Positions 1-64,000 of a DNA stretch of 64,000 nucleotides are shown piece after piece. Within the stretch, counting starts at the first letter, position 1. The number at the start of each line of letters is the position of its first letter. Location of the stretch: NCBI GenBank assembly GCA_016927595.1, contig JAFGMI010000012.1, forward strand, positions 1 to 64,000, in the 5' to 3' direction. Under the pieces are notes generated by a model that worked only from the letters and a program-made list of their open reading frames with translations, searched no databases and was not told the origin of the DNA. Position numbers and translations under genes: made by a program. Source of the DNA: Melioribacteraceae bacterium. Lineage in GTDB: Bacteria; Bacteroidota; Ignavibacteria; Ignavibacteriales; Melioribacteraceae.

Positions 1-432
1 GATGATCCGTTTACAGAACCACCTGTGCTTGAAGAACTAAGAGCTCAGGGCTTATGGGGAGATCCCGGAACATTTAACCTGGCTACAAGTAAGGCTCATG
101 CACTTCTAAAATTTGTTGACGAGATCGGCACCGGTGTATATGATCAGAACGGTAACCTGCTTCCGGCTTCGTTCTCGCTGGATCAGAATTTTCCGAATCC
201 GTTCAATCCTAGTACGACAATCAGATTCCATGTTTCTGAAGTTACACCGGTTACTCTTAAAGTCTATGATGCCCTTGGTCAGCTTGTAAAAGTATTGATC
301 AACAATCAAACCATGTCCAGAGGTACACATATCGTAAACTGGAACGCAAATAATTTATCAAGCGGCGCTTATTTCTACAGTCTGGAAGCCGCTGGCAATG
401 TTGTAACGAAGAAGATGATGCTAGTTAAGTAA
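1..432 (+). CDS. C-terminal fragment of a T9SS-sorted secreted protein
   Basis: The reading frame is open from base 1, so only the last 143 residues are in the window. The final ~85 residues are a type IX secretion system type A sorting domain: the motif DQNFPNPFNPSTTIRF, then a beta-rich stretch with 'VYDALGQLV', 'LSSGAYFYSL' and a basic end 'KKMMLVK'. Such domains direct proteins across the outer membrane through T9SS and are removed or anchored at the surface (known for the family). What the upstream catalytic part is cannot be seen. A hairpin follows the stop codon, so this gene may end a separate transcription unit. Confidence 0.85.
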   Translation, partial: DDPFTEPPVLEELRAQGLWGDPGTFNLATSKAHALLKFVDEIGTGVYDQNGNLLPASFSLDQNFPNPFNPSTTIRFHVSEVTPVTLKVYDALGQLVKVLINNQTMSRGTHIVNWNANNLSSGAYFYSLEAAGNVVTKKMMLVK

Positions 433-447
433 TATTATTTCAGAACT

Positions 448-474
448 GAGGCAGTTCAAAATACGGGCTGCCTC
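448..474 (+). terminator. Hairpin after the T9SS-sorted gene, possible terminator
   Basis: A perfect 7-bp inverted repeat GAGGCAG / CTGCCTC with a 13-base loop lies 15 bases after the stop at 432. There is no clear T-run after it, so an intrinsic terminator is only a possibility. It separates the left-edge gene from the dehydrogenase at 504. Confidence 0.4.
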
Positions 475-503
475 GTATAAAAATGTAAATGAGGAAAACA
501 GAG

Positions 504-1457
504 ATGCGGGGAGCAGTATTACACGGCGCTCATGATTTTCGGATGGAGGATCTTGATACTCCGATTCTTAAAGAAAACGAATGTTTAGTGAATATAAAAG
601 CATGCGGCGTATGCCATTCGGAGATACATCAATGGGACAGAAAAATTGATGGTCTGGAATATCCCAGACATATCGGTCACGAAGTCTCAGGTGTAATTGA
701 AAATATCGGATCAAATATAACACGATTCAAAAAGGGTGACAGGGTAGCTGCCTGGGTAGACGGCAAAGGCTATGCCGAACAGGTTGCAGTGCAGGAAGAC
801 AGACTTTTTCCAATGAGCGACAGTTTGGAATTCAGACACGCAATACTGGAACCGGTTGCATGTACAACAAATGGTGTGATGCGTGCCAATATTCAATTGG
901 GCGATACCGTAGCTCTTGTCGGTACCGGATTTATGGGATTGATTCTTCTTCAGCAGATTAAACACGTTGGAGCATCGAAAATAATAGCTATTGATATCAG
1001 AGATGAAATGCTCTCTGTTGCCGGTAAACTGGGTGCTGATGTTTTGTTAAATCCTTTGCGGGATAATATAGAAGCTGTTATTAAAGATTTAACCAACGGC
1101 AGGGGAGTTGACGTAAGTTTTGAAATCGGTGGTTTGCAGACAACTTTGGATTCAGCTGCTGATATCACAAGAATGGAAGGCAAGCTGGTAATTTTCGGAT
1201 ATCATCCCGGCGAAAGAATTATAAAAGATTTGGGCTATTGGAACTGGATGGCATTTGACATCATCAACGCACATTTCAGAAATCTGGATACAATTTTGAA
1301 AGGCTCGCGTATCGGGATGGAAATGATCAATGCTGGTAAGATAAATATGGAAGTGCTCATTACACATACAATGCCGCTGGAAGAGATTAATAAAGCATTT
1401 GAGATTTCAAAGAACAAACCGGAAGGTTTTATTAAATCTGTGGTAATAAACGAGTAA
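504..1457 (+). CDS. Zinc-type alcohol/polyol dehydrogenase family protein
   Basis: A medium-chain dehydrogenase/reductase of about 317 residues. It has the GroES-like N-terminal domain with catalytic-zinc motifs ('CGVCHSEIHQW' and 'HIGHEVSG') and a Rossmann domain with 'VALVGTGFMG' (GxGxxG-type) followed by an acidic residue in 'IAIDIRD' that favours NAD(H). The four-cysteine structural-zinc lobe usual in ADHs is missing: after GHEVSG the chain goes straight to 'GDRVAAWVDGKGYAEQV'. I start at the ATG at 504, not 489, because GAGG at 491-494 gives a Shine-Dalgarno and 'MRGAVLHG' is the usual family start. It probably oxidises a sugar or polyol from the glycan locus; the substrate is not visible. 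Confidence 0.85.
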   Translation: MRGAVLHGAHDFRMEDLDTPILKENECLVNIKACGVCHSEIHQWDRKIDGLEYPRHIGHEVSGVIENIGSNITRFKKGDRVAAWVDGKGYAEQVAVQEDRLFPMSDSLEFRHAILEPVACTTNGVMRANIQLGDTVALVGTGFMGLILLQQIKHVGASKIIAIDIRDEMLSVAGKLGADVLLNPLRDNIEAVIKDLTNGRGVDVSFEIGGLQTTLDSAADITRMEGKLVIFGYHPGERIIKDLGYWNWMAFDIINAHFRNLDTILKGSRIGMEMINAGKINMEVLITHTMPLEEINKAFEISKNKPEGFIKSVVINE

Positions 1458-1493
1458 ATAAATAATAATACTAATAAGACTATAGTGATTGAT

Positions 1494-4379
1494 ATGAAAT
1501 TGAAAATCACAAATACGAACTGTAAATCGGGAATAATTATCGCTGCAATGCTCATGTTTATTATTCTGCAATCCATCGCGTATGCGGGTGGTAAACTGAT
1601 CGGCAAGGTTACCGATTCAAGCACCGGCGAAGAATTGTTCGGGGTTAATATAATACTTGTCGGAAGAGACCTGGGTGGTGCTACAGATATAGAAGGAGAC
1701 TATCTGATACTCAATATTCCGCCAGGAGTTTATGAGGTTAAAGCATCAATGATCGGCTTTCAGTCGGTAACTAAAACCAATGTTGAAATTAAGAACAACA
1801 ATACTACCTATCTCGACTTTTCACTCGCACCGTCTTCTATTGAACTGGGTGAAAGTGTTGTTGTAACTGCCGAAAGACCTTTGGTTGAAACTGATCTTAC
1901 ATCCACTAGGCATTTTGTATCGGCAGAAGAAATTTCTGCGCGTCCGACAGATCAGCTTATGACGGTGCTTACAACTCTTCCCGGCATTGATGTTAATTCC
2001 GGCGGCGAGCTTGTTGTAAGAAGGGGCACACTCGATCAGGTTGCATTTCTGATCGACGGCGTGAGAGCCAGAAATCCGCTCGATTTTCAGCCGTACACAA
2101 ATATAAATTTGTCTGCTATACAGGAACTGGAAATTATAACCGGGGGATTTAGCGCCGAGTACGGTGAGGCTCAGTCTGGTGTATTCAACATCATTACGAA
2201 AGAAGGTGGAAAGAATTTCGAAGCTTATGCGGAATTCAGGTACACTCCGCCGGGTCTTAAGCACTGGGGTACAGCATTATATGATTATTCAACTACAAAG
2301 TTTTGGGAGAATACACACGCCCGGCATCTGCAGTGGTGGATAGATAATCCTGACATGTGGGTTGATCCGAACGGAATATACGGAAATGATCCTGATGCCA
2401 TTTGGACACCTCAACAGGCTTATGATAATTATATTCAAACACATCAACCGGTCACGAACTATACCGATGAAGCAACTTATCAGACAGAAATATCTTTTGG
2501 CGGACCCCTGCCTGTAAAGAATATGAATTTCTTTTTCACAGGTAAAGTCAGAACCGCACCGCCCGTAAGCGGAAACAGCTATTACGACAGGGGATACTGG
2601 TACGACGGAACACTAAAACTTACTTACAAACTGAGCGATGCAATAAAACTTATTGCTTCCGGATTCTATAATTCATCTAAAACAAGCTATGGGATGGAAT
2701 ATCTTGCATTCGAAAACGGATTTGAAGATAAATACGCTTTATACGACTATGAAGGATTTCCGGAGAACAGTATAAATAGTCAGGCAATTAAAATGACTCA
2801 CGTGCTGAGCAGTACAACTTTCTACGAACTTCAGTTCTCAAGGACTTACCGTTACAGAAGCCAGTCCACTTTTCCCGGTGATGAAGATGGCTGGGAATCG
2901 GGTGAAATTGTTAAAGATTATCTCCGGGCTGTTGATGAGTTCGGCAATCCTATACCTGGTGCATACGATAATTATCTCGGTCTGCATACTACCGGGTACT
3001 ATTACAGAGGCGAAGACCATAATACGGATTTTACATTATCGGGTGACTTAACTTCGCAGATACAAAAGAAGTGGCAGCTCGAAGCCGGATTCGATCTGAC
3101 TTACTACAATCTTGACCGTTTTCAGGAGGGGAAAGCATATAGTATAGTTGAAGAAAAAGTTTATAATCCTTATGAAGGAAACATATACTGGCAGAATAAG
3201 CTGGAATTCGAAGGGTTAATTATGAATCTCGGACTTCGTTTTGATTTTTACAATCCTAATGATTTTGTTTATGCAAATAAATTCGATCCCTTTGATCAAA
3301 TTAATGATGAAGAGGGAGCTGATGCAGAAACTTCTAAGGAAAAAACAAATATTACCGGTCAGCTTTCACCAAGGATTGGTATATCGCATCCTATATCCGA
3401 CAAAACGGTGCTGCATTTTTCGTATGGTCATTTTTTCCAGAGAGCACCTTTTGGTGATTACGGTGAAGGCACGGGGTCAAGCACACCTGGTCAAACGGTC
3501 ACCGGTATTCTTAATACATATCTGGTACAGAATGATGACGGTACAACTACTCCGTACAATCTTGGAAACAGAAATCTTAAACCGCGTAAGACAGTTCAGT
3601 ACGAGCTTGGCGTTGAACACAATCTTGGCGGTATTGTTACGAATATAACCGCCTTCTATAAAGATTACACAAATAACATACGGACAGTGACAGTATTTAC
3701 AGATGATGGCAGCTCTTATCTCACAACAGGCAACTCGAATTACTCCGATTCTAAAGGTGTTGAAATCGCAATACGTAAACCGCTTTCAGGATTGTGGGGA
3801 GGTTATCTGAATTATTCCTGGAGTACGGGAATTGCCGGAAGATCCGGTGATCCCGATGTTATAGCCTCTCCTAACTCGGGTGTTCAGACCAGAGTAACTG
3901 ATTACACAGGTGATTTTATACTCTATGATCCTTCCCGACTGAAATTCGGTTTGGTATTCAATGTACCCCGGGATTTCGGTTTTCTTTACAGCGCCTTGTC
4001 CGATATGCAGATATCTTTGGATTATTCGGTCTACTATCCGCACGAACAGATTATACCGGATAATTTTTCCTTCGGCGGAAAATCGTTCATGAGATATGCT
4101 TATAAGAATGCTCTGATAAGACTGCGCAAACAGTTCAACTTCGAAGGCTTCAACTGTGCCTTCTTTGTTGAGGTTCATAACGCGTTTAACGATAAACATA
4201 TTAATTTGAGTCTTATCAATTCATCAACGGCATCGCTTGAAGATCAGGCTGAATTTATAAACTCAAATTTCACAGTATTTCCAGAAGAACGTCCTAATGG
4301 CGGAGCATTCCCTAATGTAATACAATATCAAAACTATCCAAGATCATTTGTATTTGGTGTTTCAGTAGGAATACTTTAA
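1494..4379 (+). CDS. TonB-dependent outer-membrane receptor with carboxypeptidase-like domain
   Basis: About 961 residues. Signal peptide 'IIIAAMLMFIILQSIAYA', then a carboxypeptidase-regulatory-like beta-sandwich ('GKLIGKVTDSSTGEELFGVNI', roughly residues 30-115), a plug domain ('VAFLIDGVRARNPLDFQ', 'EIITGGFSAEYGEAQSG') and a long beta-barrel ending in an aromatic-rich strand. Such receptors import large substrates across the outer membrane using TonB energy. It opens the sugar locus and is followed by a secreted FlgD-Ig-type protein and a PorV-like protein, but there is no SusD partner, so it is not a classic SusCD pair. The first possible codon is a GTG at 1485; the ATG at 1494 gives a cleaner signal peptide. 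The substrate is likely an oligosaccharide (inference). Confidence 0.88.
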   Translation: MKLKITNTNCKSGIIIAAMLMFIILQSIAYAGGKLIGKVTDSSTGEELFGVNIILVGRDLGGATDIEGDYLILNIPPGVYEVKASMIGFQSVTKTNVEIKNNNTTYLDFSLAPSSIELGESVVVTAERPLVETDLTSTRHFVSAEEISARPTDQLMTVLTTLPGIDVNSGGELVVRRGTLDQVAFLIDGVRARNPLDFQPYTNINLSAIQELEIITGGFSAEYGEAQSGVFNIITKEGGKNFEAYAEFRYTPPGLKHWGTALYDYSTTKFWENTHARHLQWWIDNPDMWVDPNGIYGNDPDAIWTPQQAYDNYIQTHQPVTNYTDEATYQTEISFGGPLPVKNMNFFFTGKVRTAPPVSGNSYYDRGYWYDGTLKLTYKLSDAIKLIASGFYNSSKTSYGMEYLAFENGFEDKYALYDYEGFPENSINSQAIKMTHVLSSTTFYELQFSRTYRYRSQSTFPGDEDGWESGEIVKDYLRAVDEFGNPIPGAYDNYLGLHTTGYYYRGEDHNTDFTLSGDLTSQIQKKWQLEAGFDLTYYNLDRFQEGKAYSIVEEKVYNPYEGNIYWQNKLEFEGLIMNLGLRFDFYNPNDFVYANKFDPFDQINDEEGADAETSKEKTNITGQLSPRIGISHPISDKTVLHFSYGHFFQRAPFGDYGEGTGSSTPGQTVTGILNTYLVQNDDGTTTPYNLGNRNLKPRKTVQYELGVEHNLGGIVTNITAFYKDYTNNIRTVTVFTDDGSSYLTTGNSNYSDSKGVEIAIRKPLSGLWGGYLNYSWSTGIAGRSGDPDVIASPNSGVQTRVTDYTGDFILYDPSRLKFGLVFNVPRDFGFLYSALSDMQISLDYSVYYPHEQIIPDNFSFGGKSFMRYAYKNALIRLRKQFNFEGFNCAFFVEVHNAFNDKHINLSLINSSTASLEDQAEFINSNFTVFPEERPNGGAFPNVIQYQNYPRSFVFGVSVGIL

Positions 4380-4407
4380 TAAAACTTTGATGGAGAATTA
4401 TTCGGAA

Positions 4408-6618
4408 ATGAAAATAAGAAAAACATTTGCTTCGATTATAATATTTATGTTACTTGTAGTCACGTTCACAGATTTGTACCCCCAGAAACATCTTGTAACT
4501 CATACCAGAGGTAAACTGTGGGAAACAATAAACAGTGACGGTCTGATAGGTCATGGCGGCGCCTGGGATTATGAAGAAGTGACAGGTATAGGATTTTATC
4601 CGGGTTTTCCGGACTTTTATTTTCCAAACGATGAAGAACTTGCGAATTCTCCTGATAAAGTTACAAACGCAAATTTTCATAATTTCAGAAGCGGTCCCTG
4701 GATAATAGCAAAAGATCTGCAGTCTCTTGAACCGCCGGATTTCGCACCCAAACCCAAGGAGTATCTGGTTTACCACTCGTCTATGACTTTCAAAAACCGG
4801 GGAACTATTGCCAGTTACTCACCATTTGAGTCCACTATTAATTATATAGGTACTCCTGGTTTCAACCCTGAACTACCGGAAGAGATGCATTATACAACAA
4901 TACCAACCGTTATGGGCATAACGGTTAAACAGAGATCTTATGCCTGGAGCTTTCCTGGTTTCAGTGATTTTATAGTATATGATTATGTATTTGTCAATAC
5001 AGGCGAAATGGTTATCCCATCACTTAACAGCATTAGAAATCATCAGCAGACATTAAATGAAGTCTGGCTGGTTTTCCATTCGGGTATTTCAGTCTCCACA
5101 AAAGGTACATTGAACTTCCATTACGAAACAGGGCAGTTCATTGAATCAGCAGCACCAGCAGGCGGTTTCGGCGGTTATGGTCAGAAACCGGGATCGGATG
5201 TTTACGCAATTGAGAATCAGGATGCAGGCGATGGTAAAGGTCTGCTTTATTACAGCAGGGATTATAATGGTGGTCGTGAACCTGTTCCGTGGGATAAGTG
5301 GGCTATAAAGAAGAATTGGCAATCTTTGCTGAGGCTTAATCCGGATTGGGCTCCTGAACTTCAGGATCCGGCATGCTTTGGTTTTACGTTCCTTTACAGG
5401 ACACCGCCGCAGGACGCAGCTAGCTTTGACCCATACGATGCAGACCCAACTCACTTTAGTGTATACAGCGATGAGGGCGACAGTTTCAACGGAAAAAGCC
5501 TGGATTTTAACGAGTACTTTGGATTCAATTCCTACAATGAGAAATTTTTCTATGATTTTATAAAGCACGATTTCCTGCGGGAGAACGACGGTAAACTATA
5601 CGGTTGGTATACATCGTCGTTTGGTCCTTACACGCTTGCACCGGGGGATTCAGTTAGACTTATTGTCGCTGAAATAGCCGGACAGATGGATCTTAAACAG
5701 GTTGCAATGGGAGATCCGGAACACCATTTCCCTGATAGCTCGATTGCAGCAATCAGACGAAATGCAGAGGCAGTAAGAAAAGCCATAAGCTGGGGATATG
5801 GAGCCAGAGTAAACGGTATGGAGATAGTTGCGGATGTACCTGAATCACCGCCGGCTCCGAACTGTACTGCAACCAATGCCTCGGTGGCTTCAGATACTGC
5901 AATAATTGCAATCCGATGGGATAGACTATCTGAAGAAACGACATTTACCGACAGATCAGGACAGGTGTTTTTTGACGGAGCAACCGATGTAAGCGGATAC
6001 AGGGTTTACAAGGGATCTGACGAAAGAGGTATATGGGATCTCTTAATCGATATACCGAGAACAGAATTTGAGAAATACTGGAATCCCGAACTTAATTTGT
6101 ATGAATATTTTGATAAGGACCTGCAGTTCGGCTTCGGATTTTATTACTATGTTCAGGCTTATAATTCAAATCCAAAACCGTGGACTTCGATAAACGGAAC
6201 TTTGGTTACCGACCTGCCGGAACTAAAAAGTGCCGACTACAACCGTTCTCAGAAAGTATCGGCTAAACCTGGTCCTGTTGATATCGAGGAAAAAGGATGG
6301 GGTGTTTTTGTTGCTCCTAATCCTTACATAGAAGGTGACTACGATTATAGTTTTATGGGATCCGATCCACGAAAGATTGAATTCAGAAGTCTGCCCGAAA
6401 AAGCTGTTATTAAAATATTTAATGTAGCAGGGGAATTGGTGAGAACACTGAAGCATGGACCTGATACATACGGTAATCTTTCCGGCAGTATTGAATGGGA
6501 TCAGAAATCAAACTCCGGTCTGCTCGTCGCTCCCGGGCTGTATATATACGTTGTGGAATCAGAAACAGAGGGAACGGAAGGCAGCAGGACAAACGGCAAA
6601 CTAATGATTATACGATAA
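4408..6618 (+). CDS. Secreted protein with C-terminal FlgD/T9SS-type Ig domain, function unknown
   Basis: About 736 residues. The signal peptide ('IRKTFASIIIFMLLVVTFTD') is best placed with the ATG at 4408; ATG 4390 and TTG 4387 are alternatives. The middle is rich in aromatic residues and glycine with no motif I can assign. Residues near 530-600 look like a fibronectin-type segment ('VSGYRVYKGSDERG'). The last ~90 residues resemble the FlgD Ig-like/T9SS-associated domain ('VFVAPNPY', 'VIKIFNVAGELVRTL', 'LVAPGLYIYVVESE'). It sits directly between the TonB receptor and the PorV-like gene, so the three probably work together at the cell surface. It does not look like SusD. Role unknown. Confidence 0.7.
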   Translation: MKIRKTFASIIIFMLLVVTFTDLYPQKHLVTHTRGKLWETINSDGLIGHGGAWDYEEVTGIGFYPGFPDFYFPNDEELANSPDKVTNANFHNFRSGPWIIAKDLQSLEPPDFAPKPKEYLVYHSSMTFKNRGTIASYSPFESTINYIGTPGFNPELPEEMHYTTIPTVMGITVKQRSYAWSFPGFSDFIVYDYVFVNTGEMVIPSLNSIRNHQQTLNEVWLVFHSGISVSTKGTLNFHYETGQFIESAAPAGGFGGYGQKPGSDVYAIENQDAGDGKGLLYYSRDYNGGREPVPWDKWAIKKNWQSLLRLNPDWAPELQDPACFGFTFLYRTPPQDAASFDPYDADPTHFSVYSDEGDSFNGKSLDFNEYFGFNSYNEKFFYDFIKHDFLRENDGKLYGWYTSSFGPYTLAPGDSVRLIVAEIAGQMDLKQVAMGDPEHHFPDSSIAAIRRNAEAVRKAISWGYGARVNGMEIVADVPESPPAPNCTATNASVASDTAIIAIRWDRLSEETTFTDRSGQVFFDGATDVSGYRVYKGSDERGIWDLLIDIPRTEFEKYWNPELNLYEYFDKDLQFGFGFYYYVQAYNSNPKPWTSINGTLVTDLPELKSADYNRSQKVSAKPGPVDIEEKGWGVFVAPNPYIEGDYDYSFMGSDPRKIEFRSLPEKAVIKIFNVAGELVRTLKHGPDTYGNLSGSIEWDQKSNSGLLVAPGLYIYVVESETEGTEGSRTNGKLMIIR

Positions 6619-6647
6619 ATATGAGAAAAGTTTTTTACGGAGGAAAT

Positions 6648-7628
6648 TTGAAAAAGTTAATAATCATATTATTACTTTTAAGTTTTATTACTCCCCTGAA
6701 CGCACAGTTTAACAAGGTTGGCAGAACATCGCTTCAGTTCTTGAAGATTGGAGTCGGAGGCAGGGAATCGGCTATGGGAGAAGCATGTATAGCCAATCCC
6801 CAGAACATCAACTCCCTGTTCTGGAATCCTGCGGGTTTAACCCAGCTTGAAAACTTCCAGGTATCGTTTCATTACACCAAGTGGTTTATAGATCTTGGCG
6901 TCATAGGTGCGGCAGCCGGAGTAAACCTTGGCGATTTTGGAGTAATTGCACTGAACTATATTTATCTCGATTACGGTAACCTTGAGGAAGCTCTGGTTAC
7001 CAGTCCAACCGGGGGTCTTGATACGCGCACTGGAAGAAACTTTACCGGTAAGGACATGTCGCTGGGATTTGCATACGCGAAAAAGTTTACCGATAAATTG
7101 TCCATTGGCGTTAACCTTCGATATCTGCGTGAGGATCTGTTCAGGTACTCTACGGATCTAATTAGTTTCGATGTAGGCAGTTTCTATGATACCGGATGGA
7201 AGGGAATCAGACTGGCAATGAGCGCTCAAAACTTCTCTACTCAGGCCAGATGGCTTCATACCGGGGAGAAAGCCCGCCAGACTTATGAGCTGCCTCTGCT
7301 ATTCAGGATAGGGTGGTCTATCGATTTAATGGGTGGTGAAGACGTTTTTCTTGGAGGTGACCCAAAGCAGCACAAACTGACGATGAATATGGATGCTATT
7401 CATTCGAATGATTATGCCGAAAGACTGAACATCGGTATTGAATACGTGTTTTTAAGCAGATTCTTTCTTAGAGGCGGTTATAGATTTAATGTTGATGAGG
7501 GAGAATTATCGGCCGGAATTGGTATGAATGCAAACGTTTCCGATTACATTATTCAATTTGACTATTCATATACTGAATATGATTTTCTGGATTCACCTCA
7601 TAGATTTTCATTATTGTTTTCGTTTTAA
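6648..7628 (+). CDS. PorV/PorQ-family outer-membrane protein
   Basis: About 326 residues. It carries the family signature just after the signal peptide: 'TSLQFLKIGVGGRESAMGEA' followed by 'NSLFWNPAGL', then a beta-barrel pattern ending 'HRFSLLFSF'. PorV shuttles T9SS cargo or binds its sorting domains at the outer membrane (known for the family). The TTG at 6648 is preferred because a strong GGAGG at 6639-6643 precedes it and the product begins with a clean signal peptide 'MKKLIIILLLLSFITPLNAQ'. The ATG at 6621, 27 bases upstream, has no such site. It is the third member of the receptor/secreted-protein/PorV trio. Confidence 0.8.
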   Translation: MKKLIIILLLLSFITPLNAQFNKVGRTSLQFLKIGVGGRESAMGEACIANPQNINSLFWNPAGLTQLENFQVSFHYTKWFIDLGVIGAAAGVNLGDFGVIALNYIYLDYGNLEEALVTSPTGGLDTRTGRNFTGKDMSLGFAYAKKFTDKLSIGVNLRYLREDLFRYSTDLISFDVGSFYDTGWKGIRLAMSAQNFSTQARWLHTGEKARQTYELPLLFRIGWSIDLMGGEDVFLGGDPKQHKLTMNMDAIHSNDYAERLNIGIEYVFLSRFFLRGGYRFNVDEGELSAGIGMNANVSDYIIQFDYSYTEYDFLDSPHRFSLLFSF

Positions 7629-7694
7629 TTTTTTATGCAGTGAATTGTTACAATAAATTATTCTTTAATAAATATTGATGGTAAAGGGGTTTTT

Positions 7695-10600
7695 ATGGCG
7701 TTCTCCAGGTTATTTCTTGATGGTGAAAATTTAACGAAAGATAATTTCAGGAATCCACCGAAAAAAATGGGAATACTTCCGTTCTGGTTCTGGAACGGTG
7801 AAATGGATGAAATGGAAATGATATGGCAGTTGAAAGAGTACAAAGATAAAGGCATTGAAGGGTTGTTCCTTCACGGGAGATTCGGCGAATCAATCGGTTA
7901 TTTGTCGGATGTATGGATGGAAAGAGCAAAACACGCCGTTAAAACTGCTAGAGAAATAGGCATTGATATATGGATATATGACGAGATGAACTGGCCCAGC
8001 GGTACAGCTTACCGGTCTGTTCCAAAAAATAATCCGAAACACCGGCAGAAATATCTTGAAATGGTTGCGCTTCCGGTACCCGGACCTCTGTTCACGTTTC
8101 TGGAAGCAACCGACGATAGATATGTGAATACCGGCGATTCCAAACCTATTGCAGCGTTCGCATGCAGCGAAGAAGAATTTAACTCGGGTATTAAATCACT
8201 GCTTGATCTTATGCCCAATCTTTCATTTAATGCAGTGCTTCCATGGGAAGCTCCCGAAGGAAATTGGAGACTTCTGTATTTTCTTGAAAAAGAAATAGAC
8301 TATCATATAGACACATTGAATCCGGAGTCGACGAAATTATTTCTCGACAGTACACATGAGAAGTATAAAAAAGCCGTGGGAGAAGAATTCGGTAAAGTTG
8401 TTCCCGGATTTTATACTGACGAACCGGCTATGCATTATTATCATGTAGGAATGCAAAACCAGGTTATTCCCTGGACAAGCAAAATGTTCAAAATTTTCCG
8501 TGAAAGAAGGGGTTACGATCTTAAGCCTGTGTTACCCGCACTTTTCCTTGACATGGGTGCATTAACTGCAAAAACACGTTACGATTTCTGGCTTTCACTT
8601 ACCGAGCAGTATTCCGAATCTTATTATGAACAGATTCACAACTGGTGCGAAAAAAACGGGGTCCTCTTTACAGGGCATCTGCTTGGCGAGGAATGGATCT
8701 GGATGCATGCAAGGTGCGAGGGGAATATCTTCAAACATTTGAAACATATGCATGTAACCGGCGTTGATCATCTCTATCCCGTTATCGGTAATAAGGAGAG
8801 AGCTGACCAGCATGTGGCTATCAAAATAGCCAGCTCAGCAGCCCACCATTACGGCAGTAACAGATTACTATGCGAATCAATGGGAGGTACATACTGGGAT
8901 TGTTCACTCGAAAGAATGAAATGGATTGCAAACTGGGAGTATGTACTTGGTGTAAATATTTTTAATAATCATGGATATCACTATTCGATTGAAGGTGAAA
9001 GAAAACGCGATTGGCCGCCCTCACAGTTTTATCATCATACCTGGTGGAAATATTACGGACAGTTTACAGATTATATGTCCAGATTAGGTCATGTTCTGAC
9101 AGGCGGTAAACATGTTGCAAAAGTTCTTATGTTGTATCCGATCAACACTGCATGGACCAATTACAAACCGAGCGGACCAACCGATATATTTAACACAATG
9201 CAGGCTGATTTCAATTACTTAACGGATGCATTGCTGAGACTCCATTACGATTTTGATTATACTGATGAAGATATTCTTGCCGGTGCTACCGTAGAGGACG
9301 GAAAAATTAAGATTAACGATGAGGAATATTCCGTTTTCATACTTCCGCCTGTTACTCATATTCAGTCTGATGCTTTTAATTTATTGAAAGAATTTGTAGA
9401 ACAGGGTGGAAATCTTATAGGTTGCACTTTTATTCCTGTTGAACTGCTGAACTCGTACAAAAAAGAAGATAAAAAAGTAATATCGGACCTCTTTGGTACC
9501 GACTGTGAAAAACTACTCGGGAAATACAAATCGGTTAAAAATCCAAAGCTGCATCATCACACTACAAAGGGTAATGTATTCGTGATTCAGAGTTCAGGAC
9601 TAAGTGATTTCAGGTCCGAGGAACTATTGAAGGAAACACTTGATAAATCAATCACCCCCGACGTGACAATTGATAATGAAAACATCTTTTATCTTCACAG
9701 AGTAAAGGACGGCAGAGATGTTTACTTCTTTGTAAATACACCGCAGATAGATCAGGGAAGAGTAGAAATAACTTTTGAAAAACCCGGGAGTCCCGGTTTA
9801 TGGGATCCCAACACGGGTGAAATTAAATCTATAAATGTTTTTAAAATAGAAAACAACCGGCTGGTACTTTCGCTTGATTTCCCGGCAGCCGAAGCAAGGA
9901 TAGTAATAATTGATAATGATCTGCCGGGGGAATATGTGGAAGAAACCAATCTTGAATTTGTAAAACTGGCTGATGGCATTGTATCGGGTGTATTGAATGG
10001 AAGCGGTTCTGAGCCTTATGCTGTAGTCAATTCTGAAGGGAAGAAAAAAAGAGCCTCTGCGACACAACATGATAGTAATGATGTTATAAATCTCGGTACT
10101 GAATTTCAGTATGAGTTGGATGACAAAAATGTTCTGCTCATAAACCGATGGAAGATGTCTCCGCCGGAAATGAAAGTGAATCCTGAAGAGGTAATAAAAA
10201 ATTACTTCGACGATTCGGACTGGCTTGATGTTACGATGGGTGCCTGGGAAATGCAGCTGTCTCAGGAGCGGGATGAGGAGATTTATCCTGTAAGACTCTG
10301 GTACAGAACCTCCTTTGAAGCTGAACATCTTCCTGAATCAGTTAAATTACTTATTGATGGGTTCAGCGGAAAGGATTATCTGCTTTTCATCAATGGTGAA
10401 AGTGTACAGGATAAGGGTACCCGTAGCAAACTTGACGCCGAAATAAAGGAGATTGAAATACGTTCGTATATGACAAAGGGGTTAAATCGTATAGTCGTAA
10501 GACTTGATGTCACAAGGCGTACAGACGGTATTCTTGATTTGCTGAAAATACTAGGTGATTTCGAGCTTCTGCAAAATGAAGGTTCTTACAGGATGATAAG

Positions 10601-10955
10601 AAAAAGGGATGTGCTGAAAATCGGAGACTGGACTATGCAGGGTTTTCCTTTCTATTCAGGTACGGTAACGTATAAATCAGTTTTTGATATTGACAGCTCT
10701 TATCTGAACGGACGGATTTTTTTCAAAGCCGAGTGTGGAGAAGATGTTCTTGAAATAGTGATTAACGGCAATTCAATCGTAATGCCGTGGCATCCATATA
10801 AAACTGAGATAACCGAATATCTGAAGAAGGGACAAAATAAAATCGAAATTAAGGTTACCAACACTTTAATAAATACTTTGGAAGGGGTTAAAAAAGAATC
10901 CGGCTTAATGACCGAGCCGGAAATTCTTCATTACCATATTTATGAATTATGCTAA
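7695..10955 (+). CDS. Large GH106-like glycoside hydrolase (possible alpha-L-rhamnosidase), cytoplasmic
   Basis: 1086 residues without a signal peptide. The N-terminal barrel resembles the GH106/'glycosyl hydrolase' group: 'ILPFWFWNGEMDEMEMIWQL', 'GIEGLFLHGRFG', 'YLSDVWMERAKHAVKTAREI', 'IYDEMNWPSGTAYRS', later 'PGFYTDEPAMHYY' and 'FTGHLLGEEWIWMHARCEGN', which hold candidate catalytic acids. A beta-galactosidase-trimerisation-like segment follows ('SVFILPPVTHIQSDAFNLLKEF'), then two C-terminal jelly-roll domains ('WYRTSFEAEHLPESVKLLIDG', 'VTYKSVFDID'). AAAGGGG before the ATG supports the start. GH106 members remove alpha-L-rhamnose; here that substrate is only suggested by family resemblance. 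The lack of an export signal means it acts on imported oligomers. Confidence 0.7.
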   Translation: MAFSRLFLDGENLTKDNFRNPPKKMGILPFWFWNGEMDEMEMIWQLKEYKDKGIEGLFLHGRFGESIGYLSDVWMERAKHAVKTAREIGIDIWIYDEMNWPSGTAYRSVPKNNPKHRQKYLEMVALPVPGPLFTFLEATDDRYVNTGDSKPIAAFACSEEEFNSGIKSLLDLMPNLSFNAVLPWEAPEGNWRLLYFLEKEIDYHIDTLNPESTKLFLDSTHEKYKKAVGEEFGKVVPGFYTDEPAMHYYHVGMQNQVIPWTSKMFKIFRERRGYDLKPVLPALFLDMGALTAKTRYDFWLSLTEQYSESYYEQIHNWCEKNGVLFTGHLLGEEWIWMHARCEGNIFKHLKHMHVTGVDHLYPVIGNKERADQHVAIKIASSAAHHYGSNRLLCESMGGTYWDCSLERMKWIANWEYVLGVNIFNNHGYHYSIEGERKRDWPPSQFYHHTWWKYYGQFTDYMSRLGHVLTGGKHVAKVLMLYPINTAWTNYKPSGPTDIFNTMQADFNYLTDALLRLHYDFDYTDEDILAGATVEDGKIKINDEEYSVFILPPVTHIQSDAFNLLKEFVEQGGNLIGCTFIPVELLNSYKKEDKKVISDLFGTDCEKLLGKYKSVKNPKLHHHTTKGNVFVIQSSGLSDFRSEELLKETLDKSITPDVTIDNENIFYLHRVKDGRDVYFFVNTPQIDQGRVEITFEKPGSPGLWDPNTGEIKSINVFKIENNRLVLSLDFPAAEARIVIIDNDLPGEYVEETNLEFVKLADGIVSGVLNGSGSEPYAVVNSEGKKKRASATQHDSNDVINLGTEFQYELDDKNVLLINRWKMSPPEMKVNPEEVIKNYFDDSDWLDVTMGAWEMQLSQERDEEIYPVRLWYRTSFEAEHLPESVKLLIDGFSGKDYLLFINGESVQDKGTRSKLDAEIKEIEIRSYMTKGLNRIVVRLDVTRRTDGILDLLKILGDFELLQNEGSYRMIRKRDVLKIGDWTMQGFPFYSGTVTYKSVFDIDSSYLNGRIFFKAECGEDVLEIVINGNSIVMPWHPYKTEITEYLKKGQNKIEIKVTNTLINTLEGVKKESGLMTEPEILHYHIYELC

Positions 10956-10971
10956 ACATGCGGGGTCAGTA

Positions 10972-11913
10972 ATGACTGAAAACAGCGTTCTGGTGGTCGG
11001 CAGTGCTAACATGGACCTTGTAGTTCAAACCGATCGGTTTCCTAAACCGGGAGAAACAGTCTTTGGGAATAATTTTGAAATGTTTCCGGGCGGGAAAGGT
11101 GCAAATCAGGCTGTAGGCTGCGCTAAACTTGGTATTCGGACATACTTTATTGGCAAAACGGGAAATGATGAATTTGGAGCACGGGTAATCCGGTCAATGA
11201 TGGATAGCGGTGTTAACACCTCATTGATTAAGCATTCAGACAATAATACTACTGGCACAGCATTAATTACAGTCGATGGTAAGGGCGAGAATGAGATAAT
11301 AGTTATTTCCGGAACCAACATGCTTCTTAATTCTAAGGATGTTGAAGAGAACAGTAAAACGTTCGAGAAGGTGAGTGTGGTTCTTAGTCAGCTGGAAGTA
11401 CCGCTTGAATCAGTACTAAAAGCTGCTGAACTTGCTGCCCGGAATAACATTCCTTTTATTCTGAACCCGGCGCCCGGTAAACAGCTCCCTGATAATCTTT
11501 TAAAACTGACAAGTATTCTCACTCCAAATGAAACAGAACTTGAGATAATCAGTGGCAGAAAAGTTTCTGATCTTAATTCGATAGAATCGGCTGCTAAATT
11601 ATTGCTGGAGAAAGGTGTTAAAAATGTTATTGTAACGATAGGAGCGAAAGGTTCTCTGCTTATCAGCAATAACTCAACTAAACTATATGAACCTTTTGAG
11701 ACTGAGGCGGTAGATACAACAGCTGCGGGTGACTCATTCAGTTCCGCGCTTGCGTTTTCGGTTGCTGAGGGATACGAACTTGACAAGGCTATTGAGTTCG
11801 CAAATTGTTCAGCTTCAATTGCCGTTACCCGAATGGGTGCACAGACTTCTATGCCGAAATATGAAGAAGTGATCTCCAAGCTCTCACAATACAAATCTAT
11901 TCCGGAGGACTGA
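10972..11913 (+). CDS. rbsK: Ribokinase
   Basis: About 313 residues of the PfkB carbohydrate kinase family. Substrate motif 'VGSANMDLVVQTDRFPKPGE', the glycine-rich 'FPGGKGANQAVGCAKLG' and the anion-hole/catalytic-base motif 'VDTTAAGDSFSSALAF' are all present, with the ATP-site 'ILTPNETELEIISG'. It phosphorylates D-ribose to ribose-5-phosphate. An in-frame ATG at 10942 would overlap the upstream gene; the ATG at 10972 matches the usual family start. It is followed directly by rbsD (TGATG overlap), and a nucleoside hydrolase at 45981 could supply ribose. Confidence 0.9.
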   Translation: MTENSVLVVGSANMDLVVQTDRFPKPGETVFGNNFEMFPGGKGANQAVGCAKLGIRTYFIGKTGNDEFGARVIRSMMDSGVNTSLIKHSDNNTTGTALITVDGKGENEIIVISGTNMLLNSKDVEENSKTFEKVSVVLSQLEVPLESVLKAAELAARNNIPFILNPAPGKQLPDNLLKLTSILTPNETELEIISGRKVSDLNSIESAAKLLLEKGVKNVIVTIGAKGSLLISNNSTKLYEPFETEAVDTTAAGDSFSSALAFSVAEGYELDKAIEFANCSASIAVTRMGAQTSMPKYEEVISKLSQYKSIPED

Positions 11914-12311
11914 TGAAAAAGTATGGAATTTTGAACAGAAATCTGTCAAAAATAATAGCCTCAAAAGGGCACGCAGATTTACTCGTAATTTGTGACAGCG
12001 GACTTCCTATTCCCAAAAATGCAGAACTGGTTGATCTCGCTTTAACTAAAAATATACCCTCCTTTATCGATACGTTGAAGGTTGTGCTGGAGGAATTTCA
12101 GGTTGAAAAAGCAGTTATTGCCACTGAGCTTTACCAGAATAAAAAAATGGTGGATGAAATTTCTTCGATGTTGAATGGCACATTAATAGAAAATGTAGAT
12201 CACGAAAATTTCAAAGAAATTACGAGGAATGGTGCAAACGTATCTTTTGTTAGAACCGGCGAAGCAACTCCATATGCTAATATAATTCTTTTTTCGGGCG
12301 TAACATTTTAA
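11913..12311 (+). CDS. rbsD: D-ribose pyranase (RbsD/FucU family)
   Basis: 132 residues, normal for the family. It begins 'MKKYGILNRNLSKIIASKGHADLLVICDSGLPIP', with the conserved GH-D catalytic region and the C-terminal 'FVRTGEATPYANIILFSGV'. The enzyme converts beta-pyranose to beta-furanose ribose so that ribokinase can act. The start overlaps the rbsK stop, indicating translational coupling. A fucose mutarotase role cannot be excluded, but the rbsK partner favours ribose. Confidence 0.9.
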   Translation: MKKYGILNRNLSKIIASKGHADLLVICDSGLPIPKNAELVDLALTKNIPSFIDTLKVVLEEFQVEKAVIATELYQNKKMVDEISSMLNGTLIENVDHENFKEITRNGANVSFVRTGEATPYANIILFSGVTF

Positions 12312-12329
12312 CTATAATCAAGGTATCTG

Positions 12330-13322
12330 ATGAAGTACAGAAAATTCGGTAAACTTGACTGGAATATTTCTGAAATAGGATTCGGAGCTTGGGCTATTGG
12401 CGGAGATATGTGGGGTCCGCAAAAAGACGAGGAATCCGTTAAGGCTCTTCATAAGGCAATAGACCTTGGTGTTAATTTTATAGATACAGCACAGGGATAT
12501 GGTAACGGTCATAGCGAGGAGATAATCGGAAAAGTATTAAAGAACAGAAGTGAGGATATTTTTATCGCAACTAAAATACCGCCAGTTCCAGGAATATCAT
12601 GGCCGCCTCCCGATAATTATCCTTTACGCAGTGCATTTCCTAAAAGCTATATAATTGAAAAATGTGAGGAATCACTCAGAAGACTTGGCAGAGATACAAT
12701 CGATGTATATCAGTTTCATACATGGTCTGTAAATTTCAACAATGAGGATGAATGGTTCGAAGCAGTTGAAGAACTAAAGAAAGCAGGCAAAATCAGAGCA
12801 TTCGGCGTATCTGTCCCCGATACAACTCCGGATATAATCATTTCATCAATTATTAACGGAAGAATTGACTCAGTACAGTTGATTTTCAATCTTTTTGAAC
12901 AGTATCCCAAATGGAATATTCTACCTGTTTGTGGTAAATACGGGACTGCGGTAATTGTACGAGTACCATTCGACGAAGGAGCTCTTACAGGTAAATATAC
13001 TCCTGAAACAAAATTCCCGGATGGCGATGTAAGGAATCATTACTTCCGTGGTAATAATCTGAAGAAGGTTATTGAAAGAGTGGATAATATAAAAAAATAT
13101 TTTTCACTAAAATATTCCGGGCAGGAGATTGCAGACTCGGCTCTGAGGTTTTGCCTTAGTGAAGACAATGTTTCAACAGTAATCCCCGGTATCAGGAATA
13201 TAAGACAGGCTGAACTAAATACTTCAGTGAGTGACGGTAAGTTATTTGCACCGGAGGAAATGAAAGATATGGAGAAATTTTACTGGCGGAAAAATTTCTG
13301 GTTCGAAGAAGAAAAAAATTAA
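12330..13322 (+). CDS. Aldo/keto reductase
   Basis: 330 residues, an NADPH-dependent (beta/alpha)8 reductase. The tetrad is visible: Asp in 'NFIDTAQGYGNGHSEEIIG', Tyr of the same motif, Lys in 'IFIATKIPP' and His in 'VYQFHTW'. The cofactor-binding end 'VSTVIPGIRNIRQAELN' is also present. It likely interconverts a sugar or keto-sugar and its alcohol. It is one of three aldo/keto reductases of different subtypes in this locus (others at 42435 and 55545). Confidence 0.88.
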   Translation: MKYRKFGKLDWNISEIGFGAWAIGGDMWGPQKDEESVKALHKAIDLGVNFIDTAQGYGNGHSEEIIGKVLKNRSEDIFIATKIPPVPGISWPPPDNYPLRSAFPKSYIIEKCEESLRRLGRDTIDVYQFHTWSVNFNNEDEWFEAVEELKKAGKIRAFGVSVPDTTPDIIISSIINGRIDSVQLIFNLFEQYPKWNILPVCGKYGTAVIVRVPFDEGALTGKYTPETKFPDGDVRNHYFRGNNLKKVIERVDNIKKYFSLKYSGQEIADSALRFCLSEDNVSTVIPGIRNIRQAELNTSVSDGKLFAPEEMKDMEKFYWRKNFWFEEEKN

Positions 13323-13348
13323 AATAAAAAAATGCGGAGAACTGTTAA

Positions 13349-14803
13349 ATGAAAAAATGTTTAGTGTTACTGTTTGGTTTACTCATTATTGGCTGTCAGC
13401 CTCAATCCGAAGACCATACGGGGAATTTAATCTACAATCAGTTGGAAAGACCCGACAACATTGAATTTTATCATATGCCTCTTGGATTGTGCGAGGACTG
13501 GCCCGAAGAATCGACTACAAGAGAAATTTATGTAAATGATTTTGAGCTTTTGAAAAGATCGGGTATAAAGTATTTAAGAATTTCTTTCGGATGGGATGCT
13601 ATTGAAGTTGAAAAAGATAAATACGACTGGCTTTTCTGGGATGACTTTGTAAAAACAGGCGTGGAGCAGTATGGAATTACAATGATACCTTACGTTTGCT
13701 ATACGCCTGCATGGTTGTCAACTGAACCAGCTGATTCATTCTATTACTGGAATAAACCCGCGAAAGATTTTTCCGAATTCGGTCAGTTCATGTACGATCT
13801 CGTTGAACGTTATAAACCCTGGATAAAAACATGGGAGCTCTGGAATGAACCCGATATATCCATTTACTGGAGTACACAGGATGCCGGTCAGTTCGCAGAG
13901 TTTACCAAAATCGGAGCCGAAGCGGTTAAAAAAGCTGACCCTGATGCGAAAGTTGTACTTGGCGGAATTGCATATCGACCGGGTTGGATTAGAGAATTGT
14001 TCGAGGATTATGGTCTAAGCCCGTACATTGATATTGTTAACTGTCACAATTATTTTGAAACCTGGCATGAGAAACCGGTTGAGGAAATTGTTGATTACGT
14101 TAATGAGGTATACGAAGTAGTTCATAACTTTGGAAGCGGACAGCCTATCTGGATGGCTGAGGTTGGTTACAGCACCTTCAGAGCTCCTGATGGTAAGGTC
14201 TCCGATTCATACTGGTCATATTACAATTATGAACATACACCTGAATACCAGGCGGTTGACCTGGCTAAACGTGTGGCACTTGTCAGATCAACCGAACAAA
14301 TTGATGCAATGGCTTGGTATGAAATCAAAGATCTCCCGCCCAGCGATGAAGTAATTGGCGACATATACAACAATAAACATCTTGGAGTTGCCTGGGCGGA
14401 TCATTCTCCCAAACCCGCTAATAAAGCGTTAATTTTTGTGAACGAGCTCTTTTCTCAGCCGGTAACAAGCATAACTAAGGATGTATCAGTTAAAAAACCG
14501 GATAACTCTGATGCGCACGTACTTGCTTTTGAAAGAGAAAATGGTGATGTAATTATTTTCGCATGGCTGCAGACAGTAGTTTATCCAAAGCGAGAGGGAG
14601 AAAAGAACGGAGATCATAAAGATAACAGGATTGAAAAGATTGATGTAAATCTGAATAAAAACCTGACAGGTAAAGTTACTTTATATAATGAACTTGGGAC
14701 AGAACTCAAAGGAACTGCCAGTGTAAATTCGGGTGATACATTTTCGATGAACTCACTGGAACTCTCAGGTGGCGAAATTGCAATTTTGGAAATCAAAAAG
14801 TGA
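13349..14803 (+). CDS. Clan GH-A glycoside hydrolase lipoprotein (GH39/GH5-like)
   Basis: 484 residues. The N-terminus has a lipobox ('LLIIGCQ', Cys16), so the protein is membrane-anchored. The barrel has the GH-A pattern: 'GIKYLRISFGWDAIE', acid/base Glu167 in 'WELWNEPD' and a likely nucleophile Glu271 in 'IWMAEVGYS', 104 residues later. A C-terminal beta domain ('KVTLYNELGTELKG') follows. Similar proteins are beta-xylosidases, arabinosidases or endo-glycanases; the exact family and substrate are not clear from motifs alone. The neighbours suggest hemicellulose fragments. Confidence 0.75.
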   Translation: MKKCLVLLFGLLIIGCQPQSEDHTGNLIYNQLERPDNIEFYHMPLGLCEDWPEESTTREIYVNDFELLKRSGIKYLRISFGWDAIEVEKDKYDWLFWDDFVKTGVEQYGITMIPYVCYTPAWLSTEPADSFYYWNKPAKDFSEFGQFMYDLVERYKPWIKTWELWNEPDISIYWSTQDAGQFAEFTKIGAEAVKKADPDAKVVLGGIAYRPGWIRELFEDYGLSPYIDIVNCHNYFETWHEKPVEEIVDYVNEVYEVVHNFGSGQPIWMAEVGYSTFRAPDGKVSDSYWSYYNYEHTPEYQAVDLAKRVALVRSTEQIDAMAWYEIKDLPPSDEVIGDIYNNKHLGVAWADHSPKPANKALIFVNELFSQPVTSITKDVSVKKPDNSDAHVLAFERENGDVIIFAWLQTVVYPKREGEKNGDHKDNRIEKIDVNLNKNLTGKVTLYNELGTELKGTASVNSGDTFSMNSLELSGGEIAILEIKK

Positions 14804-14812
14804 ACAGAATAA

Positions 14813-15277
14813 ATGATAAAAGTTAAAAAAGTCAATCAGGAAAATTTTAAAAAATTCGGAGGCATTGCTACAACGCCTCCAAGTACTCCTACATCTCAGT
14901 CATTGGACTATAAATTCTGGTCAGATATTACTTCATTTAAAATTAACGGTGAAACAGAGATAGGTCTGTGTACAGTCTACAAGCAGCCGGAGAACATTTT
15001 ACAGGGCATGGAGCGTCATTTAAACACTCCTGAAATACTTATCCCAATAGATGCCCCATTCATGCTGCCGCTGCTTCTTGAGGGCGATGAGCAGGATAAA
15101 CTGGAAGTTTTTAAAGTCGATGTTGGAGAAGCTGTTGTTATAAATAAAGGCGTATGGCATGGCGCATGTTTACCGGTAGAGGTGAAAGAGTCGAATTATT
15201 TCGTGATCTTCAAGAAAGGAACTCCTCACAGCGATGTTGAGAAGAAAACAATAACTTCAACTAGAATTTCGGATTAA
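14813..15277 (+). CDS. Ureidoglycolate lyase-like (AllA-fold) protein
   Basis: 154 residues resembling the cupin-like AllA family: 'NFKKFGGIATTP', 'MERHLNTPEILIPIDAPFML', 'VDVGEAVVINKGVWHGACLP' (the family 'GVWH' motif). AllA acts on ureidoglycolate in purine breakdown, but no allantoin genes are nearby. The gene lies 9 bases after a glycosidase and 6 before a glycosidase-like enzyme, so here it more likely acts on a sugar acid or lactone (inference). Confidence 0.65.
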   Translation: MIKVKKVNQENFKKFGGIATTPPSTPTSQSLDYKFWSDITSFKINGETEIGLCTVYKQPENILQGMERHLNTPEILIPIDAPFMLPLLLEGDEQDKLEVFKVDVGEAVVINKGVWHGACLPVEVKESNYFVIFKKGTPHSDVEKKTITSTRISD

Positions 15278-15283
15278 AAATTT

Positions 15284-16951
15284 ATGAGCACACAGATAAT
15301 CCTCGAGACTAAAACTGCAGAATTATATTTCGATAACTCTCCGCTTAATGTGCAGAGAATTTTTTTTAAACCTGAGCGCACAAAGGTTTGTGCTGACTGT
15401 AAGCAGCAGTTTATTTTGCGAATGCCCGATGCGGTTTCCGATCCCGTCCTTCTTGATAATATCGTAGCTTATAAATACGAAAACAACTCAATAAATTTCA
15501 CAGTAACTGATAATAAAGGATTATATACAGTAGAAGTTAACATTGAAGGGACTGATAACGGATTTAAATTCCGGGCATCGGTTTCATCTCCTTCACCGGC
15601 ATGGATGCTGGAATGGAAACTAACAGGATTACAATTTAACAGTGTGGTTATTCCTGCATTAGGCGGACAGTCGGTTAATAGTGAAATGCCGGATGGTACG
15701 ACATTATCATATAAATATCCCTTCTGGTGGAATGCACAATTTATGATCGGTGAAATGAGTAACTGCTGTTTTCTTTTAGATGGCAGAGATCCAAAACCGG
15801 ACCTTAAACTACTTAGAATAGGGAAAGAAAAAAATAAATTTACAGTTACATACGGGATTGAAGCAGTTGCTCCGTTAAAAAGCAACGTTCTTGAAGGCGA
15901 GTGGTTTGTTCAGCTTGTTGACGGTGACTGGAAGAAATCCGCAGATATTCACAGGGAATGGCTGGAAAAGAGTTTTAATGTTTATAATTGTATTGAGCAT
16001 CCGCATCTTCCTCAATGGGCTGTCAACATAAACTTTATTCTTGAAATTTGGGGTGCACGAAAAGCTTTAAATCCTTCACATACCTTCCGGCAAATGATTC
16101 AGCGAATTGAAGAGTTTGCCAAACTCCATCGACCCGGAAATACATTACTTTATTTGCCGGGCTTTGCTGAAAATGGTATTGACTCTCAGGCGCCGGATTA
16201 TAATCCTAGTTCTCAATGCGGCGGTGCAGATGAATTCCGACTGCTGGTTGATACTGCGCATGAGCTCGGCTATAAAGTAATGGTGCACACAAATGTACTG
16301 GCTTTGACCTATACTCATAAAATCTATAATGAATTCAAAAAGTTTCAGGTTATTGATGTCTTTAACAGACCCCAGGGATGGGCGATGGATATGGACGGCG
16401 ACTGGCTGACCGAACCTTATTTCGCTTACGTGAATCCCGGTTATACTGAGTGGGGCGATTATATGAGCGGGGTGATCGGCGAACTTATTGAAAAGTATAG
16501 TGTCGACGGAGTGTTTCTGGATCAGACATTACTTGCATTTAATGTCAGCCAAGGTCCCAACTTTATTAAAGGTATGCGAGAGCACATTAGGAGACTGCAG
16601 AATGACTATCCCGACATACTTTTCGCCGGCGAAGGATTGCACGAGCAGAATGTTGAGGTTCTTCCCATGGCTCAGATACACGGTTTGGATAGCATTGCGG
16701 AGGTTCACGGAATGGAGGGACAAGTGGCATGGCGTAACATACATCCGGTTTCACGCTACCTTTTCGGTAAATATACAATCTATACTGCTCATTTATTGAC
16801 CAAACACCCATCGCATCCTATGTTTAAGCTTCAGGAAAAATACTACTCTGAACTGGATGTTATTCCTGCGCTGTGTCTCTATGATTCATCACAGGAAATC
16901 CATTTACCCGAAGTGCACGGGATGATCAGCAGAGTAAAAAATAGAGGATAA
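15284..16951 (+). CDS. DUF6259-like TIM-barrel glycosidase, cytoplasmic
   Basis: 555 residues, no signal peptide. An N-terminal beta-sandwich (about residues 1-230) precedes a barrel with 'TLLYLPGFAENGIDSQAPDY', 'GYKVMVHTNVLA', 'VDGVFLDQTLL' and 'ILFAGEGLHEQN'. The Asp of 'FLDQ' and Glu of 'AGEGLHE' are the best candidates for catalytic acids. I relate it to the DUF6259 group from memory of the general pattern; this is not certain. It sits between an AllA-like gene and a Gfo/Idh/MocA gene with gaps of only 3-6 bases. The substrate is unknown. Confidence 0.55.
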   Translation: MSTQIILETKTAELYFDNSPLNVQRIFFKPERTKVCADCKQQFILRMPDAVSDPVLLDNIVAYKYENNSINFTVTDNKGLYTVEVNIEGTDNGFKFRASVSSPSPAWMLEWKLTGLQFNSVVIPALGGQSVNSEMPDGTTLSYKYPFWWNAQFMIGEMSNCCFLLDGRDPKPDLKLLRIGKEKNKFTVTYGIEAVAPLKSNVLEGEWFVQLVDGDWKKSADIHREWLEKSFNVYNCIEHPHLPQWAVNINFILEIWGARKALNPSHTFRQMIQRIEEFAKLHRPGNTLLYLPGFAENGIDSQAPDYNPSSQCGGADEFRLLVDTAHELGYKVMVHTNVLALTYTHKIYNEFKKFQVIDVFNRPQGWAMDMDGDWLTEPYFAYVNPGYTEWGDYMSGVIGELIEKYSVDGVFLDQTLLAFNVSQGPNFIKGMREHIRRLQNDYPDILFAGEGLHEQNVEVLPMAQIHGLDSIAEVHGMEGQVAWRNIHPVSRYLFGKYTIYTAHLLTKHPSHPMFKLQEKYYSELDVIPALCLYDSSQEIHLPEVHGMISRVKNRG

Positions 16952-16954
16952 TAT

Positions 16955-18115
16955 ATGAAGAACATTAAAACCGGAATTATAGGAAGCGGATTCATGGGAG
17001 CGGCGCACACTGAAGCTTTAAGAAGGATTGGGGGAGTGGAAATTACAGCTGTAGCTTCTGATGATGAAATCGCAAGGAACTTAATTGCCGATAAATATGG
17101 AATATCTCAGAGATATTCCGACTGGCAGGAAATTATTAACGATCCTGAGATTGAAGTAGTACACAATTGTACTCCCAATTATCTTCATTATGAGATCAAC
17201 AAAGCTGCGATAGAATCGGGGAAGCATATTATATCTGAAAAACCTCTTACCATAAGTGTAGCTCAGTCGGAAGTACTGATAAAATTACTGGAAACATCAG
17301 GTGTTGTGAACGCTGTTAATTTTAATTACCGATTCTATCCTCTTATACAGCATTTGAAAAAAACTGTTGATGAAAATGAATTGGGTTCAATATATTATAT
17401 ACACGGGCACTATCTTCAGGACTGGCTATATTATGATACCGATTACAATTGGAGACTTGAACCGGAATTAAGCGGGGAATCGAGAGCTGTAGCAGATATC
17501 GGTTCGCATTGGTGCGATTTGATACAGTTCGTTACCGGAAAGAAAATAACCGAGGTATTTGCCAATCTGATAACAGTACATAAAACAAGAAAAAAACCGC
17601 CTGGAAGTATTGAAACCTTCAAAGGTAAAGAAGCTGAAACTGTTGACAATAATGCTTCGGAAATTGAAGTTAAAACTGAGGATGCCGGATCGGTTATGTT
17701 CAGACTTGAAAACGGTACATACGGGGTTTTCACAGTGTCGCAGGTGAGCGCGGGCAGGAAGAATAATTTTATGGTCAATATAGATGGAAGCAAAAAATCA
17801 ATTTCATGGAATCAGGAAAACCCGAATGAAATGTGGATTGGTTACAGGGAAAAGGCTAATGAAGTATTGCTTAAAGATCCATCGCTTTTGAAAGAATCTG
17901 CAAGAGAGTATGCTCATTATCCCGGTGGACATCCGGAAGGTTACCCCGACGGTCCTAAAAATATGTTCCACAAGATTTATGGTTTCATACGAAGCGGTTT
18001 AGATCCCAGAAAAGTAAAACCAGAATTCCCGACTTTTAAGGACGGTCATATTGAAAACAAAATTGTTGAATCAATACTAAAAAGCAGTAAAGATAAAACT
18101 TGGATAAAAGTATAA
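16955..18115 (+). CDS. Gfo/Idh/MocA family sugar oxidoreductase
   Basis: 386 residues. Rossmann fold with 'TGIIGSGFMGAAHTEAL', the family 'SEKPL' motif (catalytic Lys) and 'ADIGSHWCDLIQFVTG' with the conserved Asp and His. Family members oxidise or reduce sugar hydroxyls with NAD(P). It is followed by a xylose-isomerase-like protein; such pairs make and process 3-keto sugars in known systems such as the E. coli ycj genes. That link here is inference from order. Confidence 0.88.
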   Translation: MKNIKTGIIGSGFMGAAHTEALRRIGGVEITAVASDDEIARNLIADKYGISQRYSDWQEIINDPEIEVVHNCTPNYLHYEINKAAIESGKHIISEKPLTISVAQSEVLIKLLETSGVVNAVNFNYRFYPLIQHLKKTVDENELGSIYYIHGHYLQDWLYYDTDYNWRLEPELSGESRAVADIGSHWCDLIQFVTGKKITEVFANLITVHKTRKKPPGSIETFKGKEAETVDNNASEIEVKTEDAGSVMFRLENGTYGVFTVSQVSAGRKNNFMVNIDGSKKSISWNQENPNEMWIGYREKANEVLLKDPSLLKESAREYAHYPGGHPEGYPDGPKNMFHKIYGFIRSGLDPRKVKPEFPTFKDGHIENKIVESILKSSKDKTWIKV

Positions 18116-18133
18116 TCATGGAGAACAGATAAT

Positions 18134-19063
18134 ATGAAACTGGGTTACATTACAGCATGCCTCCCGGAAATGGGCTTGGAAGAATTGGTAAAATGGTCGT
18201 CTGAAGCCGGGTTTAACGCGCTTGAGCTGGCAGCCTGGCCAGTCGATAGCAGCAGGGATTATCAGGCACGACAGATTGATGCTGCTAATTTTTCGAAGGA
18301 AGACGCTGAACGGGTTAAAGAATTATTCAAGCGTTACGAGATGCATATTTCAGCTATGGCATACTACGATAACAATCTGCATCCCGACCCGGAGCTGAGA
18401 AGCGGCTACATCTCACATTTACGAAAGGTGATCGATACAGCAGCTCTACTTAATGTAGAACTTGTAGGTACCTTTGTAGGAAGCAGACCAGATAAGTCAC
18501 CATCTGAAAATATAAATGAAATAGGAGAGGTTTTCAGACCGCTGGTGAGTTATGCGGAGGATAGGGGAGTGAAATTAATGATCGAAAATTGTCCGATGGA
18601 GAGCTGGGTAAAGTTCGGGCTTCCGGGCAACTATGCGTATAGTCCGGAGCTGTGGGAAGCTTTGTTTAATGAGATAAAATCCGATTCCTTCGGTCTTAAC
18701 TTCGATCCGTCACATTTATATTGGCTGGGGATCGATCATATTCAAGCCGTAAAAGACTATGCCCCAAAGATATTTCATGCACATGCAAAAGATACAGAGA
18801 TACTTGAAGAAGGTGTTTATAATTTCGGGATTTTCGGAAAGCAGATCGATCCTACTCCCTGGAAATCAGGCTGGTGGCGTTACAGGATGCCGGGTTGGGG
18901 TGAGATCGACTGGCAGAAGTTTATTTCAACCCTCCAGGAATGCGGCTACGATAAAGTTATCTCGATTGAGCATGAGGATCCTGTTTGGGAAGGAACCGAA
19001 GAAAAGGTAAAAAACGGATTAAAGCTGGGTTTAAAACATCTATCACAATTCACAATTAAATAA
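18134..19063 (+). CDS. Sugar phosphate isomerase/epimerase (xylose-isomerase-like TIM barrel)
   Basis: 309 residues. Metal-site residues are visible: Glu in 'LMIENCPM', Asp/His in 'NFDPSHLYW', His in 'IFHAHAKDTE' and Glu in 'VISIEHEDP'. The fold isomerises, epimerises or cleaves sugars and keto-sugars in the cytoplasm. It lies 18 bases after the Gfo/Idh/MocA gene and 6 before the GH42 gene, so it is probably in the same operon and pathway. The substrate is not determined. Confidence 0.85.
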   Translation: MKLGYITACLPEMGLEELVKWSSEAGFNALELAAWPVDSSRDYQARQIDAANFSKEDAERVKELFKRYEMHISAMAYYDNNLHPDPELRSGYISHLRKVIDTAALLNVELVGTFVGSRPDKSPSENINEIGEVFRPLVSYAEDRGVKLMIENCPMESWVKFGLPGNYAYSPELWEALFNEIKSDSFGLNFDPSHLYWLGIDHIQAVKDYAPKIFHAHAKDTEILEEGVYNFGIFGKQIDPTPWKSGWWRYRMPGWGEIDWQKFISTLQECGYDKVISIEHEDPVWEGTEEKVKNGLKLGLKHLSQFTIK

Positions 19064-19069
19064 GGTCTA

Positions 19070-21190
19070 ATGATGAAGCACCTTCTGAGCAGTACTTACT
19101 TCCCGTTTGGTTCTCAATACTATAGGGCACCATCGCCTCACCATGAGGATTGGGATAAGGATTTAAAAAATATGGCTGACCTTGGATTCAACATGGTGAA
19201 GTACTGGGTCCAATGGCGGTGGAATAATCCAACTGAAGGAGAGTATTATTTTGATGACATCGACGAACTGATGAACCTGGCCCATAAACACGGATTAAAG
19301 GTTATGCTAAATACTATTTTCGATGTTGCGCCTGCGTGGATTTATAAAAAATTTCCTGATGCTTCAATGATAACGCTGTCGGGCAGAAAAATCGGACCGC
19401 AGACTCAGCCGCACAGGCAAATCGGAGGTCTGGGCTATTGTTTTAATCACGATGGTGTAATGGAGTATTTTTTTGACTTCCTGAAAACGACAGTTGAAAG
19501 ATACAATTCGCATCCTGCTCTTGAGATATGGAATGTAGGCAGTGAACCGGAATTAACAAGCAGTATGGCTGAGATGAGAGATTATGCAAATGATATTAAT
19601 AAAATGGGCGACATGCTATGTTTCTGCGATAACTGTAAAACAAAGTTCAAAGATTTTCTCCGGGAAAAGTATATAAAAATCGAAGCACTTAATGAACGTT
19701 GGAACAGGAATTATGTTTCTTTCGACGATGTGGAATTGCCTCTTACAAGAAATAATATTAACGATATAATCGACTGGCGGATGTTCTTTGTTCGCACACT
19801 GGGAAATAATGTAAGCAAAAGATTTAAAGTGGCAGCGTCAGCAAACAAAGCAGGTAAACCGCTGATGTGTCATCATGTGTTCATACAGGGATTCCCAGTA
19901 ACTTCTACTGCCAGCGATCCCTGGAATGTAGGACGCTTCGGCGATCTGCACGGGTTTACACAAATGGACGATCCTAATATGATCGATATCTTACGATCAT
20001 GTGCAAAGGATAAGCCCGTTATTTCGGCTGAAATGCTAATGCTGCCGGGCTATACGCTTGATATGCCGAAAAATATTGGATCGGATGATATTAAGAGGTT
20101 TATTTTCAGCGGAATAGCAGGTAATCAGAAGGGATTTATTTTCTGGCAGTACCGACCGGAGATACTCGGCAGGGAGGCTCCGACATGGGGTTTAACTGCA
20201 ATTGACGGATCATCCACCGATTGGTTAAAATCTTTTGCAGAGATTGGTGCAGTTCTGCAGAAAAATGCGGAATTCTATCTTAACGCTAAACCTGCCAGTG
20301 CAGAAATTGCCATGCTGTACAGCCCGGAAAATCAGATATTCTCATGGGCTTCAACCGGAAAAGAAAATACAGCAACCGATTCAATTTTAGGAATTCATAA
20401 AGCGTTGTATGAACTGAGCTACAATATTGATTTTCTGCATCCTACTGAATTCAGGGGAAATACTTTAAATAAATATAAAGTATTTATAATTCCTTTCCCT
20501 TACCTGATAAATGAAAAAATTGCAGTTGAGCTGGAAACATTTGTCGCAGAGGGCGGACTTCTGATTAGTGAAGCATACACAGCTGGCTGGAATCTGGAGC
20601 ACGGTTATCATTCGAAAATTATACCAGGTTACGGACTTCATAAGGTATTCAAAGCCAGACAGGGTGCAGTACATCCGGTTAATCCCGAGGAAAACACCTG
20701 TTTGCAAATCGAAGGCTCCGGAATAAGCGTGAAATGCTCTGTTATAAGAGAAGAATTAATGCCGGAAGGCGCTGAGGTTATTGGCAGATATTCCGACGGA
20801 AAGCCTGCTGCTGTAGCATCCGATTATGGTAGAGGGAAAGCAGTTCTGCTTGGATCATATGTGGGACTTGGCTATCAGAAGACCGGAATAATAGATAATG
20901 CACAGGTTTTTGATCTACTGATAGCGGAATACTCCGAATTAAAAAGACCATATATTGAATCCGGGAAACGGGTCAGAATAGACATTCTTAATGATGCAGA
21001 TAGACAACTTCTGATAATTCAGAATAAAGAGAATGAGCATGTTAAAGCAAAGGTTTCGATCAATGGTCAACTTAAAAGTGAATTTGTTTGCCAATTTAAA
21101 GGTGAGCTGTTGAAAGTTGCTCACATCGATAAAACCAGTGAGTTCATCGTGGATTTATACCCGAACGAAGTAAAGGTTTATCTTGCTTAA
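19070..21190 (+). CDS. GH42-family beta-galactosidase-like enzyme
   Basis: 706 residues, typical for GH42 and without a signal peptide, so cytoplasmic. It starts with 'YFPFGSQYYRAPSPHHEDWD' and shows the family order: barrel with acid/base Glu159 in 'EIWNVGSEPE', nucleophile Glu321 in 'PVISAEMLM', then the trimerisation domain ('KVFIIPFPYLINEKIAVEL') and a small C-terminal beta domain. The usual Asn before the acid/base Glu is Ser here (GSE rather than NE), and Cys-rich 'MLCFCDNCKTKFKDFL' matches the zinc-site region of the family. It probably cleaves terminal beta-galactose or arabinose from imported oligomers. Confidence 0.82.
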   Translation: MMKHLLSSTYFPFGSQYYRAPSPHHEDWDKDLKNMADLGFNMVKYWVQWRWNNPTEGEYYFDDIDELMNLAHKHGLKVMLNTIFDVAPAWIYKKFPDASMITLSGRKIGPQTQPHRQIGGLGYCFNHDGVMEYFFDFLKTTVERYNSHPALEIWNVGSEPELTSSMAEMRDYANDINKMGDMLCFCDNCKTKFKDFLREKYIKIEALNERWNRNYVSFDDVELPLTRNNINDIIDWRMFFVRTLGNNVSKRFKVAASANKAGKPLMCHHVFIQGFPVTSTASDPWNVGRFGDLHGFTQMDDPNMIDILRSCAKDKPVISAEMLMLPGYTLDMPKNIGSDDIKRFIFSGIAGNQKGFIFWQYRPEILGREAPTWGLTAIDGSSTDWLKSFAEIGAVLQKNAEFYLNAKPASAEIAMLYSPENQIFSWASTGKENTATDSILGIHKALYELSYNIDFLHPTEFRGNTLNKYKVFIIPFPYLINEKIAVELETFVAEGGLLISEAYTAGWNLEHGYHSKIIPGYGLHKVFKARQGAVHPVNPEENTCLQIEGSGISVKCSVIREELMPEGAEVIGRYSDGKPAAVASDYGRGKAVLLGSYVGLGYQKTGIIDNAQVFDLLIAEYSELKRPYIESGKRVRIDILNDADRQLLIIQNKENEHVKAKVSINGQLKSEFVCQFKGELLKVAHIDKTSEFIVDLYPNEVKVYLA

Positions 21191-22448
21191 ACTGTTACGA
21201 TTGCCCGAAAAACTTAGCCCGGTAACAAAAAAGAATTTTATGCTCAATCTTTTCGACGGGGCAGTATTCTCGTTCGCAATGGGCTTTGTTTCTATGACCA
21301 CTGTTTTGCCAGTGTATGTTAAGCAGATTGGGGGAAGCAATATTGAGGTTGGAATGATTCAGGTCATATGGACTCTGGGGTTTAATCTCCCTCAAATTTT
21401 TATTGCGAATTATACATCTAATCAGCCCTTTAAAAAGATGATTATGATAAAAACTGCTTTAGCACAAAGACTTCCATGGCTCTTGCTGGCTATCATAAGT
21501 TTTATAATTGCATCCGGAATGGTGAGAGAAACTGGTCTGCTTTTGTTCTTCCTGGTGTACGCACTGGCGGCTATTGGCGGAGGAATAAATCTTCCGGCAT
21601 GGTTCGATTTATTTGCCAAAATTACGCCCGTAATGATAAGAGGTAAACAATTTGCTTACAGGATGACTCTTGGTGCGATGCTCGGTGTTGCTGCAGGCTG
21701 GTTTACTAAATATTTACTTGACAATATGGGGACACAGTATGGATATACAATCCTTTTCCTGACTGCTTTTCTGATCACAATGATCTCATATTTATTGTTA
21801 CTGCAGCTTGTTGAAGAAGAACCAAATTACCCGAAAAGGAATATCAAATACAAGGAGTTTTTTGTTAATCTTCCTGTTATCTTAAAAACCAAGCATAATT
21901 ATCGCAACTTTTTAATTGCAGATGCACTAATAATATCTGCAATTATCTCAAACGCTTTTCTCGCAGTTAATGCGGTGGAAAAATTCAACCTACCTGAAAG
22001 CTATATAGGGATTTTCACGATTATAATGATGGTGAGCATGATGTTCGGAAGTCTGATTTTCGGTGTGATGGCTGATCATCTGGGACACAGGCTTAATTTT
22101 ATTCTGGCTGCAGAATTTGCACTGCTTACATCAATTTCCGCATTAATAACTACAACCATTGAGTTATATCTTTTCTCTTTTGCGGCTTCAGCCGTTACGA
22201 CAGCAATACTACAGGTTTCACGGCTACCGCTTATTTCTGAAATAGCTTCCGAGGAAGACCGACCTGTTTATATATCATTGAGTAACGCAATAACAGTACC
22301 ATTCGTGCTGCTGGGTATTCCCGCCGGCTGGCTTGCAAATGTGGCTGGTTATAACGCAGTATTTTTAATTACATCAGTCTTTGCAATTTTATCAGTTATA
22401 TGGATAGTTCTGAAGCTGCATGAGCCCAGGAAGCTGATTATTAAATAG
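21183..22448 (+). CDS. MFS transporter, probable sugar/oligosaccharide carrier
   Basis: 421 residues with about 12 hydrophobic segments; conserved loop 'GSLIFGVMADHLGHRLNF' fits the MFS A-like motif. I keep the TTG start at 21183, which overlaps the GH42 gene by 8 bases and has AAAGG upstream; ATG 21240 would lose the first part of TM1. Its position between cytoplasmic GH42 and exported enzymes suggests import of the oligosaccharide that GH42 cleaves (inference). Confidence 0.82.
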   Translation: MLKLLRLPEKLSPVTKKNFMLNLFDGAVFSFAMGFVSMTTVLPVYVKQIGGSNIEVGMIQVIWTLGFNLPQIFIANYTSNQPFKKMIMIKTALAQRLPWLLLAIISFIIASGMVRETGLLLFFLVYALAAIGGGINLPAWFDLFAKITPVMIRGKQFAYRMTLGAMLGVAAGWFTKYLLDNMGTQYGYTILFLTAFLITMISYLLLLQLVEEEPNYPKRNIKYKEFFVNLPVILKTKHNYRNFLIADALIISAIISNAFLAVNAVEKFNLPESYIGIFTIIMMVSMMFGSLIFGVMADHLGHRLNFILAAEFALLTSISALITTTIELYLFSFAASAVTTAILQVSRLPLISEIASEEDRPVYISLSNAITVPFVLLGIPAGWLANVAGYNAVFLITSVFAILSVIWIVLKLHEPRKLIIK

Positions 22449-22462
22449 TATGGAGTAAGAAT

Positions 22463-23827
22463 ATGGTTAAAATAAATATATTACTTCTTGCCATGAACTT
22501 TTGCATTGAACTGTATGCTCAGAATGGTTATGTACCGGCGAATCCGGCACCTGATGTTAGATTTAAAACCGATATACTGCTCGTTGTTGCGCATCCCGAT
22601 GATGAAACAGCAATCGGCAGCTTCCTCGCAAAAAGCATATATGACGATGGGAAAAATGTATCAATAGTTTATACAAACCGGGGGCAGGGCGGAGGTAATT
22701 CCATCGGTAACGAACAATATCATGCAATGGGCTTGATCCGGGAAATCGAAGCAAGGCAAGCGGCTTTAAGTTTGGGTATTAATAAAATATGGTTCCTCGA
22801 TGGCATGGATACACCCGGACAGGATGTTCTGCATTCGCTTCAGAATCTGCCACACGGTGCTGCGCTCGAAAAACTGATAAGGATAGTCAGACTTACCAGA
22901 CCTGAAGTTATCATTACATGGCTGCCTCAGTATTCATCCGGAGAGAACCACGGTGACCATCAGGCATCCGGTGTAATAGCCACCGAAGCTTTTGATTTAG
23001 CGGGAGATCCAACAATATTCCCGGCACAAATAACCAGTCCGCGCGAAAGACAGGATATTCAGAATTATTACGAAGGATTATCACCATGGCAACCGAAAAA
23101 AATATATTTTTTCTCTGATAGAGAAGATGGAATTGAGGGTTCCGGACCTTCATTTGATATCACAAGCGTATCGCCCTCAAAAGGCATCCCTTATTATAAA
23201 ATTGCTCTCTCTCTGATGAAATCGCACCTGGTCCAAGCCGAAGTATCACTGACTGCACTGGATGCTGAAAAAACAGGAGATTACAGCGTAATTATAGGTT
23301 GGCTGACCAAGTTTCGTTTAATCTACGGAAAATCTCTGGCTCACTGCGATCCATCAGGGGATGTATTTCAAGGGATTACGCCTGGAAGTGTTCAATATAT
23401 CGGGCAAAAGTTTAAAGGTTTTGAAATGAATAATGGAATTCATTTTGAACTTGGGGGCATATTTGAGTTTTACAGGAACTTCTGGCGAAAACACGATATC
23501 GAACATATTGCTGATTTAGTTGAGCCTGAGGTTTCAATCGCTGCCGGAGAAATTCTGTATATCCCGTTGCAAATTGTAAATAATAGTGCCGATAGTGTTA
23601 ATGTTGCGGTATCACTTGAAAAACCGGAAGATTGGGATGAATGGTCGGGCTCGGCAATATATAAACTTGCTCCGTATGAAAAGTACCCGTTCGCAGCTTA
23701 TTTATCGAGCCCAGCCGAAGCAGTTGGAAGCAGAACAGTACTGCAGTGGAATGCTTCGGTAAACCGCATTCCGGTTGGGCAAATAAGATTCAGGGTTGAT
23801 GTTTATGAATGGACACTGCCGCAATGA
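22463..23827 (+). CDS. Secreted PIG-L family deacetylase
   Basis: 454 residues. Signal peptide ends around 'CIELYAQ'. The zinc/catalytic motif 'VVAHPDDETAIG' (His44, Asp46, Asp47) and the second motif 'GENHGDHQASG' are both present, so an active LmbE/PIG-L metal hydrolase is expected. These enzymes remove N-acetyl groups from amino sugars or act on related amides. A C-terminal beta domain ('VSIAAGEILYIPLQIVNNS') follows. Its stop overlaps the next start (ATGA), so it is translationally coupled to the six-hairpin protein. Confidence 0.88.
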   Translation: MVKINILLLAMNFCIELYAQNGYVPANPAPDVRFKTDILLVVAHPDDETAIGSFLAKSIYDDGKNVSIVYTNRGQGGGNSIGNEQYHAMGLIREIEARQAALSLGINKIWFLDGMDTPGQDVLHSLQNLPHGAALEKLIRIVRLTRPEVIITWLPQYSSGENHGDHQASGVIATEAFDLAGDPTIFPAQITSPRERQDIQNYYEGLSPWQPKKIYFFSDREDGIEGSGPSFDITSVSPSKGIPYYKIALSLMKSHLVQAEVSLTALDAEKTGDYSVIIGWLTKFRLIYGKSLAHCDPSGDVFQGITPGSVQYIGQKFKGFEMNNGIHFELGGIFEFYRNFWRKHDIEHIADLVEPEVSIAAGEILYIPLQIVNNSADSVNVAVSLEKPEDWDEWSGSAIYKLAPYEKYPFAAYLSSPAEAVGSRTVLQWNASVNRIPVGQIRFRVDVYEWTLPQ

Positions 23828-26151
23828 AAAGGAAAACCGACTTTATATTGTTAGTGTTATTCTTGTTTCATGCCGGGCGTGCATTTTCTCAGATGCTCGA
23901 TCCCGAAATAGATAATCCGGATGAACCATTTTGTTATTTCAGCAAACCGACAGATGTTATCGGTATTAAGGACGGACGAGAGGCAACATTGGTTACACCT
24001 GAAGGATATTTCTATACCGGTTTCGGCGAGGTAATGTTCTTTACTGGTTATCCCATAAAACCGATCAACAAACGCGTTAAAGAACTTCACAAAGGTTATC
24101 TGCCGGTTATTGAATATGGTTTCGTTGAACAGGATATTGAATACGAGTTCCAGGCATTCGCAACAACGCTGGATAGCAACTCTGAAGATCCTCTTATTAA
24201 TTTTGTGAAAACAACCATCACAAACCGGGATTCTGTAAGAAGAGCAGTATACTTCAGTATTGCTCATCGTTATCAGAATGAAGCAAACACAGACTGGGGA
24301 GTCGGCGATAACAGGTTCGGCAGACCCATTATTCCCGAGAGACTGGGAGCTTTCGAGCAATTGGGAGACACTTTCAGCACCTCAGCTGTTTTCGAATTCA
24401 GGGAGGATGCTTTCTATAAAGATAACAAGCTGTTGTACCTGTATCCACTGGATAATCTTTCACAAAGGATATACACTGAAAAAACCGGCTACAACGAGCT
24501 TCCGTATGAAGGAGCGACTACTCTTTATGTGCTTCCGACAACACCTGTGGGCATAGTGCAGTACAAACTCATGCTCGAGTCCGGAGAAAGTGATTCGCTG
24601 ATTTTCAAATTTCCGTATCTTTCTCTTGATCTCCCGGATAACATACTTGAACGAATAAGGAATGCAGATTACGATTCATATCTTACTGCCGCTATTAAAT
24701 CATGGAATGATATTATAAATTCAGGAATCAGTATAGAAGTCCCGGAATGCAAGGTTAACAATACATTTAAAGCCAGTCTGATTTACGATTTAATAGCCAG
24801 GGAAAAACACGGCAATAATTATGTACAGAAGGTAAATCACTTTCAATATGATGCTTTCTGGCTGCGTGATGCCTCATTTATTGTACGTATGTACGATGTT
24901 TCCGGTTATCATAAATATGCCGAGCAAGTACTGAATTTCTTTCCTTCATGGCAGCGGAGTGACGGAAATTTTGTCTCTCAGGGCGGTCAGTACGACGGTT
25001 GGGGTCAGGTTATGTGGGCTTTTGGTCAGCACCTTAAAATGACCGGGGATACAAGTTACATCCATGGCATTTACCCTGCATTAAAGCGTGCATTTTATTG
25101 GCTGAAATCAGCGCGTGAATCTGATCATTTAAAAATAATGCCAAAAACTACACCGGGAGATAACGAGAATATTACTGGTCATGTAACCGGTCATAATTTC
25201 TGGGCACTGGGTGGATTAAAAAATCTTGTTTACATAGCAGAAACTTTAGGTAAGATTGAAGACGCAAAACTTTACCAGGAAGAGTATGATGATTATTCCC
25301 TGGTATTTATGGAATTGCTTGATCATATGACGGGAAGTACGTCCGGTTACATTACACCAGGTATAGAGCGGCTTGAGGGACAGGATTGGGGCAATATGAT
25401 GTCGCTTTACCCGAATTTTAGTCTTGAGAAAAATGACCCGAGAGTCCGTGCGACAATTGAAGCGACCAGCGAGAAATACCAGGAAGGTATAATGACCTAC
25501 GGAGACGGAAGGTACCTCCACCATTACCTTACAATGAAGAATACACAGACAGAACTGATACTCGGTCTTCAGCAGAGAGTAATCGAAGAATTCTATTCGA
25601 TATTGCTTCATACAGGGTCGACTCATACAGGATTTGAGTTCTCGGTCCTGCCATGGAGTATCAGAGATTTCGGAATGAATTTAACACCGCACGGATGGTT
25701 CGGCGCAGAATTCAGAACTCTGTTAAGAAACATGATGCTGAGAGAGGAGGGGAATGATTTGCATCTATTCTCAGCCCTGAGTCCGGAATGGCTGAAACCG
25801 GGAGATTCCATTATAGTAAAAAATGCACCGACAAACTTCGGACAAATCGATTACAGAATGCATATACGAGAGGATTCGGCTGTGATTAAAATAGAAAACA
25901 TGTTCACCCGAAATCCGGATAATATTATAATTCATGTTCCGTGGTTCATCACACTTGAAGAAGTAGTAATCGATGGAATTAAGTACACCGGTAATAATAA
26001 GCAAATAATTACTTCTCCTTCTGCCGGATTAATCCGCTTAAAATGGAAACGAAATACAAATGAGAGCATTGAGAATTACAGTTATACAAATCGGGTTAAA
26101 AATTATCTTAACGAATACCGAATCAGATATCATAATTTCTTAACAAATTAG
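23824..26151 (+). CDS. Secreted six-hairpin (alpha/alpha-toroid) glycosidase-like protein
   Basis: About 775 residues. The ATGA overlap at 23824 gives a clean signal peptide ('KRKTDFILLVLFLFHAGRAF'); the ATG at 23809 is less likely. An N-terminal beta-sandwich region (to ~290) is followed by an (alpha/alpha) toroid: 'YDAFWLRDASFIVRMYDVSG', 'WGQVMWAFGQHLKMTGD', 'HNFWALGGLKNLVYIAETLG', 'GWFGAEFRTLLRNMM', and a C-terminal beta domain. This plan is seen in glucoamylase- and trehalase-like families, but I cannot name the family. Candidate acids lie in 'LRDASF' and in 'LEGQDWGN'. Likely periplasmic or secreted. Confidence 0.65.
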   Translation: MKRKTDFILLVLFLFHAGRAFSQMLDPEIDNPDEPFCYFSKPTDVIGIKDGREATLVTPEGYFYTGFGEVMFFTGYPIKPINKRVKELHKGYLPVIEYGFVEQDIEYEFQAFATTLDSNSEDPLINFVKTTITNRDSVRRAVYFSIAHRYQNEANTDWGVGDNRFGRPIIPERLGAFEQLGDTFSTSAVFEFREDAFYKDNKLLYLYPLDNLSQRIYTEKTGYNELPYEGATTLYVLPTTPVGIVQYKLMLESGESDSLIFKFPYLSLDLPDNILERIRNADYDSYLTAAIKSWNDIINSGISIEVPECKVNNTFKASLIYDLIAREKHGNNYVQKVNHFQYDAFWLRDASFIVRMYDVSGYHKYAEQVLNFFPSWQRSDGNFVSQGGQYDGWGQVMWAFGQHLKMTGDTSYIHGIYPALKRAFYWLKSARESDHLKIMPKTTPGDNENITGHVTGHNFWALGGLKNLVYIAETLGKIEDAKLYQEEYDDYSLVFMELLDHMTGSTSGYITPGIERLEGQDWGNMMSLYPNFSLEKNDPRVRATIEATSEKYQEGIMTYGDGRYLHHYLTMKNTQTELILGLQQRVIEEFYSILLHTGSTHTGFEFSVLPWSIRDFGMNLTPHGWFGAEFRTLLRNMMLREEGNDLHLFSALSPEWLKPGDSIIVKNAPTNFGQIDYRMHIREDSAVIKIENMFTRNPDNIIIHVPWFITLEEVVIDGIKYTGNNKQIITSPSAGLIRLKWKRNTNESIENYSYTNRVKNYLNEYRIRYHNFLTN

Positions 26152-26159
26152 CGGTTATT

Positions 26160-27872
26160 ATGAAGAGAAGAGAATTTATAAAAGATACAGCTCTTTTAAC
26201 AGCGGCAGGAATAACCGCAGCAGGATATGTATATGCTTCACCTTCAATTCTAACTCCCAGGAGGACAAAACCGGTTACAGAAAAAGGTGAACTTTTATTC
26301 AAACCTTATATTGTTCAGCAGGGGAAAGGACCTCATCTTGGAATGATAAAATCATTCAAAGGTTTGGGTGAAGATGATTGGAATTTCCCCAGCTGGGCAT
26401 TTGCCAGCGATGATCAATGGGATGCTTTTTACTCGAACATTTTTGTTGATAACGATGGCGTAAAAATATCCGACACCGAAGGACGGAATAAATTCGGAAT
26501 AAACGTCAGATGGAATGTGGAAGGCTTCGGTTATATTTATATGACTGCGGATAATGAGGGTAATTACTATGAGCTTCCTTCAAAGGCTAATATTAAAAGA
26601 CTGAATCTGAACTATGAATTGGCAAAATCAAGAGCAGCGGCAAACAGAAACAGATACAACGAATTCATTAAGGATGGTTATCTTCCGTCCCGCGATGTAA
26701 AATCATTTCTTGACCTGAGTGAAGAATATTTGAATGATGCCCATAAAATATCATCCGATGAATTTAAACGGGCGGGGCTGTCTCAGAAGTCGCTTTATTA
26801 TTCGATGTGGGGAGGTGAAAAACTCGAATTGGATAAGGCTTGGTTCGATATAGGCAGAATGCCTTTCCGTAACGGTTTTTATATGGGATGTGATTCTGAA
26901 GACTGGCGCGATATGGATAAAGATCTTTTTATGGACTTATTCACGGATGTATTTGACTACGCTACTATCACATATTATTTATACGGCTTCCAGCCGGACG
27001 AAGGTCAGTATAATTTCGATATAAAAGATCCTAAATTCAGAGAACTTCGAAAAAGAGGTGTTGCGGTCGAAGGGAGACCGCTGTTCTGGGCTGATGATTG
27101 CTGTTGTCCTCCCTGGCTTACCTCCAAGAGCTATCCGGAAATTCTGAAGTATGTAGAAAAATTTACCAGGGATATGGTAAGCCATTACGGTTCCGAGATG
27201 TATGCATGGGAAATTATAAACGAAGCCCATGATCACGGCAATGTCCTGAAACTTTCTCCCGAGCAGATGGTTGAGATTGCTAAACTTATAGCGGAAGTTG
27301 CTAAAGATACAAATCCCGGTGTACATAGATTGATCAATAATTGTTGCCTCCAGGCTGATTATGTCCAGATAGTAAATTGGGATGAGTACCCGCGAGAATA
27401 TAAAGTTATTACACCACATCAGTTTATCAAAATGTGTCATGAAGCCGGGGTAGAGTTTACCATAACAGGGCAACAACTTTATTATCAGTACACGAATAGA
27501 GACCTGGCAGATACTATCAGGATGGTTGAAAGGCTTCAGAAGTACGGGCGTCCGGTACAGATTACGGAAATCGGTACTACTTCCGGACCAAATAAAAGAA
27601 CAATTGACAGCGGGTCGCTGATGTTTGAGAATCATCCCTATTCATGGCACGGAAGATGGGATGAGAATCTTCAGGCAGATTGGCTCGAACAGATTTATAC
27701 AATTCATTATTCAAAACCATGGATCGAAGCAATAAACTGGTACGATTTTGTTGACCATTTCTCATTCATAGAGAACGGCGGACTCCTCTCAGATCCTCAG
27801 GGTATAAAGAAGTTCGCTTATGAAAAAATGAAAAATTTGAAGTCAAAATGGAAAACTTCAGCAAAAAAATAA
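26160..27872 (+). CDS. GH10-like endo-xylanase, Tat signal (array copy 1)
   Basis: 570 residues. Twin-arginine signal 'MKRREFIKDTALLTAAGITA', then a ~110-residue module ('RWNVEGFGYIYMTADNEG'), a helical linker and a GH10-like barrel. Acid/base Glu355 in 'YAWEIINEAHD' and nucleophile Glu470 in 'VQITEIGTTSG' are 115 apart. 'VEGRPLFWADDCCCPPWL' matches the GH10 substrate-cleft motif region but with a cysteine run. 'INNCC' (Cys395-Cys396) lies 40 residues after the acid/base where canonical GH10 has N-D-Y-N. First of five tandem paralogues; 8 bases separate it from copy 2. Expected to cut xylan backbones outside the cytoplasm. Confidence 0.82.
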   Translation: MKRREFIKDTALLTAAGITAAGYVYASPSILTPRRTKPVTEKGELLFKPYIVQQGKGPHLGMIKSFKGLGEDDWNFPSWAFASDDQWDAFYSNIFVDNDGVKISDTEGRNKFGINVRWNVEGFGYIYMTADNEGNYYELPSKANIKRLNLNYELAKSRAAANRNRYNEFIKDGYLPSRDVKSFLDLSEEYLNDAHKISSDEFKRAGLSQKSLYYSMWGGEKLELDKAWFDIGRMPFRNGFYMGCDSEDWRDMDKDLFMDLFTDVFDYATITYYLYGFQPDEGQYNFDIKDPKFRELRKRGVAVEGRPLFWADDCCCPPWLTSKSYPEILKYVEKFTRDMVSHYGSEMYAWEIINEAHDHGNVLKLSPEQMVEIAKLIAEVAKDTNPGVHRLINNCCLQADYVQIVNWDEYPREYKVITPHQFIKMCHEAGVEFTITGQQLYYQYTNRDLADTIRMVERLQKYGRPVQITEIGTTSGPNKRTIDSGSLMFENHPYSWHGRWDENLQADWLEQIYTIHYSKPWIEAINWYDFVDHFSFIENGGLLSDPQGIKKFAYEKMKNLKSKWKTSAKK

Positions 27873-27879
27873 GGACAGT

Positions 27880-29550
27880 ATGAACAGACGAAATTTCCTG
27901 AGAAATAGCTTGTTAGCAACGGGTGCGGCATCAATTGGTTATAGCTCGATGTTTGCATCACAATCCATTATAACAAGCAAGAGCAGCAGACTTTCGCCCG
28001 AGAGAGGGGAGTTATTTTTTAAACCGTATTTAGTACAGAAAGGAGCAGGTCCGCATATATACGATCTGGTATGGGCTACAGACCCGAATTGGGATACTTT
28101 TTATTCAGATATCAGGCTTGAAAAAGCCGGTATCAGAATTTCTGAGTCCGGTGATAATAAAAAGTTCGGAATCAATGCAAGATGGAATGTGGAAGGATTC
28201 GGATATACAAACATTACCGCTGATAATGAAGGTGATTATTATGAACTACCTTCCAAAGGAAATCGGAACGAGTTTAATCTGAACTATGAATTTGCTGCAA
28301 GTCGAGTGGCGAGAAATGAGCGACGGATAAAATACCTGAGCAAAAGCGGATACATTCCGGGTCCTGAAGCAAACGGTCAGCACGGTCTCTCGGCTGATCT
28401 TGTGATCAAAGCCAGTAATAAAATAAGAATGAGTGAGGACTGCGCCAGGCTTTCGCAACAGGCTCTGTATCATGCTTTATGGGCGAGCGAAAAAATTGAA
28501 CTTGATTATGCTGAGTATGTGTTCGCAAAAACCGGAAAGAGAGCAGATTTTGAAATCGGGTGCGACGCAAGGTCGTTTACTCATATGGATCAGGATACTT
28601 TCCTCGAATTGTTTACACCTCTGTTCACTTATGCAAACATTACGTTTGTCCCGAAAAGTACAGCAGCTATTGCAAGAGATTTCGAACCTCAGATGGGAAA
28701 GCATAATTTCACCTTACGGGATTATATGGTAGATACACTTAATGAGTACGGAATAAAATGCCAGGGCAGGCTGCTTTACTGGTTTCATGATTGTTGTATT
28801 CCTGACTGGATGAGAGGATTTACATACGATCAGCTTCTCAAGTACGCAGAAAAAAACACAAGGAAGGTCGTATCTCACTTCGGTGACAGGATGTATGCAT
28901 GGGAAATGGTAAACGAACTTCATGACTGGGCAAATGAATTCAATCTCTCGCACGAACAGACTATCGAACTTACCCGTCTGATTACTAAAGTAGCAAAAGA
29001 TGCTGCTCCTGATGTGAAAACGACCATCAACAACTGCTGTCCTTTTGCCGAATACGTTCAGATAAACCAATACTCAGGCGGCGGCAAAGCGTTGCACAGG
29101 CAGCGAACCCCGGTCGAGTTCACAAAAGATATACTGGATGCCGGAATAGATATTGATATAGTTGAACAGCAGATGTACTATCCATACAGGGACCTGCAGG
29201 ATACAATACTTATGATTGAAAGGTATGAACAGTTCAATAAACCAATGCATATCTCCGAGATCGGTTGTCCGGGCGGACCGGTTCCTGAAGAGAGAAAAAA
29301 CAGAAATGGATCTGAGTTTATAAAAGAACCATATTTATGGCATCACTACTGGGATGAAGATACGCAGGCGGATTGGATCGAATCAATTTATACATTGATT
29401 TATAGTAAAGAATATATTAAAGCCGGTAACTGGTTCGACTTTGTAGACCCTTATTCATATATGGATAACGGCGGGATACTTAAATCGGTGAAGGGAGATA
29501 AAAAGTCTTCGTATCACAGACTTGAAAAAGTGGTTAAAAGGCTAAAATAA
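27880..29550 (+). CDS. GH10-like endo-xylanase, Tat signal (array copy 2)
   Basis: 556 residues. Tat signal 'MNRRNFLRNSLLATGAASIG', shared N-terminal module ('ARWNVEGFGYTNITADNEGD'), then the GH10-like barrel with acid/base Glu346 ('WEMVNELHDWANE') and nucleophile Glu460 ('HISEIGCPGG'). The cleft motif is 'CQGRLLYWFHDCCIPDWM', again with a Cys pair as in copy 1, and 'INNCC' (Cys386-387) is exactly 40 residues after the acid/base. AGGA precedes the start. The close spacing to copies 1 and 3 suggests co-transcription. Confidence 0.82.
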   Translation: MNRRNFLRNSLLATGAASIGYSSMFASQSIITSKSSRLSPERGELFFKPYLVQKGAGPHIYDLVWATDPNWDTFYSDIRLEKAGIRISESGDNKKFGINARWNVEGFGYTNITADNEGDYYELPSKGNRNEFNLNYEFAASRVARNERRIKYLSKSGYIPGPEANGQHGLSADLVIKASNKIRMSEDCARLSQQALYHALWASEKIELDYAEYVFAKTGKRADFEIGCDARSFTHMDQDTFLELFTPLFTYANITFVPKSTAAIARDFEPQMGKHNFTLRDYMVDTLNEYGIKCQGRLLYWFHDCCIPDWMRGFTYDQLLKYAEKNTRKVVSHFGDRMYAWEMVNELHDWANEFNLSHEQTIELTRLITKVAKDAAPDVKTTINNCCPFAEYVQINQYSGGGKALHRQRTPVEFTKDILDAGIDIDIVEQQMYYPYRDLQDTILMIERYEQFNKPMHISEIGCPGGPVPEERKNRNGSEFIKEPYLWHHYWDEDTQADWIESIYTLIYSKEYIKAGNWFDFVDPYSYMDNGGILKSVKGDKKSSYHRLEKVVKRLK

Positions 29551-29552
29551 AA

Positions 29553-31199
29553 ATGAGAAGAAGAAATTTTCTTAAAAGTACAATGTTAGGCGGACTTGGA
29601 TTAACTCTTGGCACCGACTCGCTATTAGGAGCGGCTTCGGTTCTCACATCAAAACGGACTCCGGTAAATACTGAAAAGGGTCGGCTTATTTTTGAACCGG
29701 TATATGTTCAGAAAGGCACTGGACCCCATCTTTTTGATTGGGCGTATGCAACGGATAAAAATTGGGATGCATTTCACTCAAACATTCATGTAAATCGCAG
29801 CGGTGTTGTTATCAGTAATACTGTGGAAGTAGAAAAGTTCGGAATAGATGTTCGATGGAATGTAGAGGGATTCGGTTACATATTTATTACAGCAGATAAC
29901 GCCGGGGAATACTATGAGCTTCCGGAAAAAGGACAAACTATAAATTTAAATCTTAATTATGAGCTGGCAAAGAGCAGAGTTAACAGAAACCGGAAAAGGA
30001 AGAAAAATTTTAAACCATCATTAGAAGTAAACAGATTGATCGGATTGTCGGAAGAGCTGCTTGAAGCATCAGCTAAAGTGAATGATAAACAAAAATCTGC
30101 CGGCTACGCTCAAACATCGCTTTATTATGCCATGGTCGCCGGTGAAAAACTTGAGCTGGAAAAAGCTGATTATATAATACACGCAAACCCATACCGCCCG
30201 GAATTCTTTGTAGGTTGCGATACCAGAGCCTACTTTCAGATGGATCCAGATACTTTCTTGGAGAAGTTTACCGAAGCATTTAATTATGCTACCATTACAC
30301 ACTATCTGACCCATAGTACTTACCATGATTTTGAACCACGGGAAGGTGAAAAACAATTCAGTTTACGTACAGCTCTTCATGCAGAATTAATCAAAAGAAA
30401 TATTACCGTCGAAGGGAGACCACTGTTTTATTTTTATAAGACCGTAACTCCTGACTGGTTGAGAAACAAATCTTACTCTCAGTTACTGAAGTATGTTGAG
30501 AATCATACGAAAGAAGTTGTGGGTCATTACGGTGAGGGAATGTATGCATGGGAAATTATTAATGAAGCTCACGATTGGGCGAATGAATTACAACTCACTC
30601 CTGAACAAATTGTAGAAGTAACAAAGCTGGCTTGCGATGTCGCCAGGGAAACAAACCCGAAAGTGCATAGACTAATCAATAATTGTTGTCCTTTCGCTGA
30701 ATATGTCCAATTGAAGAAGTGGGGTGAAATAGATGCAAAGTATCCGCAGAGAACACCTATAAAATTTATGCGTGACCTGGTGGACGCCGGCGTTGATTTC
30801 ACAATTTCGGGACAGCAGATGTACTTTCCATACAGGGATTTACAAGATATAATTATTAATCTGGAGAGGTGGGAACAGTTCGGTAAACCGCTTCAGATTA
30901 CCGAAGTGGGTGTTTCTTCCGGACCGACGAAAGAACTTATAAGCTCGGGGCAATGGGATATTCCCGATGAACCCTATATCTGGCATCGGCATTGGGATCA
31001 GAATCTTCAGGCTGAATGGGTGGAATCCCTGTATACTCTGGCATACAGCAAAACGTGGATTGAAGCGGTAAACTGGTACGACTTTGTCGATCCGCATTCA
31101 TGGATCAAGGGCGGCGGTTTGCTTGAATCGCCTAAGGGGGAAGTAAAACAGGTCTATAAAAGGATTATTGATTTGCAGAAAAAATGGAAGAAACTCTAA
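29553..31199 (+). CDS. GH10-like endo-xylanase, Tat signal (array copy 3)
   Basis: 548 residues. Tat signal 'MRRRNFLKSTMLGGLGLTLG', N-terminal module ('VRWNVEGFGYIFITADNAGE') and a GH10-like barrel with Glu338 ('WEIINEAHDWANEL') and Glu451 ('LQITEVGVSSGP'). The cleft segment 'VEGRPLFYFYKTVTPDWL' has no cysteines, unlike copies 1 and 2, and is closer to classic GH10. 'INNCC' is at Cys378-379. It starts 2 bases after copy 2 stops, with no Shine-Dalgarno. Confidence 0.82.
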   Translation: MRRRNFLKSTMLGGLGLTLGTDSLLGAASVLTSKRTPVNTEKGRLIFEPVYVQKGTGPHLFDWAYATDKNWDAFHSNIHVNRSGVVISNTVEVEKFGIDVRWNVEGFGYIFITADNAGEYYELPEKGQTINLNLNYELAKSRVNRNRKRKKNFKPSLEVNRLIGLSEELLEASAKVNDKQKSAGYAQTSLYYAMVAGEKLELEKADYIIHANPYRPEFFVGCDTRAYFQMDPDTFLEKFTEAFNYATITHYLTHSTYHDFEPREGEKQFSLRTALHAELIKRNITVEGRPLFYFYKTVTPDWLRNKSYSQLLKYVENHTKEVVGHYGEGMYAWEIINEAHDWANELQLTPEQIVEVTKLACDVARETNPKVHRLINNCCPFAEYVQLKKWGEIDAKYPQRTPIKFMRDLVDAGVDFTISGQQMYFPYRDLQDIIINLERWEQFGKPLQITEVGVSSGPTKELISSGQWDIPDEPYIWHRHWDQNLQAEWVESLYTLAYSKTWIEAVNWYDFVDPHSWIKGGGLLESPKGEVKQVYKRIIDLQKKWKKL

Positions 31200-31231
31200 T
31201 AAGATAATTAAGAAAGGAGAGCCAAAACGGT

Positions 31232-32773
31232 ATGCAGGAGAGCAGATTTGTATTTAAACCTGAGTTTGTTCAAAAAGGACCTGGTCCGAACCTGGGAGAT
31301 AAAGTATTGACGCTGGATGAGAATGGTGATCCCTTTAAATCGGACGCAACAATTAGTAAGGCAGGGATACAAGTAAACAGTACCGGTATGACAGACAAAT
31401 TCGCAATATCTTTCCGATGGAATGTCGAAGGGTACGGTTTTCTGTATATGCCTGCCGATAACGGTGGCAGAATGTATTCGGTCAAGGAAGATTCGGGTAA
31501 AAAATATAATATCAGTTATGAACTTTTACGGACAAGGGTCTTCAGAAATAACAGCCGTTGCGAGCAATTCAGAATTGATGGATGGGAGCCGTCCAGGGAG
31601 TGTGCTGCGTTTAAGAGCCTTGGAGAGCAGTATCTTGATGATGCTTCCAAAGCCGTAAACGATCCTGATCGTTGTGCTCATATTGCACAAAATGGGCTAA
31701 AGTACTCGCTGATGGCTGGTGAAATGATCGAAATTGAAAAATCAAGGTACGATATTTCGAGAAACGGAAGCCGTTCTGATTTTCTTTTCGGCTGCGATAC
31801 CCGTGCTTATTTTCAGATAGATCAGAAGCTTTTCTTCGATCTCTTCTCGGAATTATTCAATTACGGGACTATTACCCATTATCTGAAGGGGGATGCGATT
31901 AATTTTGAGGAGGTCGAAGGTGAAAAAAAGTTTTCCGAAAGAGACAGGCTGCTGGATGAATTGTTGAAGCGGGGGATTAAAGTGGAAGGCAGACCGCTTT
32001 ACTGGGTGCATACCTGGGTAACACCAGACTGGCTGAAAAATAAAACTTACGACCAGTTGCTGAAATATGTCGAGAGTCATGTTCGTGAGGTTGTAAAGCA
32101 TTACGGAGACAGGATTTCAGTCTGGGAAGTTGTAAATGAACTGCACGATTGGGCAAATGAGAATCAGCTTAACCATGAACAGACGATAGAACTTACAAAG
32201 CTTGCATGTGAAGTTGCAAGAGCCGAAAATCCGAGAGTAAAATTATTGGTCAACAATTGCTGCCCGTTCGCTGATTATGTTCAGGAAGGTAAATGGCATG
32301 AAAAAGAAGCAAAGTATCCCCAAAGAACTCCTCATCAGTTTATACAACAGTTGATTGATGCAGAGGTAGATTTCGATATTATCGGCGTTCAGGTTTATTT
32401 TGTTCACAGGACTTTGATTGAAGCGATCCAATCTATAGAGAGATACCAGGTATTCAACAAGAAAGTCCAGCTTGCAGAGGTTGGAGCGACGTCAAAAGGA
32501 GTTACATTGGAATTCACAGAACAGGAAAAAGATTATACCGGTCTTCCTTACGAATGGCACCGGCATTGGGACGAAGAACTGCAGGCAGATTGGCTGGAGT
32601 ACATTTTTACATATGGTTATTCGAAGAAATTTATCGAGGCTGCGAATTGGTACGATTTTGTTGATCCATACGGATTCTTAAAAAACGGTGGAATAATCAA
32701 ATCCCCTAAGGGTGATAAAAAAACGGCTGTCAGCAGACTTATCAAACTTCAAAAACAATTAAATAATACTTAG
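31232..32773 (+). CDS. GH10-like xylanase without signal peptide (array copy 4)
   Basis: 513 residues. The protein begins 'MQESRFVFKPEFVQKGPGP', which aligns with the first mature residues of copies 1-3, so there is no export signal. An in-frame stop at 31205-31207 rules out a hidden upstream signal, and AGGAGAG before the ATG supports the start. Acid/base Glu303 ('WEVVNELHDWANEN'), nucleophile Glu416 ('VQLAEVGATSKG') and 'VNNCC' (Cys343-344) are intact, so it should be active, probably on imported xylo-oligomers in the cytoplasm (inference). Confidence 0.8.
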   Translation: MQESRFVFKPEFVQKGPGPNLGDKVLTLDENGDPFKSDATISKAGIQVNSTGMTDKFAISFRWNVEGYGFLYMPADNGGRMYSVKEDSGKKYNISYELLRTRVFRNNSRCEQFRIDGWEPSRECAAFKSLGEQYLDDASKAVNDPDRCAHIAQNGLKYSLMAGEMIEIEKSRYDISRNGSRSDFLFGCDTRAYFQIDQKLFFDLFSELFNYGTITHYLKGDAINFEEVEGEKKFSERDRLLDELLKRGIKVEGRPLYWVHTWVTPDWLKNKTYDQLLKYVESHVREVVKHYGDRISVWEVVNELHDWANENQLNHEQTIELTKLACEVARAENPRVKLLVNNCCPFADYVQEGKWHEKEAKYPQRTPHQFIQQLIDAEVDFDIIGVQVYFVHRTLIEAIQSIERYQVFNKKVQLAEVGATSKGVTLEFTEQEKDYTGLPYEWHRHWDEELQADWLEYIFTYGYSKKFIEAANWYDFVDPYGFLKNGGIIKSPKGDKKTAVSRLIKLQKQLNNT

Positions 32774-32787
32774 CGGAAGGGATAACA

Positions 32788-34434
32788 ATGAAAAATTCCA
32801 GACGAGGTTTCATAAAAAAAGGGTTGGTGGGAGCTGCCGCTCTAACTTTTCCCGGCTTCAGTTTTAATAACAGTAAGAATATCATCGTACCAGCGAAGTC
32901 TTTTTCGATGAAAGCATTTCCACACGAATGGATGGGAAGACCCAGCTGGATATATCTGACCGATTCAAATCAGGATCCTTTTGTTGCTGATGTTAAATTC
33001 ACGGATTCAGGTTTTGAGATCGCCAGGGATAAGGTTACAGAAGGTTTTACAGTTAATGCGCTTTGGTACGTAGAAGGATTCGGGAATGTTGTTCTCCAGG
33101 CGGATAACGGCGGAGATTTTTTTAAATCAGATAATTTTAATTCCGGATCAAATTTAAATCATGAATTTGCCAGGTCAAGGATACACAGGAACAGATCAGT
33201 AAAAAGTCGTTATGAGAAAACCGGTACCAGGTTCTCAAATGAGGTGAACAATCTCGTAAATATTGCTGAAGAAATGTTCGGTGATTCTATTAAGAAGCTG
33301 GGTTCTTCTGATGAAAGCGCAAAGTTCGCAGATAAATCGCTCTACTACAGTCTTTGGGCAGGTGAGAAGATCGAACTTGAACATGCCCGTTCGCAAATTC
33401 TTAAAAATAAAAGAAACGACCATGTGCATTTTGGCTGTGAGACGAGACAATACATTTGGGCAAAATCTGAAGAACTGACTAAAAGATTCGTTGAACTTTT
33501 TAACTTTGCGACAATAACCCATTATGTATGGGATACCTGGTACGAACTCTTTGAACCACGTGAAGGTGTATATAATTGGGGAGTAAAAGACAACATTACT
33601 AATTGGCTGGTTGAAAACAATATTGAAATTGAAGGCAGACCGCTCTTCTGGTTTCATCCGGTGGTCACACCTGATTGGTTGAAGAATAAAAATTTCGGTC
33701 AGTTAAAAACTTATGTTGAAAAACATACGAGAAATTTGGTTTCTCATTATAAGGATAAAGTACACTCGTGGGAGGTTGTTAATGAGTATCACGACTGGGC
33801 GAACATACACAAACACAGCGAAGATGAAATAACAGAAATTGTCAGACTAGCCTGTGATACTACAAAAGATACGAATCCAAAGGTTAAACGTCTCCTGAAC
33901 AACTGCTGTCCCTGGGCTGAATATGCTGCCAGAGGCAGAACAGCCCGTTCAAAGGTACAATCTGACAGAAAGTTACGATCACCGAGGAAATTTATTAAAG
34001 ATCTTACTGAAGCCGGAGTTGAGTACGATATTCTCGGCATTCAAATTTATTTTCCTATGCGCGATCTGAGCGATATAATGCGAAAAGTAGAGGAATTCGA
34101 AAAATTCGGAAAACCCATTTATATTACCGAGATGGGCGCATCAGCTGGTTATTACGAACAGGGAATCAAACTTGATGAGATTGATATCGAGGATAAACCC
34201 TACGATTGGCATAGAAGATGGGATGAGGAACTTCAGGCAGACTGGCTGGAACAGGTCTATACAATGTATTATTCAAGAGATCAGATAAAAGGAATCAACT
34301 GGTATGATTTCTCTGATTTCAGACCTTTTATACGTCATGGCGGACTCGTCAGGGAGGACGCATCAACCAAAAGGTCTTTTCACAGGCTAAAAGAACTTTT
34401 GGAATCGTGGGGCAGACTTCCGAAGAATCAGTAA
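32788..34434 (+). CDS. GH10-like endo-xylanase, Tat-like signal (array copy 5, most divergent)
   Basis: 548 residues. Signal 'MKNSRRGFIKKGLVGAAALT' has a full SRRxFxK Tat motif. The N-terminal module is more divergent ('LWYVEGFGNVVLQADNGGD'). The barrel has Glu333 ('SWEVVNEYHDWAN') and Glu448 ('IYITEMGASAGY') and a 'VVTPDWL' cleft motif; 'LNNCC' is at Cys373-374, again 40 after the acid/base. GGAAGGGA precedes the start. It ends the array and is followed by a 76-82 base gap before the GH13 gene. Confidence 0.8.
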   Translation: MKNSRRGFIKKGLVGAAALTFPGFSFNNSKNIIVPAKSFSMKAFPHEWMGRPSWIYLTDSNQDPFVADVKFTDSGFEIARDKVTEGFTVNALWYVEGFGNVVLQADNGGDFFKSDNFNSGSNLNHEFARSRIHRNRSVKSRYEKTGTRFSNEVNNLVNIAEEMFGDSIKKLGSSDESAKFADKSLYYSLWAGEKIELEHARSQILKNKRNDHVHFGCETRQYIWAKSEELTKRFVELFNFATITHYVWDTWYELFEPREGVYNWGVKDNITNWLVENNIEIEGRPLFWFHPVVTPDWLKNKNFGQLKTYVEKHTRNLVSHYKDKVHSWEVVNEYHDWANIHKHSEDEITEIVRLACDTTKDTNPKVKRLLNNCCPWAEYAARGRTARSKVQSDRKLRSPRKFIKDLTEAGVEYDILGIQIYFPMRDLSDIMRKVEEFEKFGKPIYITEMGASAGYYEQGIKLDEIDIEDKPYDWHRRWDEELQADWLEQVYTMYYSRDQIKGINWYDFSDFRPFIRHGGLVREDASTKRSFHRLKELLESWGRLPKNQ

Positions 34435-34516
34435 TTACTAAATAAGTGAGGGTAGAGCGGCGGTGTTAAAAATTGTCTTATAAAAATGAATAAAATGTGA
34501 TGGATAAAAAGTGAAT

Positions 34517-36874
34517 ATGAAACACTATTGGATAAGTTTTGCGGGATTTACTTTAATAGTATCTAATATACTTCTCGGTAATAAAGTAAAATTTGATAAA
34601 GTCTACGATTCAACTGTATGGGCTTATGAACAAACAATTACCGGAAGTATAGCGCTTCAGAATTTCAGTAGCGTATTGTTGTATCTAAATGGCGTACCGA
34701 AAGAACTAAACATCGAAGATTCAAGATTCTCAGCTTCAGTACGACTCAATAATTATTCAAACCAGATTTACATAGAGGTCGACAGCAGCGGTTATTTGTA
34801 CTATTCGGATACGCTTAATTTATCTTTAGGCTACAAACTGCTTCCCGATGCAGAACCCAAAGCGACTGTTAACGGACTAATGGTTAATCTTTCAGGTAAT
34901 ATAATTTCAAATCCGGAACAAGTTGAGTTAACATATATGTGGGAAGAGGATGATAACAATCCACTTTCGGGAATTATTGAGAGACCTGAGACTGAAAATC
35001 TTTCTTTTATATTTGAGGCAACTGCTCCCGACGGTGAGTACTACTTTAATTTTCATATTATTGCATCCGGAGGTGACACAGCAAGTTACAGAACATACGT
35101 TACTAAAAAGGGTGATCAGATTATTCCTTTTGATATTAAGGAAGATCATGCTGTATGGATTGATGATGCGGTTATTTATCAGATAACACCATACAACTTC
35201 GTGTCTAATGGTAAATTCCAAGATATCACCGCTAAACTTTCTGAGATTGGTGAACTAGGTGTAAACACGATTTACCTTCAGCCTATCTATTCGAGTCATC
35301 ATCGCGGACAGGGTTACGATGTGACCGATTACTTCGGGATCAGAAGCGATTATGGTAATGAGCAAACATTAAGACAATTGATAACCACTGCAAAATCTCT
35401 GGGTATGAGAGTTCTGTTTGACTTTGTAGTAAATCACTCTTCTTATCATCATCCGTTTGCACAGCATACTCTTCAGTACGGCGATAGTTCATACTACTGG
35501 GATTTTTATCAGAGAGAAACAAGCGCATCGCCATATAACGATGATGAACATTATTATAATAACTTCGTTCATTATTTCGACTGGACTCATTTGCCTAATT
35601 TGAATCATAATAATGAAGATTGTAAAAATTATATTATCGAAGCAGCAAAGTACTGGGTAAAGGAATTCGGTATAGACGGTTACAGATTTGATGCGGTCTG
35701 GGCAACCACCGGCAGAACGCCCTCGTTTGTAAAAGATTTACGATTAGCCTTGAAGCGAATTAAACCTGAGTTACTTATGTTGGGTGAGGATAAAGCCACT
35801 CAGGATCAGGCATTCGACCAAAGATTTGATGCGGCTTACGACTGGGCACCTGAATACTGGTGGGTTTCACATTGGAACTGGCAGACAGAATATGATCCGG
35901 ATTATAACCGAACGGTTTTTAACAATTCGAATTCCAGCAGGCGTGTAGGATATCTGCGTAATGCTTTAACAAATTACGGAGGTGGTTTACCGCCGAATGC
36001 TAAAGTACTAAGGTTTATGGAAAACAACGATATTTTCAGGTTCCTGCAGCATCACAATATGGAACAGACAAGGATGGTAGCAGCGCTGCTTATGACATTG
36101 CACGGCATTCCGATGATGTACAACGGGCAGGAAATCGGATTTAAGATTCATCCTTATTCAACCGGGGGAATTTATTTGAGAAGTTTATCGATAAAAAGTT
36201 ATGATAAAGACGGATTGTTCGATTACTATAAAAAACTGATCGCACTCAGGAATAAATATGAAGCATTTACATCCGACAGTTTTGCAGAAGTAAATCTTAA
36301 TTATAATACATTTGTTTACGGATACAGAAGGTGGAATCAGAATCAGGACATTGTCTGTATGCTTAATCTAATCCAGAATGATGTCGATGTCACAATGAAA
36401 CTTCCACTCGATCAAATGGTCAGCGATACTTCAAAAATTTATTATTTGACCGAACTACTTTCAGGAGAGATAATACAAGGTACGGTTGAGGAATTGGAAA
36501 CAATAAAACTCAGTCTGGGCGGATATGAATATAAAGTCTACTTATTCGCCGACTCGGTTGAAACTGTCACATCCCTGGATGAAGAATACGCTGAACTGAG
36601 AACGGTGCCCGCGGATTTTATAATTTATCAGAATTATCCGAACCCGTTTAATCCATCTACAAAAATAAGTTTTTCAATACCTAAGAGCGGGAATGTTAGT
36701 ATCGCCATATACGATATAGTTGGACAGAAAATTCAGACACTTACCGATAAGATATTCCATACAGGAGAGCATACAATTACATTTAACGCTTCGAACTTAT
36801 CGAGCGGTGTATATCTGTATGAAATTGAATATGGCGGAGTTGTGAGAACCAATAAAATGTTACTTATTAAATAG
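34517..36874 (+). CDS. GH13 alpha-amylase-family enzyme with T9SS sorting domain
   Basis: About 785 residues. Signal peptide at the start (ATG 34517; GTG 34511 possible), N-terminal Ig/CBM-like beta domains, then a GH13 barrel: 'VLFDFVVNHSS', nucleophile Asp392 in 'IDGYRFDAVWA', acid Glu424 in 'LLMLGEDKA' and Asp505 in 'RFMENNDIFR'. The last ~85 residues are a type A T9SS sorting domain ('IIYQNYPNPFNPSTKISFSI', 'LSSGVYLYEIEYGG', 'NKMLLIK'). It is therefore expected on the cell surface or outside, cleaving alpha-glucans such as starch or glycogen. It is the only full-length protein in the window with this sorting domain. Confidence 0.9.
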   Translation: MKHYWISFAGFTLIVSNILLGNKVKFDKVYDSTVWAYEQTITGSIALQNFSSVLLYLNGVPKELNIEDSRFSASVRLNNYSNQIYIEVDSSGYLYYSDTLNLSLGYKLLPDAEPKATVNGLMVNLSGNIISNPEQVELTYMWEEDDNNPLSGIIERPETENLSFIFEATAPDGEYYFNFHIIASGGDTASYRTYVTKKGDQIIPFDIKEDHAVWIDDAVIYQITPYNFVSNGKFQDITAKLSEIGELGVNTIYLQPIYSSHHRGQGYDVTDYFGIRSDYGNEQTLRQLITTAKSLGMRVLFDFVVNHSSYHHPFAQHTLQYGDSSYYWDFYQRETSASPYNDDEHYYNNFVHYFDWTHLPNLNHNNEDCKNYIIEAAKYWVKEFGIDGYRFDAVWATTGRTPSFVKDLRLALKRIKPELLMLGEDKATQDQAFDQRFDAAYDWAPEYWWVSHWNWQTEYDPDYNRTVFNNSNSSRRVGYLRNALTNYGGGLPPNAKVLRFMENNDIFRFLQHHNMEQTRMVAALLMTLHGIPMMYNGQEIGFKIHPYSTGGIYLRSLSIKSYDKDGLFDYYKKLIALRNKYEAFTSDSFAEVNLNYNTFVYGYRRWNQNQDIVCMLNLIQNDVDVTMKLPLDQMVSDTSKIYYLTELLSGEIIQGTVEELETIKLSLGGYEYKVYLFADSVETVTSLDEEYAELRTVPADFIIYQNYPNPFNPSTKISFSIPKSGNVSIAIYDIVGQKIQTLTDKIFHTGEHTITFNASNLSSGVYLYEIEYGGVVRTNKMLLIK

Positions 36875-36883
36875 AGTTTTCAG

Positions 36884-37921
36884 ATGAATATTTTATTACT
36901 GGGCGGCACAGGATTTATCGGTTCATATATTGCAGAAGAACTGCTTAAAGAAAAGCATGAGGTTACGGTTCTCTCACGCGGCAAAAGTAAAAACATACTT
37001 CGGGATAATTCTGCGGTAAGACAAATTTCTGGTGATAGAAACGACAGGAACCTGATGAATGATCTTGCCGGTTTACATTTTGATGCGGTCATTGATATGA
37101 CTGCGTTTACAAAAAAGGATTCTCAACGGGCTGTTGAGGCATTTAACGGTAAAACCGATCGTTTTATTCACACTTCCACAGTATCAGTTTATATGGTTTC
37201 GAATATTATTCAATGCCCGATCACAGAAGATCAGGATAAAGGCGAGTTAATGGAATTCTGGCAGATGAATCCGTTCGGAATGCAGTATGGCATCGACAAG
37301 AGAAGCTGCGAGGATGTATTATGGGAAGCCTTCCGCAAGTACGAATTTCCGGTAACAATGGTAAGACCGCCTTATGTATGCGGTCCGCACGATCCCGCCA
37401 GGCGCGATTTTTTCTGGATTGAAAGGATACTGGATGGCGGTCCGCTGCTCGTACCCGGGTCTGGTGACTACGCATCGCAGAACGTTTTCGTGAGGGATCT
37501 TGCAAGATCATACGTAGAATTATTACAGCATGATTTTACAACCGGGCATGCATACAATGTGGCATCCGAAGAAATAAATTCGCTGAACGATTACCTCGAT
37601 AAATTATGCATGTTGCTTGGGAAAGAACCGGAACGGATTCATGTGGATATAGAAACATTCTTAAAAAAACCTTTTTCGGTTAGCAATGAAGGGCATGCTT
37701 TCCCCTTCAATACTTTCAGAACGACTGTTTTTAGTCTTGATAAAATAAAAAAGGATATAAATTTTGTATCTACACCATTTGAGGACTGGATGCCCGAAAC
37801 TATAGAATGGTACTTAAATGAATGTTCAGGGCATTCGGTTGGTTATTCCAGCAGAAAAGATGAAATATCATTCCTGCGAAAGTACCACGAGATTAAATCC
37901 AGATTGTTAAGTTCACTTTAG
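36884..37921 (+). CDS. NAD-dependent epimerase/dehydratase (extended SDR)
   Basis: 345 residues. Rossmann motif 'ILLLGGTGFIGSYIAEEL' (GxxGxxG) and the active-site pair in 'MQYGIDKRSCEDVL' (YxxxK). 'VRPPYVCGPHDPARRDFFW' is typical of nucleotide-sugar epimerases and related reductases. It likely acts on a nucleotide sugar or on another sugar derivative in the cytoplasm. It lies 9 bases after the GH13 gene and 9 before the GH2 gene. Confidence 0.85.
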   Translation: MNILLLGGTGFIGSYIAEELLKEKHEVTVLSRGKSKNILRDNSAVRQISGDRNDRNLMNDLAGLHFDAVIDMTAFTKKDSQRAVEAFNGKTDRFIHTSTVSVYMVSNIIQCPITEDQDKGELMEFWQMNPFGMQYGIDKRSCEDVLWEAFRKYEFPVTMVRPPYVCGPHDPARRDFFWIERILDGGPLLVPGSGDYASQNVFVRDLARSYVELLQHDFTTGHAYNVASEEINSLNDYLDKLCMLLGKEPERIHVDIETFLKKPFSVSNEGHAFPFNTFRTTVFSLDKIKKDINFVSTPFEDWMPETIEWYLNECSGHSVGYSSRKDEISFLRKYHEIKSRLLSSL

Positions 37922-37930
37922 GATAGATTT

Positions 37931-40603
37931 ATGTTAAAATTTAATGGTATGCTTGGATTAATGCTGTTTGTCACTGTGACAACCTTTTATTGTCAGATTA
38001 TTTCTCTGAACGGTGAATGGGAATATCTTATTGACAAGAATGAGGTACCTTCCCTCAGCGATATTAAGAAAAGTAAGGAATGGAAATCAATTATAATCCC
38101 GTCATCCTGGCACAGAACTGATAGTACACTTCTGGATTACCAGGGGATTGTCTGGTTTAGAAAATCAATCGGACTGGAAACATTATCGTTGCAGAACAGA
38201 ATTTTGCTTCGATTTAAAGCTGTTGATTATGCAGCGAAGGTGTTTGTAAACGGATCCCAAGTCGGATCTCACGAGGGAGGCTACACACCCTTTTACTTTG
38301 ATATTACGAATAATATAACTGAAGGCATTAATCAAATCTATGTACGTGTTAACGATCCTGCCGCAAACGATAAAGGTACCGATGGAATAAGTTATTATCA
38401 TATCCCTCATGGGAAACAAGACTGGTATGTTCAAAACAGCGGTATATGGCAGGATGTTGACTTGATTATCAAACCGCAGAGTTTTATTAGTCAGGTAAAG
38501 ATAACTACCGACATGAAAGGAAAGTTCTTAATAAATACAAAAGTTGACAATGGTAATAATGCGGCCTCATCAGGGACAATAGATTTTGAATTATATTCGC
38601 CTCGCGGTGAGATAGTGCTTGAAGATAACTACGAATATAATGGGGAGGGTGAATTAAAAATTGAAGGAGTCCTGAATGAGGTGGAATTATGGGACTTCAA
38701 AAGCCCGAATCTTTACAAATTTATTCTGAAGTATGGAGAAGATGAGTACATCGGTAAAACGGGTTTCAGAACTTTCGAATCTGTTGACGGCAAACTTTAC
38801 CTGAATGGTAAGTCGTTCTACATGCGTGCTGCTCTTGATCAGGACTTTTATCCCGAAACTATTTATGAGACGCCCTCAAAAGAATATCTTAAAGATGAGA
38901 TGAGCAAGGCAATTGAGCTGGGTTTGAATATGCTGAGGTGCCATATCAAGATCCCTGATGAGAGGTATCTGGAAGTTGCTGATGAACTTGGGCTACTTGT
39001 ATGGTATGAAATACCGAATTGGGATGGATTGAATGAATCGGTTAAAGAAAGAGCCAGGGATACATTTCTAAAAATGCTGGAGCGCGACTGGAACCATCCG
39101 TCACTCGTAATTATTAGTCTTATAAATGAAAGCTGGGGTATTGACCTGAATGATTCTCTTCAGCGTAAATGGCTGCTCGGGGAATATGAATTTGCCAAAA
39201 AATATGCTTCCGGTCGGTTAATTGTCGACAACAGTGCCTGCTGGGGCAACTACCATCTGAAAACCGATATTAATGATTATCATACGTACTGGGCTGTTCC
39301 GGAAAAGCATAAAAAATTTTCAGAAACAGTTAGTGAATTTTCGAAACGACCCGATTGGCTGTTCAGTCCGCATGGTGATTCCGGGCAGAAAGGTGATGAA
39401 GTTCTAATTCTATCTGAATTTGGAAACTGGGGACTGCCGGTTTTGCCCGATACTCTTCCGTTCTGGTTTAACAGGCAGTTTTATGATGTTGAAGTCTCCC
39501 TGCCGATGGGAATTTACGACAGGTTTAATGATTATAAAATGGACAGAATATTTAATTCGTACGATGATCTGGCATTGGAAAGCCAGTATGCTCAGGCTCA
39601 TGCCTTGAAATACGAGATTGAAGAAATAAGGTTACACAGTGAACTTCAGGGATATGTGATAACTGAGTTCACCGATATAAACTGGGAAAGCAATGGTATA
39701 CTGGATATGTGGAGAAATTATAAGGCTAACAGTACGGTACTTAAAACCGTGCAGAAAGACGATTTGATAATAGCAAGACCGGATAAGTATAACTACTGGA
39801 CCGGCGAAGAAATAAAAATTGACTTATACTTCTCGCATTTTAGTAATACAGAAATAAAAAATCCGGTGGTTAAATGGGAAACCGCCGCAGGAATGCAAGA
39901 AACTTTCAGTGTTACTGAAAAAACGGTGTTAGCTGATGTTAGTAAGATCGCTGAATTAAAATTAGTAGCCGGTAAAACAGAGAAACCTGAAAAAAAGAAA
40001 ATGAACTTTAGTTTGTGGAGTGATGGGCTGCAAATAGCTTCCAACTTTATTGAGTTATTTATATATCCGGCAGTTAGCGAAACACAGGATTTTCAAAATA
40101 TACTAATAACCGACAGTATCTCGGATGATCTGCTCGAATCGGTTCACAAAGGTAAAAACTTGTTGCTATTAGTCAACGGGAGAGATGCCTTTAATGACAG
40201 TAGTCTTTTTAAAATTCTGCCGCGGGATAGTGAATGGATAGATGGTAATTGGGCTTCGGCACTGAATTGGATTGATCCGGAACATTTTGTATTCAGGGAT
40301 ATATCATTCCGGAAATCACTCGGGTTCGAAGCCTATGAAGCATTCCCGAAATTCGTTATTTCAGATCTTAATCCGGAGTATTTCTCTTCCGTATATTCGG
40401 GCATGTTCGTCGGATGGCTGCATCTTAACTGTGCTAATCTGCTTGAGTTCAATTATGGAAACGGTAGGATATTGATAACCACTTTCGATTTTTCAAACAT
40501 GGATGATCCTTATACACGTACTTTGTACGGAAATATTATCGGGTACATTAACTCAGATGAATTCAATCCTAAGTATAAAATAAATTTCGATTCAAGGAGA
40601 TGA
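37931..40603 (+). CDS. Secreted GH2-family glycoside hydrolase
   Basis: 890 residues with a signal peptide ('GMLGLMLFVTVTTFYCQ'). GH2 order: jelly-roll sugar-binding domain ('IIIPSSWHRTDS', 'KVFVNGSQVGSHEGGYTPF'), Ig-like domain, barrel with 'GLNMLRCHIKIPDERYLEVA', acid/base Glu400 in 'ISLINESWG' and nucleophile Glu496 in 'LILSEFGNWG'. An additional C-terminal region of ~250 residues follows. GH2 covers beta-galactosidases, glucuronidases and mannosidases; motifs do not settle which. Probably periplasmic. Confidence 0.88.
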   Translation: MLKFNGMLGLMLFVTVTTFYCQIISLNGEWEYLIDKNEVPSLSDIKKSKEWKSIIIPSSWHRTDSTLLDYQGIVWFRKSIGLETLSLQNRILLRFKAVDYAAKVFVNGSQVGSHEGGYTPFYFDITNNITEGINQIYVRVNDPAANDKGTDGISYYHIPHGKQDWYVQNSGIWQDVDLIIKPQSFISQVKITTDMKGKFLINTKVDNGNNAASSGTIDFELYSPRGEIVLEDNYEYNGEGELKIEGVLNEVELWDFKSPNLYKFILKYGEDEYIGKTGFRTFESVDGKLYLNGKSFYMRAALDQDFYPETIYETPSKEYLKDEMSKAIELGLNMLRCHIKIPDERYLEVADELGLLVWYEIPNWDGLNESVKERARDTFLKMLERDWNHPSLVIISLINESWGIDLNDSLQRKWLLGEYEFAKKYASGRLIVDNSACWGNYHLKTDINDYHTYWAVPEKHKKFSETVSEFSKRPDWLFSPHGDSGQKGDEVLILSEFGNWGLPVLPDTLPFWFNRQFYDVEVSLPMGIYDRFNDYKMDRIFNSYDDLALESQYAQAHALKYEIEEIRLHSELQGYVITEFTDINWESNGILDMWRNYKANSTVLKTVQKDDLIIARPDKYNYWTGEEIKIDLYFSHFSNTEIKNPVVKWETAAGMQETFSVTEKTVLADVSKIAELKLVAGKTEKPEKKKMNFSLWSDGLQIASNFIELFIYPAVSETQDFQNILITDSISDDLLESVHKGKNLLLLVNGRDAFNDSSLFKILPRDSEWIDGNWASALNWIDPEHFVFRDISFRKSLGFEAYEAFPKFVISDLNPEYFSSVYSGMFVGWLHLNCANLLEFNYGNGRILITTFDFSNMDDPYTRTLYGNIIGYINSDEFNPKYKINFDSRR

Positions 40604-40604
40604 A

Positions 40605-41801
40605 ATGAACGAAATTATGAAGCACGTATCTGATCTGATAGAAAATAATGACGGCATACTACGTCTTAATCCTGCATGGGTTGCAAGGGATTTCCTTCCT
40701 CCCGGAAGAAGGCTAGGTCTTCCGGACGAAATGTACGACTTAGGCGATCGTGGTGGTATATGCGAAAGATGGGTCGGTTCAACTACCAAGGCGGACAACA
40801 ACATATCCGTGCCGAACGAAGGTCTGAGCACAATACAAAATGAAATGGATATAGTAATAACACTTAAGGAAGCCGTTGAACTTCTGCCTTCTTTAATCAT
40901 GGGTGACGAATACTCCCGGACTCATAACAGTCTCGGAAGACTCCCGAAAATATTTGATTACAAATACCGGCTTCCGTATCATCTACATCAGATGGAACAT
41001 CACGCAAGACTCGTAGGATGCAATTCCAAGGAGGAAGCTTACTATTTCCCAGAGGAAGTGGATATGGGTAACGAAGCGGAGACATACTTCGGAGTACATC
41101 CTTACATAGCAGAACAGAAGAAATACGATTTGCTTCTTCCGCATTTGAAGGAGTGGAATGATGATTCGATTCTTCAGCATTCCCGCGCATTCAAGCAGAT
41201 ACCGGGAGATGGATACCATGTTCCCTCCGGAACGCTTCATGCCCCGGGATCGGCATTAACAATTGAACTTCAAGAAGATAGTGATGTATTCGCTATGCTG
41301 CAGGCTAAAACGGGTGGAAAAATAATAGACAAAGAATTGCTGTTTAAAGATGTTACCAGTGAGGATAGAAAATCAAAGGCTGAAAAAATTATTCTTGAGA
41401 TGATAAACTGGGAGATAAGCGGCGACCCGTATTTTTATGAAAACCGTCACACCCCTCCAATAATCATAGAGGAAACAAAACGAAAGGGTGGTGAGGAATA
41501 TTGGATATTCTATAACACACATAAGTTCAGTGGTAAAAAGGTTGTTGTTCATCCCGGCGGTGAGTTTACCGGAAAGGATAACGGAGTTTATAATATCCTA
41601 GTCTGGAGAGGTAAAGGTACATACGGCGGTGCAGAAATTGAGGGGCTGAATTTTGATAAAGATGAGCTACTCATCTGTAATGACAGAGCAGTCAGAGAAA
41701 TTACTGTTAAAAACACGGGTGAAAGGGATCTGATCCTATTTAAATTTTTCGGCAAAGATATTAACAAAAATGCACCTATGCTGCCTAAGTATAAAGGATA
41801 A
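40605..41801 (+). CDS. Class I mannose-6-phosphate-isomerase-like cupin enzyme
   Basis: 398 residues. Resembles type I phosphomannose isomerases: 'YRLPYHLHQMEHHARLVG' and 'GDGYHVPSGTLHAPGSALTIELQE' match the zinc-site and substrate-site segments. It is longer at the N-terminus than usual ('RLNPAWVARDFLPPGRRLGL'). It may isomerise a free or phosphorylated aldose/ketose. The start is 1 base after the GH2 stop (GGAG precedes), so coupling is likely. Confidence 0.72.
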   Translation: MNEIMKHVSDLIENNDGILRLNPAWVARDFLPPGRRLGLPDEMYDLGDRGGICERWVGSTTKADNNISVPNEGLSTIQNEMDIVITLKEAVELLPSLIMGDEYSRTHNSLGRLPKIFDYKYRLPYHLHQMEHHARLVGCNSKEEAYYFPEEVDMGNEAETYFGVHPYIAEQKKYDLLLPHLKEWNDDSILQHSRAFKQIPGDGYHVPSGTLHAPGSALTIELQEDSDVFAMLQAKTGGKIIDKELLFKDVTSEDRKSKAEKIILEMINWEISGDPYFYENRHTPPIIIEETKRKGGEEYWIFYNTHKFSGKKVVVHPGGEFTGKDNGVYNILVWRGKGTYGGAEIEGLNFDKDELLICNDRAVREITVKNTGERDLILFKFFGKDINKNAPMLPKYKG

Positions 41802-41805
41802 GTTT

Positions 41806-42438
41806 ATGCCGGTACTAAAATTAAATAATTTAAAATTGCCTAAATGGTCTGAATTAACCGCAATTGATATCTTTAATATTCAACCGGATTCTGTTTTAAA
41901 TATCGAACGCAAAGGGAAAAAGGAGATTTTATTTATTTGTGAAGGGAATGTTGATTTGTTATTTCAGGGAAATAAATTCAAGCTGCAACAGTCAGATATA
42001 ACAGATGTTATTGAAAATACCGGGGAGTATTCGATTAAAACTCTGCTTGAAAATACTATAGTTGTAAGGATAAGCGGTTGCTGGGGAGATGACTGCGGTA
42101 CAAGAGGTATCTTTTCTATCAGGAACAGCGACTTTCCCCAAAACATCGGTGACATGACGGATTATGAGCAAGAGCGAAAGACAAATTTTGACAACCACTA
42201 TCACGACTGTGACGAGTACTGGGTGATCTATGCAGGCAGCGGAAAAATCGCGACCGAAGGAACGATTTATGAGATAGCTTCGGGTACCTGTGTAGCAACG
42301 AGAGCAGGTGAGAAACACGATATCGTAGATGTATATGAAGAAATTAAGGGAGTTTATTTCGAGTCAACTCTGATCGGTAAAAAACGTACCGGACATTTAT
42401 GGGATCATTCAACTATAAATTATCGGGGATTAAGATGA
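41806..42438 (+). CDS. Cupin-domain protein
   Basis: About 210 residues starting at ATG 41806; the longer frame from 41770 runs into the upstream gene. Two beta-barrel halves: the second carries cupin motif 1-like 'NHYHDCDEYWVIYAGSGKIA' and motif 2 'GTCVATRAGEKHDIVD', with His residues that can bind a metal. Function unknown; probably a sugar isomerase-, lyase- or sensor-type cupin. It overlaps the next start (ATGA). Confidence 0.75.
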   Translation: MPVLKLNNLKLPKWSELTAIDIFNIQPDSVLNIERKGKKEILFICEGNVDLLFQGNKFKLQQSDITDVIENTGEYSIKTLLENTIVVRISGCWGDDCGTRGIFSIRNSDFPQNIGDMTDYEQERKTNFDNHYHDCDEYWVIYAGSGKIATEGTIYEIASGTCVATRAGEKHDIVDVYEEIKGVYFESTLIGKKRTGHLWDHSTINYRGLR

Positions 42439-43463
42439 GATACCGTAAACTCGGAAATTCCGGACTGGAAGTATCGGAAATATGCTTCGGTGTAATGACA
42501 TTCACCGGAGATAAAGGATGGACGCACGTTGGAAAGATTCAACAAAAAGAAGCTGACATATTAACGAATAAAGCTATCGATAAGGGGGTTAATTTTTTCG
42601 ACACAGCTGATATTTATTCTGCCGGCGTATCGGAAGCGATGCTGGGCAAAGCTCTCGGCAATAAAAGAAAGGACATCGTAATAGCTACGAAATTCGGGTT
42701 TAAAATGAGCGACGCTCCAAACGGCAATGGTTTGTCAAGAACACGCATTATGAGAGCCTGCGATGAGAGTCTGATGAGACTGAAAACCGATTATATTGAT
42801 CTTTATCAGGTTCATTCAGACGATTTTGCCACACCTGTCGAAGAAACCTTCGGAGCGCTGAATGATTTGGTGAGTATTGGCAAGGTGAGATATATCGGTG
42901 TCTCCAACTATACAGCCTGGCGTCTTGTAAAATCTCAGATGATTTGTACTCAAAACGGATGGAATAAAATAGTATCTTTGCAGGCATATTATACCATACT
43001 GGGACGGGATTTGGAAACTGAATTAATGCCGGCTTGTCTGGATCAGGGAATCGGAATTATGATCTGGGGTCCGCTGCATGGAGGAATCCTTACAGGCAAA
43101 TACCATAAAGTTAAACGGTGGCCTAAAGGGACGAGAATTCTCTCAGACGATTTCAGTCGTCCGCACGATATCAATATGGAAAACAAAGTACTAGATTTAT
43201 TAGACCGGATTGCTAAAAACCGAAATGTAACAATGGCACAAGTTTCATTAAATTACCTGTTGCGGAAAAAAGGCATATCCAGTATTGTAATAGGTGCAAC
43301 CTCTGAAAAACAGCTGCTCGAGAATATAGAAGCTTCTGAATTTATTCTCAACGATGAAGAGATCAGATTGATTGATGACATCAGCAATCCGAACGATTAT
43401 TATCCCCACTGGTACTTTAAAACTTATCGTAAAAATGAATATGATAAATATTATAAAGTGTGA
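42435..43463 (+). CDS. Aldo/keto reductase
   Basis: About 342 residues, started at the ATG inside the ATGA overlap at 42435. Tetrad residues: 'NFFDTADIYSAGVSEAMLG', 'IVIATKFGF' and 'LYQVHSDD'; cofactor end 'ISSIVIGATSEKQLLENI'. NADPH-dependent reduction or oxidation of a sugar-derived carbonyl is likely. A different subtype from the genes at 12330 and 55545. Confidence 0.88.
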   Translation: MRYRKLGNSGLEVSEICFGVMTFTGDKGWTHVGKIQQKEADILTNKAIDKGVNFFDTADIYSAGVSEAMLGKALGNKRKDIVIATKFGFKMSDAPNGNGLSRTRIMRACDESLMRLKTDYIDLYQVHSDDFATPVEETFGALNDLVSIGKVRYIGVSNYTAWRLVKSQMICTQNGWNKIVSLQAYYTILGRDLETELMPACLDQGIGIMIWGPLHGGILTGKYHKVKRWPKGTRILSDDFSRPHDINMENKVLDLLDRIAKNRNVTMAQVSLNYLLRKKGISSIVIGATSEKQLLENIEASEFILNDEEIRLIDDISNPNDYYPHWYFKTYRKNEYDKYYKV

Positions 43464-43471
43464 GAAAACAT

Positions 43472-43975
43472 ATGGCAAATATTCTTGTGCTCTATCATTC
43501 GAATACCGGAAACACAAAAAGAATGGCAGAGTATGTTTTTGAGGGAGCATCAAAGCCTGGTATAAATAAAGTTAAGCTGCTTCCGGTTGAAGATGCAAAT
43601 GCAGAGGATATAAGGTGGTGTGACGGCATTGCTATTGGTTCGCCAACAAATATGGGTATTACATCATGGCAGATGAAGAAGTTCTGGGATGAAATAGGGG
43701 ACGAGATATGGGGAAAGATTGACGGCAGGATAGGTTGCGCTTTTTCTTCCTCCGGAGGATGGGGAGGAGGATCAGAGATAACATGTATGTCGCTTTTAAC
43801 TATTCTCATAAATTACGGCTTTCTTGTCTTCGGTGTCCCCGATTATGTCGCTGATAAGTTCACTCTTCATTACGGTGCAGTAACAGCCGGTGAACCAAGA
43901 CATCAAAGTGAGATAGACGCTTGTAAAAAACTCGGGGAACGGTTATCTCATTGGACGGGAAAATACTTTCAATAA
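43472..43975 (+). CDS. Flavodoxin/WrbA-like FMN protein
   Basis: 167 residues from the ATG at 43472. FMN phosphate loop 'VLYHSNTGNTKRMAEYV', the second loop 'AIGSPTNMGITSWQMKKFWD' and 'AFSSSGGWGGGSEIT' are typical of the WrbA/NADPH-dependent FMN reductase group. It could reduce quinones or carry electrons. It follows an aldo/keto reductase by 8 bases. A role as electron donor for the radical activase at 51413 is possible but unsupported. Confidence 0.82.
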   Translation: MANILVLYHSNTGNTKRMAEYVFEGASKPGINKVKLLPVEDANAEDIRWCDGIAIGSPTNMGITSWQMKKFWDEIGDEIWGKIDGRIGCAFSSSGGWGGGSEITCMSLLTILINYGFLVFGVPDYVADKFTLHYGAVTAGEPRHQSEIDACKKLGERLSHWTGKYFQ

Positions 43976-44023
43976 TGCAATTTACAGAAATCAAATATTG
44001 AGAAATAATATTAGGAATCATTA

Positions 44024-45121
44024 ATGGCAGAAGTGATATTAAAGAATGTAACAAAGATTTATGACAATGGTGTAAAAGCCGTTAACAGCGCAAATATTGA
44101 AATAAAAGACAAGGAATTTGTAGTTCTTGTCGGTCCGTCAGGCTGCGGCAAATCAACTACACTAAGAATGATTGCAGGACTAGAAGAAATAAGCAGTGGG
44201 GAACTTTATATCGATAACGAATTAATGAATAACGTGCCGCCGAAAAATAGAAATATTGCAATGGTTTTCCAGAATTATGCGCTGTATCCTCACATGACGG
44301 TTTATGAGAATATGTCTTTCGGTTTGAAGCTGAGAAAATTTAAAAAGTCCGACATTGATGAACGTGTCAAAAATGCTGCTGAGATACTTGGGATTACCGA
44401 TCTTCTGGACAGGCGACCGAAAGAACTTTCGGGCGGGCAGAGGCAGCGGGTTGCAGTTGGCAGAGCGATTGTAAGAAAACCGAAAGTGTTCTTATTTGAT
44501 GAACCTCTCAGTAATCTTGACGCAAAACTTCGGGTTCAGATGAGAACGGAAATATCTAAGCTGCATTCAACACTGGGTGTAACAATGATTTACGTTACAC
44601 ACGATCAAACCGAAGCAATGACGATGGGTGACCGGATTGTGATCATGAAAGATGGTGATATTCTTCAGATTGATACTCCGCTTAATCTATATAATAAACC
44701 AAGGAATAGGTTTGTTGCTGGCTTTATCGGTTCGCCCTCAATGAATTTTATTAAAGGAAGTATTACGGATGAGGTTAATCCGAGGTTTGTTGCATCAGAT
44801 AACAAACTCACACTATCGTTCCCCTCGAGACTTGAAAAAGCTGTAAACGGATCCCGTGGTAAAAAGGTAATACTTGGAATCCGACCAGAGGATATATCAA
44901 TAAAACATAATACAGAGCCGGAGAATAATGTGAGAGTTAGTCTGGAAGTCGTAGAGCCGATGGGCAATGAAATATTTATTTATTTTAAACTTTGTGGGGA
45001 GCAGATTACTTCAAGAATTCCCGCTGATCGGGAATATCAGGAAAGGGAAGAAATTGATCTCGCTGTAAATATCAATAAAGTACATCTTTTTGATGGAATA
45101 ACAGAAGAAGCGATAATATAG
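44024..45121 (+). CDS. ABC sugar transporter ATP-binding protein (MalK/UgpC type)
   Basis: 365 residues. Walker A 'GPSGCGKST', Q-loop 'MVFQNYALYPHMTV', signature 'LSGGQRQRVAVGRAIV', Walker B 'VFLFDEPLSNLDAKL' and H-loop 'YVTHDQTEAMTMGD' are all intact. The C-terminal OB/TOBE region ('ILGIRPEDISIK') marks the MalK/UgpC group that energises sugar uptake. No permease genes are in the window; the matching binding protein is at 46853. Membrane components must be elsewhere. Confidence 0.92.
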   Translation: MAEVILKNVTKIYDNGVKAVNSANIEIKDKEFVVLVGPSGCGKSTTLRMIAGLEEISSGELYIDNELMNNVPPKNRNIAMVFQNYALYPHMTVYENMSFGLKLRKFKKSDIDERVKNAAEILGITDLLDRRPKELSGGQRQRVAVGRAIVRKPKVFLFDEPLSNLDAKLRVQMRTEISKLHSTLGVTMIYVTHDQTEAMTMGDRIVIMKDGDILQIDTPLNLYNKPRNRFVAGFIGSPSMNFIKGSITDEVNPRFVASDNKLTLSFPSRLEKAVNGSRGKKVILGIRPEDISIKHNTEPENNVRVSLEVVEPMGNEIFIYFKLCGEQITSRIPADREYQEREEIDLAVNINKVHLFDGITEEAII

Positions 45122-45131
45122 GATGTTTTAT

Positions 45132-45161
45132 CTTTGATTCTAATTTTGTAATCAAAGGAGG
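45132..45161 (+). promoter_or_regulatory. Hairpin touching the ribosome-binding site of the dioxygenase-like gene
   Basis: A perfect 8-bp inverted repeat CTTTGATT (45132-45139) / AATCAAAG (45150-45157) with a 10-base loop. The last G of the stem is the first base of the strong Shine-Dalgarno GGAGG at 45157-45161, just before the ATG at 45167. It could influence translation or 3' end formation of the upstream gene; neither is shown. Confidence 0.45.
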
Positions 45162-45166
45162 TTGAA

Positions 45167-45925
45167 ATGGAAGGGCTTAAAAATATAGAACTTACGAAAG
45201 ATCGAATCGAAAAGTACAAAGAGGAAGGCTTTTTCATCCTGAATAAAGTCATCCCCGAGGAAGTACTGGAATCGTTAAGAACTGAGTGCGATTATTTAAT
45301 CGACCAGCAGAATAAGGAAATGGACAAGCTTGGTGTGGATGAGTTAAATCTGAGCCGAAGAAACAGCAGGTATTTTGTTTTTCTTGCCTATAAGGAACGA
45401 CCTCAGCTCGGGGAATTTATTTTCAGCAGTCTGATGGAATCACTATGTAAAGCAACAATAGGCGACACTGCTTTCCTGTTCTGGGAACAGTTTGTAGTTA
45501 AAAGTACCGATCCGAAAGGGGCAGAATTTACATGGCATCAGGATTCCGGATATGTTGATGGAGTGCATAAACCTTATGTGAACTGCTGGATACCACTGGA
45601 TGATGTGAGCGAGGAAAACGGTACTATTTATCTGCTGCCATATACACTGGCGGGCACAAAAGAAAAAATTGAACATAAAATCATGGAAGGATCTAAAGAC
45701 CGAGTAGGATACTTTGGTAAAGAAAAAGGTATTCCGGTCATTGCCGAAGCAGGATCTATTGCAGTATTTTCAAGTACAGTTTTTCACCGCTCCGGTCCTA
45801 ATAACACTAAAAACCTGCGACGTGCCTGGGCGCTGCAGTATTCACCTGAAGTGATATATGAACCCGACGGCTCACTCAAGGGATTGGATGAGCTTTTCAT
45901 AAAGGATGGTAATAGGGTAAAATAA
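45167..45925 (+). CDS. Phytanoyl-CoA dioxygenase (PhyH) family protein
   Basis: 252 residues. Non-haem iron ligands are visible: HxD in 'TWHQDSGYVDG' and the distal His in 'VFHRSGPNNTKNLRRAW', whose Arg can bind 2-oxoglutarate. 'NCWIPLDDVSEENGTIYLLP' is also typical of the family. Such enzymes hydroxylate small molecules with O2 and 2-oxoglutarate. Its place among sugar-use genes suggests a sugar-derived or glycoside substrate (inference). The presence of an O2-dependent enzyme near a glycyl radical enzyme is notable. Confidence 0.82.
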   Translation: MEGLKNIELTKDRIEKYKEEGFFILNKVIPEEVLESLRTECDYLIDQQNKEMDKLGVDELNLSRRNSRYFVFLAYKERPQLGEFIFSSLMESLCKATIGDTAFLFWEQFVVKSTDPKGAEFTWHQDSGYVDGVHKPYVNCWIPLDDVSEENGTIYLLPYTLAGTKEKIEHKIMEGSKDRVGYFGKEKGIPVIAEAGSIAVFSSTVFHRSGPNNTKNLRRAWALQYSPEVIYEPDGSLKGLDELFIKDGNRVK

Positions 45926-45980
45926 TAATTCCATCATTAATCAAAAGCGAGTTACAGCGTTAACAAACTTAAACAGGATC

Positions 45981-46856
45981 ATGAAACAGAAAATTCTCCT
46001 TGATACGGATATAGGCACTGATGTGGATGACGCTTTAGCTTTAGCTTATCTTTTGATGCATCCTGACTGCGAATTACTGGGAATAACAACTGTCACCGGT
46101 GAGTCAGATAAACGTGCGATGCTAGCCAGTTCACTTTGTAAAATCGCCGGGAAAGATATTCCGATTTTCCCCGGGATCGAAAACCCGCTGATAATTGAAC
46201 AGCTACAAAAAAAAGCTCAACAGGCGAGAGCGCTGGACAAATGGTCTCATGAAGTTTCTTTCCCCAGATCTAATGCAATTGAATTTTTACGGAATACAAT
46301 AAGAGAACATCCCGGTGAAGTAACGTTATTGACCATTGCACCATTAACGAATATAGGTGTGTTATTTACAATCGATCCTGAAATACCTTCTCTGCTAAAG
46401 AGTATTGTCATAATGGCGGGCAAATTCGATCTGAATGCTGAAGCTTATAGTAATATTGAATGGAATGCTATGGGGGACTATCATGCAACCGAGATTGTTT
46501 ACAGAGCAAAAGTGAAGCAGCACAGATCAATTGGTATAGATGTTACGTCTAGAGTTACAATGAATTCACATCAGTTCAGGGATTTCTGTAAACACGATCT
46601 GCTTAAGCCTGTTCTTGATTTTTCACAGATATGGTTCGAGGAGTGGGATGTTATTACATTCCACGATCCTCTTGCAGCAGCCACAATTTTTAATGACAAA
46701 ATCTGCACATTCGAAAGAGGGAATGTGACAATTGAACTCGAGGATAAACAACATCGCGGGATGACTCTCTGGAAACCCGAAAACGGTATGCACGAAGTTG
46801 CGGTTCACGTGAACCCGGAAGTATTTTTTAATGAATATATGTCCGTATTCAAATGA
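45981..46856 (+). CDS. Nucleoside hydrolase (IunH family)
   Basis: 291 residues. The calcium and ribose-binding motif 'LLDTDIGTDVDDALALAYLL' is complete, with 'LTIAPLTNIG' and the later His-Asp in 'VITFHDPLAAA'. It splits purine or pyrimidine ribonucleosides into base and ribose. Ribose could then feed RbsD and RbsK encoded at 10972-12311. The stop overlaps the next start (ATGA). Confidence 0.9.
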   Translation: MKQKILLDTDIGTDVDDALALAYLLMHPDCELLGITTVTGESDKRAMLASSLCKIAGKDIPIFPGIENPLIIEQLQKKAQQARALDKWSHEVSFPRSNAIEFLRNTIREHPGEVTLLTIAPLTNIGVLFTIDPEIPSLLKSIVIMAGKFDLNAEAYSNIEWNAMGDYHATEIVYRAKVKQHRSIGIDVTSRVTMNSHQFRDFCKHDLLKPVLDFSQIWFEEWDVITFHDPLAAATIFNDKICTFERGNVTIELEDKQHRGMTLWKPENGMHEVAVHVNPEVFFNEYMSVFK

Positions 46857-48175
46857 ATGGTGTTTTAAAGCGGTTTTATTTAGTCGAAGCAAGCCTCAAA
46901 CTGCTTTCACTAGTTCTGATGTCAGCTTTTATTTCCTGCTCAAATAATGATCATGAAGAAAAAGTTAAATTGGTATTCTGGCACAGCTTTGTAGCAAACT
47001 CACTGCCGGCTCTGGAAAAATTGGTTGCAGATTATGAAGCTCAAAATCCTGATGTAGATATTATCGCACAATATGTTCCGTCAGGAGATCCTCTCGTTCA
47101 GAAATTGATTACAGCTATACAGAGCAGTACATCACCGGATATAGCCTGGGTTCATTCTGATTTTCTCGACAAACTGGTCTCTGCGGATGCTATATTTAAG
47201 ATGGATCATTTCATTAATGGAAAAAACGGATTTACCATAGATGAGTTAAAAGATTTTTTCCCTCAGTTAATTGAGAATGCAAAATGGCGTGATACATTAT
47301 ATGCACTGCCGATGGAAGCGACTACACTCGCGCTTATTTACAATATTGATCTTCTGGAGGCAGCGGGAATAAATACGGGACCACCCGGTAATTGGGATGA
47401 TTTAAAAGACTACGTTGATAAGCTTACAATTGATAAAGACGGCGACGGTAAGTATGATCAGTATGGTTTTTATGTGCCGGTATTTCCGGCTTCGGGTCCG
47501 TTGAGCGTATGGATGTTGCTTCAGTGGGAACCGTTTTTATGGCAGGCAGGCGGGTGCCTGGTAAATGAAAATCAAACGGCACTGATGTATAACGATACTT
47601 CAGGTGTGAAAGCTCTTAAACTCTGGAAGGAACTCTTCGACCGGCAGGACTTCTCCCGATTCTCGTTGAGTCATGATGTTGGATTCGCGTCCGGTTCAAT
47701 TGCGATGGTAATGGATGGACCGTGGAATCTTCCACTCTACAGAAAGATAAGCGCTTTCCGATGGGGAGTTGCTTCACTACCAATGGGACCAGCGAAGTCA
47801 GCAACTTATCTTGCGGGTGAGCATCTCACGATATTCAAGAGTTCCCGTAATCCCGATGAAGCATGGCGCTTCGTTAAATGGTTCACCGAGGCTGAGCAGC
47901 AGGCGGAGTTCTCAATCGTATCCGGTTACCTCCCCGTACGCAAATCAAGTCTTGCTATCCAATCCTATAAAGATTATTTGAAAACAGATCCTTTCCTGGC
48001 TGCATTTATCGATCAAATAAAAATAGCTCAAGCCAGAGCAAGTATTGATTACCACAAAATTGAAATAAACCAGTTAATTGCCGGAGCAATTGAAAAAACG
48101 CTTCTGGGTAATGTAAGTCCGGAAAAATCTCTTAATGAAGCCGTTAAACTTTCGGCAGTATACATGAATAAATAG
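46853..48175 (+). CDS. ABC sugar-binding lipoprotein
   Basis: 440 residues. Lipobox 'LMSAFISCS' (Cys29) anchors it to the membrane. Family 1 solute-binding features: 'KLVFWHSFVANSLPALEKLV', 'ADYEAQNPDVDI', 'PDIAWVHSDFLDKLV' and 'YALPMEATTLALIYN'. It captures oligosaccharides or polyol phosphates for ABC uptake, probably with the ATPase at 44024. The permeases are not present next to it. Translationally coupled to the nucleoside hydrolase. Confidence 0.88.
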   Translation: MNGVLKRFYLVEASLKLLSLVLMSAFISCSNNDHEEKVKLVFWHSFVANSLPALEKLVADYEAQNPDVDIIAQYVPSGDPLVQKLITAIQSSTSPDIAWVHSDFLDKLVSADAIFKMDHFINGKNGFTIDELKDFFPQLIENAKWRDTLYALPMEATTLALIYNIDLLEAAGINTGPPGNWDDLKDYVDKLTIDKDGDGKYDQYGFYVPVFPASGPLSVWMLLQWEPFLWQAGGCLVNENQTALMYNDTSGVKALKLWKELFDRQDFSRFSLSHDVGFASGSIAMVMDGPWNLPLYRKISAFRWGVASLPMGPAKSATYLAGEHLTIFKSSRNPDEAWRFVKWFTEAEQQAEFSIVSGYLPVRKSSLAIQSYKDYLKTDPFLAAFIDQIKIAQARASIDYHKIEINQLIAGAIEKTLLGNVSPEKSLNEAVKLSAVYMNK

Positions 48176-48206
48176 TAGCTCGTCTTCTCATTAAATATTT
48201 CATATT

Positions 48207-49196
48207 ATGCGCTCAGTTACAAAATATGTCCTTCTGATAGCTTTTTATTTTACTACTATTAATCTTTTTGCTCAATGCGGGTGTTTGTCAAAAGGAAAAT
48301 TGATTTCTGAGCAGGAAAGTAATCGCAGAATTAAAAGACTATTTTCCGGCGGATTCTTTACAGAAGGACCGTCTGTGGATTCCAAAGGTCTTGTGTATTT
48401 TACTGACCTTACTTTTACTGTTGAAACGGGTAATGAAGCCGGCATTATTTATAGGTATTCTCCTGAATATGATACGACAATCATATATCGTTCGCCAAGC
48501 GGCATGGCAAACGGTCTTTTCATTTTGAATGATACTCTCTATGCTGCAGAAGGAGCTGATAAAGGCGGTCGCAGAATAAGTAAAACTGATTTGACCAGCG
48601 GCAGAAGCCGGATCGTAACGGATTTATTTGCCGGTTTACATCTTAACTCACCTAATGATATTGTGGTTGCAAAAAGCGGTGAAATCTATTTTACCGATCC
48701 CAGATATATAGGCAGCGAGAAAATTGAGCAGCCTGTAAATGGCGTATACAGGATAAACAGTGATAATTCCGTTGAACTGCTGATTGAAAATATCAGCCAG
48801 CCGAATGGAATAGCATTAACCTTTGACGGTAAGTATCTGTTTGTGGGCTGTTTAGACGAGAGTGTTGACACGAACGTTTATTCTCCAGTTATGAAAGGCA
48901 GGTTTATCGCCAGGTATAAATTATTAAATAATAAAGCTGTGTTTGACCGGATCGTAGTGGAATATTCAAGTGAGTCGGGTCCCGACGGTATGCTGATAAG
49001 CGATGACCGGATGCTCTTTGTAGCTTTAAGAAACGAATCCAGTCCGGCAGTAGTAAAGTATGACTTTGAAGGTACCGAAGTCGAGAGAATATATCTGCCT
49101 GAAGTACCGAGTAATGTTTCACTCGGGACAGGGAAATACAAAGATATACTTTATATAACAGCAGGAGGAAGTTTGTATTCAACAGAAATTGAATAA
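48207..49196 (+). CDS. Secreted SMP-30/gluconolactonase-like protein
   Basis: 329 residues with a signal peptide ending near 'TTINLFAQ'. Beta-propeller motifs: 'FTEGPSVDSKGLVYFTDL', 'LNSPNDIVVAKSGEIYFTDP' (metal-binding Asn-Asp) and 'SQPNGIALTFDGKYLFVG'. Family members hydrolyse aldonolactones with a divalent metal. Here it likely opens lactones made by sugar oxidation in the periplasm. Confidence 0.87.
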   Translation: MRSVTKYVLLIAFYFTTINLFAQCGCLSKGKLISEQESNRRIKRLFSGGFFTEGPSVDSKGLVYFTDLTFTVETGNEAGIIYRYSPEYDTTIIYRSPSGMANGLFILNDTLYAAEGADKGGRRISKTDLTSGRSRIVTDLFAGLHLNSPNDIVVAKSGEIYFTDPRYIGSEKIEQPVNGVYRINSDNSVELLIENISQPNGIALTFDGKYLFVGCLDESVDTNVYSPVMKGRFIARYKLLNNKAVFDRIVVEYSSESGPDGMLISDDRMLFVALRNESSPAVVKYDFEGTEVERIYLPEVPSNVSLGTGKYKDILYITAGGSLYSTEIE

Positions 49197-49232
49197 TTCT
49201 TTAAATTAAATATTATCAGGAATTTTACGCGA

Positions 49233-51407
49233 ATGTCCATTCGAATATTATTGTCTTTCTTTATATACATGTGTTATGTGTTGTCAGCAGTCGGCTCGGA
49301 CAGCCTTACAAAATACATAAATCCATTCATCGGCACTGCTAACGGAGGCAACACTTTCCCCGGAGCCGTTGTTCCGTGGGGAATGATTTCGTTGAGTCCG
49401 CATAATTCGCCGGGATCACCTTCCGGATACATTGCCGGAGAAAAATACTTCTACGGCATAGGTTCAACACATCTGAGCGGAACGGGATGCGCTGACCTTG
49501 GCGGCATCATTGTTTCTTTCGCTTCAACATTAAGTACAAAGCCTGAAGAATATAAGGCAGTTTATTCGGAAGAATACGCAGAGCCTGGTTATTATTCTGC
49601 ACGGCTGCCTGATTTAAATGTAAAGCTCGAAACAACCGTTTCGAACAGGAGCGGTTTTATAAGAATATCGGCTGATGAGGACACGGAACTGTTTTTGTTG
49701 ATTGATGCCGGCAGAAGCCTGGCTATAACGGGCGGTGGATCTGTATCCGTTAAGTCCCCAAGACATATTGAGGGTTATAATATCAGCGGCGGATTTTGTG
49801 GTGAATCTAACCGACAAACGGTTTATTTTAGTTCTGAACTTAGTCAGAGTCCCATTGAAAGAGGTGTTTGGCATGATGATGAAATTCTAGAAAGTTACTT
49901 CACCGAAGCTGTTGATACCTCAGCAGGAGCATGGGTAAGAATAAAAATTCATAAGAGTAAACCTGCGCTCATTAAGATCGGTATATCGTATACCCGTGTA
50001 AAAAATGCTCAGATGAATATGCATAAGGAAATACCGGACTGGGATTTTGCAAAGGTCAGACGTGAGGCAAGGATGAAATGGGAAGAGCAACTCCGGAGAA
50101 TAATTGTTTCGGGCGGCAGCGAAACCGATAAAGTAATGTTTTATACATCAGTTTACCATATGCTTATTCATCCAAATATAATCTCCGATACTAATGGAGA
50201 ATATCCAATGATGGGTCGCCATCAGCTCGGGAAATATACCGGGAAGGAACGCTATTCAGTATTCTCTTTATGGGATACTTATCGCACTTTGCATCCTTTC
50301 CTGATGCTCGTTTATCCTGAAGTACAATCTGCAATTATTCAAACAATGTTGGATATGTACAGAGAATCCGGTTTCTTGCCGAAATGGGAACTTGCAGGGA
50401 ATGAAACCTATATGATGGTGGGTGACGCATCTTCAATAGTTATTGCGGATTCATACATAAAAGGTATAAGGGACTTCAACGAAAATGAAGCGATGAAAGC
50501 AATGCTTAAACCGGTACTTTTCGATGAAGGACAGAATGCCCCGCCTATCAGGGCAGGGTATAATCAACTTCTAAAGTATGGTTACATTCCCTTTGAACAG
50601 GATACATCAGATGAATGGTGGGTCTGGGGACCTGTTTCAACTTCACTTGAATATAATTTAAACGATTGGTGCATAGCAGTAATGGCGGATACCTTAGGTC
50701 GACAGGATATCGCTGACAAATTCTATGAAAAATCAATTTACTATGCAAACATTTTTGATACAACCACATTGTTCATGCGTCCCAGACTGAAGAACGGCAG
50801 TTGGCTAACACCATTTGATTCAACAGCTACCGAAGGATCAGGTTACTGGGCTGGATCGGGAGGTCCGGGATATGTTGAAGGAAACGCCTGGAATTATACC
50901 TGGTTTGTTCCGCATGACATCGAGGGCTTAATTAAATTGTTCGGAGGTGAGGGTAAATTTTTCTCGAAACTTGAACGCTGTTTTGAAGAGAACCATTTCA
51001 CGATTAATAATGAGCCTGATATAGCTTACCCTTTTCTATTTACATATATTGATGGAAAAGAAAGCATATCAACCGATCTAGTGGAAAAAATTATTGATGA
51101 GGATTTCGGAACGGGGAGTAACGGTCTTCCGGGCAACGATGATTGCGGCACTATATCAGGCTGGCTTGCATTTTCTATGCTGGGTCTCTATCCTGATTGT
51201 CCGGCAAAATCTGTATATAGATTGGTCACTCCCAGGTTTGCGGAAGTAACGATCAAGCTTAATACAGATTATTACTCTGGTAAAGAGCTCTTAATTCGTA
51301 AAGTTGAAAATAAATCAGGTGAAATTAGTTTCAATGGATTTGTTTTGGATGGATATGAGATAAGTCATGAAAAATTGGTAGGAGGTGGAGTTCTGCAATT
51401 CGATTGA
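49233..51407 (+). CDS. GH92-family alpha-mannosidase-like enzyme
   Basis: 724 residues with a signal peptide ('SIRILLSFFIYMCYVLSAVG'). It begins with the GH92 signature 'YINPFIGTANGGNTFPGAVV' and 'SLSPHNSPGSPSGY', and has the family C-terminal motif 'GLPGNDDCGTISGWLAFSML'. 'SLWDTYRTLHPFLMLV' and 'GYVEGNAWNYTWFVPHD' are also typical. GH92 enzymes are calcium-dependent exo-alpha-mannosidases. Secreted or periplasmic. It converges with the minus-strand activase gene; the stops are about 5 bases apart. Confidence 0.92.
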   Translation: MSIRILLSFFIYMCYVLSAVGSDSLTKYINPFIGTANGGNTFPGAVVPWGMISLSPHNSPGSPSGYIAGEKYFYGIGSTHLSGTGCADLGGIIVSFASTLSTKPEEYKAVYSEEYAEPGYYSARLPDLNVKLETTVSNRSGFIRISADEDTELFLLIDAGRSLAITGGGSVSVKSPRHIEGYNISGGFCGESNRQTVYFSSELSQSPIERGVWHDDEILESYFTEAVDTSAGAWVRIKIHKSKPALIKIGISYTRVKNAQMNMHKEIPDWDFAKVRREARMKWEEQLRRIIVSGGSETDKVMFYTSVYHMLIHPNIISDTNGEYPMMGRHQLGKYTGKERYSVFSLWDTYRTLHPFLMLVYPEVQSAIIQTMLDMYRESGFLPKWELAGNETYMMVGDASSIVIADSYIKGIRDFNENEAMKAMLKPVLFDEGQNAPPIRAGYNQLLKYGYIPFEQDTSDEWWVWGPVSTSLEYNLNDWCIAVMADTLGRQDIADKFYEKSIYYANIFDTTTLFMRPRLKNGSWLTPFDSTATEGSGYWAGSGGPGYVEGNAWNYTWFVPHDIEGLIKLFGGEGKFFSKLERCFEENHFTINNEPDIAYPFLFTYIDGKESISTDLVEKIIDEDFGTGSNGLPGNDDCGTISGWLAFSMLGLYPDCPAKSVYRLVTPRFAEVTIKLNTDYYSGKELLIRKVENKSGEISFNGFVLDGYEISHEKLVGGGVLQFD

Positions 51408-51412
51408 ATGTA

Positions 51413-52315
51413 TCATCCAAATGTTACATTTGTACATCCTAATCGTGTGAGTGAATTGATCCACATTTTTTTTTCCGATTCTGATACTGAACTCAGATCT
51501 TTTAGAGGATTTACAAGCCCAATTTTTTCGGCTTTATCTCTTCCTGTATTATGATAAGCCATAATTTCTATTAATTTGATTGATGGGAATTTTTTTTGCA
51601 GCCCGGCTATTCCACGGAAATGTTTTTCATTATCGTTAAAACCAGGAATTAATGGGCATCGTAATATTACAGAAGCACCATTCTCAAGAATAAGTTCCAG
51701 GTTTTTGAGGATTTGTTTATTGGAAACACCCGTATAGTTTTTATGGTTTTCGGGATCAGTTTCTTTGTAATCAAATAAAAACAAATCCACATATGGCAGG
51801 ACTTTCATGAATCGTTGCTCAGTGCTTTGACCGCATGTTTCGATAGCTGTATGGATACCGGATTCTTTGGCTCTTTTGAGAATTTCAAATGTGAAATCAA
51901 ATTGAGCCATCGGTTCGCCTCCCGAAATAGTGAGCCCGCCACCGCTGTTTTCGAAGTACTTTCGATCCTTATTTACGGTTTCCATTATTTCTTCAACAGA
52001 TTCGGAATATCCGATTATGGAAAGAGCTCCGGCAGGACAATTCTCTACACATTCTTCGGAAGTTCTGCAAAGATCGAAATTTATTATATGTTTTCCATCG
52101 ATAATCTGATGAACATTATTTGGGCAAGACTTTTCGCAGTTTCCGCAGAGCGTACAAAGATTACTATTAAAAGATAGCTGTGGTTCGAATGATTTTGCCT
52201 CGGGATTGTGACACCATAGACAATCCAGCGGACAACCTTTCAGGAATATTGTTGTCCTTATTCCCGGACCGTCATGCAGAGAAAACCTGTGTATGTCATA
52301 TACTAATCCGTTCAA
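51413..52315 (-). CDS. Glycyl radical enzyme activase (radical SAM)
   Basis: 300 residues. Radical SAM cluster CX3CX2C at Cys28-Cys32-Cys35 in 'GPGIRTTIFLKGCPLDCLWC', then two ferredoxin-type cysteine groups ('LCTLCGNCEKSCP' and 'CRTSEECVENCP'), then 'GGGLTISGGEPMAQ' (SAM binding). Two extra Fe-S clusters are typical of activases for dehydratase- or decarboxylase-type glycyl radical enzymes rather than of pyruvate formate-lyase activase, which lacks them. It lies 12 bases downstream of its presumed target at 52328-54562. Confidence 0.93.
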   Translation of the reverse strand: MNGLVYDIHRFSLHDGPGIRTTIFLKGCPLDCLWCHNPEAKSFEPQLSFNSNLCTLCGNCEKSCPNNVHQIIDGKHIINFDLCRTSEECVENCPAGALSIIGYSESVEEIMETVNKDRKYFENSGGGLTISGGEPMAQFDFTFEILKRAKESGIHTAIETCGQSTEQRFMKVLPYVDLFLFDYKETDPENHKNYTGVSNKQILKNLELILENGASVILRCPLIPGFNDNEKHFRGIAGLQKKFPSIKLIEIMAYHNTGRDKAEKIGLVNPLKDLSSVSESEKKMWINSLTRLGCTNVTFG

Positions 52316-52327
52316 TTCAGATGCATT

Positions 52328-54562
52328 CTAGTATAAGGTTCTCGTCAGAATATCTTCCTGTATATCCCTGGCAAGCTCAACAAACCTGGCGCTGAAACCT
52401 CCGACTCTTACAAAAATATGTTGGTACTTTTCAGGCTCTTTCATAGCTGACCGCAGATCATCCTTGTCTACAACCGTAATCATCGCCTGAGCGCCTCCGT
52501 TGTCGAAATATGTCTGTAACAGCGATTTGAGTATATCTCTCTTTTCTCTGAACATGTTTTTACTGAACTTCAGGTTCTGTACCGCACCTGCATGAATGTC
52601 GGTTCTCGGTTTTACCAGGGAATTCAACATGGCAGTCACACCGTTTTTATCGTAACCGCTGGTCGGATTATTTCCGTTGTTCATGGACATACACGACTTT
52701 CTTCCGTCTGCGGATGCTGATGTTGAGTGACCCATCAGCGTATTTGCGCTGTTATTTATATTTACTACCAGATAGGAATGGAGCCCAACTCTGTCTTTTT
52801 GTTCTCTTACATATGTACAAACATGTTCATGTACCTTTGACACCATATTATCTGCTTCATTGTTATCGTTGCCGTATTTAGGCACATCGAGAAGTTTTTT
52901 ACGCAGTAATTCATAGCCCTCAAAATCCGAGTCGAGTGCCTGCAATAATTCTCCCTTCGGAACTGAATTGGATTCATATACTAGTTTTTTAATGGCGAGA
53001 AGACTGTCGGAAGTATTAGTATTACCGTAGGTTTCAAGTGTACCGCCAAGATACTTTATGCCTCCCGAGAACATCCCTTTTCCAGAATCAAGACATTCAC
53101 CATATAACATACTCATAAATAAAAACGGAGCTGTTTCACCAGCTACTTTATATTCGAGCACTTCCTGTTCAGCCATTAAGCGGACAAAGTGCTCAACCTG
53201 TTTATTGTATGCATTCCAAAGATCCCCGAATGATTTAAAGCTATTAAAATCACCAAGTGCCAGTCCCGCTTCTTTACCTGTCATTGGATCAATTCCGTTA
53301 TGTAGTGTAACCTCAAGTGCTTTCAGAAGATTTATAACTCCGCTTGGAGTTCCGAAACTCTCGTGCTCGATGATGTACTCACCGCATCCGTAGGGGACAT
53401 ATTGTTCAGCATCCAGCTTGTTAAACTCAAATGCTTTTACAACCGAGCCTATGTTAACATCATCATTATAAAGTATGGGGAAAGTTCTTCCTTCGCCGAT
53501 AACATCCAAAGCCTTTTCATATACTTCGGGATTCATTCCCTTATAGATTCTTAACGAAAGCTGAGGTTCGATTGCAAGAACTGTTCGTGAAGCCTCCAGA
53601 GCGAGCATTGCAAAACGGTCGGCGTTCTTTTCATTACGTCTACCTCTGCCACCTATAATTACTCTGTTGTGAACAACTGTGTGACGATCAACCATTAATT
53701 TCCAAAGAGACTGAACTAACCGGAGAGCTTCCTCCTCCGTGATTATACCATTATCGATATCACTTGCAAGGAAATCACCCATATACATATCCATTCTGCC
53801 GTAGTTTCTTACATCACCAAGGAAAGTGTATAACCAGAACAATTGCAATGCTTCATGAAATGTTCTGGGTTTTGAGATTTTAACAGCTTCGAGAACGTTT
53901 AATAGTTTCTCAAGATCGCTTATTCTTGACTGACCGGTTTCTTTGCCGAGTAATTGTTTAACATTGTCTATATAAAAATCAATTACATTCACAAAAACAT
54001 CGAGGGCAATCAGCAAGCCTCTGTAGAAATCTGGATCTTTACTTTCTGCATCTGCAGATTCCAGGAGTTTCGTTATCTTGTCCCTGAGTCCGGGTATTCC
54101 GAGTTTAAGCAGTGTACTGAAATCCGGGGTTCCGCCGGTTAATCTGTATAATGGGAAAGCGATTCCCGACTGATTCATCCAGTCATCACTCGGCAGGTAC
54201 TTTTTCATTTCCTCAGTATATCTGCTGCGAAGTTTGAAAGATGTGTTTTCAGTCGACCAGAATTCGAGTATCTCTTCAATTTCAGTACGTTGCTCAGTTG
54301 AGTAATCGTTTTCTTTCAGATGCTTTTCTATTTCTGTTGTTAAACAATAATAGCCGAAAGCTGTTGGACCCCATTCGTCGGGACTAAAGCCGATTAAACC
54401 ATGTTGAATTCTTCCGGCAAGCAAGTCTCCTTCGGTAATACCATCAAAATAGTCCGGATACTGAGCCTTTAAACACATTGCCTCTCTTATAGCAGGATGT
54501 GCATTAATGTATTCTTTATAAGCAGAAGTAAATTTAAGTTCGGTAAAAAAATTGTATTTCAT
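52328..54562 (-). CDS. Glycyl radical enzyme of unassigned substrate
   Basis: 744 residues. The C-terminal radical loop is 'RVGGFSARFVELARD' with the predicted radical at Gly722. The active-site loop is 'VPYGCGEYIIEHE': thiyl Cys393 and Glu395 give the GCxE arrangement of dehydratase/lyase-type members, and the Cys-Cys pair of pyruvate formate-lyase is absent. The more common form is GCVE; here the residue between is Gly and Tyr follows. 'GHSTSASADGRKS' matches a conserved barrel segment. It probably performs radical C-O, C-C or C-N cleavage of a polyol or sugar-derived molecule without oxygen. No Shine-Dalgarno is visible, and no microcompartment shell genes are nearby. Divergent from an AraC regulator. 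Confidence 0.88.
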   Translation of the reverse strand: MKYNFFTELKFTSAYKEYINAHPAIREAMCLKAQYPDYFDGITEGDLLAGRIQHGLIGFSPDEWGPTAFGYYCLTTEIEKHLKENDYSTEQRTEIEEILEFWSTENTSFKLRSRYTEEMKKYLPSDDWMNQSGIAFPLYRLTGGTPDFSTLLKLGIPGLRDKITKLLESADAESKDPDFYRGLLIALDVFVNVIDFYIDNVKQLLGKETGQSRISDLEKLLNVLEAVKISKPRTFHEALQLFWLYTFLGDVRNYGRMDMYMGDFLASDIDNGIITEEEALRLVQSLWKLMVDRHTVVHNRVIIGGRGRRNEKNADRFAMLALEASRTVLAIEPQLSLRIYKGMNPEVYEKALDVIGEGRTFPILYNDDVNIGSVVKAFEFNKLDAEQYVPYGCGEYIIEHESFGTPSGVINLLKALEVTLHNGIDPMTGKEAGLALGDFNSFKSFGDLWNAYNKQVEHFVRLMAEQEVLEYKVAGETAPFLFMSMLYGECLDSGKGMFSGGIKYLGGTLETYGNTNTSDSLLAIKKLVYESNSVPKGELLQALDSDFEGYELLRKKLLDVPKYGNDNNEADNMVSKVHEHVCTYVREQKDRVGLHSYLVVNINNSANTLMGHSTSASADGRKSCMSMNNGNNPTSGYDKNGVTAMLNSLVKPRTDIHAGAVQNLKFSKNMFREKRDILKSLLQTYFDNGGAQAMITVVDKDDLRSAMKEPEKYQHIFVRVGGFSARFVELARDIQEDILTRTLY

Positions 54563-54563
54563 G

Positions 54564-54669
54564 ATATTGATATATATTGATTATTTATTATATTAGACAA
54601 TCGTAAAATACGATAAAATATTGCTATATCTTGTTATATGTTGATATTGTCATTGTACTATATTGATAT
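54564..54669. promoter_or_regulatory. Divergent control region with repeated ATATTGATAT sites and an inverted repeat
   Basis: The ~108 bases between the glycyl radical enzyme and araC starts are very AT-rich. The decamer ATATTGATAT occurs at 54564-54573 and 54660-54669, next to each start codon, with related copies at 54574-54583 and 54639-54649. A perfect inverted repeat ATCGT-N5-ACGAT lies at 54600-54614, near the middle. These look like regulator binding sites, most simply for the adjacent AraC protein (inference). Confidence 0.5.
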
Positions 54670-54670
54670 T

Positions 54671-55531
54671 ATGAAGAAAAGTTTAAAAATATACTCAGAA
54701 GAAATCATCGATCGCGAGAGCGAACTTCATTATGCCAGGCATAAGTCGCTTCGTGATATAACCACGGAGCATACGCACAATTTTTACGAACTTTTTCTTA
54801 TCACTTCAGGGAGTCTTGTTCATCAAGTCAACGGCATAAGGCAGGTGTTATATTCAGGTTCACTGGTTTTTATGAGACCAAGTGATATTCACTTTTATTC
54901 GAAGCATAAGAATTCAGAGTCTGAATTAATTAATATAGCCTTCCCGAGATCTACTCTTGATGATCTGCTGAACTTTATGGGTGAGGGCTTCGATACTGAA
55001 CCATTACTGTTTGGAAAATTTCCCCCGTCAATCCATCTGCCTGAAATCGAGAAGGAACTACTGGTAAGCAAGATGGAAAAACTTAATTTGGTAAACAGGG
55101 AATTTAAAAAAGAAATCAGGACTCAATTGCGGATTCTTCTGGTTGAAATATTCTCAAGATATTTCATAAACATAAATAATAATTCAGATAACTCTGTTCC
55201 TTCCTGGCTTGATGTTTTAAGAGAAGAAATGTTGAAGAAAGAAAATTTTATAGCAGGATTTAAACAGATGCAGAATCTGGCAAACCGGTCTAAAGAACAC
55301 ATATGCAGAGAATTCAAGAAGCATTTTAACCTGACTCCCACTGAATTCATTAATGACCTTAGGTTAAATTTTGCTTCAAACCTTCTGACTAACAGCGACG
55401 AGGGTATACCGTATATTTCTATGGAAGCCGGGTTTGAAAATCTGAGTCACTTTTATCACCTCTTTAAGAAAAAGTACGGTGTTTCACCGGCAAAGTTCAG
55501 AACAGAGAATCAAAAAGTAGTAATACCATAA
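54671..55531 (+). CDS. AraC-family transcriptional regulator with cupin sensor domain
   Basis: About 286 residues. The N-terminal cupin domain ('EHTHNFYELFLITSGSLVHQ', 'GSLVFMRPSDIHFY') would sense a sugar or metabolite. The C-terminal double HTH is complete: 'KEHICREFKKHFNLTPTEFI' and 'FENLSHFYHLFKKKYGVSPA'. The start at 54671 matches the family better than the ATG at 54638; neither has a clear ribosome site. It most likely controls the divergent glycyl radical genes and the aldo/keto reductase that follows. Confidence 0.87.
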   Translation: MKKSLKIYSEEIIDRESELHYARHKSLRDITTEHTHNFYELFLITSGSLVHQVNGIRQVLYSGSLVFMRPSDIHFYSKHKNSESELINIAFPRSTLDDLLNFMGEGFDTEPLLFGKFPPSIHLPEIEKELLVSKMEKLNLVNREFKKEIRTQLRILLVEIFSRYFININNNSDNSVPSWLDVLREEMLKKENFIAGFKQMQNLANRSKEHICREFKKHFNLTPTEFINDLRLNFASNLLTNSDEGIPYISMEAGFENLSHFYHLFKKKYGVSPAKFRTENQKVVIP

Positions 55532-55544
55532 AAAAGGAGAAGAT

Positions 55545-56540
55545 ATGGAATACAGATTTTTAGGTAAATCAGGTTTAAGGATTTCAGCTTTATCATTCGG
55601 AGCATGGGTAACCTTTCATGAACAGTATGGCGAGGACCTGGCATACAACTGCATGAAGGAGGCTTACGATTCCGGTGTAAATTTTTTCGATAATGCCGAA
55701 GTATATGCTTCAGGCAATGCCGAAATTATAATGGGGAATGTGATTAAAAAAGCCGGATGGAAAAGATCCGATCTTGTGATTTCCACGAAGATCTTTTGGG
55801 GAGGTAAAGGACCGAACGATACCGGTTTATCCAGAAAGCATATATATGAAGGTACAAGCGCATCGTTAAAAAGACTGCAGATGGATTATGTTGATTTAAT
55901 ATTCTGTCACAGACCGGATATTCATACACCAATCGAGGAAACAGTGTGGGCAATGAATCAATTAATTCAGCAGGGAAAAGCGCTTTATTGGGGCACCAGC
56001 GAGTGGAATTCCGGACAAATTCTCGAAGCCTATCATATTGCTAGAAGAGAACATCTCGTACCTCCGCTGATGGAACAGCCAGAATATAATATGTTCAGAC
56101 GGGATAAAGTTGAGAAAGACTATATTAAGCTTTACGAACTTTTTGGTCTTGGTACTACAATTTGGAGCCCGCTGGCGAGCGGAATCTTAACAGGTAAATA
56201 CAATGATGGTATTCCCGATGGAACAAGAATACATTTACCTAATTACGAGTGGCTAAAGAATATAGTGCTCAGTGAGGAAGGGCAGTCAAAAATTGAAAAG
56301 GTTAGAAAATTAAAACCCCTTGCGGATGAAATCGGAATTTCTCAGGCAGAAATGGGTCTGGCATGGTGTCTTAAAAATCCTAAAGTAAGTACAGTTATAA
56401 CAGGTGCTTCGAAACCGGAGCAAGTTAAAGAAAACATGAAGGCGCTCGATGCAGTTGAAAAACTAACGGATGAAGTAATGGAACGCATTGAGGAAATACT
56501 TCAGAACAAACCGGCTCAGGATTGGGATTTCCGTGACTGA
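55545..56540 (+). CDS. Aldo/keto reductase, Kv-beta-like subtype
   Basis: 331 residues. '[19 protein letters not shown]' (with Asn in place of the usual Thr after Asp), '[20 protein letters not shown]', 'LIFCHRPD' and '[13 protein letters not shown]' fit the potassium-channel beta-subunit/YghZ-like group of aldo/keto reductases. Strong AAGGAGA precedes the start. It follows araC by 13 bases and may handle the aldehyde or ketone made by the glycyl radical enzyme (inference). Confidence 0.88.
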
Positions 56541-56616
56541 GAGCTTAAAATGATGATGACTAAATCAGAGCATAACGTAAAACTGGAGATTCGGTGACAT
56601 ATCCAGGATTCTTAGG

Positions 56617-57729
56617 TTGAAAGATAATCGGTTATTATCACTTGATGTTTTCAGGGGAATCACGATTGCAGCAATGATTCTGGTGAATAATCCCGGCAGC
56701 TGGGAGTACGTTTATGACCCTCTTGAACATGCTGAATGGAACGGATGTACACCTACCGATTTAATATTCCCGTTTTTCCTGTTTATAGTCGGTATTTCGA
56801 TTACATTTTCGTTAAAGAAGAGAATGGAAAGGGGAGATGATCGGCGAAAACTGCTGGGCAGCATTCTCCGTAGAAGTGTAATCTTATTTCTGCTGGGTTT
56901 AATAATTACAGGATTTCCATCATACGAATTATCGTCAATACGAATTCCTGGAGTTCTGCAGAGGATAGCTGTTGTTTATTTGGTAGCATCAATAATCTTT
57001 CTGAAGTACCAGGTAAAAACACAAATGATCATATCATTCGTAATTCTGGTATCTTATTGGCTGGCTATGACCTTGATACCGACCCCGGGAACCGGAAGTG
57101 TACTATTGGAACCGGGCGCCAACCTTGCCGCATGGATAGACAGGCAGATACTGGGTAGTCATCTGTGGGAATATACCGAGACCTGGGATCCGGAAGGTAT
57201 ACTTAGCACATTTCCGGCAATTACGACTACATTCATAGGGATATTTACGGGAGCACTCCTGGGCAGTGATAAAAGCAATACTGAAAAAAATCTTATGATA
57301 TTTGTTGCAGGCAGTATCATGATTACTGCCGGGTACATCTGGGATTTTGCATTTCCAATAAATAAAAACATGTGGTCCAGTTCTTTCGTACTTTATACCG
57401 GTGGAATAGCTCTATTATTTTATGCAATATGTTTTTGGCTGATTGAAATATCGGGGAAAACCAAATGGGCATATGCTTTTAAGGTGTTTGGCATGAATGC
57501 AATTGCTGTATATTTCTTATCTGAGATTGTTGGAAAAATTTTATACGAAATACTCATTACATATCCGGACGGAAGTGTTACTTCACTGAAGGAATATATT
57601 TATTCGGAATATTTAATGAACTTAATTACACCTGAGATCGGCTCGTTGGTTTGGGCGATTACGTTTTTATCGGTTAATTATATTGTTGTTTTTATATTAT
57701 TCAGGAGGCGAATTTTCATCAAAATTTAG
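56617..57729 (+). CDS. DUF5009/HGSNAT-like membrane acyltransferase
   Basis: 370 residues with about 9-11 hydrophobic segments. The N-terminus 'RLLSLDVFRGITIAAMILVN' and 'EWNGCTPTDLIFPFFLFIVG' are hallmarks of heparan-alpha-glucosaminide N-acetyltransferase-like proteins. In bacteria they are often found with glycan-use genes. The only reasonable start is the TTG at 56617, with AGGA at 56605-56608. It may acetylate an amino sugar across the inner membrane (inference). Confidence 0.85.
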   Translation: MKDNRLLSLDVFRGITIAAMILVNNPGSWEYVYDPLEHAEWNGCTPTDLIFPFFLFIVGISITFSLKKRMERGDDRRKLLGSILRRSVILFLLGLIITGFPSYELSSIRIPGVLQRIAVVYLVASIIFLKYQVKTQMIISFVILVSYWLAMTLIPTPGTGSVLLEPGANLAAWIDRQILGSHLWEYTETWDPEGILSTFPAITTTFIGIFTGALLGSDKSNTEKNLMIFVAGSIMITAGYIWDFAFPINKNMWSSSFVLYTGGIALLFYAICFWLIEISGKTKWAYAFKVFGMNAIAVYFLSEIVGKILYEILITYPDGSVTSLKEYIYSEYLMNLITPEIGSLVWAITFLSVNYIVVFILFRRRIFIKI

Positions 57730-57765
57730 ATTGAAATTTTATTGGCACATACTTATAGATTTAGT

Positions 57766-57786
57766 AGAATTTTCTCTGAAAATTCT
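57766..57786 (+). terminator. Hairpin downstream of the DUF5009 gene
   Basis: A perfect 9-bp inverted repeat AGAATTTTC / GAAAATTCT with a 3-base loop lies 37 bases after the stop at 57729. It lacks a strong T-run, so it is only a possible end for the + strand locus. Confidence 0.4.
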
Positions 57787-57866
57787 TGGAAAGCTGTGAT
57801 TAAAAGTGCACAATACAAGCAAAAAAGTGCGGGTTAGAGCGTGTCGGGAGCACGGGAGTTTAAGAA

Positions 57867-57908
57867 AAAACCTCAATTACGGGTCAAAAACAGTGTAATT
57901 GAGGTTTT
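57867..57908 (-). terminator. Strong intrinsic terminator downstream of tRNA-Ser
   Basis: A perfect 14-bp stem AAAACCTCAATTAC (57867-57880) / GTAATTGAGGTTTT (57895-57908) with a 14-base loop. Read on the minus strand it ends in GAGGTTTTTTCTT, giving a proper U-run just after the tRNA-Ser gene. On the + strand the T-run is shorter, but it may also stop the carbohydrate operon. Confidence 0.8.
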
Positions 57909-57919
57909 AATATTTAGAG

Positions 57920-58008
57920 CGGAGAGGGCGGGATTCGAACCCGCGATACCAGTTTCCCAGTATGACGGTTTAGCAAACCGTTGGTTTCAGCCACTCACCC
58001 ACCTCTCC
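57920..58008 (-). tRNA. tRNA-Ser(GCT)
   Basis: On the minus strand the 89-base gene folds as a class II tRNA: acceptor GGAGAGG/CCTCTCC, D-arm beginning GGTGAGTGGCTGA, anticodon stem ACGGT/ACCGT enclosing TTGCTAA with anticodon GCT, a long variable arm ACTGGGAAACTGGT, and T-arm GCGGGTTCGAATCCCGC. The CCA end is not encoded. The anticodon GCT and long variable arm identify serine. A decayed partial copy lies just upstream at 58055-58134. Confidence 0.95.
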
Positions 58009-58014
58009 AATAGC

Positions 58015-58048
58015 CGAAATTATATATACTAAAATTAAAAGAACAAAA
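58015..58048 (-). promoter_or_regulatory. Candidate promoter of tRNA-Ser
   Basis: On the minus strand TTTTG (58044-58048) is followed after 21 bases by TAATTTCG (58015-58022), close to the Bacteroidota -33 TTTG / -7 TAnnTTTG pattern, and lies 6 bases before the mature tRNA end. One -7 position departs from consensus. Confidence 0.35.
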
Positions 58049-58054
58049 GGGAGG

Positions 58055-58134
58055 TATGACGGTTTAGTATCCCGATAAATCGGGATCAGCTACTTTTACC
58101 CGTCTCTGACGGGCACCCACCTCTCCAATAGCTG
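58055..58134 (-). pseudogene. Decayed partial copy of tRNA-Ser with two inserted hairpins
   Basis: The + strand repeats two parts of the tRNA-Ser gene: TATGACGGTTTAG on the left (58055-58067; part of the anticodon and variable arm) and CACCCACCTCTCCAATAGC on the right (58114-58132; acceptor 5' half and leader). Between them the anticodon and D-arm sequence is replaced by an 18-base palindrome ATCCCGATAAATCGGGAT (58069-58086), the short matching segment CAGCTACT, and a second hairpin CCCGTC-TCT-GACGGG (58099-58113). There is no T-arm or 3' acceptor strand, so it cannot make a tRNA. Confidence 0.75.
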
Positions 58135-58149
58135 AAAAACTTCATTAAT

Positions 58150-58173
58150 CAATTTTTAGTATAACTAAAATTG
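58150..58173 (-). terminator. AT-rich hairpin after the POT transporter gene
   Basis: CAATTTTTAGT / ACTAAAATTG form a stem with one bulge and a 3-base loop, 45 bases beyond the stop of the minus-strand transporter. It could end that transcript, but the stem is AT-rich and there is no clear U-run. Confidence 0.3.
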
Positions 58174-58217
58174 AGGTACAAATATAGGATTATTTTAAGA
58201 ATTCAAAAAACATTTTA

Positions 58218-59756
58218 TCATTTTGCGTTTCTTTTTTTAATAACCATGTAATCGTACATGTATATTAAAAACGCTGTTGCCAATGCAATTACAGCAATTG
58301 CGATCCACATCAAATCCGGACGCTGCATATCACGCGCAAAAATTGCATAAAACTGACCCGAAATAATTCCGCCGAATAAATTGCCGAGTGCGACACACCA
58401 GTAAAAATATCCCATGTAGAGAGCAGTTTTTCCCGGAGGTGCAATTTTACCAGTATATTCTTTAGATTTCGGACTTGCCATCATTTCGCCGAAAGAGAAA
58501 ACGAATATTCCCAGAACAACAATCCAGCCAGTTGTTCCCCAAATCAGAATTATAAAGCTAAATACTGTTATTACCGTACCCCAGAACATAGTTGTAAATG
58601 GCTTTAACCTTGTAACGAGATAGGAGACAAGTATCTGAAAAAATATAATTGCTCCGGCGTTGACATTAATAATATATTCCGGATTTACCTGTCCGGCATT
58701 CACCATCGAATCTCTGAATCCATGCACTGAGCCTTCAAGACCGATCGCACTCATTAGGTTAGTAATTGAAAACAGAAGGTCTGATGTATCAACAAAATCC
58801 TCGATGTAGACAGGAAGCGTATAGTAAATCTGATTGAATGAAGTCCAAAATCCCGACATGAGCAGCAGGAACAATGCAAACCGCCAGTCGCCTATCCGCA
58901 TGGGCAATTTATACCAGACTTTATTTCCGCTGTTTGCATTTTTTTTAAGTATAAAGTCATACCCGAAATTCAGGACAGACCAGAATAAGCAGAACAGAAT
59001 TATTTGAGTCCATGAAAATGTTCCATCGGAAGTGTATTTGGATCCGAGAACAAGCACAACGAGAAGTCCGAATACAAACAGAAAAAATCTTCCGTTACCT
59101 AGTACTTCGACCATTCCTTCCATAACCTGACTGAATTTCTTAGTGCTGGCTACTTCACCTTCCACTTTCGGTTCTTTGTACATAAATGAAACAAATATGA
59201 AATTAATGGCAATCCATCCGGCGGATGCTATAAAAACGTACTCCCATGAAATTGCTCTCACAATACCTGCTACAATAGGACCTACAAATCCGCCGATGTT
59301 TACCATCATATAGAATATACCAAACCCAAGAGATGATGTGGTGTCGTTTGTAGTTTTTGAGATTGTCCCGATGATCACGGGTTTAAATGTGCCTGCTCCC
59401 AACGCAACAAGCATAAAGGCAAGAAAAAAAGTAGGGAAACTCGTCAATTGACCTAAAAGATAGTATGCCGGTACTAAAATTGAAAATGCAATAAAAAGGA
59501 CTTTTCTGAATCCGTATCTGTCGGCTACTGCTCCGGAAACTACGGGAAAAAGATAAAGGAAAAAGGTAACAACACCCTGGAGCACACCTCGGTCTTCATG
59601 AGAAAATCCTAGTCCCCCGTCTTCAACCGGGCCGGTAATATACAAAGAAGACACCGCAAAAAATCCGTACCATGCCATTCTTTCGAATATTTCCATAGTA
59701 TTTGCAGCCCAGAAGGATATCGGGAAATCTTTAAGTCTAATTTTAGTGCCAGCCAT
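58218..59756 (-). CDS. POT/PTR-family peptide transporter (MFS)
   Basis: 512 residues with about 12-14 hydrophobic segments. 'SFWAANTMEIFERMAWYGFF' contains the POT motif ExxER-like 'EIFERMAWYG', followed by 'GAVADRYGFRKVLFIA' and 'ALGAGTFKPVIIGTISK', the second POT signature. Proton-coupled import of di- and tripeptides is the usual role. TTAGGAG before the ATG supports the start. It stands alone on the minus strand between the tRNA region and purC. Confidence 0.88.
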   Translation of the reverse strand: MAGTKIRLKDFPISFWAANTMEIFERMAWYGFFAVSSLYITGPVEDGGLGFSHEDRGVLQGVVTFFLYLFPVVSGAVADRYGFRKVLFIAFSILVPAYYLLGQLTSFPTFFLAFMLVALGAGTFKPVIIGTISKTTNDTTSSLGFGIFYMMVNIGGFVGPIVAGIVRAISWEYVFIASAGWIAINFIFVSFMYKEPKVEGEVASTKKFSQVMEGMVEVLGNGRFFLFVFGLLVVLVLGSKYTSDGTFSWTQIILFCLFWSVLNFGYDFILKKNANSGNKVWYKLPMRIGDWRFALFLLLMSGFWTSFNQIYYTLPVYIEDFVDTSDLLFSITNLMSAIGLEGSVHGFRDSMVNAGQVNPEYIINVNAGAIIFFQILVSYLVTRLKPFTTMFWGTVITVFSFIILIWGTTGWIVVLGIFVFSFGEMMASPKSKEYTGKIAPPGKTALYMGYFYWCVALGNLFGGIISGQFYAIFARDMQRPDLMWIAIAVIALATAFLIYMYDYMVIKKRNAK

Positions 59757-59791
59757 TAAATCTCCTAATTGTGTAAAGAATCTTTTGTAAA

Positions 59792-59832
59792 TTTGAAATA
59801 ACGAATATGCCTATTTATATTTGAATTCAAAT
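59792..59832 (+). promoter_or_regulatory. Candidate promoter of the purC operon with overlapping palindrome
   Basis: TTTG at 59792-59795 and TATATTTG at 59816-59823 are 20 bases apart and match the Bacteroidota -33/-7 consensus TTTG...TAnnTTTG. The -7 box overlaps a perfect 14-base palindrome ATTTGAATTCAAAT (59819-59832) that could be an operator. The purC start is about 90 bases further on, preceded by GGGAG. Confidence 0.45.
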
Positions 59833-59923
59833 CATTTTAAAGCTATAAAATTTTTGGGTATGAAAATAATTTAATTCCCAAACCTTAGCAATTTTAATAA
59901 TGATTTATATATAGGGAGACAAA

Positions 59924-60814
59924 ATGAGTAAAGTTATTCTTGAAACTAATTTTGAAGATTTAAAACTTTTTAAAAGGGGTAAAGTTAGAGATATATATGA
60001 TCTGGGAGATTATTACCTGCTGATTTCTTCAGACAGGATATCAGCCTTTGATGTAATAATGAATGAAGGGATTCCGAATAAAGGCGAGGTATTGAATAAG
60101 ATCTCGGAGTTCTGGTTCGATTTCACAAAAGATATTATTGATAATCATGTAGTCTCCTCTGATGTAAATAAATATCCCCGTGAATGTCAAAAATATAAAA
60201 GCGAACTGGAAGGCAGGTCAATGCTCGTAAAAAAAGCCGAGCTGGTTCCACTCGAGTGTATTGTAAGAGGGTACATAACCGGATCAGGACTGAAAGAATA
60301 CCAGAAAACAGGCAGTGTTTGTGGTATTAAACTTCCGGAAGGACTTGTTGAGTCACAAAAATTACCTGAACCCATCTTTACGCCTTCTACTAAAGCTGAG
60401 ATAGGCGATCATGATGAAAATATAACCGAGGAGAGAGCTATAGACATTGTGGGTAAGGAAACATATGAATTCGTTAAAAATGCTGCATTAGCAATCTATT
60501 TGAAAGCAAGCGAATATGCTTATGAGAAGGGAATTATTCTGGCAGACACCAAGATGGAGTTTGGTTTTTACGACGGCAAAATAATTATTATTGACGAACT
60601 ATTGACTCCGGATTCATCCAGATTCTGGATAAAAGACAAGTATCAGGTTGGTAAATCACAGGAAAGCTACGATAAACAATACGTAAGGGATTACCTATTA
60701 TCAATAGATTTCAACAAACAGCCGCCGGCTCCGCCGCTGCCTCAGGATGTTATTGAAAATACAAGCGATAAGTACAAAGAAGCGCTTTTGCAATTAACCG
60801 GACAGAAAGTATAA
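59924..60814 (+). CDS. purC: Phosphoribosylaminoimidazole-succinocarboxamide synthase
   Basis: 296 residues. SAICAR synthetase motifs: '[20 protein letters not shown]', '[18 protein letters not shown]', '[17 protein letters not shown]' and '[14 protein letters not shown]'. It ligates aspartate to CAIR with ATP in purine synthesis. The length matches the longer (yeast-like) form common in Bacteroidota. GGGAGACAAA precedes the start. It is followed with no gap by the DUF971 gene. Confidence 0.95.
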
Positions 60815-61114
60815 ATGCTTCCGAAAAAAATATCGGTAAAAGATAAAAATTATCTTTTTGTTCTTTGGGAAGACGATTCCGAGACATCAATTAAGCTTTC
60901 GGATTTAAGGCGAGAATGTCCTTGTGCAATTTGTAATTCTGAAAAGAGCGAGAGGGGCAATAAGTATATACCGTTATATACACTCGACCAGCTTACAATT
61001 GTAAAAATTTCAAAAGTCGGTAAGTATGCCTTGGGAATTGAGTGGATGGATGGTCACAATACAGGTATCTATGAATTCGGTTATTTGAGATCAATCAGTG
61101 ATAAGGGCAAGTAA
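60815..61114 (+). CDS. DUF971-domain protein
   Basis: 99 residues. Typical DUF971 pattern: 'LFVLWEDDSETSIKLSDLRR', Cys pair in 'ECPCAICNSE' and the end 'GIEWMDGHNTGIYEFGYLRS'. The domain is related to the N-terminal part of gamma-butyrobetaine hydroxylase and is often linked with Fe-S cluster genes; its exact role is unclear. It is packed between purC and pgsA with no spacing. Confidence 0.88.
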   Translation: MLPKKISVKDKNYLFVLWEDDSETSIKLSDLRRECPCAICNSEKSERGNKYIPLYTLDQLTIVKISKVGKYALGIEWMDGHNTGIYEFGYLRSISDKGK

Positions 61115-61711
61115 ATGGTTTTACCGAACCAGTTAACAATTCTCAGAATTATATTAACTCCCGTATTCCTGTGGCTTTTCTTACAGGAAGATCCTCTGAT
61201 GAAACAGATTTCTTTACTGGTATTTGTTATTGCTGCAATAACAGACTGGTACGACGGTTGGCTCGCACGAAAGTTTAATTATATTACTACATGGGGTAAA
61301 TTTCTTGATCCTTTAGCGGATAAAATACTTACTTCTTCGGCATTCCTGGCTTTTGTAATAATCGGTATGCTTGAGTTATGGATGGTAATAATAATTATTT
61401 TAAGAGATTTTACCATAACCGGATTGAGAGCTTACGCAGAATATAAGAATCATTATTTTTTAACAAGCAGGCTTGCAAAGTGGAAAACATTCATACAAAT
61501 GATTTACATTTATTACCTGCTTCTTGTTTATGTAGCCGGAACGTTCGTAACTATCAGAGATGATTATAAAAATATATATAATGTCTTATTGGATGAAAAT
61601 TTAATTTATTATTCAATGCTGCTGATAACATTGTTTACTCTCATTACAGGTTTACTATACCTTAATAAAAACAGAAACTTGATAAAAAAGATTTTTGAAT
61701 TCGAAAATTAA
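61115..61711 (+). CDS. pgsA: CDP-diacylglycerol--glycerol-3-phosphate 3-phosphatidyltransferase
   Basis: 198 residues, several membrane segments. The CDP-alcohol phosphotransferase motif is complete: 'DWYDGWLARKFNYITTWGKF' followed by 'LDPLADK'. It makes phosphatidylglycerophosphate, the committed step to phosphatidylglycerol. The next gene, pgpA, supplies the following step and overlaps it by 17 bases. Confidence 0.93.
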   Translation: MVLPNQLTILRIILTPVFLWLFLQEDPLMKQISLLVFVIAAITDWYDGWLARKFNYITTWGKFLDPLADKILTSSAFLAFVIIGMLELWMVIIIILRDFTITGLRAYAEYKNHYFLTSRLAKWKTFIQMIYIYYLLLVYVAGTFVTIRDDYKNIYNVLLDENLIYYSMLLITLFTLITGLLYLNKNRNLIKKIFEFEN

Positions 61712-62153
61712 TCATATCGAAAAATTAATCGGATCCGGAATTTATACCGGGTATCTCCCTTTCGCACAGGGAACTTTTGCCAGTTTGGCTGCTGTAATTA
61801 TCTACTTAATACCCGGATTTGAAAATTCGGCTTTAATGACATTTTGCATCAGCGTTTTTTATGTTGCAGGTACATTAATTGCAGGAAAATTTATTGAGAT
61901 ATACGGAGCGGACCCCAGACAGTGTACAATAGATGAATTCGTCGGAACGTGGATCTCACTGCTTTTCATTCCGAAAAAAATATGGTTTATTGTGCCGGCT
62001 TTCTTAATTTGGAGAGTATTCGATATTATTAAACCCTTTCCTGCAAACGCCGCTGAAAAAATAAAAGGCGGCACAGGCGTGATGCTCGATGATGTTATTG
62101 CAGGAATTTATACTTTTCTTTTAATGCAGATTATGCTTTACTTTATTTACTAA
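61695..62153 (+). CDS. pgpA: Phosphatidylglycerophosphatase A
   Basis: 152 residues. 'GYLPFAQGTFASLAAVIIYL', 'DPRQCTIDEFVGTWISLLF' and 'GGTGVMLDDVIAGIYTF' are the family motifs with the conserved acidic residues. It dephosphorylates PGP to phosphatidylglycerol. The only start that keeps the N-terminus is a TTG at 61695 inside pgsA, a coupled arrangement. Confidence 0.9.
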   Translation: MNSKINHIEKLIGSGIYTGYLPFAQGTFASLAAVIIYLIPGFENSALMTFCISVFYVAGTLIAGKFIEIYGADPRQCTIDEFVGTWISLLFIPKKIWFIVPAFLIWRVFDIIKPFPANAAEKIKGGTGVMLDDVIAGIYTFLLMQIMLYFIY

Positions 62154-62173
62154 TTTAATTTGAGAATGTAACT

Positions 62174-63430
62174 ATGAAAGCAATTCTGATATCCGTGGGG
62201 GACGAACTTTTAATTGGTCAGACTGTAAATACAAATGCTTCTTTCATCAGTGAAAAACTTACGGAAAATGGCATCATCGTAGTTAAGCATATTGTTGTAG
62301 GCGATAATGAAGATATAATGCTGAAAAGTTTTGACGAAGCCATAAAAAAAAGTGACCTGGTTGTTGTGACAGGTGGTCTCGGGCCCACGCACGATGACGT
62401 TACCCGCAAGGCAGTTGTTAAATTTTTTAATACAGAACTAATTCTCAATAGCGATGTACTTGCCGATATTCAAGATATGTTTTCCAGGCGAGGACGTGAA
62501 GTAACATCAACAAATAAAGACCAGGCATTCGTGCCTAAGAATGCAACTGTTATCCGAAACAGCAGGGGAACTGCACCCGGAATATGGATAGAGGAAAATA
62601 AAAAAATATTTGTGGTTATGCCCGGTGTTCCTTACGAGATGAAAGAGATGATGGAAAGTACCGTCCTGCCCAACTTAAGAGAAAAATTAAGCACCAAAAG
62701 TAAAACAACTGTTACGACTAATCTTCTGACTACCGGAATTCCCGAATCAATTTTATATGAGCGTTTAGGTAATCTTGATGAATTACTCGAGGGGGCATCT
62801 CTCGCTTTTCTTCCAAATCAATTCGGCGTAAAGCTGCGCCTTACCATTAAATCTAAATCACTGGAAGAAGCAAGCGATAAACTGCTTCATATCGAGCAGA
62901 AAATCAGAGGAATCGTAGGAAGATTTATTTATGGCAAGGATACTGACACATTAGAGAGTGTTGTTGGTAAGTTATTAAACGACAGAGGGCTTCGTATTGC
63001 AGTTGCCGAATCATGTACAGGTGGTTTAATAAGTGCCAGACTTACGAATATCAGTGGCAGCAGCAGTTATTTTGAGCGTGCTTTTATTACATACAGCAAC
63101 GGAGCTAAAGTCGAGCATCTTAATATTGATGAGGATCTGATTCAAAAGTACGGTGCAGTTAGTCTTGAAGTAGCAAGATTAATGGCGGATGGTGTGAAAG
63201 CAGTAAGCGGTACGGATATCGGTTTGTCGGCTACGGGTATAATGGGTCCTACAGGAGCTACGCCGGATAAGCCTGTAGGTTTGGTTTTTATCGGCATCTG
63301 TGACGAAAAAATATGTACTGCACGTGAATTTAAATTCGGTGATGATAGAATATTGAATAAGGACAGAACTTCGCAGGCAGCGTTGGAAATGTTGCGGAGA
63401 AATCTGTTGGGAATTCCTTATGAAGAATAG
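62174..63430 (+). CDS. cinA: CinA family protein (MoCF domain plus NMN deamidase domain)
   Basis: 418 residues. N-terminal MoCF/COG1058 domain: 'ISVGDELLIGQTVNTNASFI' and 'VVVTGGLGPTHDDVTRKAV'. C-terminal CinA domain: 'IAVAESCTGGLISARLTNIS' and 'SATGIMGPTGATPDKPVG'. The C-terminal domain deamidates nicotinamide mononucleotide in pyridine-nucleotide recycling, and the N-terminal domain is an ADP-ribose pyrophosphatase in studied members. Overlaps the thpR start by 11 bases. Confidence 0.93.
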   Translation: MKAILISVGDELLIGQTVNTNASFISEKLTENGIIVVKHIVVGDNEDIMLKSFDEAIKKSDLVVVTGGLGPTHDDVTRKAVVKFFNTELILNSDVLADIQDMFSRRGREVTSTNKDQAFVPKNATVIRNSRGTAPGIWIEENKKIFVVMPGVPYEMKEMMESTVLPNLREKLSTKSKTTVTTNLLTTGIPESILYERLGNLDELLEGASLAFLPNQFGVKLRLTIKSKSLEEASDKLLHIEQKIRGIVGRFIYGKDTDTLESVVGKLLNDRGLRIAVAESCTGGLISARLTNISGSSSYFERAFITYSNGAKVEHLNIDEDLIQKYGAVSLEVARLMADGVKAVSGTDIGLSATGIMGPTGATPDKPVGLVFIGICDEKICTAREFKFGDDRILNKDRTSQAALEMLRRNLLGIPYEE

Positions 63431-63974
63431 ACTCTTCATTGCTCTTGAGATTCCGGATACTGTAAAAGATGCGATAATTAAACTAAGAGATTTTGTCTAT
63501 CCGAATGATGGTAAGGTCAGATGGGAATCTTCTGATAAACTGCATATCACTCTGAAATTTTTAGGAAACGTTCAGGATATTCTTATACCGAAAATTATAG
63601 AAGAAATTTATAGAATATCCGATGATGCCGGTGCATTCAGGGTTTGTTTCAACAGGTTTGGTATGTTTGAACGAAACGGTAAACCTTCGGTAATATGGGC
63701 TGGTACAAGACCTGAAGGCGAACTGATGAAACTGCAATTTAAAATCGATGACTCAATGAGTAAAATGGGGTTCAGCAAGGAATCAAAAAAATTTAAATCT
63801 CACTTAACTCTATTAAGGGTAAAAGGTGGGGAAAATTATAATTATCTCATTAAATTTAAAAATTATAAATATGACGACATTATATTTTCAGCGGATGAAA
63901 TAAGTTTAATTAAAAGTGTTCTCAAGCCTGCAGGCTCGGAGTACACAAAAATCTCAGGTTTTAATTTGAATTAA
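63420..63974 (+). CDS. thpR: RNA 2',3'-cyclic phosphodiesterase
   Basis: 184 residues of the 2H phosphoesterase superfamily. Both HxTx motifs are present ('LHITLKFLGN' and 'SHLTLLRVK'), separated by about 85 residues as expected. It opens 2',3'-cyclic phosphates to 2'-phosphates. It overlaps cinA, a common gene pairing. Confidence 0.92.
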   Translation: MKNRLFIALEIPDTVKDAIIKLRDFVYPNDGKVRWESSDKLHITLKFLGNVQDILIPKIIEEIYRISDDAGAFRVCFNRFGMFERNGKPSVIWAGTRPEGELMKLQFKIDDSMSKMGFSKESKKFKSHLTLLRVKGGENYNYLIKFKNYKYDDIIFSADEISLIKSVLKPAGSEYTKISGFNLN

Positions 63975-63984
63975 TGGAGGATGT

Positions 63985-64000
63985 ATGAGTAGTGATAAAG
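63985..64000 (+). CDS. First codons of a further gene (possibly recA)
   Basis: ATG at 63985 starts 'MSSDK' and runs off the window end, preceded by a strong GGAGG at 63976-63980. The gene after cinA-thpR is often recA, but five residues cannot show this; the identity is only a guess from gene order. Confidence 0.4.

Follow-up and report, generated by a model that had tools for sequence, protein, structure and literature searches.

A glycyl radical enzyme family with a GC[G/T]E cysteine loop and a putative sugar-derived substrate

What reaction is catalysed, and on which substrate, by a glycyl radical enzyme (GRE) whose cysteine loop reads GCGEY in place of the usual GCVE? The question is raised by a 744-residue open reading frame, with an activase gene next to it and an AraC-type gene diverging from it, in the window analysed here, a 64,000-nucleotide stretch of a Melioribacteraceae genome (contig JAFGMI010000012.1).

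The enzyme, its activase and its regulator

The features central to the question are as follows.

52328..54562, minus strand: GRE of the GC[G/T]E family (open reading frame, Pfam, AlphaFold2 model and tree)
53375..53389, minus strand: Cys loop GCGEY with Cys393 and Glu395, as translated
52385..52408, minus strand: glycyl radical loop RVGGFSAR with Gly722, as translated
51413..52315, minus strand: radical-SAM GRE activase, 300 residues (NCBIfam TIGR02494, 334.1 bits, above the cut-off of 174.35)
54638..55531, plus strand: AraC-family regulator (Pfam HTH_18), transcribed away from the GRE gene, whose start is 75 bp distant

The protein has the glycyl radical domain and PFL-like barrel of the GRE superfamily (PF02901, 377.6 bits; PF01228, 78.6 bits), as judged by Pfam and by comparison of its AlphaFold2 model (pLDDT 94.4, pTM 0.93) with solved GREs, and a dedicated radical-SAM activase is encoded adjacent to it. 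Translation placed Gly722, Cys393 and Glu395 exactly where the first-pass annotation had put them. Its description of the enzyme as short holds mildly, given a median of 761 residues (range 714–829) among the relatives described below and 765–831 residues in the 15 outgroup GREs compared.

The activase had been described as a two-cluster enzyme. In addition to the radical-SAM CX3CX2C motif, one complete four-Cys ferredoxin motif is present (Cys54, Cys57, Cys60 and Cys64), but the second retains only three cysteines (Cys83, Cys89 and Cys93), with Ser at the remaining place. By a rough pattern search, two ferredoxin motifs were found in 43 of 68 activase reading frames of the related loci, a set that includes a few belonging to other GREs; the second motif was full in 27 of the 43 and lacked the same Cys in 16, while of the remaining reading frames one had a single motif and 24 matched neither. 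The association with an AraC-type regulator was borne out, a homologue adjoining the GRE or activase gene in all seven loci from the phylum, the window's own included.

Family placement and active-site residues

In the tree, the window GRE belongs to a 92-protein clade (FastTree support 0.94) that spans many phyla, with members from Lachnospiraceae, a Parabacteroides distasonis record, Vibrio, Citrobacter, Verrucomicrobia and Ignavibacteria. A close grouping with an enzyme of known function, which would have spoken against a new activity, was looked for and not found. The best NCBIfam match, to the broad PFL2-3 subfamily, scored 325.7 bits where 678.2 are required, and the equivalog cut-offs were all missed: HypD (284.7/1100), CutC (274.1/1050), HpsG (272.9/1000), HpfG (276.3/1000) and PflD (210.5/1109). 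Identity was 20–28% to the closest solved GREs among the structure-search matches, and 26–29% to YbiW, PflD and a HypD. A true HypD copy (1311.5 bits, cut-off 1100) is encoded elsewhere in the same genome and is 29% identical to the window GRE. Among the matches listed from titles and abstract openings of the open-licence literature, no account of this GRE family was seen. By sequence comparison, the clade would thus appear to be a separate family with no characterised member among the GREs compared.

The GCGEY loop proved genuine, and it is a trait of the family rather than a peculiarity of the window gene. At position 394, 89 of the 92 proteins carry Gly and the other three Thr, and Glu395 is invariant, so the motif is not a chance variant. 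The genome scan used two peptide patterns, from which 80 of 135 relatives were kept, and leans towards the motif because one pattern contains GCGEY; members added by profile searches are nevertheless also GCGE or GCTE. The Cys-X-Glu feature formed by Cys393, Gly394 and Glu395 places the enzyme on the dehydratase/lyase (eliminase) side of the superfamily, as had been proposed, and not with pyruvate formate-lyase. According to the excerpted text of PMC7077986, GRE eliminases conserve the CXE motif but otherwise have no strictly conserved sequence beyond the Cys and Gly loops. Also invariant in the 92 proteins are Gly722, Arg300, Arg308, Pro406, Asn603 and Asn604, of which the following are the family's own polar candidates for the pocket.

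53663..53665, minus strand: Arg300, in 92/92 clade members and 0/15 outgroup GREs
52751..52756, minus strand: Asn603-Asn604, in 92/92

Pocket positions were taken from sequence alignment rather than from model geometry. Aligned in this way, Arg300, Asn603 and Asn604 lie on strands lining the HypD pocket, Arg300 two residues past the HypD Phe340 position on the same strand; the Phe340 place itself (residue 298) is Asn, Asp or His in 90 of 92 proteins. We infer a polar pocket suited to a sugar. Two segments are shorter in the clade than in the outgroup, by ∼7 and ∼14 residues.

A His that occupies the corresponding loop in 15/15 outgroup GREs (the HypD His160 place) is absent from position 144 in all 92 aligned proteins and is Gly144 in the window enzyme; the outgroup is a narrow one, 11 of its 15 members having HypD-like Cys loops. 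Five relatives (L066, L076, L078, L079 and L095) have a His one residue later, at 145. In HypD, His160 tunes the CXE Glu, and an H160Q variant is inactive (PMC7077986). A His beside the CXE Glu is a trait shared by the GREs compared, which the excerpts of that source do not give as defining eliminases. Since most members lack the usual His-Glu acid-base pair, the chemistry may differ from that of known eliminases.

Comparison with individual enzymes extends this picture. The nearest Foldseek match to the window model was the B12-independent glycerol dehydratase of Clostridium butyricum (1r8w; E 1.7e-44), which shares the whole-length fold (TM 0.89 by query), Cys-X-Glu and the glycyl radical domain, but is 26% identical and has GCVE where the window enzyme has GCGE. 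The substrate residues of glycerol dehydratase are, we assume, His164, His281, Ser282, Tyr339, Asp447 and Tyr640; none of this diol-binding His/Asp/Ser/Tyr set is kept in the window GRE by inspection of the pairwise alignment to 1r8w, and the residue presumably numbered Asp447 aligns with Pro406. HypD (trans-4-hydroxy-L-proline dehydratase, 6vxc) has the fold, Cys-X-Glu and Arg256-X-Asp258 in common with the window GRE, but the residues at its His160, Ser334, Asp339, Phe340 and Tyr450 positions are not kept; HypD Asp278 corresponds to Asp250 in the window GRE but to Gly in 65 of 92 relatives. As far as alignment can tell, it is therefore the substrate residues known from HypD that differ throughout the family, and not just the GCGEY loop. 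Aminoacyl radical enzymes are likewise unusual GRE homologues with predicted new chemistry, but in the excerpted account they replace the radical glycine (PMC11528403), whereas Gly722 is kept in 92/92 members here.

Gene neighbourhoods across the family

In the window, the genes flanking the GRE operon and regulator are predicted to encode the following.

55545..56540, plus strand: aldo-keto reductase, Kv-beta type (TIGR01293, 386.7 bits, above 365.4)
49233..51407, plus strand: GH92 alpha-mannosidase-type hydrolase (PF07971, 481 bits; homologue in 5/6 other phylum loci)
48207..49196, plus strand: SMP-30/gluconolactonase-like propeller (PF08450, 101.9 bits; 4/6)
46853..48175, plus strand: ABC solute-binding protein, UgpB-like (PF13416, 142 bits; 4/6; 62.4 of 411 against the NCBIfam UgpB model)
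45981..46856, plus strand: nucleoside-hydrolase-family (IUNH) enzyme (PF01156, 182.4 bits; 4/6)
45167..45925, plus strand: PhyH-family Fe(II)/2-oxoglutarate oxygenase (PF05721, 76.4 bits; 3/6)
44024..45121, plus strand: ABC ATPase, UgpC/MalK type (NF008653, 489.4 bits, above 432; 1/6)

By eye, the N termini of the GH92 and gluconolactonase-like proteins resemble signal peptides. A copy of the aldo-keto reductase, 73–76% identical, is found in 4/6 other phylum loci, and this protein is a possible carbonyl reductase of the pathway. The claim that no microcompartment shell accompanies the enzyme held for the locus as far as it was scanned but not for the genome, which has four PF00936 matches above cut-off at two places, one of them on the contig of the GRE itself, at a distance of ∼130 kb.

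Neighbours were counted within six genes of the GRE in 85 of 92 loci, a set of loci not identical to the 92 proteins of the tree. Seven loci (L069, L082, L134, L152, L157, L158 and L159) failed the open reading frame or strict motif test and were left out, and L153, L155 and L164 had been dropped beforehand as lying on contigs already counted. The ORF caller keeps the longest reading frame and therefore overlooks genes that are small or overlap others, and PhyH and IUNH counts shift slightly with the seed used. In Ignavibacteria the neighbours include GH92, lactonase, Gfo/Idh, ABC importer and aldo-keto reductase genes; in Vibrio and Citrobacter, a fructose-type PTS; and in other clades NanE, GH38 or GH130, with sugar kinases also seen. 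Given that neighbour sets differ between clades, one substrate for the whole family is unlikely. In L041, the GRE, activase, lactonase, Gfo/Idh and GH92 genes are consecutive, with gaps of at most 12 bp. A general mannose theme is suggested by GH92 (6 loci), GH38-like (5), GH130 (4) and mannose-6-phosphate isomerase-like genes (3), as raw profile matches of which only some were confirmed by Pfam; such CAZyme neighbours may in part reflect genomes rich in these genes. The earlier suggestion of a sugar-derived substrate fits these predicted functions.

Two specific assignments were considered and rejected. Mannosylglycerate was dropped as a common substrate given that the PTS proteins of Citrobacter L097 and Vibrio L091, 31–32% identical to MngA, scored 388 and 371 bits, far under the MngA cut-off of 763 and near their scores of 342 and 356 bits against the fructose PTS model. 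The Vibrio Gfo/Idh protein matched 1,5-anhydrofructose reductase at only 62 bits, compared with 187 for its best PDB match.

Candidate reactions and substrates

The reading that we favour, with a probability of roughly 0.6, is that the window protein belongs to a distinct, uncharacterised GRE family of the eliminase type and that its substrate is a polyhydroxylated compound derived from a sugar. The combination of a rebuilt active site and a sugar-use gene setting makes cleavage of a C-O bond in such a compound probable. Here, the activase would generate a radical on Gly722 that passes to Cys393 as a thiyl radical; the thiyl would abstract hydrogen from a hydroxyl-bearing (carbinol) carbon in the substrate, with Glu395 accepting or positioning the proton of that hydroxyl; and the resulting ketyl-type radical would expel a neighbouring oxygen substituent, either hydroxyl or ether oxygen. 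The product would be a deoxy-carbonyl compound and, as such, a possible substrate for reduction by the linked aldo-keto reductase. Both the elimination and the later reductase step are deduced from residues and gene linkage. Weighing against this reading are the loss of the eliminase His from its place in 92/92 proteins and the occurrence of Pro406 at what is presumably the place of glycerol dehydratase Asp447, as far as the alignment can be trusted.

The expelled group might be an ether oxygen, and a radical ether lyase opening a cyclic or O-substituted sugar is a tentative alternative. Its substrates would be anhydro-alditols or glycosidic or O-alkyl ethers, phosphorylated in the PTS-linked clades, and under oxic conditions a PhyH oxygenase would offer a route to that bond. 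YbiW and PflD (8id7, 8id0) set a precedent for sugar substrates, acting as anhydrohexitol-6-phosphate lyases on 1,5-anhydroglucitol-6-phosphate and 1,5-anhydromannitol-6-phosphate in the excerpted text of PMC12441222. PflD is PTS-linked, as are the Vibrio and Citrobacter family members, and the Citrobacter L097 layout resembles frwBC-pflDC; by eye, only GntR, PTS, GRE and activase genes stand there between unrelated-looking genes. However, YbiW and PflD lie outside the window clade (26–28% identity) and retain the eliminase His, and in the Citrobacter cassette no gene could be recognised as encoding an aldolase. PhyH shares an operon with the GRE in some relatives, its gene lying directly upstream in L133 (by 12 bp) and L061 (by 15 bp), but it is absent within six genes in most loci (present in 8/85; 9/80 within five genes with the other seed). 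URO-D-like genes are found within six genes in 7/85 loci, and the URO-D superfamily includes methyltransferases. The broader proposal, that the family comprises anaerobic ether or glycoside lyases acting on C-O bonds that PhyH can also attack, with operons carrying both as an oxygen switch, is doubtful. If it were true, the shift or loss of the eliminase His would imply a different proton-transfer scheme; an anhydro-, methylated or glycosidic sugar as substrate would add an anaerobic carbohydrate pathway.

Dehydration of a sugar acid or sugar phosphate is rather unlikely. An aldose would be oxidised to a lactone by GSDH or Gfo/Idh, opened by SGL, imported and dehydrated by the GRE, with Arg300 or Arg308, both in 92/92 proteins, as putative ligands of the substrate anion. 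SGL and Gfo/Idh genes are found within six genes in 6 and 14 of the 85 loci, and the L041/L034 and L088 clusters contain GSDH. On the other hand, SGL is absent from the Citrobacter cassette, contact of the arginines with the substrate is deduced from sequence alignment, and iron-sulphur or enolase-type dehydratases carry out such dehydrations without a radical.

A C-N lyase or other amino-sugar step, at least in the NanE-linked clade, is improbable. A NanE-like epimerase is encoded near the GRE in seven loci (L101, L104, L134, L157, L158, L159 and L160), drawn also from scans beyond the 85-locus count since loci had fallen out of it, with support from NCBIfam in two and from Pfam in one. A ROK kinase adjoins NanE in L134 and, judged by eye, lies beside the GRE in L157. 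However, L134, L157, L158, L159, L160 and L162 group apart in the tree as a single subclade, no NanE was seen within six genes of the GRE in the window's clade in the 85-locus count, and NanE models may cover other 2-epimerases. A ribose or 2-O-methyl-nucleoside substrate is possible from the IUNH, PfkB and RbsD genes of the window, but nothing links these to the GRE reaction; IUNH is found in 4/85 loci within six genes, in 8/80 anywhere in the flank and in 5/7 phylum loci. It is most improbable that the enzyme is a variant pyruvate formate-lyase or a C-C lyase of another kind: RefSeq names relatives 'pyruvate formate lyase family protein', but the GCGE loop has a single Cys with the CXE Glu and not the Cys-Cys pair (C418/C419 in a published abstract), the score of 79.4 bits with the NCBIfam PFL model falls far below the 994.2 required, and PFL structures rank lower in the structure search (Z 33.6 to 28.7).

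Judged from sequence, the enzymes would form a coherent and widespread bacterial GRE family in which substrate residues differ throughout and neighbours point to sugars. What goes beyond the first-pass annotation is that GCGE is a family trait, that the HypD substrate residues are changed and that an oxygenase is present in some operons. The four-gene cassette of Citrobacter makes the substrate question directly testable. Its GRE gene had no match in E. coli genomes at 'distant' sensitivity, and phage records gave four matches, at only 26–32%.

The enzyme, its activase and adjoining genes

Translation of the window bore out the positions assigned by the first-pass annotation to the GCGEY and RVGGFSAR motifs of the glycyl radical enzyme (GRE), which contain Cys393 and Glu395 and the radical-bearing Gly722, respectively. 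The GRE and its closest neighbors are as follows.

52328-54562 (-): GRE, 744 residues (ORF translation)
51413-52315 (-): radical-SAM activase, 300 residues (NCBIfam/ORF)
54638-55531 (+): AraC-type regulator, divergent from the GRE (Pfam/ORF)
55545-56540 (+): aldo-keto reductase (NCBIfam/ORF)

The activase contains the radical-SAM cluster motif, one full ferredoxin motif and a second ferredoxin motif with three cysteines. Its earlier description as a two-cluster enzyme needs correction at the second ferredoxin motif, in which Ser replaces one Cys (residues 82-93; 52037-52072, minus strand). A Cys is missing from this motif in 16 of 43 two-motif activases across loci. Elsewhere in the window, an ABC ATPase and a solute-binding protein are encoded at 44024-48175, and no permease was recognized among the subset of ORFs scanned. 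Farther upstream, at 10942-12311, this long series of plus-strand genes includes a ribokinase-type PfkB and, directly after it, a homologue of RbsD/FucU. At 26160-34434, five large ORFs occur in succession, four with twin-arginine-like N termini; GH10 was detected above the Pfam cut-off (53-84 bits) in all three of those scanned.

Placement among glycyl radical enzymes

The window GRE scored below the cut-off of every NCBIfam GRE equivalog, and its top model was the broad PFL2-3 subfamily (325.7 bits against a cut-off of 678.2). An AlphaFold2 model (pLDDT 94.4, pTM 0.93; alignment of 47 sequences) yielded Foldseek and VIA fold lists that were both headed by solved GREs. Glycerol dehydratase 1r8w was first in Foldseek (E 1.7e-44), and the Archaeoglobus GRE 2f3o was first in VIA (Z 43.0, rmsd 3.1, 712 aligned); further structures scored nearly as well. 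Identity in these lists was 20-28% for solved structures of the eliminase, decarboxylase and X-succinate synthase groups; pyruvate formate-lyase shared 18-19% and class III ribonucleotide reductases 10-12%. Judged by identity, no listed structure belongs to the family of the window GRE.

Matches at E 1e-60 were found in 26 of 395 genomes drawn from the phylum and split into two groups, at 50-100% identity in seven genomes (own included) and at no more than 34% for the rest. A scan of an 84,980-species collection gave 135 relatives, of which 80 were kept. In profile searches, members (search centers included, and in part loci already in the set) were found in 4/344 genomes from the order of a Paludibacter MAG, 9/299 from the family of Eisenbergiella and 2/247 from the order of Citrobacter. 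In a FastTree phylogeny that also contained YbiW and PflD of E. coli, HypD-like enzymes and further GREs, 92 members (80 in an earlier version) formed a single clade with support of 0.938. The enzyme had been singled out as unusual, and close clustering was observed with none of the characterized GREs tested: equivalog cut-offs were not reached, identities were low and the clade was separate. The window GRE is outside every characterized GRE subfamily tested, though probably eliminase-like in its working. Among the open-licence papers listed by literature searches, none described the family in its title or abstract start, and two RefSeq records of relatives are named only "pyruvate formate lyase family protein."

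Several related loci were also observed. The genome of the window also encodes a true trans-4-hydroxyproline dehydratase (contig C55, 51103-53454; 1311.5 bits, cut-off 1100). GCNW-loop GREs adjoin a family GRE at L093:12876-15116(+) and L099:5246-7543(+); these share 47% identity, lack the Glu of the Cys-X-Glu motif, have an RVTGF radical loop and are sister to the 92-member clade. A subclade with support of 1.0 comprises L134:13099-16184 (a Parabacteroides distasonis record), L157, L158, L159, L160 and L162; its Cys loops are GCTEF (3), GCGEF (2) and GCGEM (1), its radical loop is RV[SA]G[FY]SAVF, and a NanE-like epimerase is nearby in five of the six members. At L113:828-7213, a corrinoid protein, a URO-D-like-profile match, an AcsV-like corrinoid activator (273/800 bits) and DeoC precede a GCVET GRE and then a family GRE.

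Active site and proposed chemistry

Glu395, Arg300, Arg308, Pro406, Asn603, Asn604 and Gly722 are invariant in all 92 aligned members; position 394 is occupied by Gly in 89 of them and by Thr in the other 3, and position 721 by Gly in 86. Segment 240-256 has 17 residues in 91/92 members versus 23-24 in 15 outgroup GREs, and segment 276-304 has 29 in 85/92 versus 42-44. Numbering for trans-4-hydroxy-L-proline dehydratase (HypD), from PMC7077986, was carried over via the HypD copy of the window's own genome. In this alignment, HypD His160 is replaced by Gly144, Asp339 by Val297, Phe340 by His298 (Asn, Asp or His in 90/92) and Tyr450 by Val409, whereas Ser334 falls in a deletion; the Pro-Thr-Thr strand, the expected carrier of Thr645, corresponds to Asn603-Asn604-Ser605. 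The placing of His160 moves by one residue between alignments, but with either one the eliminase His is present at position 144 in 0/92 members and at 145 in 5/92, versus all 15 outgroup GREs. Arg300 probably points in the same direction as the Phe340 site, since it lies two residues later on the same strand. Residues at these positions suggest a polar pocket that would suit a polyol or an anion.

The general eliminase scheme, as outlined in PMC7077986, runs from Gly radical to Cys, hydrogen abstraction and substituent loss. By analogy, Gly722 would store the radical and pass it to Cys393, which would take hydrogen from a substrate carbinol carbon; Glu395 would assist, and the adjacent substituent would be lost. 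With the histidine missing from its normal position, the proton path would have to differ from that of other eliminases. A carbonyl compound would result, for which the adjoining aldo-keto reductase in the clade of the window would be a fitting reductase. We put the probability of an eliminase-type GRE acting on a polyhydroxylated sugar-derived substrate at about 0.60, lowered from 0.62 because of the five members with His one residue later and the mostly HypD-like composition of the outgroup.

Gene neighborhoods across clades

Seven phylum loci were compared (own included). The 20-kb limit of the extracted sequence truncates some of them, and L032 and L033 are close relatives with GREs 92% identical. 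An AraC homologue adjoins the GRE or activase in all seven, and GH92 is present in six. The solute-binding protein, the SGL lactonase, the IUNH enzyme and the close aldo-keto reductase each occur in five loci; Gfo/Idh oxidoreductase is likewise present in five, but not beside the window GRE, and PhyH in four. In L041, the AraC gene is preceded by genes for a kinase (called by Pfam at the same place in L034), IUNH, binding protein, ATPase and PhyH. The genes for GRE, activase, SGL, Gfo/Idh and GH92 come next, each separated from the following one by ≤12 bp.

Within 6 genes of the GRE in the wider set of 85 loci, a GntR regulator was found in 15, fructose-type PTS in 14, Gfo/Idh in 14, PhyH in 8 (directly upstream of the GRE in L061 and Persicobacter L133), aldo-keto reductase in 8, URO-D-like proteins in 7, SGL in 6, GH92 in 6, GH38-like in 5 and GH130 in 4. 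The island in Citrobacter L097 consists of GntR, PTS, GRE and activase only. Seven loci (L101, L104, L134 and L157 to L160) have a NanE-like epimerase in the vicinity of the GRE. Neighbor sets vary by clade, and therefore the sugar settings differ from clade to clade. Away from the GRE locus, four bacterial microcompartment shell matches (PF00936) occur at two places in the genome of the window (C14:183736-184245 and C29:107611-108125).
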